Of a stretch of DNA of 64,000 bases, positions 1 through 64,000 are shown piece by piece (within the stretch, counting starts at the first letter, position 1; each line of letters begins with the position of its first letter). Below the pieces are notes generated by a model that saw nothing but the letters and a program-made list of their open reading frames with translations, was not told where the DNA came from and did not search any database. This stretch comes from Cymbomonas tetramitiformis (taxonomy: Eukaryota > Chlorophyta > Pyramimonadophyceae > Pyramimonadales > Pyramimonadaceae), in NCBI GenBank assembly GCA_001247695.2, contig LGRX02025990.1:1-64000 (forward strand). The letters are read 5' to 3'. A program made the position numbers and the translations under genes.

Positions 1-1831
1 GGCATGCCTTGCCCGGACACCTGCACCTGGCGACTGTCGGCTGGAGGGGCGCTGGCTGTGCGTGTGGCCCCTGCAGAAGACGCCGTCCGCGCCTTGCTCT
101 GTCGCGGAGGGACTGTAGGGGGGCGTTGCGCTTTGTACTGATTGCCTGCTGGAGGAGGGACATGGCAGCGTTGGCCGCCACCCGTTTCTTCAAGGCAACC
201 GTGAGCGCTAAGTTCATCGGTTTCTCCAGCACCGGTGGCAAGTGCTTGTAAGCGCCGAATGTGTAAGGCTGCGGCAATGTTTCCAGCACGTTCTTGTAAG
301 TAATTGATTGGAGCTTGCCATCCGCGGCCAGACGTTGCATGTGCTCCAGAAGACGCTCGTCGGATACTTCGTTCAGCAATTTCAGCCCTGCTGCCGGCGT
401 GGAGTCGGCCGCGCTCAGGGCGTTTATTTGCAACTGTCTTGCCGCTTCGAGCATAGGTTTCATCCTGTCTTGGTTCCTCTGCATCGTGACTCTCCTGCTG
501 CGCTCAAACTCTGGGGTCTGTACAGGTGATGGGTTGTTAGCGGGGGCCTGTGGGCCACTGGCGGAAGGCTTCTTTTGGAAAACCGCCGGACCGTGGCTCA
601 GCGGGGACACCGCGGGTTCCGCGGAAGGGGCAGATTGCAGGCAGTCCCGTGCAAGGACACCCTGCTTTTCTGCTTCAACGGCGCGCTGCGGCTGTTGCTG
701 GACCCCTTCCTTGGCGGTCGGTTGCCAGGATTGCACGGTGGACGCGGCCTGCACCAAGCTGGGAATCGAGGGAGGTTCTTGGGTTGGGAATGCCAGATCA
801 ACGGTGGCAATCTGTGGGGGCGCCCTGGCTGGAGGGGGCGGCAATAGCGTACTCGCCGGCGCCTGGGCCAACGTCCCGGTTTCCGCTGGCCACAGCAGCG
901 TCAACAGGTCTGCGACGTGCTGCATCCACGGGTACTCGGGATTGACATTGGCCTGGTACCGGGGGGCTGGTGACACATGCACCGTCCGGGAAACCGTGTC
1001 CACCATGAACCATGGACAGTGTGCGCGAAGTTCCTGTGTGACATTTCCGATAAACACCGCCGGCCTTGCTGGCCCTGCTGGACGTGGGGCCGCGGCCTGC
1101 ACGGCTTCAGACGGGGCAGTGCTCGGTGGCGCTAGGGCTCGCACAGTAGTACGTGGGGGCGCGTCGTTCGTGACATGAACTAGGGCTGTACTCCGTGACG
1201 CCGGGGCTGGCGCTGTTGGAGGAGGGGGCGGTTCGCTATTGACGGGCAGGTTCGGGGCGGTCCCCTGACAAGCCTACTTCCACAATTCGGGGAACCGGGC
1301 CTTGATAGCAGCGATCTCCTTCTCGGTAGGGAACGCGAGGGTGGTATGCCCCAACTGACTGTTCTTGGTTTGCACGAAGCGGTAGACGGTTGTCAGGGGC
1401 TGTAAAATCTTGGGTTCGCACTTTTCACATGGGGACGCCGGGTCGGGGGAATCCGCGATGCACTTGCCCTGGGATGAGCAGTGCCTAACCCAGGTTAAGA
1501 CGTTATGATTTTTCAGGTTTTGTTTCAGCCATATCTCTAGCTGCGCGATCACCTGCTCCTTCGCCTCGTTCTTCCCCTGGCTTTCTGGCATGGTCCTCAA
1601 AACGTGGAACCCAGATGCGTTCGCGTATATGGTATCGCGTAAGACAGTGTAGTTCGGCGCCTGCCACTCGGGGCATTTGCCGTTATGGGCAAACGCGCCG
1701 GTGGCCAAAACGAGCCCAGTCGGTACTTTCTTGATGGCCTGCCTATAATTCTCCACAAGCCCGACGGGGAGATGTGTTGCGCCTACGGAAACGGTTGAAT
1801 GCCAAAACTCATGACTTTTCCGTTTGCGTTT
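1..1831 (-). CDS. Unrecognised P/A/Q-rich protein, partial, with in-frame TAG
   Basis: I do not recognise this protein. On the minus strand one reading frame is open from the left edge up to a TGA at 1913-1915, broken only by a TAG at 1274-1276. The part before the TAG is compact and cysteine-containing (CPEW, CSSQGKC, CEKC). The part after it, more than 420 codons, is a Pro/Ala/Gln-rich linker followed by a helical region (ERLLEHMQRLAADGKLQS) and reaches the window edge without a stop. A 42-nt GT-AG stretch at 1236-1277 contains the TAG, and its removal keeps the frame, so a mini-intron is one explanation; a nonsense mutation or readthrough are others. There is no clear ATG. A plausible splice acceptor (TTTGTATACAG) ends at 1832, so an upstream exon is likely. 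Coding status rests on the long open frame and GC-rich third positions, and the plus-strand ORFs over the same bases look like shadows. Confidence 0.6.
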
Positions 1832-1979
1832 CTGTATACAAAACCCGGCCCCCGCCCCCTCTACCGCCGATACTTCGCTTGAGTGTGCCCCATCGTCGAG
1901 CTCTAGGTGATTTCACGGAAAGGAGTGAGCGCCGATTGTAAACGGCGGTAGCATTCAAAGCACGCGGACGTGCTAGCGT

Positions 1980-2130
1980 TCCGCGCGTGTGCAGAGTGAT
2001 ATTACGATGCGCGCAAGACATCAATCGCTCCCGGAACATCATCGAGTAGGCAGCACACGGCCTCCAGGCAAATGGAGATGAATATTATTCATATAAAAGT
2101 GTTTGGTTAGAGCTAGATAGGTAACCACTG
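1980..2130. repeat. 3'-flank duplication, copy 1
   Basis: This segment lies just downstream (minus-strand sense) of the first MYND gene. It closely matches 3590-3728 downstream of the second MYND gene, sharing blocks such as AGGCAGCACACGGCC and CATATAAAAGTGTTT. It shows that the two MYND genes arose by tandem duplication of a unit that included the 3' flank. No separate gene is seen here. Confidence 0.75.
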
Positions 2131-2208
2131 ATGAGGGGTTGGCAGAGGAGTTGTCCGCTATCCGGCACGCCACAATGGTAGACCGTAACTACTATGCTTC
2201 TATGAGAT

Positions 2209-3480
2209 TCATACTCCGACGTCCAGCGCAGGGCGGAGGGCCTTCCACGCACACTCTGGCCTGTGGCTTCTCCAATGAGCACGCTGGCAGTTGGTGCCAC
2301 AGTACGCTACACGTCGGCACGGGCACAACTTCCGATTAGCAGGCCGCTGGCCGCACGTGGCACAGCATGAAGGACGAGACGACCATTCCCCGCGTGCCCA
2401 GAGCCAGGAATAACTAACCCACTGAGCTTCCGCCAGCGCCTTACACTCCCGGTGGTGGGTAGATTCCCAGTGTGCTCTCTGACACTCCTCGCCGCAATAC
2501 ACCGCGGAGAGACACTTGCCGCACTTGTACAACTTCCGTCCGCCGACAACAGCCCGCCGGTCCGCCCCACATTGCGCACAGGGATCCCGTTTCTTTCCGT
2601 TGCGCGATGCCACAGCAGGCTGTGAACACTTTTCCTCCATGTGCAGTATCGTGCGCCAACACTTGTGCGCGTGCGATTGCGCGTCCGCCCTCGCTCCAAG
2701 CCCAACATCCGCACGAAACATCGCATACCGGTAGTACCACGGATACATTCCTCCGTGCGCGTTTTCCGAGCGCACGCTCGACAGTCGAAATGTCACCAAC
2801 GGTGCAAACTGAGAAACATTGCATCCCGTGCTTACCATTACCGGTTCGAACGGGTTCCCCGAGGTATCCGACAACACGAGGATCTCCCCCGCAGCTTCCA
2901 AACCACCCCCCCCTGGAAGACACCCCACGAACTCCATGACAGTAACCGAAGGGAAATGACCGGTTTTCCAACTTTCGCCCGACCACCGAGGGTACAACAC
3001 ACCGCACACAATGATGTTTCCATATCTCTCACCCTGCATGCGCCAATCGTGTACAAACCGGAATATCGTGCGCACCGTGGTCAGCACAAGGGCCAGGAAC
3101 AACCCTTGCCGACATGGGAGGAGCCCCTCGCAAGAACACACCGTGCCCACACGCTGTCCCAACATAAGGCGCGCGGCGTTATCAGGTCCCAACCTAGGCG
3201 GGACGTTCAACAGGTACCTCTCCGCAGTTTCTAGGGCTGCGTTTTGTGTGCGCAGAAGCCCCCATCTGTTAATTGGCATCCCACGTGTGTCCAACCACGT
3301 GTGTCCGTTGTCCAACCACGTGTGTCCATGAAACAGGAGTGTCATGTGGTTCCCCACCGCGCCACGTGCAAGGCGCATTCGGCGGATTCTGACGAACGTT
3401 CGGCCGACTCGCTGCAAGTATGTTGTCATATCAACCCAAAGGCGTGTGTCGGCCGAATTGGATGCAATCGCGGAGATCAT
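2209..3480 (-). CDS. Double MYND zinc-finger protein
   Basis: Complete 423-residue ORF with an ATG at 3478-3480. The last quarter holds two MYND-type zinc fingers. The first (about residues 307-351) starts CAQCGADRR and continues YKCGKC, VYCGEEC and HHREC, giving the full set of Cys/His ligands. The second (about 375-411) starts CATCGQ and ends CQRAHWRSHRPEC; its second ligand pair is CPC rather than the usual C-x2-C. MYND domains normally bind proline-rich peptides and link proteins in regulatory complexes. The N-terminal 300 residues match no family I know, and one short stretch (HTWLD) is repeated because of a small DNA repeat at 3281-3330. The neighbour upstream (3767-4528) is a shorter paralog with the same C-terminal finger. 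Confidence 0.8.
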   Translation of the reverse strand: MISAIASNSADTRLWVDMTTYLQRVGRTFVRIRRMRLARGAVGNHMTLLFHGHTWLDNGHTWLDTRGMPINRWGLLRTQNAALETAERYLLNVPPRLGPDNAARLMLGQRVGTVCSCEGLLPCRQGLFLALVLTTVRTIFRFVHDWRMQGERYGNIIVCGVLYPRWSGESWKTGHFPSVTVMEFVGCLPGGGGLEAAGEILVLSDTSGNPFEPVMVSTGCNVSQFAPLVTFRLSSVRSENAHGGMYPWYYRYAMFRADVGLGARADAQSHAHKCWRTILHMEEKCSQPAVASRNGKKRDPCAQCGADRRAVVGGRKLYKCGKCLSAVYCGEECQRAHWESTHHRECKALAEAQWVSYSWLWARGEWSSRPSCCATCGQRPANRKLCPCRRVAYCGTNCQRAHWRSHRPECAWKALRPALDVGV

Positions 3481-3589
3481 GCACAGATCCTACATCACAC
3501 CCCAGCGCGAGCGGGTAAATTCAATGCAATACAGCGGGTCCGAAGTTTTATCATAACGAAGTTTTATCACCGCAAACCCACGACATCCG

Positions 3590-3728
3590 TGTGCACAGGG
3601 ATATTACGAATCACGCAAGACATCAATCCATCGCTACCGGAACATCATGGAGTAGGCAGCACACGGCCACCAGGCAAATGGAGATTACTATCTTCATATA
3701 AAAGTGTTTTGTTACAGCTAGATAGGGG
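3590..3728. repeat. 3'-flank duplication, copy 2
   Basis: Counterpart of 1980-2130, lying downstream of the second MYND gene on the minus strand. The two copies are diverged but collinear, so the duplication is not recent. Confidence 0.75.
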
Positions 3729-3766
3729 GGCGGTCCTCCTAAGTGGTAAGATGCCAGTCTGCTGCT

Positions 3767-4528
3767 CTAAAGGCCCGGTCGAGTTCCCTGGCTATTGTCG
3801 GCCGTCGTCTTCCACGCACACTCTGGCTTGTGGCTTCTCCAGTGAGCACGCTGGCAGCTAGGGCCGCAGTACGCTACACGTCGGCTCGGGCACCACTTTC
3901 GATTAGCAGCCAGCAGGCCGCACATGGCACAGCATACAAGACGGACGTAGCCACGCCATGCTATGAAGGCGGAGTACACAGTATTCACGTCGTCCACACG
4001 TTCCCCACGCTGGGTGGGTGTCAATACCCTCGAGACAGCCCCAACCGCAGGGGGGCTGGCAACGGTGGGGGCATCCGTGAGGTCACGGTGCAAACTGGTA
4101 ACGAAAACCGACTGGAAGGCGTTAGTGTAGTGAAGGCATGGGTGTGCCCACGGACCACGGACGAGCACTACCTCACCCCACCATCCATGGCAGTCACCGC
4201 CGTCCACGGGGGTGGTGTACACACGTATACGCAGCAAGCCTTCGCCAAACTCAGGGACCGCCCAACCCGGACGGGGCACCCCAGCAAACTCGAAGTAGCT
4301 TGCTCCCGGTGTCAGAGGACACTCGCCGACCATGGCATACCGAACATGCTGTAGCCGACTCTCACCGTAGACGTCATTCAACAGTGCAAGGGCGTGCTCC
4401 CCGAAGCTGTCGGAATCACTCTCTGGCCAAAAGCCCTGCTGGGCTCTACCCTCTTGTCCCCACAGTTTTATGAGTTGCCAACGATGCAAGCCCACTCTAC
4501 CGAGGTATGTGTGATACTCAACCTGCAT
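3767..4528 (-). CDS. Single MYND-finger paralog with altered zinc ligand
   Basis: 253 residues from the ATG at 4526-4528; the frame is open seven codons further to a GTG but is closed by a TGA just beyond. The C-terminal finger reads CAMCGLL, then YCGPSC and QRAHWRSHKPEC, and is nearly identical to the second finger of the gene at 2209-3480. One cysteine of the second ligand pair is replaced (CPS instead of CPC), so one zinc site may be weakened. The first MYND finger of the neighbour is absent. The first 200 residues are not recognised. The shared C-terminus and 3' flank show a tandem duplication followed by loss or divergence of the rest. Confidence 0.65.
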   Translation of the reverse strand: MQVEYHTYLGRVGLHRWQLIKLWGQEGRAQQGFWPESDSDSFGEHALALLNDVYGESRLQHVRYAMVGECPLTPGASYFEFAGVPRPGWAVPEFGEGLLRIRVYTTPVDGGDCHGWWGEVVLVRGPWAHPCLHYTNAFQSVFVTSLHRDLTDAPTVASPPAVGAVSRVLTPTQRGERVDDVNTVYSAFIAWRGYVRLVCCAMCGLLAANRKWCPSRRVAYCGPSCQRAHWRSHKPECAWKTTADNSQGTRPGL

Positions 4529-4954
4529 CCCGACATATGCCCCGTGCACGGACCATCACCATGACATAGGGAGCTGGAATGCACTAACACGAAGTGTACC
4601 GGCGGGCACAAGGCAGCGAGCGGATAATCGGTAAACGCAAGGTGCCCTCGAGTGGTCCCCAAAAGGATTGGGAACTTGGGATCCCCACAAGGGTCCCCAA
4701 AAGGATTGGCAACAAGTAGCTTCTGGAATCGCTTCACGCCAGCATTTAACATTCCATATAACAAGGAGCTTACGTACGATGATTAGATGGTTAGATCGAT
4801 GGAAGCTTCAACATCCGTTGAGCAGGTGTACTGTACCGAGATCCCGATTGAACGTAGCTCGGAAATCCTACACAAGGAGGGTCGCTTCCCTCTAAATTGT
4901 ACTAGGTCTACGTGACAAGGTGTGCTGAGGCTCAGCGGGAGGACATTCTCATAT
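4529..4954. other. Intergenic, short duplicated motif
   Basis: No gene is seen. A short block (GGTCCCCAAAAGGATTGG) occurs twice, at about 4654 and 4693. Confidence 0.5.
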
Positions 4955-5400
4955 CTACATTCCGAGTAGATCCTCAGTGTCCTGCCCGTCAAGTATCCCC
5001 AGTGACAATTGTATTCTTCGCACAGTTGGCGTTGTTGCTCGTGCCGGATGCCGGTCTGCGTATGACCCCAGGCAATGCGAGCCGCTCGCTATCACCGCCA
5101 CGGCTCCACGAGTCACATCCCGAGTGCCGTAGACAGCCATCGCCAAGGCCCAAATGAAACATTTTCCGTCCTTCGGCACCGGCACCACCAACCATTGTCG
5201 TAACGAGCGACACCCCGGGTACTGCACACTACTGCGCGTGGTCCATGGCTCCCTCTGGTGCATACACACATCACAGGCATAGGTAAGCAACCCCAGGCCG
5301 TACATGCTCTGCCGGGCTACAACGACATATGTTGTGCTGCCGGGAACGATATGCCACCGGGAAGCGCACAACATGTAGTCGCATGCAAGCAACAGGAGTC
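4955..5400 (-). CDS. OTU-like cysteine protease paralog (short)
   Basis: Minus-strand frame of about 148 codons. Residues near 80 read PKDGKCFIWAL, which resembles the catalytic-cysteine motif of OTU deubiquitinases (DGNC followed by an aromatic residue). The matching C-terminal histidine region is not present before the stop, so this is either a fragment or lacks a downstream exon. Its N-terminus (CDYMLCASRWHI) is nearly identical to that of the larger OTU gene at 8934-5526. After that point the two sequences diverge abruptly, which suggests a shared first exon. A 39-nt GT-AG segment directly follows the shared peptide and keeps the frame if removed. The upstream start is unclear: the first ATG is inside the shared peptide, and only TTG precedes it. 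Confidence 0.45.
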
Positions 5401-5580
5401 TAAACAAGGTGCGGACGGTAAACCTCCAACAAGGTGAGCACGGAACAATACGTCTCCCATAGAAAACCCTCCGTGCACCTGTGTGTTAACCAGCGTGACT
5501 CGTAACATTACCAGATAAAGAATCTCTATACGAGCTCGCACATACCAAAGAACCCCAATACCCCTAGAGACAATTCGAAA
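5345..5580 (-). repeat. Shared OTU 5' segment, copy 1
   Basis: This block matches 8873-9095 over about 230 bp (for example CCGTGCACCTGTGTGTTAA and CGAGCTCGCACATAC). In minus-strand sense it contains the first codons of the short OTU gene and its upstream region, so promoter and first exon were duplicated together. It overlaps the 3' end of the large OTU gene. Confidence 0.7.
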
Positions 5581-8500
5581 ACAGTACCTCGACGGTGTGT
5601 ACACGGGTATCTACCTGGATCTGGAAATGCCTCGATCCGCTCGTAGTGTCCAGGAAACTTATTAAATTGAACGTAATGGGCGACTCGTACCGGTTCACGG
5701 CTAGCCAAGCCCAGTGACGGATGTGGGCAAATATATTTCATGCTGAAAGGCGGCAAGTATTGTGCCAGAGCATCGGTATCGGTGGGAACATTGCACCCCA
5801 CCCCTGGCACGTCGACCATCGGCCACAGAGTGTACACCTGAATAACTCGCCGAAGCATGTTCGCAATGATATGGAGGAACTGCGGTTCGTTGTACGCTTG
5901 GGCAGTAAGCAGGATTCTGCGCAGTGGCGGCCCTCCGTCAGCAAGACGAGCGTCGAGCATCCCGGTGGGGTAAAGCTGCCGATTGAAATCGTACGACGCG
6001 CAGATGGCGTTACGGATGTTCATTGTGAGGACCTTCACGGAGGAACCCTGTTCAAGCACTTCCGGAATGTGTACACCCAAGGCGTGCAGCCAGCAGTTGC
6101 CGTCCCCTTTTGTCTGGACTCGTCGCAGGCCGTGTTTGGCCAAGGCCTGCTCGAACTCCGCGAGAGAAGTAAAACGGTCTGCAGTACCCTCGAGCGGCCA
6201 ATGCACGTGAGCCAGCACGCGACGTGCTAACGGCAGCACATTAGGGAAAATCTCGTCGGGATGGTCGAAGGATGCCTCCAATATACGCCCCCGGGGGTCC
6301 ACGGGCATCAGGATGACGTCATCGGTTCCGAACGAAACACGTGCAAAGTTTGGTGCAAAGTTTGGCGGAACAGCGTTTGGCTGGAAACCGTTTGCGGTTG
6401 CCGCTCGCAATGCCTCCTCAGAAGCGAGATCCATGGAAGGCTCGGCTGCTGCCTTGCTTCTCTGTTGGTTACGGCACGCACCCAGAGCACGCACGCGGTA
6501 CTCCCCATGGTCTTTATGGGATGCACTTGCCCGCACGATGCACTTGCCGGGCATCGCTCGTGACGCATCTCCACCAGTCTCGTATGCACAATCGCATCGC
6601 ACGACGAGGGATCGTGCATGTCCGGGATCCCATCGGTGCGACAGCTTCGCCGCCACTTTGTTTGCGAAACCCAGGTCCAGCTGATCAGGACTTTGCAAGA
6701 GTTTAGCAACACGTATGTTCACATGCAGCCCGCCCTCCGCGTCCGTATGGAACAGGTGTTGTTTCCTGTAGGACTTGTCCGCGCCAAGAGGAATACCGGC
6801 TGTCCGCAGGCGCTGCGCGTTCAACGCGGTAAGCATACCGAACACGACACTACGCAAGCCCCGGCAGCAGACACCCAGTTCCCGGTACAACTGGTGATCG
6901 TCAAAAGATGAGAATGCGTCGTCACGGGTAGCCCGTCGGTCCCAGAGAGCAGTGATGCCGTCGCCAGAGTCCTGCAAAGGCCGCGCCGGCGGACGTTCAC
7001 CAGTTGGATGTTCACCGTCACCCCAAGTCAGGTTGGCGATCCTGTGCTTCACCGTGGCATCCGCGCGTCCCCACGCCTCAGCGCCGAGCACCCCGCGGAG
7101 TTTGTCCCAAGCAAGGCCTAGGTCCTCCACATTCAGGAGTGCATGCAGCTTCGCCTCGGCCTCGTCTAACTGGCAGTAATCGGCCAATGTGGCCGCCTGC
7201 CCCGGGTGCTTCTCATGCGCGGATAGTGGCGCCCGGACTTCAGCTTCGCGCCGCACACGCTGGCACGGACCACACATCACGGCTCCGATAGTACGCAGAG
7301 CGTCATAACCCAGAACGCCTGATCTGCACAGGGAACACGCCCAAACACCTGGCAAGGTGTCGTAGCCTCCCGCAAATCGTATTTCGTCTCCACACGCAAC
7401 GCACATCATGCGGCACGCCAAGCCATATTGCGAGATGACACTGTGCGGGCTGCCGAGTACCGCGTTATTCAGGTCAATGGTTCCCTTAGTACGCACTCTG
7501 GCTGCGGAGTAGATCACGAAGTAGAACTGCTTAGGACGAGTACGGGCGAGCGGGAGGCGCCCACTTGGAGAAAGACCGCGGTGCGCCATGCGGTCGGCTG
7601 GCCAGAACCACAGTGTTCCCATGGGACCCCCGAGGTGAACACGACGGAAGGGAGCCGAAGTGGGATCGCCATGCCTGGAGTTTTGAACCACGCGGCTGTA
7701 ATCCATCGAGCAAAACCTGTCCCAATGGCAGGCCCGCTGCGTTTCGGGTAGCACCTCCGTCAGGCATTGGGCCCTCAGCAACAGGCCACATGAGAACACG
7801 TCGTAATCCGGCCAGCCCCAGGATCCCTTGCCTGCCTTGGGAAACTTGGTATCGGTGTGAAGGAACTGGATTTTGCTCTCGACGTCCCGCCCTAGAGGCG
7901 TCGGGTTGTCGCAGGTCCGCTTCACCACCATTCCCTCAGCTTCAAGAATCCCAGACCGCAGCCTGTCGTCCACAAGGCCATGCTTCACGGTGGTGAAGAT
8001 GGATGGGAATAGCCAGTGCCCAACATGCCAGTCGGCCTGTATGGTATAGCGCGCGCCCTCACCCAGTTCGTGAGATCCAGATGTGAAGTCCGCGCCGATT
8101 TCCTTATGAGAGAACAGGACCTCAGCCTTCAGCAACTGGTAGTCCACCACATACGTCATGAACACGGTGAGCATAGCATTGAACCCGTCCGTGTGCTCAC
8201 TACGTTGCCGCGCGAGCTCATCCTCGCACTCCGTTTTTTCTTGGGTCGCGCGCATCATCGAGGCATCCACGACTTGCACCCAGTCACGAGGGTCGCCCAC
8301 AGTGTCCTCCATTGTAACGCCAGCTGTCCCTTCCTTGGACACCTGAACAACCGGCTTCAACACTCCCTTGCGCCACAGCGCGTACTGTAGTGCTCCCGGA
8401 GGGTAAGCAGGTTTTGCCCAGATGTATCCTTGTGCCACGTACCATACAGCTCTTTCCAACTGGCACTGGCAACCAGGTGCCGGTTGCAAATGTCAATGAT

Positions 8501-8934
8501 TTCCTCGAGGACGACCTCCGAGCAGGCCGCATCCAGCATCTGCACGGACCACTTCCAATCGAAGGTGCATGCCTCCCCGTCTTCCACGGTGCCCTCTGCC
8601 GGGGGAGGGCGATCAGACAGATACGCCCACCATGGCAAGTCGCGCAGGTCATCAGGTGGCAGGTTTTTGGGCATAATAGGCAGAAAGCCTGCATCGTTGT
8701 GCCCGACTGGTTTCACGGTGTCGGGAGGCTTGATCCTATGGACATGATCCTCTAGTAGTTCTTCCTCGACTTGTTTAGATGCAGCGTCATCGCCGTGGGC
8801 AACCTCGGGCGGGCAGTCGGGGAACATCTGTGCGACAGCACGCAACACGAACACCGTGTGACTTCCTCAGCAACGATATGCCACCGGGAAGCGCACAACA
8901 TGTAGTTGCATGCAAACGACAGGAGTATATACAT
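5526..8934 (-). CDS. Large OTU-domain protein with dioxygenase-like N-terminal half
   Basis: The longest gene of the left cluster. The main frame (8384-5526) ends with an OTU cysteine-protease domain: TKGDGNCWLHALG holds the expected catalytic Cys, and PGHYERIEAF near the C-terminus holds the expected His. OTU enzymes cleave ubiquitin chains. The N-terminal half has an H-x-D (HTD), then GTLWFWPADRMAHRG and a later Arg in RPKQFYFVIYSAAR, a spacing like 2-oxoglutarate/Fe(II) (phytanoyl-CoA-type) dioxygenases; this is a weaker call. A Cys pair region (CVACGDE, CSLC, CGPC) in between may bind zinc. The 5' part lies in other frames: exon 1 from the ATG at 8932-8934 (MYILLSFACNYMLC...) and a clear coding stretch at 8827-8474. 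GT-AG segments at 8828-8874 (47 nt) and 8385-8473 (89 nt) would join all three in frame, but frameshifts are also possible. Confidence 0.65.
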
Positions 8935-9095
8935 GGCGAGCACGGCAAAGCTCCCGAGAACAATATGCCCCCCATAGGAAACCCTCCGTGCACCTGTGTG
9001 TTAACCGGTGTGGCTCGTAACATTACCTGATAGGAATTCTATATACGAGCTCGCACATACGCAAGCACCCCAAGACCCCTAGAGACAATAATGAT
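8873..9095 (-). repeat. Shared OTU 5' segment, copy 2 (promoter/first exon)
   Basis: Upstream region and first exon of the large OTU gene, duplicated at 5345-5580. A TATATAC stretch near the ATG and conserved blocks further upstream are candidates for shared promoter elements. No experimental promoter evidence exists. Confidence 0.6.
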
Positions 9096-9235
9096 GAGGT
9101 AGACCATTCATAGGAGGCAGACGCTTGCATATAATAAGCTGGACACTAGCCTTGCAAAAGGTCACCATCCGGTAGGCAAATGCATGTATGTGTAGGTGAA
9201 CACGAAACGAAAACACTTCAAACGACGAGAAGCAG

Positions 9236-10260
9236 GCCACGCTGGCGACGGTATGTCCCCAGCGTGACCTCCGGCTTATATGAAGATCACCCTTTAAAAA
9301 AACAGGGACAAGAGCTCAAGAGGCTTGCATAACCGCCGCATCGTTGCGCGACCGGCCCGTTGGCGATCAGCGCACGCGCTACACGGTCCGCAGAGGATTC
9401 AACACATTAAAAAATGCAACCCGGTGAACACGAAAAATGAAAGACTTCAAACGACGAGAAGCATACCACGCTGGCGACGGTATGTCCCCAGCGTGACCTC
9501 CGGCATATATGAAGATCACCCTTTAAAAAAAACAGGGACAAGAGGCTTGCATAACCGCCGCATCGTTGCGCGACCGGCCCGTTGGCGATCAGCGCACGCG
9601 CTACACGGTCCGCAGAGGCTTCAACACATTAAAAAAGTGCAACCCGGTGAACACGAAAATGAAACACTTCAACCAACCAGAAGCAGGCCACGCTGGCGAC
9701 GGTATGTCCCCAGCGTGACCTCCGGCTTATATGAAGATCACCCTTTAAAAAAACAGGGACAAGAGGCTTGCGTAACCGCCGCATCGTTGCGCGACCGGCC
9801 CGTTGGCGATCAGCGCACGCGCTACACGGTCCGCAGAGGCTTCAACACATTAAAAATGCAACCCGGTGAACACGAAAATGAAACACTTCAAACGACGAGA
9901 AGCATACCACGCTGGCGACGGTATGTCCCCAGCGTGACCTCCGGCTTATATGAAGATCACCCTTAAAAAAACAGGGACAAGAGGCTTGCATAACCGCCGC
10001 ATCGTTGCGCGACCGGCCCGTTGGCGATCAGCGCACGCGCTACACGGTCCGCAGAGGCTTCAACACATAAAAAATGAAACCCGGTGAACACGAAAATGAA
10101 ACACTTCAACCAACCAGAAGCAGGCCACGCTGGCGACGGTATGTCCCCAGCGTGACCGCCGGCTTATATGAAGAACACCCTTAAAAACACAGGGACAAGA
10201 GGCTTGCATAACCGCCGCATCGTTGCGCGACCGGCCCGCGTCGGTATGTCCCCCAGCGTG
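9236..10260. repeat. About 220-bp satellite, array 1 (about 5 copies)
   Basis: A core starting GCTGGCGACGGTATGTCCCC recurs at 9241, 9470, 9692, 9911 and 10129, and a truncated unit follows near 10235, giving a period of 218-229 bp. Each unit contains an imperfect hairpin (CGCTGG...CCAGCG), an A-run, and a GC-rich block (GCGCGACCGGCCCGTTGGCG). The array is bounded on both sides by a similar motif (CCGGTAGGCAAATGCATGT, near 9170 and 10266). ORFs across it are translations of the repeat, not genes. Confidence 0.9.
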
Positions 10261-10408
10261 ACCTCCGGTAGGCAAATGCATGTGTGTGTCTAGCGCGTTA
10301 TGCGTGATGCGATAGGAATACATACATGGACCGATTTGTTTACGGCAATGTCGGCGCTATATTTACATGTATACATTTGTCAAGTTCACATGTCGGCCCT
10401 ATTGGAAA

Positions 10409-11682
10409 TCACCCAGCCAGCTCAATGCGAGGCGGAAAGCCTTTGTCACCGAAGGTCTGGATCCTAGTGTTGTCAAACGTGCGCAGCAGATTCGCGGCTG
10501 TCGGACGCTTGGTCATGTCTACGCTGAAGCATTCCTTCAGGCGCTGCATGAGTGCATGCTTCATGAATCCATTCTGCGGTTTCGCTTGACTTAGGATATA
10601 GTCCCATTGGTGACGTTCGCCACCAGCCTGCGGGTGCTGGAAGAGCTGGATCAGGAGTCCACCCACAGACCACATGTCTCCTGGCCTGCTTGGGCCGTGA
10701 TCCCGGTGCTCAGGAGCAAGATAACGGCGGTCCTCTCGACCGAGAGGACGCTCGTCATGCGCAGACTTCAGGTTTTCTCGATCGACGCAGCCAACTCCGA
10801 AGTCGATGACTCGCAGCGGGATGGGATATGGTGATTGCAGCGCTTCGGCAACGACCACATTGTTACCCTTGACGTCGCCGTGCACGATACCCTTGGAGTG
10901 CAACTGCTCAAACGCCTTCAGCACCTCCTTGGCAAGTAGCAGCTTGACCTGCAAGGATAGGTCACCCTCAGGCGGATCCCGCATGAATTCCCATAGCGTC
11001 CGGCCGCGATCGGGCATGACGAGCATCGGAACTGGCCCGACCCGCAGCGCTAGCCGAGTTTTGGTCTCCACACCCCACCGTGTACAGGGCACGACGTAAG
11101 TGGGTGCCGCTTCCGACGCCAGTTTTGTCATGACTAGCTCCTGCGCACACCGCTTGAACTCCTTGGGCGGCTGGGTGGGCGCTGCCTTCCTTTGGAGATT
11201 TCCGTTGGTCTTGGGGTGCGGCTGTAGCTCCGAGGTTTTGCAAAACCTTTTGACCACGACCAGGTCCGTGCGGTCCAGTGTGCAACCTCGTGTGACGGCG
11301 CCGTCCGCGCCACTCACCGGTTCGGCATTTTGAGGCTCGATGATATTCTTCGGATCCACATTGGATCCACATTGGAACACCCCGCGCGCGTGGCGACGGC
11401 ACGTAAAAACGGGATGCCGTCGAACAAGGTGCGAATTTGTTCTTCCAGAAACTCCTGGAGACCCTCGTCATAATCCCGGTTGTCCGCAGTAGTGATTCCT
11501 TGCTGCTGGCGCCGAAGGAAACGATTTCTGCGCCGTTTGAATTTTTCCCCCCGCTAGGAAACAAACCGCAAACCCAGGGTTGTTGATTAACCTGGATCAG
11601 TGTACTGTGCGTATATACGGTGTGGGATATTGCGGCCACCCGATGCACACACGGCGGCAAACGGTGGCGCAAACCGAAACAT
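10409..11682 (-). CDS. Protein kinase, frame broken by 11-bp tandem duplication
   Basis: The main frame (11380-10409) is a eukaryotic-type kinase: catalytic loop HGDVKGNNVVV (HGD in place of HRD), DFG in VIDFGVG, YLAPEH as the APE motif, then DMWSVGGLLIQLF of subdomain IX. The glycine-rich loop and VAIK lysine are not obvious, although VVVKRF could supply the lysine. The upstream coding sequence (about 11552-11374) is in another frame. The two frames meet at a perfect 11-bp tandem repeat (GGATCCACATT, 11352-11373); with a single copy the reading frame would be continuous. A splice acceptor with pyrimidine tract (TTTGTTTCCTAG) ends at 11554. A possible first exon starts at the ATG at 11680-11682. 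The protein probably acts in intracellular phosphorylation; its substrates are unknown. Confidence 0.75.
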
Positions 11683-12490
11683 GTTGGACAACGAAAAGAA
11701 CCGGAACGATGGGAGCGATATGCCCCCTAAGCTAGCATGCCTGCCTAGGACTGGTCCGCTGTGTCACAGGTTAGGTGTCGGTTGCGGACACCATGGTATC
11801 AGCAACATCGGAGAGGTACGCTAGGCAAAACGGACGCACACCGCGGCCACCTTCCGCGCCCGGCCCGTTGGCGGGCCACCGACGAGGTACGAGTACGGCA
11901 CGGCCACGGTTCAACTTAGAGCGGCGGGCCGCAACCGGACATCTTTGGACACACCCCGAACCGGACAGGAGGACTCCGGGGGACGATATGGACGAGGCAC
12001 GCTCGCGCGAGGAAATAACCCGCAGCTTGCCGTGAGGGGAAACGCTTAAATTCCGCGGGTCCGTTGCGCGCACGGCCCGTGGGCGTGCAGCGCACGAGCA
12101 ACACGGTACACGTCACGGGCGTGAGGTGAAACGCTAAAACGCCGCGGCTACGAGGCGCGCACGGCCCGTTGGCGAGCAGCGCACGAGCAACACGGCACGC
12201 GTCACAGGCAGCCGGTGGTGGAAGCCAAAATAAGAACCGGGGGTCGGCCTGCAAGATGGATGACCGCATACTCGTTCGTTGGGAATGAAGTGTGTATATT
12301 TAGGGGGGGGGCGGGGAAAACGCAGCAGGAAGCGGGAATGGCGGGTGCAATGCGTACCTTGCTGCCAGCCGCAGCCGCCGCGTCTTCAGCAGCGGGGGGG
12401 GGCGGAGGCCCCCCCTCCAGCTTCGGCTGCGGTCGCTGATGGAGCTTCCTAAGTAGGACGCAACAAACAACCGGAAGCACTTCATCATCC
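11683..12490. repeat. Diverged relatives of the 220-bp satellite
   Basis: No gene is supported. Two or three degenerate blocks with CGGCCCGTTGGCG or similar and GCGCACGAGCAACACGG (about 11860, 12068 and 12155) resemble the GC-rich part of the satellite. A G-run at 12303-12311 and a GC-rich patch follow. Confidence 0.5.
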
Positions 12491-12494
12491 AGAA

Positions 12495-13650
12495 GACGAC
12501 CGCTGGCGACGGTATGTCCCCAGCGTGACCTCCGGCTTATATGAAGATCACCCTTTAAAAAAACAGGGACAAGAGGCTTGCATAACCCGCCGCATCGTTG
12601 CGCGACCGGCCCGTTGGCGATCAGCGCACGTGCTACACGGTCCGCAGAGGCTTCAACACATGTAAAAAAATGAAACCCGGTGAACACGAAAATGAAACAC
12701 TTCAAACGACGAGAAGCAGGCCACGCTGGCGACGGTATGTCCCCAGCGTGACCTCCGGCTTATATGAAGATCACCCTTAAAAAAACAGGGACAAGAGGCT
12801 TGCATAACCGCCGCATCGTTGCGCGACCGGCCCGTTGGCGATCAGCGCACGCGCTACACGGTCCGCAGAGGCTTCAACACATAAAAAATGAAACCCGGTG
12901 AACACGAAAATGAAACACTTCAACCAACCAGAAGCAGGCCACGCTGGCGACGGTATGTCCCCAGCGTGACCGCCGGCTTATATGAAGAACACCCTTAAAA
13001 ACACAGGGACAAGAGGCTTGCATAACCGCCGCATCGTTGCGCGACCGGCCCGTTGGCGATCAGCGCACGCGCCACACGGTCCGCAGAGGCTTCAACACAT
13101 GTAAAAAAATGAAACCCGGTGAACACGAAAATGAAACACTTCAACCAACCAGAAGCAGGCCACGCTGGCGACGGTATGTCCCCAGCGTGACCTCCGGCTT
13201 ATATGAAGAACACCCTTAAAAAAACAGGGACAAGAGGCTTGCATAACCGCCGCATCGTTGCGCGACCGGCCCGTTGGCGATCAGCGCACGCGCTACACGG
13301 TCCGCAGAGGCTTCAACACAGTAAAAAAATGAAACCCGGTGAACACGAAAATGAAACACTTCAACCAACCAGAAGCAGGCCACGCTGGCGACGGTATGTC
13401 CCCAGCGTGACCTCCGGCTTATATGAAGAACACCCTTAAAAAACAGGGACAAGAGGCTTGCATAACCGCCGCATCGTTGCGCGACCGGCCCGTTGGCGAT
13501 CAGCGCACGAGCCACACGGTCCGCAGAGGCTTCAACACAGTAAAAAAATGAAACCCGGTGAACACGAAAATGAAACACTTCAACCAACCAGAAGCAGGCC
13601 ACGCTGGCGACGGTATGTCCCCAGCGTGACCTCCGGCTTATACGAAGAAA
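12495..13650. repeat. About 220-bp satellite, array 2 (6 copies)
   Basis: The same unit as in array 1; cores start at 12502, 12725, 12943, 13164, 13384 and 13603 (period 218-223 bp). Copies within the two arrays are very similar, including a shared subtype difference (AACCAACCAG versus AACGACGAG), which points to exchange between the arrays. Confidence 0.9.
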
Positions 13651-14385
13651 CGCTTAAAAAGCTAAAAATGCACAAATGCTCCGGTGCCGGCGTTTACCTT
13701 AGCGGGCCCAACTAACCCCGCGCCCCGATGTGCGCCACCGGGAGCCTGAACATCGCCCGCATCAGTTTACTCACACTTAAAATAAACGAAGATTCTGTTC
13801 CACAATCTGCACTTACCGCGTTATTAGCAGTTCGCGGTTGCTTTCCAGCAGTCGCCAAGTTTGCGCTCCACTGGTCATCCATCTGTTATGAACGAACACC
13901 ACGCAACCCCACCCTTTGGTTTGCAGTCTATAAACGCGTGGATAAAAATATACGTAACAGCGACCGTGCAACGATTTAGCACCTTACAAATTTTACAGAC
14001 TCGGGTTTCTCTCGTAACAAATATATTATATATGCTGGTCTGCTCGGGCAGAACGTCAGCTCAGAAATGATTTCGCAAGCTACCTACGTCCAACTATCGT
14101 TCCATCCTACGTACGTAGCTAGATAGGTCTTAATAAGGTCTTCATGCGTTTGGTGTTCGCGGATGCACCTATATCTACCGTAGATGATCCTGTCGATCGT
14201 CGATGGGTATGGGCGTTGTCAGTGGCGACTGCATTTTGAAATGATTATCTCGCCAGGACACCCACATCACGGTGGCTGCGCTGGGTATTAACACTTTTCA
14301 AATGCATCGGCGAAACAGGCGTGTGTTCTGGCTCCAATATAATTCGCAGCAGCGTGATTATACCGCGATTAACAGATGCAGCCTT
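13651..14385. other. Intergenic, no gene seen
   Basis: AT content rises here. Only short frames without family resemblance are present. Confidence 0.5.
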
Positions 14386-14590
14386 CCGTTAACACTCCTG
14401 AACTGTCCCATTAACACTCCCTCGCCAACGTTTAACGCTTTCTTCACACCTCATTAACACTTTTCCGCCTATAATATAGCCCATTATGAAATTTTTCGCG
14501 TATTAACACTTGATTAACACCTAGTTTCCACATTAACACTATTTAACACTCGATTAACATTTTTTAACACATCATTAACAGTTTTTAACA
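14386..14590. repeat. Cluster of TTAACA motifs
   Basis: About a dozen copies of TTAACA, mostly followed by C, are packed into 200 bp in the same orientation with irregular spacing of 8-35 bp. They lie directly downstream (minus sense) of the four-exon gene at 14601-16080. The function is unknown; it could be a degenerate short repeat or a protein-binding cluster. Confidence 0.7.
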
Positions 14591-14600
14591 GAAATCCTTC

Positions 14601-16080
14601 CTAGTGTGAATAGATGGGTAAATCGGGCAACGTCCTCTTCAACGACGCAGCCGCCCCACGGTTCTTGATGTCCAGCTTTTGTCGATGAAAGAGGTAGCGC
14701 TCAGGCTCGTCTTTTGTGGCTGTAACGTAGGAAAGAAAGGAAACCCCCAAACACGAAAATGTTAATAACGCAAAGGTAAAGTGTGAGAACAAGTTAAATG
14801 TGACGAGATAAGTGTGAAAAGTTAAGGGAAGTGTGACAAGTGAAGTTTGGCACGAAAGGCACACGAATTCAGCAGAGGCACTCACCAGAGATGGGGGAAA
14901 AGTGGTCCATGGTCAAACTTCTGAATTCCTTGCCACCACGCTTGAAGGTCTCGGTCATGGCGGCGAAGCCGCGACGATGGGTGTAGGCGTAAGTAAGGGT
15001 TATCTTGACGAAGCACGTCGCTATCGTAGATCTTCTTGAGATCCTCTTTGGTGGGGGCCTTGTGGGGGTCCTTGTCAGCGACACACTTCTCGAAGCGCGT
15101 GAACATGGCGTTGTACGCCAATGCCCAAAAAGTGTCGTTGTTCCAATCGTCCTTGCTGAACGTAGCATCGGACGCCTGAAGACGAACAGCTCGAAGAAAA
15201 AAAAATAGTCAACACACACGCAAGTGGGGTTGAAAATATTGAAACCCGCGGATACAGGCATCGAGCGTCGGGGATAGAGGCATGAGCGACATGTAATAGT
15301 TCAATGGAGGAGGTTGAAGAAGAAAGATAGAGTGAAGAAAGTTTCAAAAGGATGAAAAGAAACGTACCCCATGAGCATGATACTCGAGCAGTTTGTGATC
15401 GTTCCAATGTCGCATCAGCCCACTCCATAGACTCATCAAGGACGTCCTTTTGATCGGTTGGCCAAGCCGATCACCCTTCGTGGAGACACGCCACTCTCGA
15501 CAGTCTTCATCCTGAAAAAAGTTGATGAGCAAACCTGCGGACATCCAAGAGAAAACGTAATAAGGTGCAAATGCCTGGAATCGCTGAATCGCTCCGTCGG
15601 CTGTATCGTAAAAGTCCCCGTCGCGCCGGAAAGTCGATTTAAGGCCCCATGGCTTTTGTCCGTTTGAAAATTGGTTTTTTATGCATACAGAATATGTAAT
15701 TCACGCATGAAAAAGGCTGAGGACAAACCTCGAAGCCTTTCCGGTGTGAATTCCTTCGGAAGCTTGTCGGGTGTCATGTTCGCCTTTCCCCGGCAGAAGC
15801 CATTGTACCAACGGGTCCATTTGTTGAGAGCTCCCTTAGTTGTTTGTGGTGTACATCCCTGTTTGTGTTGAAGAGCCTCGATAGCCGCTTGAATAGCGGG
15901 CAAAACAGCTTCGTCCACAATCTGGGCATGTTGGACCTCATCCTCTTCCGCAGTAACTGGAGCATGGTGGCTTAAAGGAACAACAGAAGCGAGAGCAGGG
16001 AGAGGGGAAGCGGAAGCTGCGGTCACGCCGGGCATGGTGACGGGGCCAGGCGCAGTCGCGACAGGGACGATAATGCCCAT
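14601..16080 (-). CDS. Four-exon gene of unknown function, one frameshift
   Basis: Exons in minus order: 16080-15729 (ATG at 16078-16080), 15534-15368, 15175-14886 and 14719-14601 (TAG). Donors are GTTTGT, GTACGT and GTGAGT; acceptors end CGCAG, TTCAG and TACAG. The first three exons join in phase. Exon 3 changes frame inside itself: its start (TFWALAYNAMFTRFEK) and its end (GFAAMTETFKRGGKEF) are one base out of step, and only the second frame joins exon 4 in phase. This points to a single-base insertion or a sequence error. The predicted protein is about 305 residues, with an acidic helical stretch and NKWTRWYNGFCRGKANM in exon 1. I do not recognise a family; a domesticated or degraded transposon gene is possible. 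Confidence 0.6.
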
Positions 16081-16099
16081 GGGCGCAGAGTCCGGCTTC

Positions 16100-17530
16100 G
16101 TGGAGAGACCCTACCAATAAGGACGGGTCCATGCGGTCCCGGGACCAATAGGGACCCCGCATGGACCCCATATGGACCCGTAGGGACCACATGGACCCCA
16201 CATGGACCCGTGAAAAATGGATCACATGGACCCGTCGATGAAGCCTTCGGGTTTTTACCACTAGATTGGTCCAAAAATCCCTATCGGTCCGGGGTGGGTC
16301 CCACACGTGGTACCACTGATTTCTCGGTCCATGCGACATTTCACCATGGGTCCATGCGGTGTTTCGTCGGTCCATGTGGGGTCCATGTGTCCATCGAAAT
16401 CTCACCACGGATTCCTCGACGCTGGCGTGGGGGACCTCGCATGGACCCGTAAAATGTATGGCCATGCTTTAAGGCAGCATGTGGTGCATGGACCGACCCT
16501 AGACCGACCCCGGACCGACCCCGGACCGACCCTGGACCAAACATGATCGCTCGGACCCAGGTTGGACCCGTTAAGTTCAGCACGGACCAAAACCTCCGAT
16601 AGGCGCCCAACCGTACGGACCATATATGGACCTCGCGTGGACCCCGCGCGGACCCCGCATGGACCCATGGGTGGAGCACTCGAGATGGACTGCACGGGGG
16701 AGGCGATGCGTGGACCTCGCATGGACCCCGCATGGACCCGGGAGTGGCGCACCCAAGATGGGGTGCGTGGTGAAGGCGATGCGTGGACCTCGCATGGACC
16801 CAGCATGGGCCCCGCATGGACCCGTAGGGTGGCACACCCGAGATAGACTGCGCGGGGAAGGCGATGCGTGGACCTCGCATGGACCCGTGGTGTGGCGCAC
16901 CCGGCAACCATGGGTTGCGTGGTGAAGGCGGTGCGTGGACCCCGCATGAACCCCGCATGGACCAGTGGGGGGCGCACTCGAGATGGACTGCACGGGGAAG
17001 GCGATGCGTGGACCTCGCATGGACCCGTGGGGTGGCGCACCCGAGATAGACTGCGCGAAGAAGGCGATGTGTGGACCTCGCATGAACCCGTGGGGTGGCG
17101 CACCCGGCAAATGGGTTGCGTGGTGAAGGCGATGCGTGGACCTCGCATGGACCCCGCATGGACTAGTGGGTGGAGCACCCGAGATGGACTGCACGGGGAA
17201 GGCGATGCGTGGACCTCGCATGGACCCGTGGGGTGGAGCACCCGAGATGGCTGGGGTGCGCGGGGAAGGTGATGCGTGGACCTCGCATGGACCCGTGGGG
17301 TGGCGCACCCGAGATAGGGTGCACGGGGAAGGTGATGTGTGGACCTCGCATGGACCCGTGGGGTGGCGCACCCGACATGGGTTGCGTGGTGATTATTATT
17401 TTGTGGGTCCATACGATTATTCGGCAGGTCCATGCGGTTATTAAGTGGAGTCCATGTGACAAATATACCGCACGGGGAAGGTGATGCGTGGACCTCGCAT
17501 GGACCCCGCACGGACCCGTAAAAATATTTA
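16100..17530. repeat. 'ggacc' satellite field with 60-80-bp higher-order units
   Basis: Dense repeats of CATGGACC(C) and its inverse GGTCCATG. From about 16680 to 17500 they are organised in units of roughly 60-80 bp, each starting near GCGATGCGTGGACCTCGC (16700, 16780, 16860, 16930, 17000, 17063, 17129, 17201, 17270, 17333, 17481). The field begins right upstream of the start codon of the gene at 14601-16080. The long ORFs across it on both strands are repeat translations. Confidence 0.9.
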
Positions 17531-17709
17531 CACTGTACATATGTTACAAGTTTTGTCGGTAAGAAACGGTTGCTAGCATACTAGTAATATCATCATACAT
17601 CGAAAAAAAGAGGTATACAAAAGGTCCCCGATAGGTCCAAAGCGGGTCCAGTGCGGGTCCAGTGCGGGTCTACGACGGGTCCAGCGTGGGTACGCTCGAG
17701 GTCCATGCT

Positions 17710-18072
17710 TCAAGCGGCGTGATCGTCTTCATCGTCAGCAACTTCACCAACAAAGTCAACGGTCCGGTCCAGAACCACCGCCAACAATATACCGGGCTTC
17801 TCTCTGATTCTCATAGGCAGTCGGCGGCGGTTCGAGGGTTTGATTGCTAACCGCTTAGGCAGCCACGGTATTGGCACGATGCAAACCTGGGACTCAATTT
17901 CTTCAGCTCGGATAATAGAATCCTTCGTGGCCCATGGCAAGTCGGTACATAGAAATACGGTATGGCTGATGGGGTCAGCGACAGCGGCCTCTTGATGAAA
18001 CCACCTAACTTTCACAAAAATGAATGGGTCGTGGCCGTGGATCGACATCTTGAAGACATCCAGCAACTCCAC
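17710..18072 (-). CDS. Last exon of CACTA-like transposase (DUF4216-like region)
   Basis: A 120-codon minus-strand frame beginning VELLDVFKMSIHGHDPFIFV, followed by KVRWF and SQVCIVPIPWLP and ending with an acidic tail and stop. The pattern (a short segment on the element's own 'Ile/Leu' strand, then V-W-F, then a region on promoter-like positions) resembles the C-terminal DUF4216 part of En/Spm (CACTA) transposases. It lies 14 bp beyond one LTR of the element at 18086-27992. The rest of the transposase is on the other side of that element (28232-29644), so the two pieces were probably one gene. The exon phase at the junction does not fit perfectly, so the exact splice sites are uncertain. 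Confidence 0.5.
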   Translation of the reverse strand: MELLDVFKMSIHGHDPFIFVKVRWFHQEAAVADPISHTVFLCTDLPWATKDSIIRAEEIESQVCIVPIPWLPKRLAIKPSNRRRLPMRIREKPGILLAVVLDRTVDFVGEVADDEDDHAA

Positions 18073-18085
18073 GTACCTGATTCAT

Positions 18086-18626
18086 TGATACGGCGGGATA
18101 AACAGGCGCCGTGAATATATTATCAATATACAAATAAACACTGCAAAGTTGGACAGCAATGCGAGTGTACGTAATAGCGGGTTGTGAGTGCAGTCTCTGT
18201 AAGAAGATCTGCTGAAGCACAACGCTTCCTCACTTTTGTACCATACGTCTCCCATCATCTTAGATAGTACCGCCATTGGGTTGTGAACCCGAGACGTAGG
18301 TTGAACGACCAGTATTGTAATAACGACTAGTTCGTTCATACTGCGCATGCGTGTTCCGCACATGCTTAAAAGCCAAGATGGTTCTTGTTTGTATTCAAGA
18401 TGTATCTTTGCTTTGCCATCTTCGAGTTCGACGTACGAACTCTCGATGACAGGGATGACAGATGATGTGACATTATCATCTGGCGACATGTACAGTCATC
18501 GTCGACCGTACTGACGACTGTCATAATAATATATGACACGACATGACATGACATGGTATGACATGTCTGACAGGTATGACACGTATGACATGTATGACAC
18601 ATATGTCATCGGTCATGACCCTGACA
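18086..18626 (-). repeat. 3' LTR of the LARD-like element
   Basis: 541 bp. On the plus strand it starts TGATACGGCGGG and ends CATGACCCTGACA. It contains a short TGACA/TGTCA-rich tract near 18540-18600. ORFs inside it are shared with the other LTR. Confidence 0.85.
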
Positions 18627-18639
18627 GATCTCCCCTCTT
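18627..18639 (-). other. Polypurine tract
   Basis: AAGAGGGGAGATC on the minus strand, immediately upstream of the 3' LTR. It matches the form of PPTs in Copia-type elements and sets the orientation. Confidence 0.7.
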
Positions 18640-19499
18640 AAAAGAGTTGTGACCTCACAACGGGCATACCTTTGTATATGTCTATGATGTCTTTGTTGTT
18701 GTCGCTTCTTGCTGGTACCAGTCTTCTTACACCGATTTGAGGCGTCCCTCATGGTGTTTTTAGGTTATTGGGGGGAACTGAGTCCACTTTAGTCCCTCAC
18801 CTTAGGCATTTAGCCCTACAGTTCTTAGGATGTAGCCCCCATGAATTGCGTATCGTATTTCAGAGTGACGTTTCAAGGTATCTTCCGAGTTTTACGTTAC
18901 GGATAGATATTTGCGCTTGCCGTCGACACTCGATGATCGACGATTTAACGAACGATTCTCGGCTATAATGCATCCACCTCTTCCTCCCTTCAGAGAGCTT
19001 ACTCGCCCGAAGTTCACAGGAATACTATGGAGAGCCCCTTTCGAATATTCCGAAATGGCTTCTTTTTAATGCAGCGGAGGAGGCCCTGCTTACGAGATAT
19101 CGGAGGGTCTTTGTAAGTCCACTTTAAATCCTCACCCGCCTGCCAAACTCCTTTTTTTTTCGGTCTGGTACGCGCGCTTTGACGAACATCTATCGCGATG
19201 AGTGAGAATGGATTCGCCACGTACTAATGTGAAATTTGTTTAGTTATGTTTGTCAAGCACAACTCAGGATCACAACTCCGTCTACCTCAATCTCCGGTAG
19301 CTGCGGATGATTGGCCAAAAGTCCGATGACAAACCACGGCTGGCAAAGGTAGCATTAGCAGTTTTTCACAGATATTGGTACCCGCATATGCGTATCTGTG
19401 TAAGGGTATGATTTATACAAGGCTCACTACACCTTAGCAAGGAAGGATCAATTCCTGCTCCTGTCATATCAATTTGATGCAGGGTAAAAAATGTTAGGG

Positions 19500-19620
19500 A
19501 TATAACCCTGCAGTTCTCGGGTTGCAGCCCATTGCACCGAAGGTGCATCGCAGTCTTTGGGATGCAGCCCTGCAGTTCTTGGGATGCAGCCCTGCAGTTC
19601 TTGGGATGCAGCCCTGATAT
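19500..19620. repeat. GGGATGCAGCCC short repeat cluster inside the LTR element
   Basis: Four tandem copies of a roughly 25-bp unit (core CAGTTCTTGGGATGCAGCCC). Related degenerate copies recur at about 18815, 20998, 23125-23190, 23978-24060, 24530-24600 and 25750-25830, always as small inverted-repeat-rich islands. They are the only clear internal structure of the element. Confidence 0.7.
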
Positions 19621-22600
19621 ATATATGTGACCGATGGACGAAAACCTCTTGGGTACATGTTTCCACGGCCTGATTATTATTTGGTCGGCAATTATTGGCA
19701 AAAGTCATCGGCTATCAGCTTTTGACTTAGAAGCCACAATGTTATAGAAGCTGCGACCTATTGTAACCATATGCAGCAGTTATGCCTTCAGCATACGTAG
19801 ACAATATGATTATGTGGAACTTATAATCCCACTTAAGTTGCATCATGATACATTTATCCAGGTGTTAACAAGTGTTCAGGATTTGATAAGGGGTTGACGC
19901 CCCACAAGCCAGAGGTCACTGTCTCATAAGGCTCGGCCTCAAGTGTGCGGCTTTGAGGTTTAGCGTCCTAGCGAGGCACAGTCATGATGCTTCCTAGTCC
20001 ATAATGGAGCTGGAAATGAGAATGCTCAAGATATCCGAAGACAGGAAGGCTTTTGGTTGGCCAGTGTTACTGTCAAGATGCTTAACCTTGATGGAATGGC
20101 ATTCGGATACAAACTGTGCAACCATGCATGTGACTTATGCATTGGTGTATGACTTTGATGAATTGTCTCTTGTCATGAACCTGGAAGGAATGACGGGCAA
20201 ATAGCTAGAGTGGCGGATTTACTCACTCGGCTTTGCTGTTTATGGAATTCGATGCCTGATGGCACAACTGGCAATCCTTTGCTCAGATGCTTTCCTTAAG
20301 ACATTGGCAACAACTTGTGTGCCAGCTTCTCTAGATTTGGGGAGAAACCATGGATCAACAATTTATCAATCAAAACACATGTATCAAGGTTGATTCATCG
20401 AATCTTTCAACTCTTGAATTTCGACAATCAGCATCTCAGGCTGTTGACGTCAAAGTGATGGTCGTAAGCTTACAATATAGCTTATTCACATTTGAAAAAC
20501 CATCGTTCTCCAGTGTCAGTGCCCTTCATATAATATGATAGAGCCGGAGAATATGTATCTATGATTTCTTCATAATGAACTTTATGTGTCAATAAGTCAA
20601 ATAAGACTTCATTTGATGTTTCAATCGGCATGATGTACCGTGTCATCAACTTTATGGCTGCTATACACAGATGCTGGAACTTTTGATAAGATTTTTAATC
20701 TTCCAAGCAAAATCACAATGATGTAAATCAATTTGTGGCAGCTGTATGAAAAATGAATGAATCTATACTCTTCCTCCCCCTCGCAAAAAGAGATGTATCA
20801 AACCAATCAGATGGTGATGGAGGATGTCATTCAATCATTATGTTATGTGAAAAAATGGTTTGATAGAGAATCAGACTGAGATTACTCATCGAATGCTTTA
20901 GAGGTAACAATGTCAATCTGAACATTGATTCTCTCTACGTCATATTGGCAATATGCCTGACGTTTTTGAATGTGGCAAATGCCAGATGATGTCAAATGCA
21001 GTTGTTGGGTTGCAGCCCACATACTTTGTCAGTTCAGGGTCACTATAGTGTACCCAACTTAGACAATGGTTCTGGATAATGATTGTCATGATGAACAAAG
21101 AAATCAGTACCGAAGTTAACTTTGGTATCGAAGCTAATGGAGAGTCAATCAAGAAGTGTCCGTAATGACAACAACTTACTACGAGTTGTATTTTCGTAGT
21201 TGATGGATGGCTGACATGTCATTTCATTATGAATAGAACATGGCATTGCCTAGTGATATGTGTATATTCTTCAGCACATGATCACTTATTTCAATGGTGC
21301 CCATTTTATTTTGGGCTAACACTATTCAGAGACTTGTTATGATAAAGAAGTATGAATGATGAATGTGTCATTTCAATCCGATAGAATTGTGACTTGTTTT
21401 ATGACTATACAATTTCTGTCACTTTCCAGAATGAGGATGAACTGTGCTTGGAGACCGTATGCAGATTGCGGGTTTTCCAAGACTTCGTGGCCTAATGGAT
21501 GAGGCAACAAATTTCTAAACATTCCCGAATGAGCTTTCAAAGAGTCTTTATTCTTCAATGAAGCATGCTTGTCTTATGTGCCAAAATGTTATGAAATTAC
21601 AAATATGGTGTCAATCTATATGTGGATGGTTTATACCATTGTATGTTATTCCACAAATAAATAGTGATGTCAGAATAAAACTTTGGACAATTGCAACTTA
21701 GTACAAACCCGAGTGCATTCAAGTCCATTCGTATGCTCAGAATCTGAATCTAATGTGCTTTCTATATGCACAGGATCGAACATTTTTTCTATGCGATTCT
21801 GGATTCAGGAACTAGAGTCAATGTAAAAGTCTTTTCATATTTCAGACGATGAAACCCTTATTCCCTTAGGTGCAATACCTTATTGTAAGGAATAGTCATT
21901 TTCAATACAAGTCATAATCGATTTTCTCAAATCTGTCACTTTTATGATGATCAGATTGGTCAACTTTACAACATAACCACTTCCCCTCGCTGAAGGAGAT
22001 GACTCCCATCATAGGGCGGTATATTAGCTATTTTCATATGACACTGAAAAACATGAATAACTCTTGGAGAATTTTGGGATAAACATCCTGGATTGGCTGT
22101 GCTTGATTGCTCTATGCCCAAGAATGACCGAAGAGATTGCTTGCCATTTTTCAGCCATATAGCGTGGAGGCTGCTTAACAACGGTTGGGTCATAAGCTAA
22201 ATAGCTATGTCAGCTATGTCGGAGGCTGAATAGCCATGATTGCACAGACTCTGTCTTTCATGATGAATAGACCTCTGAGAAATGGTGTCTGAAAAAATTA
22301 ATTGACAACAACTCAACCTTTTGGTATGATGTAGAGCTGATGATCTTTGTTGCACTTCAATTGTTTAATGTGCACTAATGAAATGCCTCGTGATATATAA
22401 TCTCACAGAATAGGCATTGCTCAATGGCGATATGATCAGATATGTAATGATCAATGAAGACAAGATGGTTGGTATGGCTCATTCAGCAGGCTTAATTACC
22501 TCAAAGAGATGCCAATACACGGATACATATCAAGACATAAGGGCAATAGGCTTATTGTATAGCCTTCAAGGCAGCTAGCATTTATGCTGCATCGGTCAGC

Positions 22601-24689
22601 TCGGTGGCTTTGACCTTTCTAGGTGTTGTACTCAGGCCGTGGCCTGCATATTGCATTGAGTAATCTTGACACCTGTAATGATCCAATCAGATGACATGTA
22701 TGAAGTATCAAGAATGGTTGCCCTTTTCAATGATCATCGGTGGCAGAGGCTATAGTGCTTGCACCGTGTCAGTATACAATTCTAGTCTGGATACATGCTA
22801 GACCAGATGTATACAATGTCTAGGTCTTCAAAATCAAGCTCATATGAATGTCATGGCTGATGTATGTGTCAACTTTCATGGAGTTCTGCATGGTTTGACT
22901 GTATATAGTCAGGCTTACCAAAACAAAAACAATGATGCAACTTACTTGTTTTATTATTTGTCTTTATTATTATTTATTCATTTGGTTTTTAGTTGTATTT
23001 CTAGCTTATCATCTTCCCCCCTCAAGGAAATGTATTGCTAGGCGGTTGTCAAGCGCCGTTCAAATACAACAGAGGTCCGACCTCTATGTGATGACGTGAT
23101 AGCTTACTATGAAGCTGGATAGCAGTTCTCGGGATGCAGCCCCTTGCACCGAAGGTGCATTGCAGTCTTTTGGATGCAGCCCGAATTCACGTCATCAGCG
23201 TGGGTCATATAGTGCCCAAGCATGTGCTATATATATACAACACTACCCTCCAGCGAAGTGGTTTGCTATTACCATCATAATATGCTGTGGGATATCAAAT
23301 ATATGATCAGAGAGCATGGTAATATGTGTACCATGTTTGTCAATATCGGAGAGACTGTGTCTTCCTTAAAATCCTCATGACTATATGTATAATGGTGCTA
23401 TACTGATGTCAACACCTTTACTCTGAGTGATTTATTGATTTCAGATGTGATTTCGTGGCAAAAAATATGTCCACGTCATTGGCACGAGTCATGTTGTGTC
23501 CATGCATACACGATCTTAGCGCAGGTCACAATACAGTGCCCGAGCATACGCGATTTTAGCGTAGGTCACATTGTGCCTCTGTTTATTACATATGAGAATA
23601 TATGTTACTCATCTTTGTGAGTCTAGACAGCATTGTGCTGATTGCAATGCTTTCTCTGGTGACTTATATATCACTGATTATACCTAATGTGGTGATCAGT
23701 CCAGTGCAATATTTTGTCACCGGGATGTACAGGGATTGCGAATGATTGCAATCCAGCCGGAGGAATAATCCCAACAGCTTATTCTGTACTAATGAATTCA
23801 TCGGAGTTATACTCATTTCGACGATTCTAAAACCCATGTCATTGTAGTGATGACAACTCATGTGAATATATAGGGTTTTTATCAGAATGCTTTTATGTGA
23901 TGTTAACATATTATGAACAATTCACTTGCATCTCAGGACAAAGGAGTTACGCTTGGAAGGTCTTGCATGGTGGTCACCAACAGTTATCAGCTGTTATTCG
24001 GGTGCCAAATTCTGCCTTTAGCACTGGGACTATATCAACCAGTCTTACAGCGATGCACTTGTCCTTCCCACTCTTATATACAGCTATAGTGCCAAAGTAT
24101 ATCAGGTGGGATATATATATATATACAATATATAACTATCATCTTCTGATCCAGGAAATGCAATTAAGCATGGTATCAGGTTATATGTTATGTATATAGT
24201 TCAGCATTCCAAACTTACTCGAGAATGTAAATGCTGAGCAAGAGTCAACTTATAGTCATTGGGATATAGTTTCCCATCCGAGTTTACACTTTGTTAGTGA
24301 TGGTGGATTTTAACGTTGTACAGATTTCAACGTTACTTGTGGATGCAGTGATTTTATCAAAAGCAATCCATCATAATCACCAGATCGGAAAAATGGATAT
24401 GTGTATAATCCTATCCACCTTTTTCCCCCTTCGAGGAAGTGTGAACACATAGGCAGTCAGTTGCCTATATACCTCATAGCTTATAACTTATAGATTATAG
24501 CATGCAGTCCTTATAGGAAGCAGCTGTTACAGTTTTAGGGTTGTTGCCCAACAGTTCTTGGGTTGTTGCCCGACAGTTCTTGGGTTGTTGCCCGATTTAT
24601 AATCATGTCTGTGTCGAAAACAGCATGATATGTTAATGCTAAATACGAAGTTTATCGAAATTATAGTAGTATTTTAGGGCATGTCATGT

Positions 24690-25200
24690 TACAGTGGCCC
24701 ATATACCCAATAGTATGATTAGGGTGTTACATGGGATCTGTAACCCTAAAATAGGTAAAAAATAAGCAGTATGATTTTTTTGCAAAGGTTTTTAAGCAAA
24801 ACTGCATTTAATACCTAAATAAATGTAAGGTGGTTTTCAGAGGGTACGTTACACCCCTGAGACACACATTTAATTTTAGGGGTGTTACAGGGTGTTACAA
24901 GTGCTGTATAAATCAGGGAATATTCAGATATAGCTGAATAATCAGATCAGCAAAAAAAATCCACACACATTTTTCATTTTGAAATCATGCGTGGGAGTTT
25001 TTTACGTATTTTGTTACAGCCAACATGTATACCCCTATATATTACACACCTAATATCTAGGGTGTTACACGAGATATGACCATGGTCATTATGTTTTTCT
25101 GATACCTAAATAGGTATAGAATCATAATATAAAATAAAATGGGCACACATTTTTCATTTTGAAATCATGCGTGGAGCATTTTTACCCATTTTACAGCTTT
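24690..25200. repeat. GGGTGTTACA and CATTTTTCATTTTGAAATC repeats
   Basis: Several GGGTGTTAC motifs occur near 24721, 24890 and 25070. A block with CATTTTTCATTTTGAAATC occurs twice (24967 and 25147), suggesting an old internal duplication of about 180 bp. There is no coding potential. Confidence 0.55.
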
Positions 25201-27435
25201 TTCAGCTATCTGATATATTGCCTCGGTGACATATCTCAGTGTATATGTGGAATGTAAAGTACAGAATCACTGCAATAAACTTCACTTTGGCACATGATAA
25301 ATTTCATGGCAAATAAGTGAATTGTGCTGTATATCAACATCTGTGGTTGATAGCATTTTTGGGTTTTACTGATTTAAACCCATAGCAGTAAATGTACATT
25401 CTGGTGATATATAAGTTATCAACTTAAGTGGGAACATCCAGTTAGGAACATCCACTTTAGTGATATTTGTCAATCTATGATCTGTTCTGAGCATAGGTCT
25501 GTGCTCTAAGATTTATCAAAATGATATTTCTTATTTAGAACATATCTGGACATTGCTTGATACAATCACAGCAATTTAACACAACACATTTGTATGTGTG
25601 TGTTCTCCTTAACAACTATTATCAGATGTCATGTAGATACTGATCTGAGAGTTGCATGCATTTGAACTGATCAGATCTGAATCAACTGTCAATATGCAAC
25701 GTAGTTGTTGTTATTGCTCCAGCGATGATATGTGGAATGACGAGTGGACTGCACCCAACAGTTACCAGCTGTTTCATGGGTGCAGTATCTTGCCTTCGGG
25801 TCTGGAGATAACTCCATCCAGCCCTACAGCATCTTGTCTTATCCTGCTCCCTTATCTATCGCAATCATTGACATTTTCCACGCACATGTGTTTGGAAAAT
25901 GGTATGTACATTATCATACACATAGTAGATATTTAAATTAATCAATTCACTTTGAATCAGTGAATGTTAATACATACAATGCAGTGTGTGTGTATGCATG
26001 CAGTGCTTACTGATTAGCACTTTTGTCAGTGTGTGTGTGTTAACTTTTACACACTTTACAGTAGGATATGTTCTGGATATTACAATATCCTAGACAATTC
26101 ATCATGTAAGATAGTCAGCATACCATGCACTGAATACATCTAACATGATATATCAAGTTTAGGGATTATTGTAATTCCATAATAATCTCATTACAAAATG
26201 AGTTGCTGGATAGATTTCACATGAAGCTCAGGTGAGCATTCCATCCAGTAATCCACCATAGAATGTAATGTGATCTGAAGAGCATCTCGGCTCCACCAGG
26301 ACATGACAAGCTAATTATGGTGTTAAGACTACTTTCAGGCACCTTATACTATCATGGGTTCTAATATAATTTAGCATGCACTGCAATATGCTTATGCAAT
26401 GTTCATGTATTACAGCATGATGCTAGTATACCAGTTGCTAACGTGATCAAACTGATATATATATGCTACAGCTGTTATCGTGGTCAAGCTGCATTGATAA
26501 ATCATGCACAATTCACAGTATTGCAGTCACTCAGCATATAATGTACATGTGGTAAATGCTGAATGCACTCTTTATGTACTGCATGTTGGTGAACTGCAAG
26601 TGAGTATGTGTGTATATGTATGTGTGCATGCTGTAACCATTGAAATCTCCGCACACACATTACTATGCTTCTGATAAGCATGAACGCTGATGATTATTCA
26701 TGATCTGTCACGTTGAGTATGTATCCACAACAGCATAACGATCATGTATCCACAACATCCCTGCAAGTATACAATCATTATGCAGATGGTTTTGACGCGC
26801 GTACACATATGTATGTCTCACTGCATGTAGACACATCAGGAATCGTACGCGCTAAAATCGAGCGTTCATCGCATCTGATGAAATCATGGAAAATGCATAT
26901 CGTGCTGACAGGCTAAAAATCATTGTACGCGCTGGTTATTGTAAACAGTGCGAAGGGATCATTTGCAAAAATCGCTGATGTACGTCGCATACTGCTGATT
27001 GCTGATGTACGTCGCATACGAATGCGAGCGCGCTGTTATATGAAATTATGTACGTCCAGTCGCACTTGATGAAATCATATGTGCTGACGATCATTTTATG
27101 TGCGCGCATCTGCATCTCGTATACTGTGACATTCCTGCAATTTTTGACATCACTGCATGCGTTCGTACGCTGTGCGCACACCTTGTCGCGTATAAAATCA
27201 AGACGACTTCTCTGCTGACGCTATTTGCTGCGATTATGTTTGCGATGAAAAATCTCCTCGCGCAATCTCTGCGCTGTCGATATGCAAGCGTATATTATTC
27301 AAGTTGCAGATATTCAATATCACTGCGAGCGCTGTCGCTTATGCGCCCACCTGCAAACCTGCGAACAATATGAAAATATACTACGTCTGTCGCTGCACCC
27401 ACTTGAGTTCTCGAGTATCGTGCCTTGACGAGTTT

Positions 27436-27449
27436 CTTTTAGAATACCA
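27436..27449 (-). other. Candidate primer-binding site
   Basis: On the minus strand TGGTATTCTAAAAG begins two bases after the 5' LTR. TGG pairs with a tRNA CCA end. The first six bases equal the usual iMet PBS, but the rest differ, so the tRNA is not identified. Confidence 0.45.
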
Positions 27450-27451
27450 TC

Positions 27452-27992
27452 CGATACGGCGGGATAAACAGGCGCCGTGAATATATTATCAATATACAAA
27501 TAAACACTGCAAAGTTGGACAGCAATGCGAGTGTACGTAATAGCGGGTTGTGAGTGCAGTCTCCGTAAGAAAATCTGCTGAAGCACAACGCTTCCTCACT
27601 TTTGTACCATACGTCTCCCATCATCTTAGATGGTACCGCCATTGGGTTGTGAACCCGAGACGTAGGTTGAACGACCAGTATTGTAATAACGACTAGTTCG
27701 TTCATACTGTGCATGCGTGTTCCGCACATGCTTAAAAGCCAAGATGGTTCTTGTTTGTATTCAAGATGTATCTTTGCTTTGCCATCTTCGAGTTCGACGT
27801 ACGAACTCTCGATGACAGGGATGACAGATGATGTGACATTATCATCTGGCGACATGTACAGTCATCGTCGACCGTACTGACGACTGTCATAATAATATAT
27901 GACACGACATGACATGACATGGTATGACATGTCTGACAGGTATGACACGTATGACATGTATGACACATATGTCATCGGTCATGACCCTGACA
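27452..27992 (-). repeat. 5' LTR of the LARD-like element
   Basis: Second 541-bp copy, about 99 percent identical to 18086-18626 by eye. Followed on the plus strand by TTCAT. Confidence 0.85.
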
Positions 27993-28231
27993 TTCATCAG
28001 TATAATTCTGGGTGAAAATGGAGATCGCCTAAATAAACTGAACGAATACAACAAGGGCAACATGATTGTGGTCCCCAATAGGCCGGGGTGGGGGCGAGAA
28101 TGGGGGCACGCACCAGTCCTGGTTTTCGTATTGGGGAGTGCGAATGCCGTCAACCATTTTGTGTCCAACAAAGATATCTCCGAACTTCACAAGCATGTAT
28201 CACTGCATACTCTCCTTATCATGGTCCTTAC

Positions 28232-29644
28232 CACGAGCTCTGAAGATGCTACGTCCAACCTTGACATAACTGTACCGCAAAAGTCGTGGCGGTGGCGAGG
28301 TAATGAAGTTGATCTCTTCCGTGGTAAATTGTTTCACGACCATTCCTTCGCCATGAGGGTTCGGCTCCTTCCTCCACGTGCTGGCGTCCTCGAAGGTAGG
28401 CTCTACCAGACGCAACGGGGCAACGGGGTTTCCAGCACGTCGTTGCCGACGGACACGTTGTTGATGTAACCTGTTTTGTGAATCAGGTGAAGACATTAGT
28501 CCGATGCGGGTCCCGTGCCGGTCCTGCGTTCCGCCCCCATGGGGACATCCGATGGTTCCAACAAAGGACGAGTAGCAAGCGCGACAGGCTGTAAAAGTGA
28601 TGCAAGTGTGGGTACAAACCGTCGAGATCGCTGATTTCCCGCCCTGATGCGTGCTGAGCCAATTCAAACTGATGTCGAAGTTCGGCAAACCAATCGAAAT
28701 GAAGCAGCAACCAGGATTTGATGTCCTTAATGGTATCTGAAGCCCAAAATATCGAACTTTATTTTAAGATTGTAGCTAGCATGAAATCGAACTGCAATAC
28801 ATGGGGCGGGGCCGGGGCGGGATATAGGACCGACGGGTCCGGCATGTTGACTCAACAGGGGCGGCACGGTATCACATACCTTCTGATAGCAGTGTGTTCT
28901 TGCCTTGACGCTCCACTCCGGATTTGAGCATCATTGAAACCCGCGAAGGTTCGGGGAGTGGATATACAGGTGGCCTCGATCCTCGCGCCAAATCGCTCAA
29001 CCCGCGACAAAGGTTTACGAGGCGCTCCAACTCTATATTCTTCATGATGCTGGCCACCGGACTCGATCGCGTTTTGACCGCACGCTTCATTCGGCCAAAG
29101 TAGTCCTCGAAGCAAAACATCCATAGCTCACGTGCTGGACCGTACATCATGAGCTGCGGCACGACATGAGTAAGGAGATGCTGCATCATCACCAAATCGG
29201 CTGGTGACATATGATCTTCACCAAGCTTTAGGACCACTTTCACTCTCTCAATGAGACCTGGCATTTCCTGGAAAAGGCAAATATCAGATCTCAAAAAGAA
29301 ATCGTATGGGTACAATATAAATGCGGACCTACTATGGCCACGTGGGTACTAAATCAGGGAAGCACCCCGCCCCCGTCGGGGCGGGGTGTTGGACCTTCAA
29401 AAGAATTGTAGGGAGAGGTTTACCTTCAGAAGAATTGTAGGGCTGACAACCTCACGAACGATGGAGCATATCTCCCCAACATAATCCGCGTGCAAAGGCC
29501 TTTCCACGAGCCCATCCCGACCAGACCAGCTCGAGAGAACATGCAAAACTCCTGAAGTCATCGCCGTGATGCCCAATGCCGCCTTCAATCTTCGAGGAAT
29601 GAAATTCTCGTTAGCCTTCAGTTGCATAAGCTTCTGAGCCAGTG
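28232..29644 (-). CDS. CACTA-like transposase exons (DUF4218 region)
   Basis: Four exons are visible on the minus strand: 29644-29424, 29267-28880, 28736-about 28510 and 28470-28232. Donors include GTAAAC, GTATGT and GTAAGG; acceptors are TTTCAG, TTTCCAG, CTTCAG and AACAG. Exon 2 carries MSPADLVMMQHLLTHVVPQL, then MYGPARELWMFCFEDYFGRM and the spaced SPVAS, matching the DUF4218 region of En/Spm transposases (H...H, GP, W-M-x-F-E). The catalytic Tnp2 part should lie upstream (higher coordinates) but is not recognisable. The last donor, at 28231, opens the intron that holds the LTR element, and the C-terminal exon is then at 18072-17710. The gene is probably inactive. Confidence 0.6.
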
Positions 29645-29899
29645 CTGAAATCTGTATAGGCAGCCCTGACCGGGAGTCCCGGTGCAGGCCCCTATGACAG
29701 ACTCCTAGGTAGCCAACACTGGACCTGTGACTGATCCGTAAGCCCGTGCTGTGACACACCGAGTGTCGCAGGTAGCTAGACTCGAGACCGTTCCGACTCC
29801 GTGACCGTTCCGGGTATATCTAGCTTAGGGTTTATTTCTTATACGAGTTTATCTATATTTGTTCACTGACTGTCTGATATCTTGAACCGGGATATTCCA
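29643..29899 (-). repeat. About 257-bp LTR-like dispersed repeat, copy 1
   Basis: Matches 58943-59203 over its whole length. Read on the minus strand it starts TGGAATATCCCGG and ends TTTCAGCA, a TG...CA form like a Copia solo LTR. No target-site duplication is seen. Its last bases supply the TTTCAG acceptor and first two bases of the CACTA exon at 29644, and its first bases form the last codons of the ORF at 30692-29853. Confidence 0.7.
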
Positions 29900-30692
29900 G
29901 TAATTTGTTCACCTTAAATTTCTTCATCATTAGTGACAATATTCGTGATTTGGCAAGACTTTTCAGATTGCCATTTGTTATATATTTCGTCTGAGTGTAA
30001 TATCTTAACAGTTGTGGTAGGGCGATTTTCTCCAAATCTTTCTTCTTTGATGTGCCATATTTCGCGATGTATTCCAGAAATTTCACATCGTTAGTGCAGA
30101 GATTCTCTGCCATTGGGTTCATGAGTCTTACTGTGAAGGTTTTTGATTCGCCCAGTTTAACAAATTGTTGAATTTTTGTAATGGGAATTTTTATTGTATC
30201 CGTTGTTTTTGTGTTTATATCGGGAACCGTCACGTCTGCCATGACGTTTGCAAATTCTTTGTTGATCTTTTTGAAATCTGAACCGTCGATAATATTCCTC
30301 GTAACGGTCATCTCGAAGGGTCTTTCTCGGTCGAGATGTGCAATGTGTCGTAACAGAGATAATAGGTAGGTGGATTCAAATTTATCAGAGTCGACTGTTG
30401 TTTGGTACAAGTTGGTGTCACTGATCTTTGAGTGTCTTGCTTGTTTAATCATGTAGTCAATTGGTACGATTTCTCGCTTTCTTTTGTTAGTTGAAATTCT
30501 TGTTATCCTCCGTGGTATTCTTGATTTCGTATTCTTAGCCCTTCTCCGTTTCTGTAATATATATTGAGATTGATGTACTGTGTTTAAGCTCGGTGTTCTT
30601 ATCTTTATCAATTTCTTCTCCATCTTCTTCCGGTTATCTTTCGGGTACATGATCGGTATTATGACATAATTATGAATGCCAAGGTACTTCAT
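29853..30692 (-). CDS. AT-rich Lys/Arg-rich ORF, unknown
   Basis: Not recognised. 279 codons from the ATG at 30690-30692; the frame opens 35 codons further from a GTG. It is lysine- and isoleucine-rich and more AT-rich than its neighbours. A basic tract (KRRRAKNTKSRIPRRITRIS) could bind nucleic acid or act as a nuclear signal. The last codons (LEYPGSRYQTVSEQI) come from the LTR-like repeat at 29643-29899, so the natural C-terminus has been replaced by repeat sequence, or the frame is part of a mobile element. Its intact length in AT-rich DNA argues that it is or recently was coding. Confidence 0.45.
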   Translation of the reverse strand: MKYLGIHNYVIIPIMYPKDNRKKMEKKLIKIRTPSLNTVHQSQYILQKRRRAKNTKSRIPRRITRISTNKRKREIVPIDYMIKQARHSKISDTNLYQTTVDSDKFESTYLLSLLRHIAHLDRERPFEMTVTRNIIDGSDFKKINKEFANVMADVTVPDINTKTTDTIKIPITKIQQFVKLGESKTFTVRLMNPMAENLCTNDVKFLEYIAKYGTSKKKDLEKIALPQLLRYYTQTKYITNGNLKSLAKSRILSLMMKKFKVNKLLEYPGSRYQTVSEQI

Positions 30693-30799
30693 TTTGCTAT
30701 ATAGAATTCTGCTATATAGATGTTTATCTGATACATAATCGTGTCGAAGTGTGCATGTAATATGTTCTCTAAGTCCGATTCTATGGATTGGTGTCACGT

Positions 30800-32046
30800 C
30801 ACGTCACGGTGCGTCGGCCGACTCACGACTGTCACCAGTTTATAGAATGAAAATTTCCCATTAAGCCCTCCCCGACATGACGTAGATTCCCAATCGTAGG
30901 AAATATTCCTCCACATCAGAAATCGGGAAGACCGTGCGATTTTTCATCTGACCGGTGTGGTAAGCCTACTATCCCACCGTTGAGCGTTGACCCGGAAGGA
31001 CCCTTTGAAACATGCGTCGGGCTGTTGTCCGCACATGAATTTTGGCAATTACTTTGCAAATTTCGCAACATGTATCACAACATTTTAAACATGTTTTCAC
31101 TGTGATATATGTGCGTCGTTTGACACTCGAAACGTAGCGAAAGAAGCCGTACTTCGCGTTTTAGGATGCTCGCCGGGAGTGAGTACCCTTGCGGTACTAA
31201 ACGATTGCGTAGCGAGATGTACAGAGATGAGTCTCCGCCAAGTTTTCACGCAAAGTTAACTTAAGTTAACGTTGCGTGATAGCGCGTTTGGCGTTATTCC
31301 ATCCGTATTCGCGGATGTGAGCAAGCCGCGAAGGGGGTTCGCATTGCGGACTTCAAACGCGTTTTGGGCATCCGCGTTTCTGCGGATGCTCAAGACAGCG
31401 ACTGAAAGTAACTTCACTACATACTTATAAAGTGTTGGAGAGAGTTGCACGCTGTTCGAACACTCATACGTTTGAGACTGCAAAACGTTTGTTCCAATTG
31501 TCCCGTTTATAGCGGTACAATGATGAAAACGTGCGGGGATCTTTACGCACGCGCTCATCATGTCCAATAAAAAAGTTCACAACGGAAAACACAATGGAAA
31601 GTATCATTACGAAGTTATAGGTCTTATAACTTCGGAATAATATCATAATCATAGGCTCACCGTAGCAGAAATATCAAGTTATTTCTTTGAAAGCGGTGCT
31701 TGGGACGCAACATCAGGCTGAAAAACACAGAAGGTGCGAGTCGCTTTTCCGACGTGGCACGTAGATTTAGTCGGCAGAGAGTCGTCTCTCTCGAAAGCCG
31801 TCAAAAAAATCAGGCCTCCATTAGATCGAAGGATGCACAGAGCAAGGTCTGACCGAAAGTCGACGAAAGATGCTTCATGTCACGAGATGTCACGGCCAAA
31901 CTATTCCGTCGACTCCAAAAACTCGGAAATGTTGGAGCGTGACATTGCCTGACATGCCCGTCGGCAGACGTCGACTTCCGTCGCCGCAGCCAATCAGCTT
32001 GCTGTGATCAAAAAACTGCCGACGCCGACTACAGTCGGGTAACCTG
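30800..32046. other. Intergenic, no gene seen
   Basis: Only short frames without resemblance. Short TCACG repeats near 30795-30810 and GTCAC/GTCGGC motifs near 31880-32040 flank the assembly gap. Confidence 0.45.
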
Positions 32047-32757
32047 NNNNNNNNNNNNNNNNNNNNNNNNNNNNNNNNNNNNNNNNNNNNNNNNNNNNNN
32101 NNNNNNNNNNNNNNNNNNNNNNNNNNNNNNNNNNNNNNNNNNNNNNNNNNNNNNNNNNNNNNNNNNNNNNNNNNNNNNNNNNNNNNNNNNNNNNNNNNNN
32201 NNNNNNNNNNNNNNNNNNNNNNNNNNNNNNNNNNNNNNNNNNNNNNNNNNNNNNNNNNNNNNNNNNNNNNNNNNNNNNNNNNNNNNNNNNNNNNNNNNNN
32301 NNNNNNNNNNNNNNNNNNNNNNNNNNNNNNNNNNNNNNNNNNNNNNNNNNNNNNNNNNNNNNNNNNNNNNNNNNNNNNNNNNNNNNNNNNNNNNNNNNNN
32401 NNNNNNNNNNNNNNNNNNNNNNNNNNNNNNNNNNNNNNNNNNNNNNNNNNNNNNNNNNNNNNNNNNNNNNNNNNNNNNNNNNNNNNNNNNNNNNNNNNNN
32501 NNNNNNNNNNNNNNNNNNNNNNNNNNNNNNNNNNNNNNNNNNNNNNNNNNNNNNNNNNNNNNNNNNNNNNNNNNNNNNNNNNNNNNNNNNNNNNNNNNNN
32601 NNNNNNNNNNNNNNNNNNNNNNNNNNNNNNNNNNNNNNNNNNNNNNNNNNNNNNNNNNNNNNNNNNNNNNNNNNNNNNNNNNNNNNNNNNNNNNNNNNNN
32701 NNNNNNNNNNNNNNNNNNNNNNNNNNNNNNNNNNNNNNNNNNNNNNNNNNNNNNNNN
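32047..32757. other. Assembly gap (711 N)
   Basis: Run of N. The right edge enters a tandem repeat directly, so the gap probably reflects a collapsed repeat. A translated frame of X across it is an artefact. Confidence 0.99.
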
Positions 32758-33520
32758 CTACAATTCAGGTGGTATATAGGATGAAATCCAGTTCTCATAC
32801 AAGCTAACATCTAGGACATTTATAGGTTGAAAAATTCTGCTCACATATAGGCTGACATTCAGCTCACATATAGGCTGAAATCTAGGTGACATATAGGCTG
32901 GAATTCCGCTCACATATAGGCTGACATTCAGCTCACATATAGGCTACAATTCAGGTGATACATAGGTTGAAATCTGGCTCGCGTATAGACTGAAAGCCAG
33001 GTCATATTCGGGTTGAAATTCAGCTCACCTTTGGGTTGAAATTCTGCTCACATATAGGCTGAAAATCAGCTCTTATAAAGGTTGGATTCTAGGTCACATA
33101 TAGACTGAAATTCGGGTCACATATAGGCTAAAATTCAGGTGATATATAGGATGAAATCCAGTTCTCATACAAGCTAACATCTAGCACATCTATACGTTGA
33201 AATTCTGCTCACATATAGGCTGAAAATCAGCTCTTATAAAGGTTGGATTCTAGGTCACATATAGACTGAAATTCAGCTCACATATAGGTATAATTCAGGT
33301 GATATATAGGATGAAATCCAGTTCTCATACAAGCTAACATCTAGCACATTTATAGGTCGAAAAATTCTGCTCACATATAGGTTGACATTCAGCTCACATA
33401 TAGGCTGAAATCTAGGTGATATATAGGCTGAAATTTAGGTGATATATAGGGTGAAATCTAACTCACATATAGGCTAAGGTTCACTTTGCATAACTAGGTT
33501 AAAATTCAATTCATACATAG
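32758..33520. repeat. About 23-bp minisatellite (CACATATAGGCTGAAATTC)
   Basis: More than 25 variant copies with core ACATATAGGCTGAAATTCAG or close forms, with nested longer duplications (for example 32760-32830 repeated near 33130 and 33300). Likely continues into the N gap. Confidence 0.9.
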
Positions 33521-34330
33521 GCATATCTTGACTAAAGCATGTTATGTTCATTATATGTGTGACATTCATGCAAGGTAATGAATATTGGTGTGCACCCCCT
33601 ATTATTAAGATAGGTATTTTGTCAAATTGCATAAGACCTTTGGCACTAGCATCACTTGTGCTTGTGCTGCATGATTTGGATGAAAATTTTCAAAGTACAT
33701 GTGGGATGACAATGTGGGTTCCCTTTCTTTCCCTGGTGCCTAAGCCGAGCCCCACAAGAGCACGGAATACCACGCTTAAAAGCTTCCTTGCTAGCTTGCT
33801 TGCTCGTCAAAGGAAGAGGGGGCCTCTTATACGACAACCCTGGCCGATCCCCCACCCCATCCCCATTGGTCGCCCTCAGCGCTTCCTGAACACAAGGGGA
33901 ATCCAAGGTTCATGCAAGACAAAGCAATCTCTCAAATCTAGGCATAGGTAGGTGGGGAAGAAAGGGAGGGAGATGGAGGGTTAGGGAGTCACCAGAGTAT
34001 GGCACCAAGGCCAAGCTGCTTGGGGGGGGCAATGCGGCGGCTGAGGGGCCTGCGCCTGTGGGGCATGTGTAACACCTCAATCACATCAAGGCATCCTCAC
34101 TCCATCCATGATTAATGTAAGGCAAAGGCTGAGTAGCTAGCCCTCTATCCCTTACCCTACCCCCCGAGCGTGAAATGACCCTCCCGAAGGCTCACGAAGC
34201 CCCTTGGGGCCATGCTTATGTCAAAATCTTTGGCACAACCCGTGCATCAAGATGATGCTATGCATGATTGATGAATCACAGCCAACCCATGACTATACCC
34301 TATCCTGTATGACAGCTGATGACACACTGA
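33521..34330. other. Intergenic, no supported gene
   Basis: A 135-codon frame at 33544-33951 has no recognisable features. CCCTACCCCCC-type blocks at 34155 foreshadow the 189-bp repeat that follows. Confidence 0.4.
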
Positions 34331-34334
34331 TGAC

Positions 34335-34930
34335 ATGCGCCTACACACCGACCCTTACCCTACCCCCCTAGCCCAAATGGACCCTCCCGGGGGCTCACTA
34401 AGCCCCCTCCACCCATCCTTATACCAAAATGTTCAGTGCACACAGCCCTTTCAGGCTGTGCCATGCATCATGGGCCATTCACCCCGGTTCACTCACTATA
34501 TCCTATCCTGTATGACAGCTGATGACATGCTGGATGACAATGCTCCTTATCCTACCCCCCTAGCCCAAATGGACCCTCCCGGGAGCTCACTAAGCCCCCT
34601 CCACCCATCCTTATACCAAAATGTTCAGTGCACACAGCCCTTTCAGGCTGTGCCATGCATCATGGACAATTCACCCTGCTTCACTCACTATACCCTATCC
34701 TGTATGACAGCTGATGACACGCTGGATGACAATGCTCCTAACCCTACCCCCCTAGCCCAAATGGACCCTCCCGGGGGCTCGCTAAGCCCCCTCCACCCAT
34801 CCTTATATCAAAATGTTCAGTGCACACAGCCCTTTCAGGCTGTGCCATGCATCATGGGCAATTCACCCTGCTTCACTCACTATACCCTATCCTGTATGAC
34901 AGCTGATGACACGCTCTTTAGGGTGCCGTC
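34335..34930. repeat. 189-bp tandem repeat (about 3 copies)
   Basis: TACCCCCCTAGCCCAAATGG recurs at about 34360, 34549 and 34738. Because 189 is a multiple of three, a 255-codon plus-strand frame stays open (34335-35102) and encodes a 63-residue repeat. I regard this as a property of the repeat, not evidence of a gene. Confidence 0.85.
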
Positions 34931-35284
34931 CCCGAGAGCTCCCGAAGGCCCCCGGGCCCTTCCTTATACCAAACTGACACTCTATAGGCCCTCTTTGCAG
35001 TGGGCCCATCCCCCATATGCTCCCATGCATGCCCCTAGGGTGCTGCCCCCTCTACAACCTCTCCTTAAAGTTCTTGATGGGTCTAAGGGGACTCGACTCT
35101 AACATTCACTTGCCTCATAAAACACAAAGACCAAGGGTTGATAATAAGCAAGAGGGTGCAAAGATATGGTACAAGTGACAATCACCTTTTATATGCACCA
35201 AAGATGGGGCAACTTGGTGCACTTCTCCACTTTCTACAACGAATCTTGTACCGCCAATTGAAGCACCGCCCTGCCACAATACCC

Positions 35285-36060
35285 TATACTCATCGCAATA
35301 TTGTGGAAGTTCATGACAGTTCATGGCCGTATGCAAAATAGAATATTAAAGTCCTATATACCACCTTTTATTTGCGCCGAAGATGAGGCATTTCTAAGCA
35401 TTCCTCCGCCTTGATGTGCGCCTAATCTTGTGTGGGCAAGTAATGCACGCCACTGCCACAATACCCTATACTCATCGCAATATTGTGGAAGTTCATGACA
35501 GTTCATGACCGTATGCAAAAGAGAATATTAAAGTCCTATATACCACCTTTTATTTGCGCCGAAGATGAGGCATTTCTAAGCATTCCTCCGCCTTGTGCGC
35601 CTAATCTTGTGTGGGCAAGTAATGCACGCCACTGCCACAATACCCTATACTCATCGCAATATTGTGGAAGTTCATGACAGTTCCTGACCGTATGCAAAAG
35701 AGAATATTAAAGTCCTATATACCACCTTTTATTTGCGCCAAAGATGAGGCATTTCTAAGCATTCCTCCGCCTTGTGCGCCTAATCTTGTGTGGGCAAGTA
35801 ATGCACGCCACTGCCACAACACCCTATACTCATCGCAATATTGTGGAAGTTCATGACAGTTCATGGCCGTATGCAATAAAAAATATAAAAGTTCGATATA
35901 CCACCTTTTATTTGCGCCAAAGATGAGGCATTTCTGAGCATTCCTTCGCCTTGTACGCCTAATCTTGTGTGAGCAAGTAGAGCACCGCCCTGCCACAATA
36001 CCACACACCCCTCGCAATATTGCGAAAGTTCATGACGGTTCATGACCGTATGCAATGCAA
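35285..36060. repeat. About 180-bp tandem repeat (4-5 copies)
   Basis: CATCGCAATATTGTGGAAG recurs at about 35291, 35475, 35654 and 35833, with a diverged copy at 36013, giving a period of 179-184 bp. Short frames within are repeat translations. Confidence 0.9.
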
Positions 36061-36901
36061 AATATGAAAGTGCTTACAATAACCTTCAAGATGCGCCAAA
36101 GATGAGGCATTTCGGCGCATTCCTCCGCCTTGTGCGCCTAATCTTATATGGGTAAGTAATGCGTCAAACAGCGCCAAACTCTGCTCAGCCAAGGAGAAAT
36201 ATGCAAGTTACTGGAGGTCGTATATGATAAAATATGAAAGTTCAGACGTTTAACTTTTATTTGCCGGAGATTTGGCTCGATTCCGCAAAGAATCGAACTA
36301 GAATTGCTTTCGTGAAGTTTGGGTTGCGAACGCCTAAATCAAACAAAAACCTATTCAGCCCAACAGTTTGCAAGAACAATAAAGCGCGAGGAGATAAGCA
36401 TGAAATAACGAGTAAAATATTCATACCTCACGACTCATTTTGATTCCTCATTCCCCTTTGCTTCGCCGATTAAGCCGTGTGTAAGCAACGCATGAAATGC
36501 AAAGAACGCGCGCTCGAAAGCGCTTTTTGGGAAAGCGTTAGGCACAATCCTATGAGATGGCACACGGACTTACGACTTTAGTTGCATTATATGAGCACAA
36601 AGTAAACATTTTTCATAGTGTCGCTCTCTGCAGTATAATCCTGAAGATAATATTCAGCCGTAAAAAATGCTTTAGCACAGTGAAAATGCTCTCGGCTCTG
36701 GGGAAAAAGGTAGCGAATTTCACCCCAAAACACGAATGGCACCAGAGGTTACGAGCTGCTCTCCCTATCCATCGAGAATCGCGCGATCGGCCGCGCAGCG
36801 GCCGAAGCTCGTAAGCGTGGGGATTAAAAGTTAATCCCCAAAGTTGTGCACATGACCATTCAGGGTCAAAGCTATTTTCAAAGCTATTTTCTAAGAATAT
36901 A
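36061..36901. other. Intergenic; element end-like block
   Basis: No gene is supported. A block near 36775-36815 (GATCGGCCGCGCAGCGGCC followed by GCTCGTAAGC) is matched in inverted orientation near 60281-60320 (reverse complement has GATCGGCCGCGCAGCGGCC), so this is a dispersed repeat. Confidence 0.5.
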
Positions 36902-37162
36902 TTAGCTTAGGCGAAAGGTGGCTGTCTTGTAGTTAGCTGGCTTAGACAGATCCTCGTAGGTGATCTTAGCCTTGTCCAGAGCCACTGCAAAATCCTTCGC
37001 AGGGTACTCCGCCTTGATGCGGCTCTGCTCTTCCGCACCAAGGTGAAAAAAGAAAAAAGAAAAAGAAAAAACCACGCCCGTCGGGCGTATGAGTAAATTA
37101 ATTTCCCCGGCCCTACTCTGGGCCGGAGCACCAAGGTGATCCTTATCAACACGGTGTACTTT
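36902..37162 (-). CDS. Last exon of an unidentified gene
   Basis: 87 codons on the minus strand after a CTCTCAG acceptor, ending at TAA (36902-36904). The start reads KVHRVDKDHLG and the end reads FAVALDKAKITYEDLSKPAN and YKTATFRLS. Codon pattern and the acceptor support coding. Residues in the middle come from the 93-bp insertion described separately and are hydrophobic with a Phe run. Upstream exons (higher coordinates) are not identified. I do not recognise the family. Confidence 0.5.
   Translation of the reverse strand, partial: KVHRVDKDHLGAPAQSRAGEINLLIRPTGVVFSFSFFFFHLGAEEQSRIKAEYPAKDFAVALDKAKITYEDLSKPANYKTATFRLS
37035..37139. mobile_element. 93-bp insertion with 12-bp direct repeats
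   Basis: GCACCAAGGTGA occurs at 37035-37046 and 37128-37139. Between them are an A/G tract, a CGCCCGTCGGGCG hairpin and a second hairpin (CCCGGCCCTACTCTGGGCCGG region). Taking out one repeat plus insert restores an ordinary coding stretch. On the minus strand the insert ends in a long pyrimidine tract, as introns do, but no exact GT-AG pair at the repeats is present. Confidence 0.65.
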
Positions 37163-38534
37163 CTGAGAGGTTCCATGTCTTCAAATGTAATACAGTGTTG
37201 CCTCATGATTGCAAGATAACTAGAACAACTTTGTGACTTACACGTACCAACATGATATTTCTCTGAGTAGGACAAGTCAATAAAATTCCGCTAGGACCTT
37301 GATCTGTGCGTAGTCAATTTTCGTTATCGAGTCTCGCTCCCGCCCCTGGTAATGAGTATTAGCTTAACGATCGTTGTCTTTTAAGAAAACGCGGGAAACT
37401 TCGTCACGCAGGCCAAATAGAACAAGAGAGGCATCCACTGCAAACTCCGATCGCAGTTCTAACAACTGCTCGGAGATAGACAAGCCAATTTCTAGCAAGA
37501 AGAAGCAAGATGGTAAGCAAGTCTCGCGGTTATGGTTGGACAAAGGAAGGTTCTGGGATCAAATTCAACCTCTTGATGAGGAGCTTGAGAATGCCTCATG
37601 CCTCTCACGCAGTGTTGAGAATGCGTGGTGGGAGTTGAAGGTGAGCTGGCACCGTCCATTAAACAGATATAAGAATGATGGGGGACCTCACATCACTTGT
37701 AGTAAGTGGGAGGACCTCAGTGGTACAGCGGCCCCAACGTTGTTGTTAGGGCGGGAAACGTATGCCAGTGGGTATTACAGTTCGGGCCTGAGGCAGGATA
37801 CAGCAGTTTGCTTGCGTCATTGAGCAACTTGAAATGAGGCGTGCGTGCCTCTGTTCTCCCCCGTCTTAGCCTGAGATGCACGATGCTGGTAGTTGCGCGC
37901 GTTTTGCATACCTATGCAGTGGCCACGCGATAGGAAGAATATGCACAGTGGAATCCAGTCGATGGACCCGCAGAGTTTGTAAAGTCCAAAAAAGTGCTGG
38001 AATTTGCATTTCAGAGTGGAGCAATTTCCACGGTCCTTCTACTGTTAGAATATCCACGATTATAGAATTAGGATGGCTGGATGCTACGATATTATGGAAT
38101 CGTCCCATTAGAACGGTTAAAATCGCTGGTCAGATTTCAAAGCAAATGCTATGGATAGCCTGGTAAACTGTAAAGGCTACTCAGTTGTAAATCTTGAGGG
38201 ATCGTAGCTTCGAGGGTTCTAAACAGATTGTTCTCAGAGACTAATACCGGAGGCGAGGCTAGACTGAGGGTATTTTCATGTCTTTTCAAAGTGTCCGTCT
38301 TTTTGTGGTGGGTCCACTTCGATGTACCTTACTTCTAGGGTCCCAACTTCAAGCTTGATTTAAGGGGCTCCGGAGACTGCATTCATTCCTCGGGTATACT
38401 TGATCATAGTGCAGTGAACTTTAAGTAGTTTAAACCACTGAGTGACACCTCACAAAAATGCCTCGCATATGTTTATCTTCCACGAGTTGTGAATATCGGG
38501 TCTGATTTTTGTTGTGCTCTTCTTTGGTTACCAG
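37163..38534. other. Region between gene ends, possible cyclase 5' part
   Basis: A small plus-strand stretch (37386-37512) is bounded by TTTTAAG and a GTAAGC donor and encodes Ser/Arg/Lys-rich sequence; it may be an upstream exon of the cyclase but its phase does not match the next exon. Otherwise no gene is seen. Confidence 0.3.
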
Positions 38535-41500
38535 GCGGCAAAACAAGTCCTAAAGGAGCACCCTAAGATCGCCATTGCCCCGACTACATCCACAATAGTG
38601 TTCCTAGTGGTAGCGCTCATTGGCGTTTTCGTGGTAGCACACTCTACTGAAACATCCGAACAGGAACAATTAGATGAGGAGCTTGCTCTGTCCCAGTTGC
38701 TCTATGCGAAAGAGGAAATCATCATCCAAGACGAGTATCTCCGTACGAAGGCATCGACCGATGAAATGGCAACTGCACTTGTGGACGGCCTTGAGAGGGT
38801 ATTCTTCTGCCAGATTAGAACACCTTTTAGAGCTAGCGAGCTCCCCAGCTTGCGTGGTCCCCAGTGCACCTTCTAGCTTGAAATCTGTATGTCCAAGCTA
38901 AGGTTTGCGGCGTACTTCTATGCAGTCTAGCTAGGCAATCCAAATCCCAAGCAAAAGCGCAAAGAATCGTGCCTATTTGGGTCGCACTACGATCGTATAC
39001 CCTAGACGGCGGGAATCAAAGCCTTCAACACACACGTGGGGGCATCCTACAATAATGCGGGCTGTGTGGAGATTAAGCCTTGTGTGCGCGCCAAAACAAC
39101 CCTTCTGACCCCTCCAACCCCCCGGAAACTGAATCGCCATTTACCGACTGCGCCTATTGCTGCCGTGTGGGATCATTCAATGCACCCTGCCGCTACCATC
39201 TGTCGCAGCCTCCCCCTTTTGTAGCTTGAGGTGAGTAGCGGCGACTCTTTGCGCCGTTTGTGTGCCCTCCTATCACTTTCCTTGTACCCAAGCCCACCCT
39301 CGAATAATGACCTTGATGATTGTAAACATGTTTTGAACTACTGACCATAGATACATCGATGCGGCCCAGGCTTACGCGCCGCTCAAAATGCTGGAGTTGT
39401 ACGTGCGTCAGAACCCGGTATACCCATACATCGAAGATAACTTCCCGGCGATTGCAGCCGACGTGATGGATGTAGCCGACCTTCCGGGGAAGGCATACAC
39501 TCTTGGCATCGCTCCCTTCGCTGTAGTTGCAGACAAGTATCCCTTTGGGAATAATGCGGGTGCCATCGGGCATGATAATCTCAACCACTGTCAGGTGCCG
39601 TCCCAACCCTGCTTTGGTTGCTAAGGGAACCACTTCAGCACGGTCAGTGTCTAGTGGCAAAGGTTTCAGCATAGATAGTAGGAGGAAAGTGTCCACTTTA
39701 GTGGGGGATGCATCTGTAGCCGAAAGTTGCGTGATCAACTTACGGGCAGTTTGGGAAGGACTGGACCGGGAGAGAGGGTTGAGGCATGTGCAGTAGAGAA
39801 TCAGTCGAAGACTTCGAATGGAAAGGGGAGTAAGGTGGCATGAAGGCACACCCGGAGATATACAAATAGCTCGAAGCTCGCGTCATTACCAGACACCTAA
39901 GTTCCTCTCCATTCAGTTCATGAAAGCAAAGGGCTTTATCCACAAAAAAAACCACCGTACATTCATATTGAATCACCATCCCTATGCTGGAGGGCGGATC
40001 CATCCATCACCATCCCTATGATGGAGGGCGGATCCATCCATCACCATCCCTATGATGGAGGGCGGATCCATCCATCACCATCCCTATGCTGGAGGGCGGA
40101 TCCATCCATCATCCCTATGCTGGAGGGCGATCCATCCATCACCATCCCTATGCTGGAGGGCGGATCCTTCCATCACCATCCCTATGCTGGAGGGCGTGAT
40201 CCATCCATCACCATCCCTATGCTGGAGGGCGGATCCATCCATCACCATCCCTATGCTGAGGCGGATCCTTCCATCACCATCCCTATGCTGGAGGGCGGAT
40301 CCATCCATCACCATCCCTATGCTGGAGGGCGGATCCATCCATCACCATCCCTATGCTGGAGGGCGGATCCTTCCATCACCATCCCTATGCTGGAGGGCTC
40401 TTCCTGTTTACTCACGGGTGGGGCACATTTGTCCAGTATGCCAAGGCATGCCAAGTGTTTGGCCTGTGCCACTGCCTTGTTGGTCTCACCTGCGCCTGCT
40501 GCTTGCCGTCGCTTTGCCGAGACTGCCTTGGACACCTGGACGGGCGGGGCAGCTGCTGTCGTGTTCAACTGGGGCAGCTATTCAAGTCCACATACATGCT
40601 GCAGGAACGCCTCAGAGCGCATTCACGCATGCGTGCATGTCACGTGCAAGATTCTCCAAATCCCTATATCGTTGAGCGTTGTAGTGCCAGTTTAAATGTT
40701 GAATGTGATACATAAGTTGCTTACTAGGGTCCCCTACCACTCCATCCACTTGATTGAATACTGTATTCACTCTGCAGCCCAAATTTGCATTTGAGCAGGT
40801 TGTGCCGGACGAGAAAATGGAGGCCACTAATAATGGCACAGACTGCAGTCCTGAGTGTGGGTTGCCGAGCGAAACTCGGTGCTACCCAAGCCGACGTGCC
40901 ATCACGTATCTGTCGGTGGAGACCAGGATGCTAACCCTGGATGGCCCTGTAACTCTTGTCCAAGGAGGTTATGCGTTCATTATGCGGCATCCGATTTTTG
41001 TTAATGTGAGCGCAGACCCATTTGGAGTTGGACAGTATAACGAAACCTTTGGTCGAAGTTATGCAGCTCACAACTGCACCGCCCCTGTGTGCTACAACGA
41101 GACGTCAGGCTTGCGCTACTGGGGGCAAGCAGACAGCCTACTCAGTTTCCAAAGGTAATCGATGCTTTCGGTTTGTATGTACCGCCGGATTCACATTTTG
41201 CGGTCATTTTGCGAGCTGCATGAACATTCCACAGTAGATGGCGGTTGTGAAGCAGACGGGTTTTGTAAGGTACCAGCCACAAGAACTCTCATAAAAATAG
41301 AATCGTCTACTATCCCGTAACGGCCCAAGAAAGAACTCAAAATATATATCAAGCGGCAAATAGACAGCGACCAAGAATCTCATCGCTGAGGCTGCAACAA
41401 TTTGGATGTTTGAATTAAGCAGCGAGTGCCAGGTAGATGTCACCTGATTCTTTTGACTTCTGAATGAAGTGATGGAGTTGTGTTGTGTGAGTGGGCATAA

Positions 41501-44500
41501 ACTCCAGGTGGCTGGACTTAGCACAACTGGACTTGTTCACCCAAAATAAGATAGCATATCGCATCATCGATCCCGTCAAAGACATGGTGCTGACAAGTGT
41601 TGGGTCCATTTCTAATGAGCCGATAACAAAGAATATTATTGCATACAACCGAGTGCTCAAACTGGAAACATCCCCGGACGGTGGGTGGATGGAGCATTCA
41701 ACCGCATACGGATCCGAAGTTGCGAATGCAGAAACTCCCGTGTGGAGAGATCCCCTCCTAGTTTCAGTTGCCATCATTGCCTTGTACCTTGGAGCAATTC
41801 TTACCATGATGGTTGTCAATAAGCGCCGACATAAAAAATTGCTGCAGGTGCGCTAGTGAACTAGACATTCTCGCATTATTTTCCCGACACTGAAGCCATG
41901 CATCCACGATGCCTCCACAAAACGAGCTTCCTGTTGGTACCAAAGCCCAGTTGAGCACCTGGGATAAGTAATCACGCGCACAAACACTGCGAGAGTGCAT
42001 TTTGTAACATAGGGGAAAAGAGAAAATGCAGGTAGGACGACAATTGATTTATTTGGCTGCCAGCGGCTCTGCATATCTGATCATGTCGTTGGAGTTTCTG
42101 CTGCGGTGAAGGACTAAAGCTGCGATTTTGTTTGGAGCATGCTTGAGTACTTTATGTATATTTTTGTTCAAAAGTGTGCTTATGGATTCGGATATGATAT
42201 GTACATATACATCTCTCTCTCTCTCTCTCTTGGGCCTCATGATGCTGGATGTAGATTCGGGCTGCTACATTCTGATTAGATGCGTACAGTGTTCAGCATC
42301 ATGCTTCAACAGTTTGGTTCATGTGTCGTGATATAGCGTGCAGTGCTAGCAGATATGCTGGGAACCTATAGGAGGTGGTAGGGACAGAGCTCCTCAATTT
42401 CTTCCGCATCGAGGCCAAGGGTCGACTCGCGCAATTCTTTTTCTAGGAGAAGGGTGGGATCCGTAGTTTATTTTAGGGAAGTTATTGCGTGAGTGATCCT
42501 TGAGCTTTGAAGGCCCTACCATCGGTAGATGTGCTCCACCATCTCAGGGATTTGTCTTTTAACTGATAGTTAGATGAACGTGTTGGCGATGATGTCATGT
42601 CAACCTTAGAAGGAGCCTATCTGTCCTTGATTGGACTTACGTTTGGATGTTTCGGAATCTTGTCTGAAGGGGACTGGTGCGGAATCCCGAGCACTCTTTT
42701 GAGCCATATGTGGGACGTCTGTTCACAGAGTATGCTGCCCACCAAAACATTGCCCTACATCGAACGAGGAAGGAACTTCTGTGAGCAGTTTTCGACCATC
42801 ACGGTCCTATTCAGCGACATCGTGTCCTACACCAGTATGGCTGCTGAGATGTCGCCATTGGAGGTAGAAGATTTCCCAGGACATGATAGTTCACATCACT
42901 CTTTGGGGATAAAGCGCGCCCACTTTTACCTCGCAGTGTGAAGCTCCCCTCAGTATGGGTGCTCCCTGCGCTGCCTACATGTTTGGCGTCACCTTGATGT
43001 GCTGGTGGGTGTCACAAGCAGGTGGTCAACATGCTGAATGAGTTGTACTTCTTGTACGATAAACTGGCGGAGAAGCATGGCGTGTATAAGGTGATGGCAA
43101 TGAACATCCAGATGTGCATGTGATTGTGCCTTGCAGCTTGAATATGTGCCTCCAACAGCATGCTTCCTCCTTCTCCCTCCCTAAGAATAAGCACCTTCGG
43201 TTCCGGTTCCTTATCGAGGACTGGGAACCGTCCGTATGCGTAGGATTCCGAAACTGTTCATGATCTTTGGAACTTTGACATTCTAGATAGGATCCAAATC
43301 CTACTTGTTAGAGATCGGTTGGGATAGGGCTATTCCACGCCCTAAACACTTGTTTTAGATCACTCGCCTGTGTCTTGCAACCTAAAAACCTGAAACCTTT
43401 GTGTGAACCCACCCAGAACTAAACACAATTTTGATAAATGGAGCGCCAAGGTGCGACCAGCTGAGCATAGCTCTCACCATTCTGGTATAGGTGGAAACCA
43501 TCGGTGACGCATTCATGTGTGCGGGTGGAGTGCCCGACGAGTGCTCGCCTTTGGAAGGAGCCTGTGCCATCGCAGACATGGGCCTCGATATGATCGAGGT
43601 AGATATTCCCTGCCAGCCGTAGCCCTGGGCTTTCCTCAAGAACAGGTGGAATTAATGAGGTTTACTTCAGGCCTCGCCTTCCACGGTTGATCTGTGGAAG
43701 GTGTTGTCAGAGTCGCCGTGACGAATGGGCCGCATGCATCTGTGACACTGCATATTTGACATCATTATGGGTGCCACACTAGTGTGAAGTCATCGTATAT
43801 ATCATTATGATCTGATTTCCACAGTTGCTTGCCGCCTTCGTCATGCGCTGATGAGGAGCCCTTGAGGTGTCACGTGGCAGTGCGCAGCTCGGATGGCCGG
43901 TCTCGGGCGATTCATTTGTGTGCATCACTTTGATGTGACGGCCTGCAATCCAAAAATGCGTCACTGAGATTATCAATACCCTCTGCCAGTTGGAGCCTAG
44001 TGAATTCGCACTCACTTGCTGTTAAACAGGCGGGGCCTGTGCCGGAGCAGCGCTCGTGCTCATTGCATCGCCAGCACGTCACCGCTCCCGCGGCGTGTGC
44101 CGTGGAGCACTGCAAAGCCGCGCGCTGCTGAGCATGGGCTGTGTGCTCGGGCGCAGGCAACCCGCAGCTTTGTCACCTCCGGTGGATTGAAAATTCAAAT
44201 TCGAGTAGGCATGCACTCAGGTGGGCCCATACCAGCGGGCGCGGTGTACACACGGGTGGGCCCATACCAGCGGGCGCGGTGTACACACGGGTGGGCCCAT
44301 ACCAGCGGGCGCGGTGTGCACACGGGTGGGCCCATACCAGCGGGCGCGGTGTACACACGGGTGGGCCCATACCAGCGGGCGCGGTGTACACACGGGTGGG
44401 CCCATACCAGCTGGGCGCGGTGTACACACGGGTGGGCCCATACCAGCGGGCGCGGTGTGCACACGGGTGGGCCCATACCAGCGGGTGCTGTGTACTTGTG

Positions 44501-45219
44501 TTTTGACGCGGCAGTATGTATGTGCAGTTTACAGACCCGCGGGCACATGCAACACGAACAAAATCTTCCATGATCATTTGGATCTGTGACGTCGCGTGTA
44601 AGAGCACTCCCAGGAACAGCGAAGAGGGCACCAAACACAGAAAACCACATCGGAGTATCATGTGTGGCAATCAACCAGCGGCATCTGTGTCCTCTTTGCG
44701 AAAGAGAGGGTGTTGTGCAAGCAGTCATATTCTTGCTGTAAGAGGGCCATCAATTAATAGGAATTAATCCCTCCGAGGGGCCTAGAGGGGCGCTGTAAAA
44801 GGCGGTGTGAGCCTTCTTCAACATCCCAGAGGAGTGCTATATGTGTTCTCTTCTGCATGCTGTAGCCTTAGTTAACACGCGCGTATATAGTGCGGCGCAG
44901 TCAGTAAGGCAGCAGAGAATGGAGAGAGCGAAAGGGAACCAGGCGCAAAGGAGCCAAAGTAAAACTGTCTCATTGGAAATATGCTTCAATTCGTACATCG
45001 TATTGGGATGTCTCGCTTTTGCATCATGGATTCCATTCTTGAATTGAGCTGTGGGTGTGGAGGCTGTTTGGGACAGGCCCGGCGGTGGCTGCAGTGGTTG
45101 GGCTGAAGATGCCTCACTACTGCCTGTTTGGAGACACGGTGAACACTGCGTCCCGCATGGAAAGCAATAGCGAGGCCATGCGCGTACATCTGAGCGGCAG
45201 TACCCACGCCATACTTCAG
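38535..45219 (+). CDS. Receptor-type guanylyl cyclase with CHASE-like sensor, partial
   Basis: Nine exons join in phase: 38535-38798, 39370-39594, about 40779-41154, 41508-41847, 42729-42863, 43022-43090, 43491-43598, 44157-44220 and 45077-45219. Exon 1 holds one membrane segment ([16 protein letters not shown]). Exons 2-4 form a CHASE-type extracellular sensor ([45 protein letters not shown]). A second membrane segment ([19 protein letters not shown]) leads to [14 protein letters not shown] and the class III cyclase domain: FSDIVSYT and VETIGDAF carry the metal Asp residues, and NTASRME carries the Asn/Arg pair. Glu in VETIGD and Cys in YCLFGDTVN are the guanine-specifying residues, so the product should be cGMP. 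The N-terminal exon(s) and the final exon after 45219 are not found. Introns hold two minisatellites. Confidence 0.85.
39968..40400. repeat. 34-bp minisatellite in cyclase intron
   Basis: About 13 units of a 31-35-bp repeat with core CATCACCATCCCTATG and GGAGGGCGGATCC, inside the intron between the second and third cyclase exons. ORFs on both strands here are artefacts. Confidence 0.9.
42212..42230. repeat. CT microsatellite
   Basis: TCTCTCTCTCTCTCTCTCT in a cyclase intron. Confidence 0.9.
44221..44500. repeat. 35-bp minisatellite starting at a splice donor
   Basis: Eight units, each starting GTGGGCCCATACCAG, at 44221, 44256, 44291, 44326, 44361, 44396, 44432 and 44467. The first unit starts at the first base of the intron after the exon ending CACTCAG, so every unit repeats the donor GTGGGC. 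Confidence 0.9.
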
Positions 45220-45549
45220 GTAAGTTGTTAATCCCGGAGATGTAGCTTGCTCCATATGTGACACTTACCACTATCGTTGTGATCTAGGCATGATTATGCA
45301 CAAGCATGTGCTTAAAGTGTGTCAAGATGTGCATTTGTTTGTTGCATGCTTATAGATAAACAAATATATTTGTCTCCCAGGCCCCACTTTTGTGGGTGCT
45401 CCTATTTTGCACGTCGTTGCCCTAGAAATTGTTTGGTAGGAAGTCTACATATATGTTACGTTATGAGCGCTCCGCGCTCATATGAGCGCCGATTTTAGCA
45501 TGAGCGCGCCAGGCGCTTGTACTGGCACAAGCGCGCCTGGCGCGCTCAT
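45220..45549. repeat. Cyclase downstream flank and GC palindrome
   Basis: The cyclase's last exon is not seen here. 45498-45549 is a near-perfect inverted repeat (ATGAGCGCGCCAGGCGC... paired with ...GGCGCGCTCAT, loop ACTGGC, two-base bulge). Confidence 0.65.
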
Positions 45550-45960
45550 TGTTGGAATCTGCAGTGCCTGCTGATCAGTTTGGTGTAAAGCATGACTGTC
45601 TAGGCCTTGTGTAGCAGTCAGGATGCTCAAACCCTGAAGAAACCCTAAGAAACCCTTTGATCTAGATCTGTAGATCTGCTGAACTAATCGTAGCCGTTAG
45701 ATCATTGATGACCATCGGCAAGTGCGTAATATTTCATCGGCCCACATTCTGAAAGTGGGCCGCTACTCAGGCGTGTCACTGCGGTCGGTATGAACACGAC
45801 AGTGACACGTAGAACTCAAGTTCGTGAACTTTCACTTTGTTCGCCCAATCAATAATGATTGGGCGCTAGTGTTCGCGGCGTTTCAAGCTGCGAACTGCTA
45901 TATCTTTTGTGAATGAAAGTTTACGCTCGCTTTTGCGACTTAACCCCGCTGTGAATTCCA
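45550..45960 (+). repeat. Copia-like LTR (5')
   Basis: Starts TGTTGGAATC and ends GAATTCCA, short inverted ends typical of Copia LTRs, 411 bp. It includes strong hairpins (GCCCAATCA...TGATTGGGC near 45845). It is followed by AAAGGTTATGGGCCCAC, a candidate primer-binding site at 45961-45977. No second copy is in the window. Confidence 0.55.
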
Positions 45961-46044
45961 AAAGGTTATGGGCCCACTTACCTTGTAAGTGGCGCTCTAA
46001 ATTACTTTATCACGCTAATTTCCACTGCGCGTACGCAATTCACA

Positions 46045-47267
46045 ATGGGAGGACGAGGTAAAAGTCACGTGCCCTTGACACCCCCTGGCCTTAACCCTGG
46101 TGACCCTGCGACAGAGGAGAAACCGCATGTGGGTGAGCACCCTTCGCTGGATATGGTTTCTCAACAGTAACATATTTCGGCGCTTGCTGAATTGGTTAGG
46201 CAGCAACAACAGCATGTTTCGGTTCTTACGGACTAATCAACTCTCCTCTGTCCCTGTGGACCATGGAACGTCTCTCTCTGGTGGGGGGCGACCACCGACA
46301 CTTTGTGAAATGTCGAAAGGACTTTCCGCTGAGGCGTACTTCTCCGGTAATGATGCTGAAAACAAAGGAGTTTGGCACGAGTTCCTAGCAAAAATTTGTC
46401 CTTCTATGCGTCACCCTGCTCTGACGCTGCTGCTTTCGGAATCTCCTTCTGAGAATTTCATCAAAGCGGACCCGCTCTATACCGAGGAAGCTAATCAGCT
46501 CTTTTACGACTTTCTCTGTCGTGTTACTACTGGTACCGCCAACACTATTGTTCACGGCTTTGACCCAACCTCTGACGGTTACTCAGCTTGGCACGCTCTT
46601 GTTAAATTGCGACGCAAAACCAGCGTCGTATATTTCATTGCGCAGATAGACAAGCTCATCTCGCAAGCTGGTCAGCTTGCCAATCTTTCTCCTCCCTTGC
46701 AATCGTTCCGTGGACGGGAAAGAGACTCTTCGCCGTATTCGGGAGTACACTGCGGTTACCAACGTCATGCCTTCTGGCAAACCTGTCTGCCTGGAGACGG
46801 TTGAGATGATTTACACTGCTATGGCTATTGTGAAATTGCACCCTGACTATATGCTCCTCAAGACCAAAATTATGACCGACTTACTTCCTACGTCTGACGT
46901 GCTGGCTGACCATGTTACTTCTCATTATGACACCATACTTGCGCCGCGCGCTGCTGCGACGCACACTGCTAACGCTGCGGAATCTGAAGCTGCTGGCGCT
47001 ATCGTTGACGACCGTCGCAAGCAGGAGGAGCTGAAGAGGCAACGGCTCGCTGTCAAGGTTCCCTGTTCTGTCTGTCACAGGCCTGGCCACCTTGCCAAGG
47101 ACTGCTTTATGACGAACGACGCGAAGCGTGAGCAATTCTTTAAGAAGGCTTCTCGAGGATCTCCTCGAAGGAGGTCAACAGGACTGGTGCTTGGAAGACT
47201 CTCCGCAGCGTTCACCACAATGTCAGGCGTAGCCCAGCAAATTGTCAACCTGGGCTGCCACATGTAA
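46045..47267 (+). pseudogene. Decayed Copia gag (UBN2-type) with zinc knuckle
   Basis: Gag-like coding sequence from the ATG at 46045, but broken. An in-frame TAA interrupts the N-terminal region (MVSQQ then HISALAELVRQQQQ), the frame changes near 46235, and it changes again near 46720. The middle part (AYFSGNDAENKGVWHEFLAK, YSAWHALVKL) and helical region are typical of Ty1/Copia gag. A CCHC knuckle (CSVCHRPGHLAKDC) follows at about 47068-47109. No protease, integrase or reverse transcriptase follows; at about 47690 a minisatellite starts. This is a 5'-end fragment of a dead element. Confidence 0.75.
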
Positions 47268-47689
47268 AACGCAACCCTCCAAGTTTGCATCCACTGGAGA
47301 AGAGAGGTTGTAGCCGTGAGAAGTCGTTCCAGCTTGACCAGGTCTCGCTTAGAAAAACCTTGCGTGAATATCGGAACTGAAGGTGGAGCAAGAGCCACGA
47401 CGGCAAAGTCAGAAATCTCAAAAGTTGCAAATGCGAACGACAGTCAAACCGGAGTGAGCATGCTCCTGACCGTTGATGTTTGGTTGTTTTCGCACGGTTT
47501 CGTTTCTAATTTCCTACATTGTTACGCTTGTCCATCAGTATGCTAGCCATTGGCCATCGGATAAGATCTAATGGTGATAATAACCCTGTAATTTCTGTCA
47601 TGGAACCCTATTACAGAAACTCAACAACCTGCTTTCCTGCCTTTCTTCACCAAAGCTAAACCACGGTCTACACTCATGTCCGCATGTAT

Positions 47690-48910
47690 GTATAACCAAG
47701 GTTTATACTCCCATTCATGTGCGCATGTATATATGGCCAAGGTTTATACTCCCATTCATGCGCGCATGTATGTATAACCAAGGGTTATACGCCCATTCAT
47801 GCGCGCATGTATGTATAACCAAGGGGTCATACGCCCATTCATGCGCGCATGTATGTATAACCAAGGGTTATACGCCCATTCATGCGCGCATGTATGTATA
47901 ACCAAGGGTTATACGCCCATTCATGCGCGCATGTATGTATAACCAAGGGTTAATACTCCCATCCATGCGCGCATGTATGTATAACCAAGGGTGAATATTC
48001 CCATTCATGCGCGCATGTATGTATAACCAAGGTTTAATACTCCCATTCATGCGCGCATGTATGTATAACCAAGGCGTGATACGCCCATTCATGCGCGCAT
48101 GTATGTATAACCAAGGGTTATACGCCCATTCATGCGCGCATGTATGTATAACCAAGGGTTAATACTCCCATTCATGCGCGCATGTATGTATAACCAAGGT
48201 TTAATACTCCCATTCATGCGCGCATGTATGTATAACCAAGGTTAATACTCCCATTCATGCGTGCATGTATGTATAACCAAGGTTTAATGCTACTCCCATT
48301 CATGCGCGCATGTATGTATAACCAAGGGGTGATACGCCCACCCATGCGCGCATATACGTATAACCAAGGGGTGATACGCCCATCCATGCGCGCATGTACG
48401 TATAACCAAGGGGTCATATGCCCATCCATGCGCGCATGTACGTATAACCAAGGGGTCATACGCCCATTCATGCGTGCATGTACGTATAACCAAGGGGTGA
48501 TACGCCCATTCATGCGCGCATGTACGTATAACCAAGGGGTGATACGCCCATTCATGCGCGCATGTACGTATAACCAAGGGGTCATACGCCCATTCATGCG
48601 CGCATGTACGTATAACCAAGGGGTGATACGCCCATCCATGCGCACATGTACGTATAACCAAGGGGTGATACGCCCATTCATGCGCGCATGTACGTATAAC
48701 CAAGGGGTGATACGCCCATTCATGCGCGCATGTACGTATAACCAAGGGGTCATACGCCCATCCATGCGCACATGTACGTATAGCCAAGGGGTCATACGCC
48801 CATTCATGCGCGCATGTACGTATAGCCAAGGGGTCATACGCCCATTCATGCGCGTATGTACGTATAGCCAAGGGGTCATACGCCCATTCATGCGCGCATG
48901 TATGTTTAGG
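47690..48910. repeat. 41-42-bp minisatellite (about 29 copies)
   Basis: Unit with CCCATTCATGCGCGCATGTA then GTATAACCAAGG, 41 bp in the left half and 42 bp in the right half. Since 42 is a multiple of three, long frames stay open on both strands in the right half; they are artefacts. Left and right halves form distinct subfamilies (ATGTATGTATAACC versus ATGTACGTATAACC). Confidence 0.95.
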
Positions 48911-49840
48911 TGTGCCCTCATGTGTTTGTATGTATGCCGTGCTTCCCGTTGAATTCATCAAACTTTGAACTAGATAAAATAAAGCAAATGAGGCATGCTG
49001 TGCCAGCACGACCCGTATGACCGCTACGACGCTTCGAGCCCACAGAAACTCGAGCGCCATCCACCGACTGCACTTGTCGGGAGACCGCACCTCCTCTTTG
49101 CTTAGACTGAGCTGAGTGTCGGGAACCAAACCGGTCCGTCACGCCGCCGCGCTCCTCCTGTGTCCGCGGTTTATCTGCAACCACTGCACTTCTCATGTGC
49201 TCTCCGTTGATGAGTCACACCAGAGTGGTGAGATGCACAACCCCGACGCATCAACTAACCCCACTACGGATTATATGTGCACTGGCGCGAGAGGCGGGCT
49301 CGCTGCATGTATGGATACTGTTGTGCGCCTGCGATGCGTTCTGGCTAATGTGTTGTGAGGGCTTCGTCTCCACGATGAATGTATTTTCAAGAATCGTTAT
49401 TGGGCGGGTAAACCCTCTGAGTAGTTTATAACCATGGTCGTAAACTACAACAAGATCAACAAGGCCGGTTACAGATTTAAAGTATAATGATAAGCTACGG
49501 GTGTTCCCTAGTGTGAGTTGGAAATCATGCTTACTAGCTAGACAAGTTGCCCCTGCTTCTTTGACGTGTCTAGGCAACATTCTGCGTGTTATGGGTTGTG
49601 GGTTGTGGGTTGGGGCAGGCCAATGAAACAAAAAAGTACAATTTGACACCTCGAGGTGAAATGAATATCAAGGGCAAGGGTAAAATGTACACTTATTGGT
49701 TGGACTCACCAGATCACCTTCAATCGTTTCCCCTTTTGCAGGAATCGGCTGCCATATGACCCAACACGTGACTTGGACACTCCTCAGAAGAAAGAAGTAA
49801 AAGAAATAAGAGACGCCAAAGGATTTTGGGCCGCGCGCGC
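48911..49840. other. Intergenic, no supported gene
   Basis: A 132-codon minus-strand frame (49649-49251) has no recognisable motif. Nothing else is seen. Confidence 0.4.
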
Positions 49841-49849
49841 AGCCCAAAA

Positions 49850-50295
49850 TAAAGAAAGGAGAGAGCTAATTGTGGATCTAAAGCAGTGTAGCTTTGATTC
49901 CAGCCGGGAGAATTTAATCACAGATTCCTTTCTGATAAACCAACATAAAACATGTGAAAAGAGATACATAAGACATAAATCGTGGTAAGTCTACTGTTGC
50001 CTATTTGATTAATATTTCTGAATCATTTATCTTGAATAGATTTTATCCTTTCTAATTATAACGCCCTCAGGGCGTTTATTGCCATATGACTCGAACAAAG
50101 CTGCCTCTTCTAGTGTAGTTTGGAAGATGGTACCTCTTCACCTTCGCGGGCGCTTGTGTCAGATTGAGACGCCTTGGGACTCCCTTTGTTTTTCGGTTTG
50201 TGTTATTGTCGAGATCCGTGGTGACGGGCGAGCGCGTTTGGATTCTCTTCACTTGGACTACAAGGAGGACAATTAGCTCTCGCCTCTCTTTTTGG
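49850..50295. mobile_element. Possible small inverted-repeat element
   Basis: GGAGAGAGCTAATTGT near 49858 is matched in inverse form near 50272 (reverse complement GGCGAGAGCTAATTGT). Inside lies a perfect hairpin AACGCCCTCAGGGCGTT at 50061-50077. It could be a MITE; no target duplication was established. Confidence 0.35.
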
Positions 50296-51848
50296 GGGGA
50301 TTGCGCACACTGTGAGCGCAGGGGGCATACTGATTGACGGTTTGAACGTATCGGCGGGCTACTGTGTGACAACGGGGACCATATAGAGACGTTATCGTGT
50401 TCTAAAATTTGTATTCTTGGATGCTTTTTCTTTCCATATAAGAGAATACATTACTATACTTCTTTTCATGTATAGTTTAATTTTGAATTATTTATTATCA
50501 GTTGACATAATTTGACTTTGATTTCTGATTAAGGTAATCTTATGTCTAAATTATAGACAGAACCCACTATTTGGAGATGAATCCCACTGTATAGTTGAGC
50601 GATTCCCTTTGTCTTAGTTATGGATGGGCCCCACTATCTAAGATGTAGACAAAATTCAGTTTTGAATTATTACCAATACCCATTGTCTTAATTGTGGGCT
50701 GAACCTAATGTCTAAATTATGGACAATACTATTAGTCTACATTGTGGGAGAAGCTGAATTATAAATTAATGAAAATTGCCATGTTTATCGTATGTAGATG
50801 ACGCTGTATTCAGCTTCATGACGGTTGACCTTATGATGAAATATTATCCAGGATGAGTCAGCTATGATTAAACCACAAATGGTTTGTTATCCAACAAAAT
50901 ACGTGTACAAATACGTTGGGTGTGTGGAGACTGTTCATTCTTGCTCTCGAAGACGTTCCGTAAGCGTACTTTCAGAGTCCCAAGTTCTGAACAGATTTGC
51001 TATTTTGATATATCACATTACTGGTTTTTGTGCCGAATATATTGATATTGATATATGCTGCAGCACGGATGAGGGTGCGAGAAATTGTCATGGCATTTTG
51101 CATCCGACGAATCAGGGGGCTCCTCAGCTCCCCCGAACGTTTCCGTCCGTCACAACTCTAATATATATTAGAGTTTCAACGCTCGCGATATTTTTGTACA
51201 TCGAAAAATGACATGGCATCTGGGAATGGCATGGCATTGACATCATCCCACATCCCAAGTTCCGAGTGCTGTGTCACCGACTTCCACGATGCCGATGCCG
51301 ATGCCGCTGCCGATCGCGCCTGCGCCATCGCCATCGCATGGCGTCTGCGACTCTTCCCGTCTCCTTGAATCATTGCCATGCGATAGCGATGCCATGCCAT
51401 GCCATCGAATTCGATCATCATGCGTGTTGTGAAAGTGTGGAGAGAAACGAAATGTCTCTTTTGTCTTTATATTCGTTGCAAGAGGGAACCCAAAGGCCAC
51501 AATCCTTCTCTCAGTATTCCTGACTACTTCAAGATAATGGCTTTTTCCAAATTTCAAATTTACTTTCTCTGCAAGCTATATGGAACGAACCATTGAGGAA
51601 ACCTGCAAATATTTTGAAATAGATTGTCGACAGGCTATTGCAGCGAATCTTGCTTTTATTCAAGGGTTGGACTTATTTAGCTGTATTTAACCATCACGCA
51701 TCGTTTTAAACAGAGCCCATATCCGGTAGGTGGTGGCCCCTTCCCGAACTAGTGCTGTTGTTGACTGAGTTTTCAATTAAATGAAATCGTTTGCATAAAG
51801 CTCTTTCCGCCTTGCACAAGGTTTATCGGCATCTCTTTCTTTTGGCAG
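50296..51848. other. No supported gene; upstream CER1 exons not found
   Basis: AT-rich, with repeated ATTATAGACAG/ATTATGGAC-type short motifs at 50570-50730 and GATGCC/GCCATG short repeats at 51280-51410. Upstream exons of the CER1-like gene (with the first histidine boxes) would be expected here but are not recognised. Confidence 0.4.
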
Positions 51849-54330
51849 GTTCCTGCCACCCACTCTTGGAGCATATTGGATATACGGCCAACTTCGCAAT
51901 CCCCCTCTTAGGAACGTGGTACACGGGCACCAGCAGCTGGTTCAGCTTATACGCTTACCTCTTGGGCTTTGACTTCCTCAATGCATTCAATGCATACATA
52001 CATGCGTACCAGCGCCCATCTCTTAGGCTAGCCTGCACTCAAACCCTGAGTAATGCTCGTGCATGTAAATAGTAATTGTGAATATGCTTCAATCCCACGT
52101 ATTGTGGGTGGTGTTTTTTTGGTTCTTGACCATATTTGAAACTTGTGAACAGTAGGGATACTTTGCATTTTCATCATTCATCACAGTTCAAGGCATGACT
52201 TGCACTCCCGCTCCAAACCAGGCTAAGTCATTTCAGCTGAACTGGCTAAAAATGAGCCATCCCGCAGCTGTGGAGCACTGCCCTATGAAGTTTTTTTATG
52301 TCTCTTGTTTTGAACATTCTTAATTAAGATAAGTTTGAGCCTACAACACCGTTATCCCGTGTTATAGTCAATTTTCACCTATTTTCAGTGTGTCGCGGCT
52401 TCACGTGACACAAAAATACCCCAAAAAACATTCTAAGCTAGGAGTATGCATGGTCTTTTCATAAATTTTCAACTTACCTTGTTATTATATCATACTTTCA
52501 ACTTCAAAATATGTGAGTATCGCAATAATCTTGTCTTTTAAACAAATTTCAGATATCCCAACTTTTCAGCCATCGTGGAGTGTTTTTGGCTATTTTTCGG
52601 TTGTAAAATCAAAATTTCTTAACAAAGTTCGTTTTTTATCATGGATACCACATCTATATGGCCCCTGGAACCAAAATTCCGCAAAAAAATACCCTGTCTC
52701 ATTTGAGTCTCATTTGCCGGTTCCAGTCTCATTTCTGCGATTCCATCGTTATTGGGACACTGCAACTTTGAAGTCATCCCGAACTGGTTAGTGTCTGCCT
52801 TCACGCACGCCCGCCAGTTGTAGATATTTTCTTGTTTCCCTGTTCTGCAGGCGCGAGGAAAGCGCGTGTTGCTGTGCGTTTTTTGAGCCAGGAAAATGAT
52901 TGTTGCTGTGATATTTTGTGATAACCACTAACGTTTATCCCCTCACATGGCATAGGCTGTATGAAGCCGTGCCGCCACTGGAGTATCTGCTATACACATC
53001 GTCATTTCACTCTCTCCACAACTCGCGCGTGTACATCAACTTCTGCCTTTTCATGCCCAATTGTGATTACCTTTACCGGACAGCCGACATAAGGTCGGAC
53101 GATCTTCATAAGTCTGCTTGGACTGGCGGTCGTATGCAAGACGACGAAGTCGCCGATGTGGTGCGTCGCATACGTTTTCCCGTTTCCACAATCTATCGCA
53201 ACTCACCTTCCAACGTATGTAGCTGAAGCGACACGTGTAGACTATGGCATACATCCTACCGTGACGCCTGCTCCTGCAGATCTGTCACGGTTCTACTGCT
53301 GTATGTCACAGGTCACCCGCAGTGTCGAAGAGGTCCCGAGCACCTGACTTGCTCTATGTTTGTCTGTTCGTTCTCTCTCATCCGTGATCGCCACGAGTGT
53401 ACAGTTTCTAAAACTCGTACCTCCTGTCCTACTCTGCGAGTGGGAAATAACTGATCGTTTACTATTATCGCATCACGGCTTGGCTCGCAGGGTTTCCTTG
53501 CGCACGGGACGGAGCTGCTCTCCGTGTTCCACCTGCCTTCATGGGACGGTATGTTCTGGCCTGGGCTTCCTTTGCATGCTGTGCACTGCACTGAGTGGCA
53601 CTTTCGGGCACTAGTCCAGATCGGTGTGCAAGATAGCTCGTCGAGGGCAGTGCTCCTCTCGTGCAGGTGTACTCACTCGATTGAACTGAGGTTTTAGTAT
53701 CTCTCTTTTGCACTCTGAGCTGCACAGGAGTCGCTATCCAATAGTTTTGCATTTCGTCGACGCTCGTGGAGTTGAAGGGTGGGAGAAGTAAGATCCTCTG
53801 ATTGCTCCCAAGGAAAAAGTGTGATCCGAGGGGTTGCCTACACAGGTCGCTTTCGTCCAAGCCTTTCAACCCATCGTGGTGGCTATACCCGTTGTACCCG
53901 GTCGCTGTGGCCATTTTCTTGGTGCTCCGTGGTTTCGGCAAGCCCTTCGTTGCCGCTATGAAGCATCTCCTCGGAGAGTTCAAGCTGCACGTGCACGTAA
54001 TCCCGGCATGGGGCGTTCAGGTGCATACTCACGCAACCCCACCCGTCCCCGTATGTGCATGCCCACGCCCGATGTGCATGTGCACGCTCTTCCTACGTAG
54101 CCGTCGCTGGATACTTCCAGCTGTCTAGCAGCCACCTCCCCACAAACGTGTAAGTTCTCTGTGCGGCTCTTACGCCAGTGCGGATGGTAGGCTCACTCGC
54201 TGCGGGCCTGCCCTTGTGCAGTTTTTCATGAAGGGCGAGCATGAGCGCATAGCCGCATACACACGCACATCGAGAACTCCATTCTGAAGGCGGATAAGGC
54301 CGGCGTGAAAGTGGTGGGACTTGGGGCGCA
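51849..54330 (+). pseudogene. CER1-like aldehyde decarbonylase/hydroxylase, incomplete
   Basis: Exons: 51849-about 52005 (HPLLEHIGYTANFAIPLLGT), 52956-53160 (YEAVPPLEYLLYTSSFHSL), 53491-53548 (GFLAHGTELLSVFHLPS), 53846-54020 (GKPFVAAMKHLLGEFKLHVH, VIPAWGVQ) and 54222-54330 (FFMKGEHERIAAY, then ENSILKADKAGVKVVGLGA). Order and residues match plant CER1/CER3, membrane proteins of alkane and wax formation with a di-iron fatty-acid-hydroxylase core. Two defects are visible. The conserved HSLHH box reads HSLHN with further changes after it, and the last exon shifts frame at the CACACGCAC stretch near 54262. Upstream exons with the other histidine boxes and the C-terminal exons are not recognised. 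It may be a decayed copy, or these may be assembly errors. Confidence 0.65.
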
Positions 54331-55319
54331 GTAAGGTGAGGTTGCACCCATGTACTATGGAACTGTGCCCACGCGACGCACCCCCTCTGCTATCACAACG
54401 CACTGACCACTCTAGCACTCTGCGGACAGTCTGACCAGCACACACTCTCAGGAACAGATCATTGATGCGCACAGCTTGCTGCACCTCTTTTGCCTGTAGT
54501 TGTGAAGTTGCAGGTGTCACTGAACCGCCCTTGGTATCAGCGAAGGCAAATAGACCTTCTTCTTGCATGCGAGCCCTTGCCAGGACGCGCATTCCCGCAC
54601 AAAGTTTTATCCGCAGCTTTGTTGAGCTTCTTGTTGACTCCCTATCACGCACCGTGATGCTTCCCCTCCGTCACCCACAGACAGCATCTTGCCATGTTTT
54701 CGGTCCCTCAGGACACAACGACTGAGTCTTGTGGCGTAACGAGCCATCCTACCATGTATCCAGAGCTGACTCTTGCGGCATAAAGCCATCCTGGCACTGT
54801 GCATTGAGAGCTGACTCTCACATTTGTACAGGTATCCTTATATCCAACTTGAGGGGTTGTGAGGTGAGCCATGCCTTGTTTTTTCCTGAGGTGCAAAACC
54901 ACTCGGTTGTGCTATGGAATAAGTAGTGGAATTGGCGGCCAGAGTTCGCATCAGTGACGTGTGCAATGGCATATGCTGGTGCACTTATTAGTGCTCTCTG
55001 CATGCAGGCGGAATTTTTGGTTCTGGTGCAAAGGGCTCTGCAAGCCTTCTAGCGATGGATGACGACGTAACCGGGCTCTGCAAGCGTCTTAAATCCCATG
55101 CTGTCATCCGCCATCAAAACGACATTTAATTCGGCTTAATTCGACGTGAAATACCCCAAATTCCCCCCCATATGTTAAGTTACAACCGTAAAGCGACGCA
55201 TGGTGCATATGAATGAACACCCGCATCTAACGAATCAAATAACTAATATGTATTGTCGCATCACGACGGGTAAAAATAAAACAAACGAGACTCGAGACAA
55301 CATGGGAGTTAAGTCTTCT
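54331..55319. other. No supported gene
   Basis: C-terminal CER1-like exons would be expected here, but none is recognised. Only short frames are present. Confidence 0.4.
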
Positions 55320-56401
55320 ATGGCTACTGCCCAAAATCCCGGTCGTGTCACAAGGACCGAAGTGATTTGGGGCTATCCGCCGCGTTTTTTCGATATAGTT
55401 GATATTTGAGTGTTTTCACATCATATTTGGGTGGGTGTCCAAGAATTTATTACGAACCTCTTTTGGGTGCTATACTCGATATGGGCATGTGCTTGAGAGG
55501 AATGAAACGCGGGGGTAATAACGACGAAAATTAAATAAAAATGCCGGTCCTTTCACAAGGACCGGAGTGCCCGAAGCCGCTTACACCTACTAGATGGCCT
55601 CCAAATGCATCTAGCAATTAAACATATCATGTTTATGACCCAATAGTGCCCTCTAATATGTACCACCTCATAGATAGCCATAATACTTCCGCAGTCATGG
55701 CTCACAATAGCATGCACTCACGAAATTTCGGATCATATGCATATCAGGACCTAACAAATATGTCAACCCATAATTTTTAGAGTACATGCAATGCACAATA
55801 CTGCCAGTTATGGTGATGCTAATAGCTCAAAAAATCAATTGATATGTATGTATGAACACTACAATGTGTTAGCAGCCATAAGTGAATAATGCGGATGCTA
55901 TTCGACAAAAATTCTTCAAGCCTTCAAGAAAGTTTTTGCTGCATAAAAAAGTGGATATACGAGTGGATATACGAGCACTCGATATATGAGAGTGGATATA
56001 CGACCCAATATGCACTGAGAACGTGCATACTGTAATCTTTTGCGTATGATTGGATATGATGTTGGGATATATCTTGGAAGGTTGGCGGGCTTGTGAGACC
56101 TAGAATTCAATTGGATAAAAATTGTTAAAGGCATGGTGTGTTTTTGAACGTCCTCCGAAAGTTGCAAGTGAAAAATGATGAGGTACATGATTCAAATGCA
56201 CTGGATATACTTATTTCATGACGATATACTGTCAATAGCGCGTGAAGGCACATAGTATAGGTCCATTGGAAACTAACCTTCCGAGTGGGCTGCACTCGGA
56301 ACGCCAAGAGGACGGCTTAAAAAAATCCCGAAAAGTCGGTCCTTGTGATAGGACCGGACGCGATTCCAGTCCTGCCACAAGGATCGTTGGGCAGTAGCCA
56401 T
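55320..56401. mobile_element. Foldback/MITE-like element, about 1.08 kb
   Basis: ATGGCTACTGCCCAA at 55320-55334 is matched exactly in inverse form at 56387-56401, and inner parts (CACAAGGACCG versus CGGTCCTTGTG) are also inverted. A perfect internal hairpin CCGGTCCTT-TCAC-AAGGACCGG lies at 55544-55565. The interior is AT-rich without genes. No clear target-site duplication is seen. Confidence 0.6.
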
Positions 56402-56859
56402 CTAGCAATCAGCTTTTGTCATCAATCTGCTTCCTGATACCTTGAAATCTTATCATAGCTTGCTCCTAGACTTGCTCACTTCTTTCTAGTTTACACCATC
56501 CAGGACATATATACACTCAACATTTATTCATATGTAATCGCATCATCCCTGCCTGACATAGCTAGGAGCATCTGTGCTAAAGGAACATCCGTGCTAAAGG
56601 AGCATCCGTGCTAAAAGAACTTTCGTGCTACAGCATATATATGAAAAATATAAATCAAGGGGCGCTAGGCGGTTGTGTGTATCGGGGGTCGGTTATGTAT
56701 CTCGAGGCGCGAGGCGCGAGGCGCGAAGGAGGCAGTATAAACCGATTTGCCGATTTACATTGTAAATGCCCGAATATGGACACTTAAATGTGGATCCGCA
56801 AGATATGCTGAAGCCTGCAAGTGATTGGTGTTTGATATCATTCAAATTATGCTTTTACC

Positions 56860-57445
56860 AATCGCCACGAGTCCAGCGTTAGACGCCAAGTGTGACACGC
56901 GCATATTGTGAGACATCAATCGTCACACTGATGTTAGACTCCAAGTGTTTGGTACCAATCGTCGCGACTCTGGTGGTAGACACCAATCGTGATACTCGAG
57001 TGTAGTAGGTTGAAACCATAGCTGCGAGATATATCCATTTATCAATAAATAATGTAGGTAGCATATGCCGAACCGAGGCGCCTGGCGCGAGGCTACTGAT
57101 TATGTCCAAAATCAATCGTTATGACTCTGGTGTCAGACCCCAAGTGTTGGGCACCAATCGTCATGAGTCCATCGCGTTAGACGCCAAGTGTGACACGCGC
57201 CTATCGCGTGAGCCACCAATCGTCACACCGACGTTGGGCAGCAACTGTTCGATACCAATCGTCGCGACTCTGGTGATAGACACCAATCGTGATACTCGAG
57301 TGTAGTAGGTTGAAACCATAGCTGCGAGATATATGCATTTATCGATAAATAATGTAGGTAGCATATGCCGAACCGAGGCGCCTGGCGCTTGGCGCGAGGC
57401 TAATGATTATGTTCGAAACCAGTCGTTATGACTCTGGTGTCGGAC
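56860..57445. repeat. About 300-bp tandem duplication
   Basis: Two collinear copies: TTAGACGCCAAGTGTGACAC at 56880 and 57178, and GTAGTAGGTTGAAACCATAG at 57003 and 57303. Each copy is itself built from CACCAATCGT-type sub-repeats. GAGGCGCCTGGCGCGAGGC sits in each copy. No coding sequence. Confidence 0.85.
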
Positions 57446-57518
57446 CCCAAGTGTTGGGCGACTAATTGTCACCGATTAGTGCGATTTTTATGATCTTGTC
57501 ATAGTTAACATTAGAATT

Positions 57519-58735
57519 TTGCGCATGCGGCGGGCAAATTTGAAAATTGGCCGGACTGGCCGAAAGTGGGCCAGCAAAAAAATCAAATGCGGGCCGCTTC
57601 GAAAAAAGAAAGCCTTCTTCCCTGCCTGGCACATACGGTCCGCCCGTGGTGCGGTGTGGGGGGGGGGTTGTTGGGGGATTCGACGTGTCCGCCTACGGCT
57701 TCTCCGTGGACGCGGCGCCGCTTCCGGTGACGACATTCTCCGACATCTGGTGACGACATTCTCCGACGGCTGGACGATCTCGCCGCGGAGGTTCACGCTG
57801 CGGGGGAGCCACACGTGCATCATTACACACATGCATCGTTCCCGCTTGCTGATGTGGGTGCGCCGCAGCGGGGGTCACGCCGGAGGAGCAGGTTCCGGCA
57901 GGTGGTGCGGCGGCATCGGCATCGCGCCGTGCCGGGCCCTGCTATGCATGTCTTGCAGGATGAGGAGGAGCTGCTCGAGCTCTACGGTTACGGCTCACCC
58001 GTGTCACTTAAACCGACACGGGTGGTCGCTACGGCGGAGGCGGACGGCGGGTTTCGGGGATTCGTTGACACCGTCAACCACGCCGCCGTCCGGCCGGTTG
58101 CCCTGACTGGCTACGACACCGACGACTACGAGGACTTTGCTGACGGCAGCTTCGCCGTGAAGCCGCGGGCTCCGGCCATTTCGGCGAATCATGCGTCGGA
58201 GTCCGCAGCCCATGCACCACAGTCTGGTGGTGCGTCCCGCACCTACGGTTGCGGCAAGCCGCCATCGCGCCATGGATGGGGCTTCCCCGCAGCCGCGGGT
58301 CCGTGGGGGATTCCGTACTTCCTTACTCTCATTTTCTGTGTGTCCATCATGGGCGTGGGAGCTGCCGCCATCACGGCGGCCAATGACATCGACCCTGTGC
58401 AGGTATCGGGTCGGGCTGCTCCCCAGCCTGTGCTGTGCAGGGGAGATCTATGCCTCTACTATGGCATCTCCGAGCTGGACCCCGTCACTCTAGGTACGGT
58501 ACTCGACTCCCTGGGTGCTGCAGCGGTGACTGACCATCTGCCTCACCCAGTGGGGGACAGTGTTGCACACTACTACCGTGGACATTGTGGTGACGGTGCC
58601 CCTCTGGCCTTCGGACCCCGAGTAGCCCTGGTTCTGGCTGTGGCAGCACACCACTTTTCTGGTGGTGTGCCGAGATGTGCTTTCACAACAACGACATCTT
58701 CAATCTGGTTCATACTTTTGCTTTGGCATCTTTGA
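57519..58735 (+). CDS. Membrane-protein-like ORF broken by a 23-bp duplication
   Basis: I do not recognise this protein. Two plus-strand frames, 57519 onward and the frame ending at 58735, would join into one if one copy of a 23-bp tandem repeat (57726-57748 and 57749-57771) were absent. Read that way, a basic N-terminal region leads through GAASGDDIL into LDDLAAEVHAAGE and onward to the stop at 58733-58735. The second frame alone has an ATG at 57944. It contains an acidic stretch (DDYEDFADGS), one likely membrane segment (YFLTLIFCVSIMGVGAAAIT) and a Gly/Ala/His-rich end. High GC at third positions supports coding. A retroelement or surface-protein origin cannot be told apart. Confidence 0.45.
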
Positions 58736-58942
58736 CAATCTTCAATCTGACTTGCTTACACAGTGCCTTTCAGTAGTTTAGCGTAGTTTTCTGTACTTGT
58801 GCTAGCTAGAGGGTTCCAATTTGTGTATCAGAATTGCATAATTGGATTAGCAGTTAGGTCTGTCAACCTAGCTCCTGCCCTATAACTTATCTTGACTTAT
58901 CCGACTCACCTGTCAGTCGCCATCCGCAAAGCTGGGGTGGTG

Positions 58943-59203
58943 TGCTGAAATCTGCATAGGCAGCCCTGACTGGGAGTCCCAGTGCAAGCCCATATGACAG
59001 ATATCTAGGTAGCCAACGCTGGGTCGATGACTGACCCGTAAGTTCGTGTTGTAACACACCGAGGTGTCACAGGTAGCTAGGTCCGTGACCGTTCCGACTC
59101 CGAGACTGTTCCGGGTATATCTAGCTTAGGGTTTACCATCTTAAGAGAGTTTTATCTATATTGGTTCCGTGACTGTCTGATATCCGAGAACCGGGATATT
59201 CCA
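58943..59203 (-). repeat. LTR-like dispersed repeat, copy 2
   Basis: Second copy of the repeat at 29643-29899, in the same orientation, about 85-90 percent similar by eye. No internal gene and no clear target-site duplication. Likely an old solo LTR. Confidence 0.65.
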
Positions 59204-59570
59204 GTAGAAAGAAGCGCTCGGCTGATTTGCAGTTTGGGTATACGCACCCAAAATACAAAACGCATATTTGAAAATCGGAAGTTTCAAAGATGCTTGCCAA
59301 TCGTTGCCCTCCCCATCACTACGTTCAGTATATAGGCGAGTTTAGAAGCACACCGGAAAAAATATTTCCGGAACGAAAATATTTTTCACATGCTCCTAAA
59401 CTATTTGTGACTGCTGCTACCCTAAACCCTTGCCTTGCCGCTTGAAAACGGCAACTGTTCAAAATGTGGGGGGAATAATTTGAAGACGATATTTGATGTG
59501 CATACATCCGCATGTGTCACAAAAAATTCCCGAAAAACATCTCATAATTTCTATTGCCTATTACCCACCG
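59204..59570. other. Intergenic, no gene seen
   Basis: AT-rich sequence with only short frames. Confidence 0.4.
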
Positions 59571-60194
59571 CTTAAGATGGCTTAAGCCACCTTAACTTAA
59601 AGGGCTCACGGGGGCTTCCTCGGCGGTGCTTTCAAAATTTGGAGACTCGATGTCGTCAAGATTTTGAGCTGCTCTTTCTGCAGTGTCTTATCAAAAGTTT
59701 GATACAATTTTATCTTGACCCTCGAAATCTGGGTTGAAGTAGGGTGGGTATTTCCCAATATTCCTTAAGATGGCTTAAGCCACCTCAAGCTAATTAGCTC
59801 ACGGGGGCTTCCTCGAAGGCGCTTGCAAAATTTGGAGACCACTGTTGTCAAGATCTTGAGCTGTTCTTTCTGCAGTGTCTTGCCAAAAGTTTGATCCGAG
59901 GTCAAAACATCTTGACCCTCAAAATCTCCGTTGAAGTAGCATGGGTATGCAAAAACCGAAAAAAACATCGCTCAAATTTTACTAAATGCTGCACCCTCTT
60001 GGATACTTCCCAAAATTGCTCACCGGGAACTTGGGCTCGCCTAATAGTGCACATATTGTCTACTAGAAGACATCGTCGCCGTCATTTTGAGCTTAGAAAA
60101 TCTAGCTTCCGGTACCGATAGCTCCCGTAATAATTGAAAACGTTAAGGCGGCTTAAGCCACCCTAAATCGCTTTTAGGGTGGCTTAAGCCACCC
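59571..60194. repeat. CTTAAG-rich repeat with 193-bp duplication and palindrome
   Basis: CTTAAGATGGCTTAAGCCACC starts two collinear copies at 59571 and 59764. A perfect 18-bp palindrome GGGTGGCTTAAGCCACCC is at 60177-60194, and a related half lies 30 bp earlier. Could be the end of a foldback element. Confidence 0.7.
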
Positions 60195-62942
60195 GGAGGG
60201 TAATAACCACTATTTCTCATTTTGCCTTTTCCTGTTCGCGCTTAATAGTTTTCCCCTCGAGCGAGGTCAAGACGCCAACGAGCTTACGAGCAGAGGCCGC
60301 TGCGCGGCCGATCCCGATTTTCGCGAAACCTCAAGGATGGAAAGCAGCTCGACCTCGTAAGCTTTTAACCTCCGGCCCGGTACAGAAAATATCTGTGAAA
60401 CCGTGAGAAAATCGCTTCCGGAGGCTCTGGTCCGAGGTCTCAGCCAGAGTAAGCTTAGACGGTGGGTTCTATGGCTTAGAGGGAGAGGTCCACAACAAGG
60501 GGTATAAACTAAGGGGATGCCACGCCCATTGTTTGCCGCGGCGACTACAAGACGCACTTAGGGAGAGCCGTGCGATGCAGGGTTGAGTTACTTGAAAACC
60601 CTGAGAGTTCAGTTTTGCCGCTCGATCGTCTCAGAATCCCAACTTCCTCGCTTCGGAGCGTTCCGACAAAGCTTTGACCGAATAATTCTTTACATTTTGA
60701 CGATGAAAACGGAGGGTCTGCTTGCTGTATGCATTTATTTCTTGGTGTACATGAAAATTTTTCACTCAACATCCAACGGGATGTTATCTTACACCCGCCT
60801 CGAATGATATCGTGTTTTTTTTCCGAGGGGCATGCGTGCACAATGTTGCTCGCATGCTCCTTGGAAACACGAGTGATAACCGCCGATTTTTGAGGGACGC
60901 ATGAGGGATTTGGGCGCATACTAAAAGGATGAACCCCACCATTTCGGTGAACTTTCTTCGAGTAACTATTTGTCATACGCTTCAAGCGCTTCCCTTGAGC
61001 CCGTGACCTCAAGGGAAGCGGTGCATGACCGATTTGTATTTCGGGCGGAAATACCCTAAGGGCGCGATGCCGACAACAACTGCAAAGTGCACGATGTTCA
61101 AAAGTTCGCCTCTATGGGAGATTCCCGTTGCATCGCTAAATATAACGTATGAATGTTGGTAGATATGTTCGGCGCAGCACTCAAGACCCAACCCGTGACT
61201 CGCAAAGTAGAATCATAGTGCTCGTAGAGAACCGATTTTTTTTGGATCGTAACCTAGATTTTGCACATTGCTCAAGATATCTGAAAACTAGAGTGCGAAA
61301 TATGAATATGCTCAATGCGGCGGAGTTGAGGGCAACGTGCTGATGGATGGTATTGCAATATGCACACTTCAAGTATACATATTGCAATATATCACAGCAG
61401 GAAAGAGCAGTATGTACTTGTTATACCCCTAGTTTATACCCCTTGGTCCACAGGGGTAGGCCGATATCCGATCATTTTCAGGCATACGTCAACGTGGCAT
61501 TATGACATTTTTAATGTCATGTTCGCCGTTGCCACATTGCCGCGATATTATTTCCTTGCCAGAGAGACATCACGATCAGAGCTCAGACCAATAGAATGGA
61601 TGAAAGTGGATAGCTTGTAATATCAGATTTCATGGGCAAGTTTTACTGATGTTGGATTGGTGTGCAGAATTTCCAGCACAAATCCGTAACAAAGATTATG
61701 TCAGATCGAGCCCTTGTATCGAGGGTCGAGAGAGCGTCTGCCTCTTTATGAAGTGAAATCTAATGAATTTTAACAGTCCAAAGAAGAATCTGTCCTCGTA
61801 ACGTCGCGTCGACCATGAAACGTTGAAAGGGCGCTCTCTGGGCGCTCTCAAGCGTCGCGTCGTCAATGAGAGTGAAAGGACATTTGGACAACTGTCGTGT
61901 GTCACGCGACGGTTCCATTTTGATTTAGATGTCCTGTTGACCTGATGTCCCTGACCGCCCGACGGACTGCCGTCAACTTTCGATCGTCAGATTCTTAGTG
62001 ATGTTGTCGACGACGTTAGAGGTCATGGCAGACGAGAGGTGCTCCCATAAAAACAGTGGAGTTCAGATATGGAATCGGATGCTGTTCAGCTGCAGGTATA
62101 CCGAGTAACGTAACTTAAAATGTGTTCAGCGGCGAAATATGTGTTCAGCGGCGGAATGCCTGATCAATCTTTGCAGTATGGCGAGATTTGAAGGTACTTA
62201 GGAACCAAAATTGCCGTAAAACAATGATAGCTCAAACCTTATTTATCCGACGTGCTAGTGTCGTGTCTGCATGTCCGAAAAGGCGTTCAATAACAACGCC
62301 AGTGGGAGTGAAAGCTGGCACTCCGCGCCTCCAAGGAGACGGGGAACTCTATGCATAGGGTTTTAATCTGACGCGGCTAGTGCATGCCCTTGGCCAAAGT
62401 GGACTTAACAGAGATTGCGTGGGGTGATGCAAGGTGTTTTAAATCAGAGTGGCGTGGTCCCGATGAGTCATATTGCGTTGAGGCGCTCCTTCACTTTCCA
62501 CCGGACTGTCTCCCTTCGTAGCCAGCTTTCTCACGGGAACTCGAATGTGTTACTCGGAGAGCAACGCCTCTTAAAGAACATTGGACGCGTTCCTTTTGCC
62601 GATCTTATTTTGCGGTGTGAAACTTCACGAGATTCCTCCACGTCAACGCGAAGTCTTGTCGAGCCGTCTGTCTCCAAATGCTCGGTACGCGAGGATTTCT
62701 ATTCTCATCCATACGTATACCAGCCGTTTTAGTGCTCGCTGACACCTCCCGCCCATAAGACACTACCGATATTCATCTCTGACTTCGCACCAACGACTGG
62801 CCGCCTGTGCTCACATTTCGGCTACTTGTTGACCGCAGCACTGCAAGACTGAAACATCACCAGTGGAGAACGAACCTGGTTTCCAGGGTACCATAGGGAA
62901 ACCTTTGCTAGAGCGACAACAATAGGCCTCACTAGTCCGCAG
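60195..62942. other. Transposon-derived intergenic region
   Basis: No gene is supported. An inverted match of AAGGGGTATAAACTA at about 60495 and about 61437 suggests a roughly 0.95-kb inverted-repeat element. A block at 60281-60320 matches 36775-36815 in inverse form. The 105-codon frame at 62415-62732 has no recognisable family. Confidence 0.4.
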
Positions 62943-63874
62943 ATATCTCCTTCCAGGCGCCGGACGCAACCAACTGCGAGCTCTCGTTTCCTTTCGAGCC
63001 CGTTGTCTCGGTTCAGGCTTTCGAGGCTTTCTGTAACGGAACACAGAGAGCTCAACTTGACTTAGCAAGCCGTATATCCTCGCAGGCGGAGCTGGAGTAC
63101 AACCAACCCACCGAAAACCGTGGCAGTGTACCAACTACCGCAAACGCACCAGGAAGGCGGCGGGGCAAAAGTACAGCCAGCAGAGCAGCGCGATTGAAAG
63201 TGGAAACCGCTGATCACTCCGCGCTCAACGCACCAAGTCGTGGAAGCAACGCGCGGGGCCGCTCTCCTTCTCCTGGGAAAGGGAGCAGGAGGGTCTCCCC
63301 GGGAGGAACCACTCTGCCAGCAGAGCCCGAAATAGCGTCGAGCGACACGCGCAGGGAAAGTGGCGGGTCCGCCTCGTTGTCGCTGGCTATAGTGAAGTAT
63401 GACACAATTGCAGAACTAGACCCTCAGAAAGCGAGACGCTCCTTGCATAAGCTCTCGAAGAAAACCCAGAAGCGGCTGCACAGGGGAACACCGCTTGCAG
63501 TGGGCTCCAAGCGGAAACCGAAGCGTGTGGTGAGGAAGCTCTCTAAGAAGGAGAGAAAGATGATCTACAAAATGGAGCGAAAGAAGGTGTTGAAAAAGAA
63601 GGTGAGCTTTGGTGGCGGTGATAGTTTTCGTGTACGCACAATTGCACCGCATATTCGTGAAGCCTGTACGCTTGAGCATATGGTTTTAGACCAAGCGACG
63701 ACCTTGGACCCAGGAGGACAGGTGTTCAAAGCTTTCCTCGAGTCGGCGACGGCTGCCCAGCTGCCACGTGGCTCGGGTGCCGCTGTACGATGTGCATTGA
63801 GAGCTAATGAATCCGCACAGATGTCCCACGGGGCTCTCCTTCAACTGTTTCCTCGGGAGGTTGACGATACTTGA
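62943..63874 (+). CDS. Basic protein, last exon, unknown
   Basis: The frame is open from a CCGCAG acceptor (ends 62942) to TGA at 63872-63874, about 310 codons; there is no ATG at the start, so at least one upstream exon is expected. The first part reads FQAPDATNCELSFPFEPVVS and AQLDLASRISSQAELEYNQP. A Ser/Arg/Gly/Pro-rich, probably disordered, middle is followed by a strongly basic region (KLSKKTQKRLHRG, KRKPKRVVRKLSKKERKMIY) that could be a nuclear or nucleolar signal or bind RNA. KKVSFGG just after it fits the RVxF docking motif for protein phosphatase 1, by consensus only. The C-terminus is neutral and helical. I do not recognise the family. Confidence 0.6.
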
Positions 63875-64000
63875 AGTGCTTGCAGAGGGCACAGAAGCAA
63901 GCCGGTGAGCAGGCAACCAATAGCGACGTCCGGCCTCCTAAGCTGATTCCCCTTGCCGTCACTGTAGGCACCGGGCTCTTGCTTTGGTGCTGTCCTACGC

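Follow-up and report, generated by a model that had tools for sequence, protein, structure and literature searches.

Large retrotransposon derivatives (LARDs) are large, non-coding derivatives of LTR elements. The barley LARDs, with LTRs of about 4.5 kb and interiors of about 3.5 kb, and rice Dasheng/RIRE2 combine such a derivative with an autonomous partner, as does the element described here, and among green algae an LTR-type element that likewise lacks coding capacity, TOC1, occurs in Chlamydomonas. A 2010 study by Du et al. reportedly concerns a soybean autonomous/non-autonomous pair with LTR swapping. In wheat, the RLG_Cereba/RLG_Quinta study describes an autonomous element that cross-mobilises a non-autonomous one (PMC11302176). 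For Angela, the published account gives an LTR tree that differs from the internal tree, with LTRs grouping with those of the partner, and proposes gene conversion or template switching.

We analyzed a 64,000-nucleotide window of Cymbomonas tetramitiformis DNA (contig LGRX02025990.1, positions 1 to 64,000). The LTR element within it is very probably a non-autonomous retrotransposon that depends on a Ty3/Gypsy chromovirus family of this genome for mobilisation in trans.

Structure and coding capacity of the element

Near-identical direct LTRs, a target site duplication (TSD), a primer binding site (PBS) after the 5' LTR, and a polypurine tract (PPT) before the 3' LTR identify an LTR retrotransposon that reads on the minus strand, the left LTR (18086..18626, minus strand) being the 3' LTR and the right one (27452..27992, minus strand) the 5' LTR. 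Both are 541 bp long and align without an indel and with exactly 5 mismatches, all transitions (K2P 0.0093), so that the “about five” differences and the recent insertion put forward in the preliminary description are borne out. The TG...CA ends it reported hold for the left LTR, but one of the five substitutions makes the second LTR start with CG. Copies of TTCAT adjoin the left (18081..18085) and right (27993..27997) LTRs, as first described, and TSDs were perfect in six of the seven elements measured. The PPT candidate AAGAGGGGAGATC (13 bases; 18627..18639, minus strand) lies directly inside the left LTR, adjoining the 3' LTR, and the TGG-starting PBS candidate TGGTATTCTAAAAG (14 bases; 27436..27449, minus strand) two bases inside the right LTR; both had been pointed out before, and only their strand is corrected, to minus. 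Exact matches to the PBS were found in 14 of the 17 other fetched loci, autonomous and non-autonomous, and to the PPT in 10 of the 17, several of the fetched stretches stopping short of the PPT end (in C19565 one base is altered). The one pattern searched for a tRNA primer of this PBS hit 2 places, compared with 5 for the backward control, with no tRNA gene at either.

The interior of 8,825 bp consists, on the minus strand, of a 3' region common to the autonomous partner (18627..19462; 96-97% identity), a non-coding middle that occupies the place of gag-pol (19463..24572; other non-autonomous copies match the window here at 92-99%), and a 2.9-kb 5' leader that is again common to the partner (24573..27451; 96-99% identity far from the PBS). 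It is long because the 2.9-kb leader and 0.84-kb 3' region of a chromovirus were kept.

The longest stop-to-stop frame in the interior has 122 codons, and shuffle maxima average 121.9 (sd 19.8); the difference from the earlier figure, no frame above 111 codons, depends on whether a start is required. No Pfam retroelement domain was found in twelve X-masked half-interior frames, and no Pfam match of any kind reached its cut-off in the interior (a DUF6589 match, E 0.074, fell below), by a method that detected DUF4218 and Guanylate_cyc in other parts of the window, as well as the partner's gag-pol. Eleven of the 13 alternative genetic code tables tried gave no frame above 310 codons; with tables 27 and 28, dual-meaning stop codons treated as residues by Biopython produced a 2,941-codon artefact. 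For each middle frame of at least 75 codons, one or more of the other copies contain stops or indels that break it. At the leader end, a region present in 10 of 11 loci, frames of 109 codons (plus strand) and 94 codons (minus strand) are open in all ten; with DNA so nearly identical, this carries little weight. Each LTR is crossed by a minus-strand frame of 137-140 amino acids.

Instead of the full-length, frameshifted gag/pol that the preliminary description had considered might be hidden here, tblastn and DNA matches located two short, decayed, reordered pol fragments within the 5.1 kb of otherwise non-coding middle. The RT/RNase H part lies at 21925..22372 on the minus strand (tblastn E 2.8e-4 for 21925-22320 and 0.002 for 22220-22372; DNA match 22059-22349, 68.6%). 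A C-terminal pol/chromodomain fragment at 22523..22858, also on the minus strand (73.6% identical to partner DNA, tblastn E 6e-11), stands in the wrong order with respect to the RT piece.

An autonomous partner and chimeric copies

Four of the 17 fetched loci have the LTR and 0.84-kb 3' region of the window but a different middle of about 5.6 kb, and three of these four gag-pol-type loci also have the 2.9-kb leader. Between the common 3' region and leader of C715, on the minus strand, Pfam matches were found to Retrotrans_gag (3e-8), RVT_1 (1.4e-33), RNase H (4e-24 and 6e-25), Integrase_H2C2 (1e-17), and Chromo (2.8e-7), with protease, zinc-knuckle, and rve matches under curated cut-offs. In C715, RT, RNase H, integrase, and a C-terminal chromodomain follow one another in chromovirus order, and its middle is that of a Ty3/Gypsy chromovirus. 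Over the 465 bp that align as one block, the left LTR of C715 and the window LTR are 98.5% identical, and LTR, PBS, and PPT are shared; the autonomous partner with matching LTRs for which a genome search had been proposed is thus present. For the pol of C21758, the first named relative outside Cymbomonas among the best 120 of 1,617 matches listed was a protein of Closterium carrying PF00385. PMC10675990 describes another chromoviral pol from Cymbomonas as related to Chlamyvir.

The search for more copies, also proposed earlier, found many. All or part of the middle of the window element is present in 8 of the 17 fetched loci, at 92-99% identity to the window. When copy number was scored, with the query's own locus counted among the scored places, all 40 scored places matched for each query: at 99-100% for the leader end (2,012 first-look candidates), at 94-99% for the middle (2,752; the window itself set aside, and some places matching over part of the length), and at 99-100% for pol (2,982). 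What these data show directly is a partner that has the same signals, a family rich in young copies, and the existence of autonomous/non-autonomous chimeras.

At the leader end, seven of the eight middle-carrying loci and three partner copies (C715, C23274, and C21758, at 99.7-100% next to the PBS) show 99.6-100% identity; C21084, which has the middle, lacks a leader-end match and reaches only 90.9% identity in the far leader. In C5820, C23596, C11998, C12552, and C24104 the middle is 92-97% identical to that of the window, yet the leader end is 99.7-100% identical. Within a few bases, C11998 passes from 91% non-autonomous to 99.6% autonomous type (window-equivalent ~24,485) and C12552 from 95% to 99.5% (~24,204), and the window switches from non-autonomous to autonomous type at 24,573. 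The sharp switches in two copies at different points appear to fit recombination with the partner; selection alone could in principle keep the leader end identical but leaves the switches in C11998 and C12552 unexplained. In tree tests on the leader, which are weak, an autonomous clade was rejected (p-AU 0.012), and neither a clade of the non-autonomous rows (p-AU 0.255) nor the clade found on the middle (p-AU 0.137) was rejected.

These observations suggest a model in which the element retained the cis parts of its partner (LTRs, PBS, 2.9-kb 5' leader, 0.84-kb 3' region, and PPT) and in which 5.1 kb of non-coding DNA, including decayed, reordered pol remnants, would have taken the place of the partner's 5.6-kb gag-pol region. 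The element's RNA would be packaged and reverse-transcribed by partner proteins, and template switching between RNAs packaged together may refresh its ends, which would explain why the middle appears older than the ends.

Repeated island units in the interior

A unit of 20-23 bp is repeated 11 times in the window element; with at most one mismatch allowed, the pattern GGGWTGCAGCCC is found at 7 places in the window (0.8 expected), all of them inside the element. Four units form an island at 19509..19615, one stands singly at 20997..21019, two surround a TGCACC-GAA-GGTGCA hairpin closed by TGATGACGTGA/TCACGTCATCA at 23121..23183, and three lie at 24528..24594, where identity to the partner is 97% from the third unit on and 71% just before it. 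RNA folding, recommended in the preliminary description, sustained its hairpin islands in part: two of the three larger islands folded better than shuffles on both strands (z -2.4 to -3.7), the signal of the third was weak (z -1.5 and -2.0), and the single unit folded no better than shuffles (z +0.8, one strand tested). Mean folding z over the interior was -0.76 and -0.92 on the two strands, compared with -0.35 in plus-strand control windows, and was lowest at about 23.0-26.5 kb. Dense hairpins throughout the interior were rejected, since 14 perfect stems compare with 9.7 in shuffles and 12 of 100 shuffles were as high. Some stretches outside the element do exceed shuffles in perfect-stem count.

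Three leader-bearing autonomous copies have 2 units each and a shortened copy has 1, compared with 11 in the window; in the autonomous partner, one unit lies exactly at the leader start and one in the 3' region. Because the partner lacks most of the islands, and because not every island folds better than shuffles, their suggested role as packaging signals is unsupported. A speculative and improbable alternative is that they are recombination (strand-transfer) sites, at which the element might renew its cis-signals by docking onto partner RNA; within that reading, the non-autonomous lineage would have multiplied the unit to 11. Within the group to which the window element belongs, old non-autonomous gives way to young autonomous sequence exactly at a unit. 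Islands as a general breakpoint hotspot were rejected on a plain comparison of three junctions, that at 24,573 lying at a unit and those at ~24,485 and ~24,204 not. Bacterial sequences hit by the island pattern look like 20-mers shared by chance and match the interior further only over short stretches; the LTR query had no match in the plasmid collection, nor did one exact island pattern or one exact LTR-end pattern in viral_contigs.

Alternative origins and comparison with known systems

The two pol remnants and the depletion of CpG (o/e 0.44 over 19800-26650) could be expected of one chromovirus insertion, once autonomous, in which gag-pol decayed where it stood. The LTRs, though, are only 0.9% apart, against remnants that match the partner at about 70%, all 40 scored places carry this non-coding middle, and CpG is depleted in the partner's gag-pol as well (0.54). 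Such an origin is hard to credit; the middle was already non-coding before it spread, and an old insertion with decay in place is ruled out by LTR identity and copy number. Scarcely more probable is an interior of captured host or organelle DNA, or of an RNA gene cluster such as snoRNAs, to which GC and CpG below the flanks, three snoRNA/scaRNA-type Rfam matches, and an enriched minus-strand D-box word (58 versus 39.7 expected, sd 6.9) might point. The three matches are far under gathering scores, which no Rfam match reached within 17500-28500, the Pfam result is negative, and pol remnants are present. The minus-strand D-box excess comes without C boxes (3 versus 7.0 expected), and C boxes, as well as C/D pairs counted on the plus strand, are within about 1.5 sd of shuffles; a snoRNA cluster was rejected.

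Unrelated sequence joined between two LTRs by the assembly has a negligible chance of being the explanation. The window does hold a 711-N gap elsewhere (~32.0-32.8 kb), but this middle recurs at 97-99%, its island units in unchanged order, in C25632, C22153, and C21084, the first two flanked by their own TSDs, and the misassembly feared in the preliminary description is countered by the eight further loci that share the middle wholly or partly. Chromosomal gene conversion or ectopic recombination, rather than template switching in shared particles, is an unlikely source of the shared ends, if clearly the least improbable of these alternatives: the chimeras, with their sharp switches, could likewise arise by conversion between chromosomal copies and thousands of first-look candidates suggest plentiful donors, but conversion tracts would need to span whole leaders and both LTRs, and ectopic crossing-over would not preserve TSDs, which are intact in six of seven elements.

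With the chromovirus family as its probable mobiliser in trans, the locus is part of a LARD-like non-autonomous/autonomous pair, a kind already known in plants, with no gag/pol coding over a long interior, many copies, and an autonomous partner. A LARD-like, non-autonomous element had been proposed from the start, and the non-coding interior and the partner support it, with the orientation corrected to minus. The several-kilobase LTRs of barley-type elements are absent; LTRs are only 541-689 bp in the seven elements measured, and the element is therefore LARD-like rather than a barley-type LARD, its 0.54-kb LTRs and 8.8-kb interior differing from the barley figures. TOC1 is shorter and has split repeats. 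The soybean pair involves another host and another element.

According to PMC10675990, 43.6% of the Cymbomonas assembly is unclassified interspersed repeat, and elements without a recognisable domain, like this one, may help explain such repeat in a repeat-rich algal genome. The RLG_Cereba/RLG_Quinta pair is similar in that identical PBS and LTR termini served as criteria and recombination between lineages was inferred, but Quinta retains a gag ORF and does not reach the length of its partner, whereas the window element has no coding and a middle of about gag-pol length (PMC11302176). Wilma/Sabrina/WHAM and Angela resemble it in that autonomous and non-autonomous LTR elements evolved together over long periods; in Wilma/Sabrina/WHAM homology is down to a few motifs, whereas here the 2.9-kb leader and both LTRs are near-identical. 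In the passages compared, the examples come from flowering plants, and the present pair is a green-algal (prasinophyte) chromovirus pair, autonomous and non-autonomous, with visible chimeras.

Structure and coding content of the element

The preliminary description had reported near-identical 541-bp LTRs with about five differences, and alignment bore this out: the direct repeats at 18086-18626 and 27452-27992, 541 bp each, have exactly 5 mismatches and no indels (K2P 0.0093), and TTCAT flanks the element at both ends. The element is oriented on the minus strand, with a PBS-like TGGTATTCTAAAAG two bases in from the right LTR and a PPT-like AAGAGGGGAGATC immediately inside the left LTR; its interior measures 8,825 bp. 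The minus-strand order is LTR, PBS, a 2.9-kb leader (24573-27451), a 5.1-kb non-coding middle (19463-24572), a 0.84-kb 3' region (18627-19462), PPT, and LTR. No primer tRNA was found with a T-arm-plus-acceptor pattern, which had 2 matches, with a tRNA gene at neither, while the backward control had 5. The LTRs of different copies are 541 to 689 bp long, and an ATGACA-type minisatellite lies at the LTR edge (18540-18611). A minus-strand frame of 137-140 aa runs through each LTR (27439-27861 and 18082-18495) and has seven relatives in metagenome protein sets (62-83% identity, short contigs of 0.6-2.7 kb), which may be LTRs from this alga or related ones.

The proposed absence of gag-pol frames held insofar as a Pfam scan of twelve X-masked frame halves found no retroelement domain in the interior; the longest frame, put at 111 codons in that description, has 122 when read from stop to stop, as in shuffles, the figure depending on whether a start is required. 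The scan's lone match, DUF6589 (E 0.074), fell below its cut-off. The scan works: it recovered DUF4218 and Guanylate_cyc from other parts of the window and gag-pol from the autonomous partner. For each frame of at least 75 codons in the middle, one or more of the other copies carry a break; two frames in the leader end, the near-identical part nearest the PBS, are open wherever it is present. The middle retains two decayed, reordered pol pieces on the minus strand: 22523-22858 (73.6% DNA identity to the partner; protein E 6e-11) and 22059-22349 (68.6% DNA identity; protein E 2.8e-4 over 21925-22320). Relative to the partner their order is switched, with the chromodomain piece upstream of the RT piece. 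No gag remnant was found in the middle at the protein level (best E 2.8); two stretches have 66-71% DNA identity to the partner's leader/gag border. A reversed-sequence control for the protein search gave no match below E 0.8.

Surroundings in the host genome

The element adjoins a minus-strand relic of a CACTA-type transposon, a kind marked by the DUF4218 domain, which lies here at about 29.0-29.3 kb. When the flanks are joined, frames lie on both sides of the insertion site, and no single open frame across it was found. Elsewhere in the window, two adjacent MYND-finger frames lie at 2209-4555 (-), where two 140-bp DNA stretches that are 87-88% identical point to a tandem duplication. Of 7,991 candidates scored for the 988-aa frame at 5526-8492 (-), which has no Pfam match, two reach E <= 1e-5. 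These relatives, 95% and 88% identical to it across 71% and 60% of its length, are both from Cymbomonas tetramitiformis and are named by their source as OTU domain-containing. Arrays at 9195-10238 and 12501-13660 consist of 218-bp and 221-bp units with common sequence and within-array matches of 94-97%. Pieces of a CHASE/guanylate-cyclase-type gene, separated by a 35-bp minisatellite, occupy 40754-45200 (+), CHASE and one cyclase match being below cut-off and the other cyclase match at 2e-16. At 46079-47267 (+) lies a retroelement gag-like frame with a weak zinc knuckle match (E 0.068, below cut-off), and after it a 42-bp repeat forms an array of 1.2 kb. A published long-read assembly of the species spans 914.3 Mb, of which 68.3% is interspersed repeat and 43.6% is repeat without a class (PMC10675990).

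Autonomous and non-autonomous copies

Searches of the genome assembly (851.7 Mb, 25,745 contigs) scored the best candidates only, with the window's own places among the 40 scored, so the figures are lower bounds on copy number. Further copies are numerous: the LTR had at least 77 matches from the best 40 of 3,332 candidates; for the leader end (26780-27451), all of the best 40 of 2,012 candidates matched with 99-100% identity; and for the middle (21100-22900), all of the best 40 of 2,752 did so, with 94-99% identity apart from the window. A pol probe matched at 99-100% in all of the best 40 of 2,982 candidates, and the chromovirus partner therefore has many recent copies.

Seventeen further loci were fetched for comparison. 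The window's middle is present, in whole or part, in eight (C25632, C5820, C23596, C22153, C21084, C12552, C11998, and C24104), and is inverted in C23596. Four others (C23274, C715, C21758, and C19565) have the LTR and 3' region in common with the window and different sequence between the shared parts; they also share the leader, except C19565, which is shortened. The sought autonomous partner with matching LTRs is represented by C715, whose non-shared sequence of ~5.6 kb encodes gag, RT, RNase H, Integrase_H2C2, and a chromodomain above the Pfam cut-offs, with protease, zinc knuckle, and rve below theirs. The Pfam scan covered C715; C21758, C23274, and C19565 have long frames in the equivalent region. 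Among relatives of the C21758 pol, the first with a name from outside Cymbomonas is a Closterium protein with a chromodomain (36% identity). C515 and C24551 are shortened forms, and in C12592, C18660, and C4773 the matches seen were to the leader and LTR.

K2P values of LTR pairs were 0.0050, 0.0033, and 0.0091 for the non-autonomous C25632, C23596, and C22153, 0.0047 and 0.0033 for the autonomous C715 and C19565, and 0.0224 for the deletion form C24551. Among the seven elements measured, six have a perfect TSD and that of C19565 agrees at 4/5 bases. Dating omitted C5820, C23274, C515, and C21084, in whose stretches one LTR end was not found, and also C12552, C11998, C24104, C21758, C12592, C18660, and C4773.

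Several copies are rearranged. In C23596 (LTRs differing at 2/601 positions, perfect TSD), the middle, equivalent to ~19.07-26.76 kb of the window, lies in the opposite orientation with the ends intact, and the inversion endpoint coincides with the site (window-equivalent 26739-26757) at which C12552 carries 2.4 kb of extra sequence (6692-9093 of its stretch) flanked by a 19-bp overlap and without a Pfam domain. The shortened C24551 joins element position 1170 directly to 7321 and sits within another copy's leader, with a 5-bp TSD.

Probable exchange between the two kinds

Compared with C5820, C23596, C11998, C12552, and C24104, the window diverges by 2.6-7.6% in the three pieces of its middle, but by only 0-0.3% in the 672 bp closest to the PBS; divergence of these 672 bp from the autonomous C715, C23274, and C21758 is likewise 0-0.3%. 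The leader end is 99.3-100% identical to the window in 16/17 loci (C24551, 99.4%; C19565 covers 41% of it), the exception being C21084, in which it is without a match and the far leader is at only 90.9%. Within a few bases, C11998 passes from non-autonomous middle at 91% to autonomous sequence at 99.6%, and C12552 from 95% to 99.5%, the best match in both being C21758. The switch precedes the leader by about 227 bp in C11998 and about 186 bp in C12552, shared unit included. It coincides with the final unit of the island at 24528-24594 in C25632, C22153, C5820, and the window itself. There are thus at least three distinct junctions between the kinds. Tree tests were less clear than the junction comparison: on the leader, an autonomous clade was rejected (p-AU 0.012) but a non-autonomous clade was not (0.255). 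Rejection likewise failed for the middle's clade on the leader (0.137) and for the leader's pair on the middle (0.333).

The islands, clusters of a 20-23-bp unit, had been proposed as packaging or structural RNA signals. Two of three islands folded better than shuffles (z -2.4 to -3.7, both strands), the third weakly so (z -1.5 and -2.0), and a single unit not at all (z +0.8). A packaging role would lead one to expect islands in the partner's leader, which has one unit, at its very edge; such a role is therefore not supported. With both strands counted, the window, C25632, C22153, and C23596 have 11 units each (ten inverted in the last), C21084 has ten, C11998 nine, C5820 eight, and the part stretches of C12552 and C24104 four each. 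C715, C23274, and C21758 have two each and C19565, C515, and C24551 one each; the stretches of C12592, C18660, and C4773 have none.

The LTR has a CpG o/e of 1.19, the 3' region one of 0.96, and the 0.7 kb adjoining the PBS one of 1.57; values across the rest of the leader and middle are 0.3-0.5 (0.44 over 19.8-26.65 kb). The partner's gag-pol is also CpG-poor (0.54), and CpG depletion is therefore a property of the whole family's body and no sign of decay in the window copy. The CpG-rich ends and CpG-poor body may reflect body methylation.

The best reading of these comparisons is that the window element is trans-mobilised by the chromovirus, whose proteins would act on the non-autonomous element in trans, and that its ends would be renewed through recombination with the chromovirus. 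The titles and abstracts of open-licence papers on Cymbomonas retrotransposons, LARDs, green-algal LTR elements, LTR swapping, and template switching did not describe this element. Arabidopsis Onsen has been described as recombining in bursts (PMC5668417), and pararetroviruses of grass genomes as including partners with homogenised non-coding regulatory sequences (PMC5491270). An autonomous/non-autonomous partnership of like kind is documented for wheat (PMC9744471, PMC11302176).
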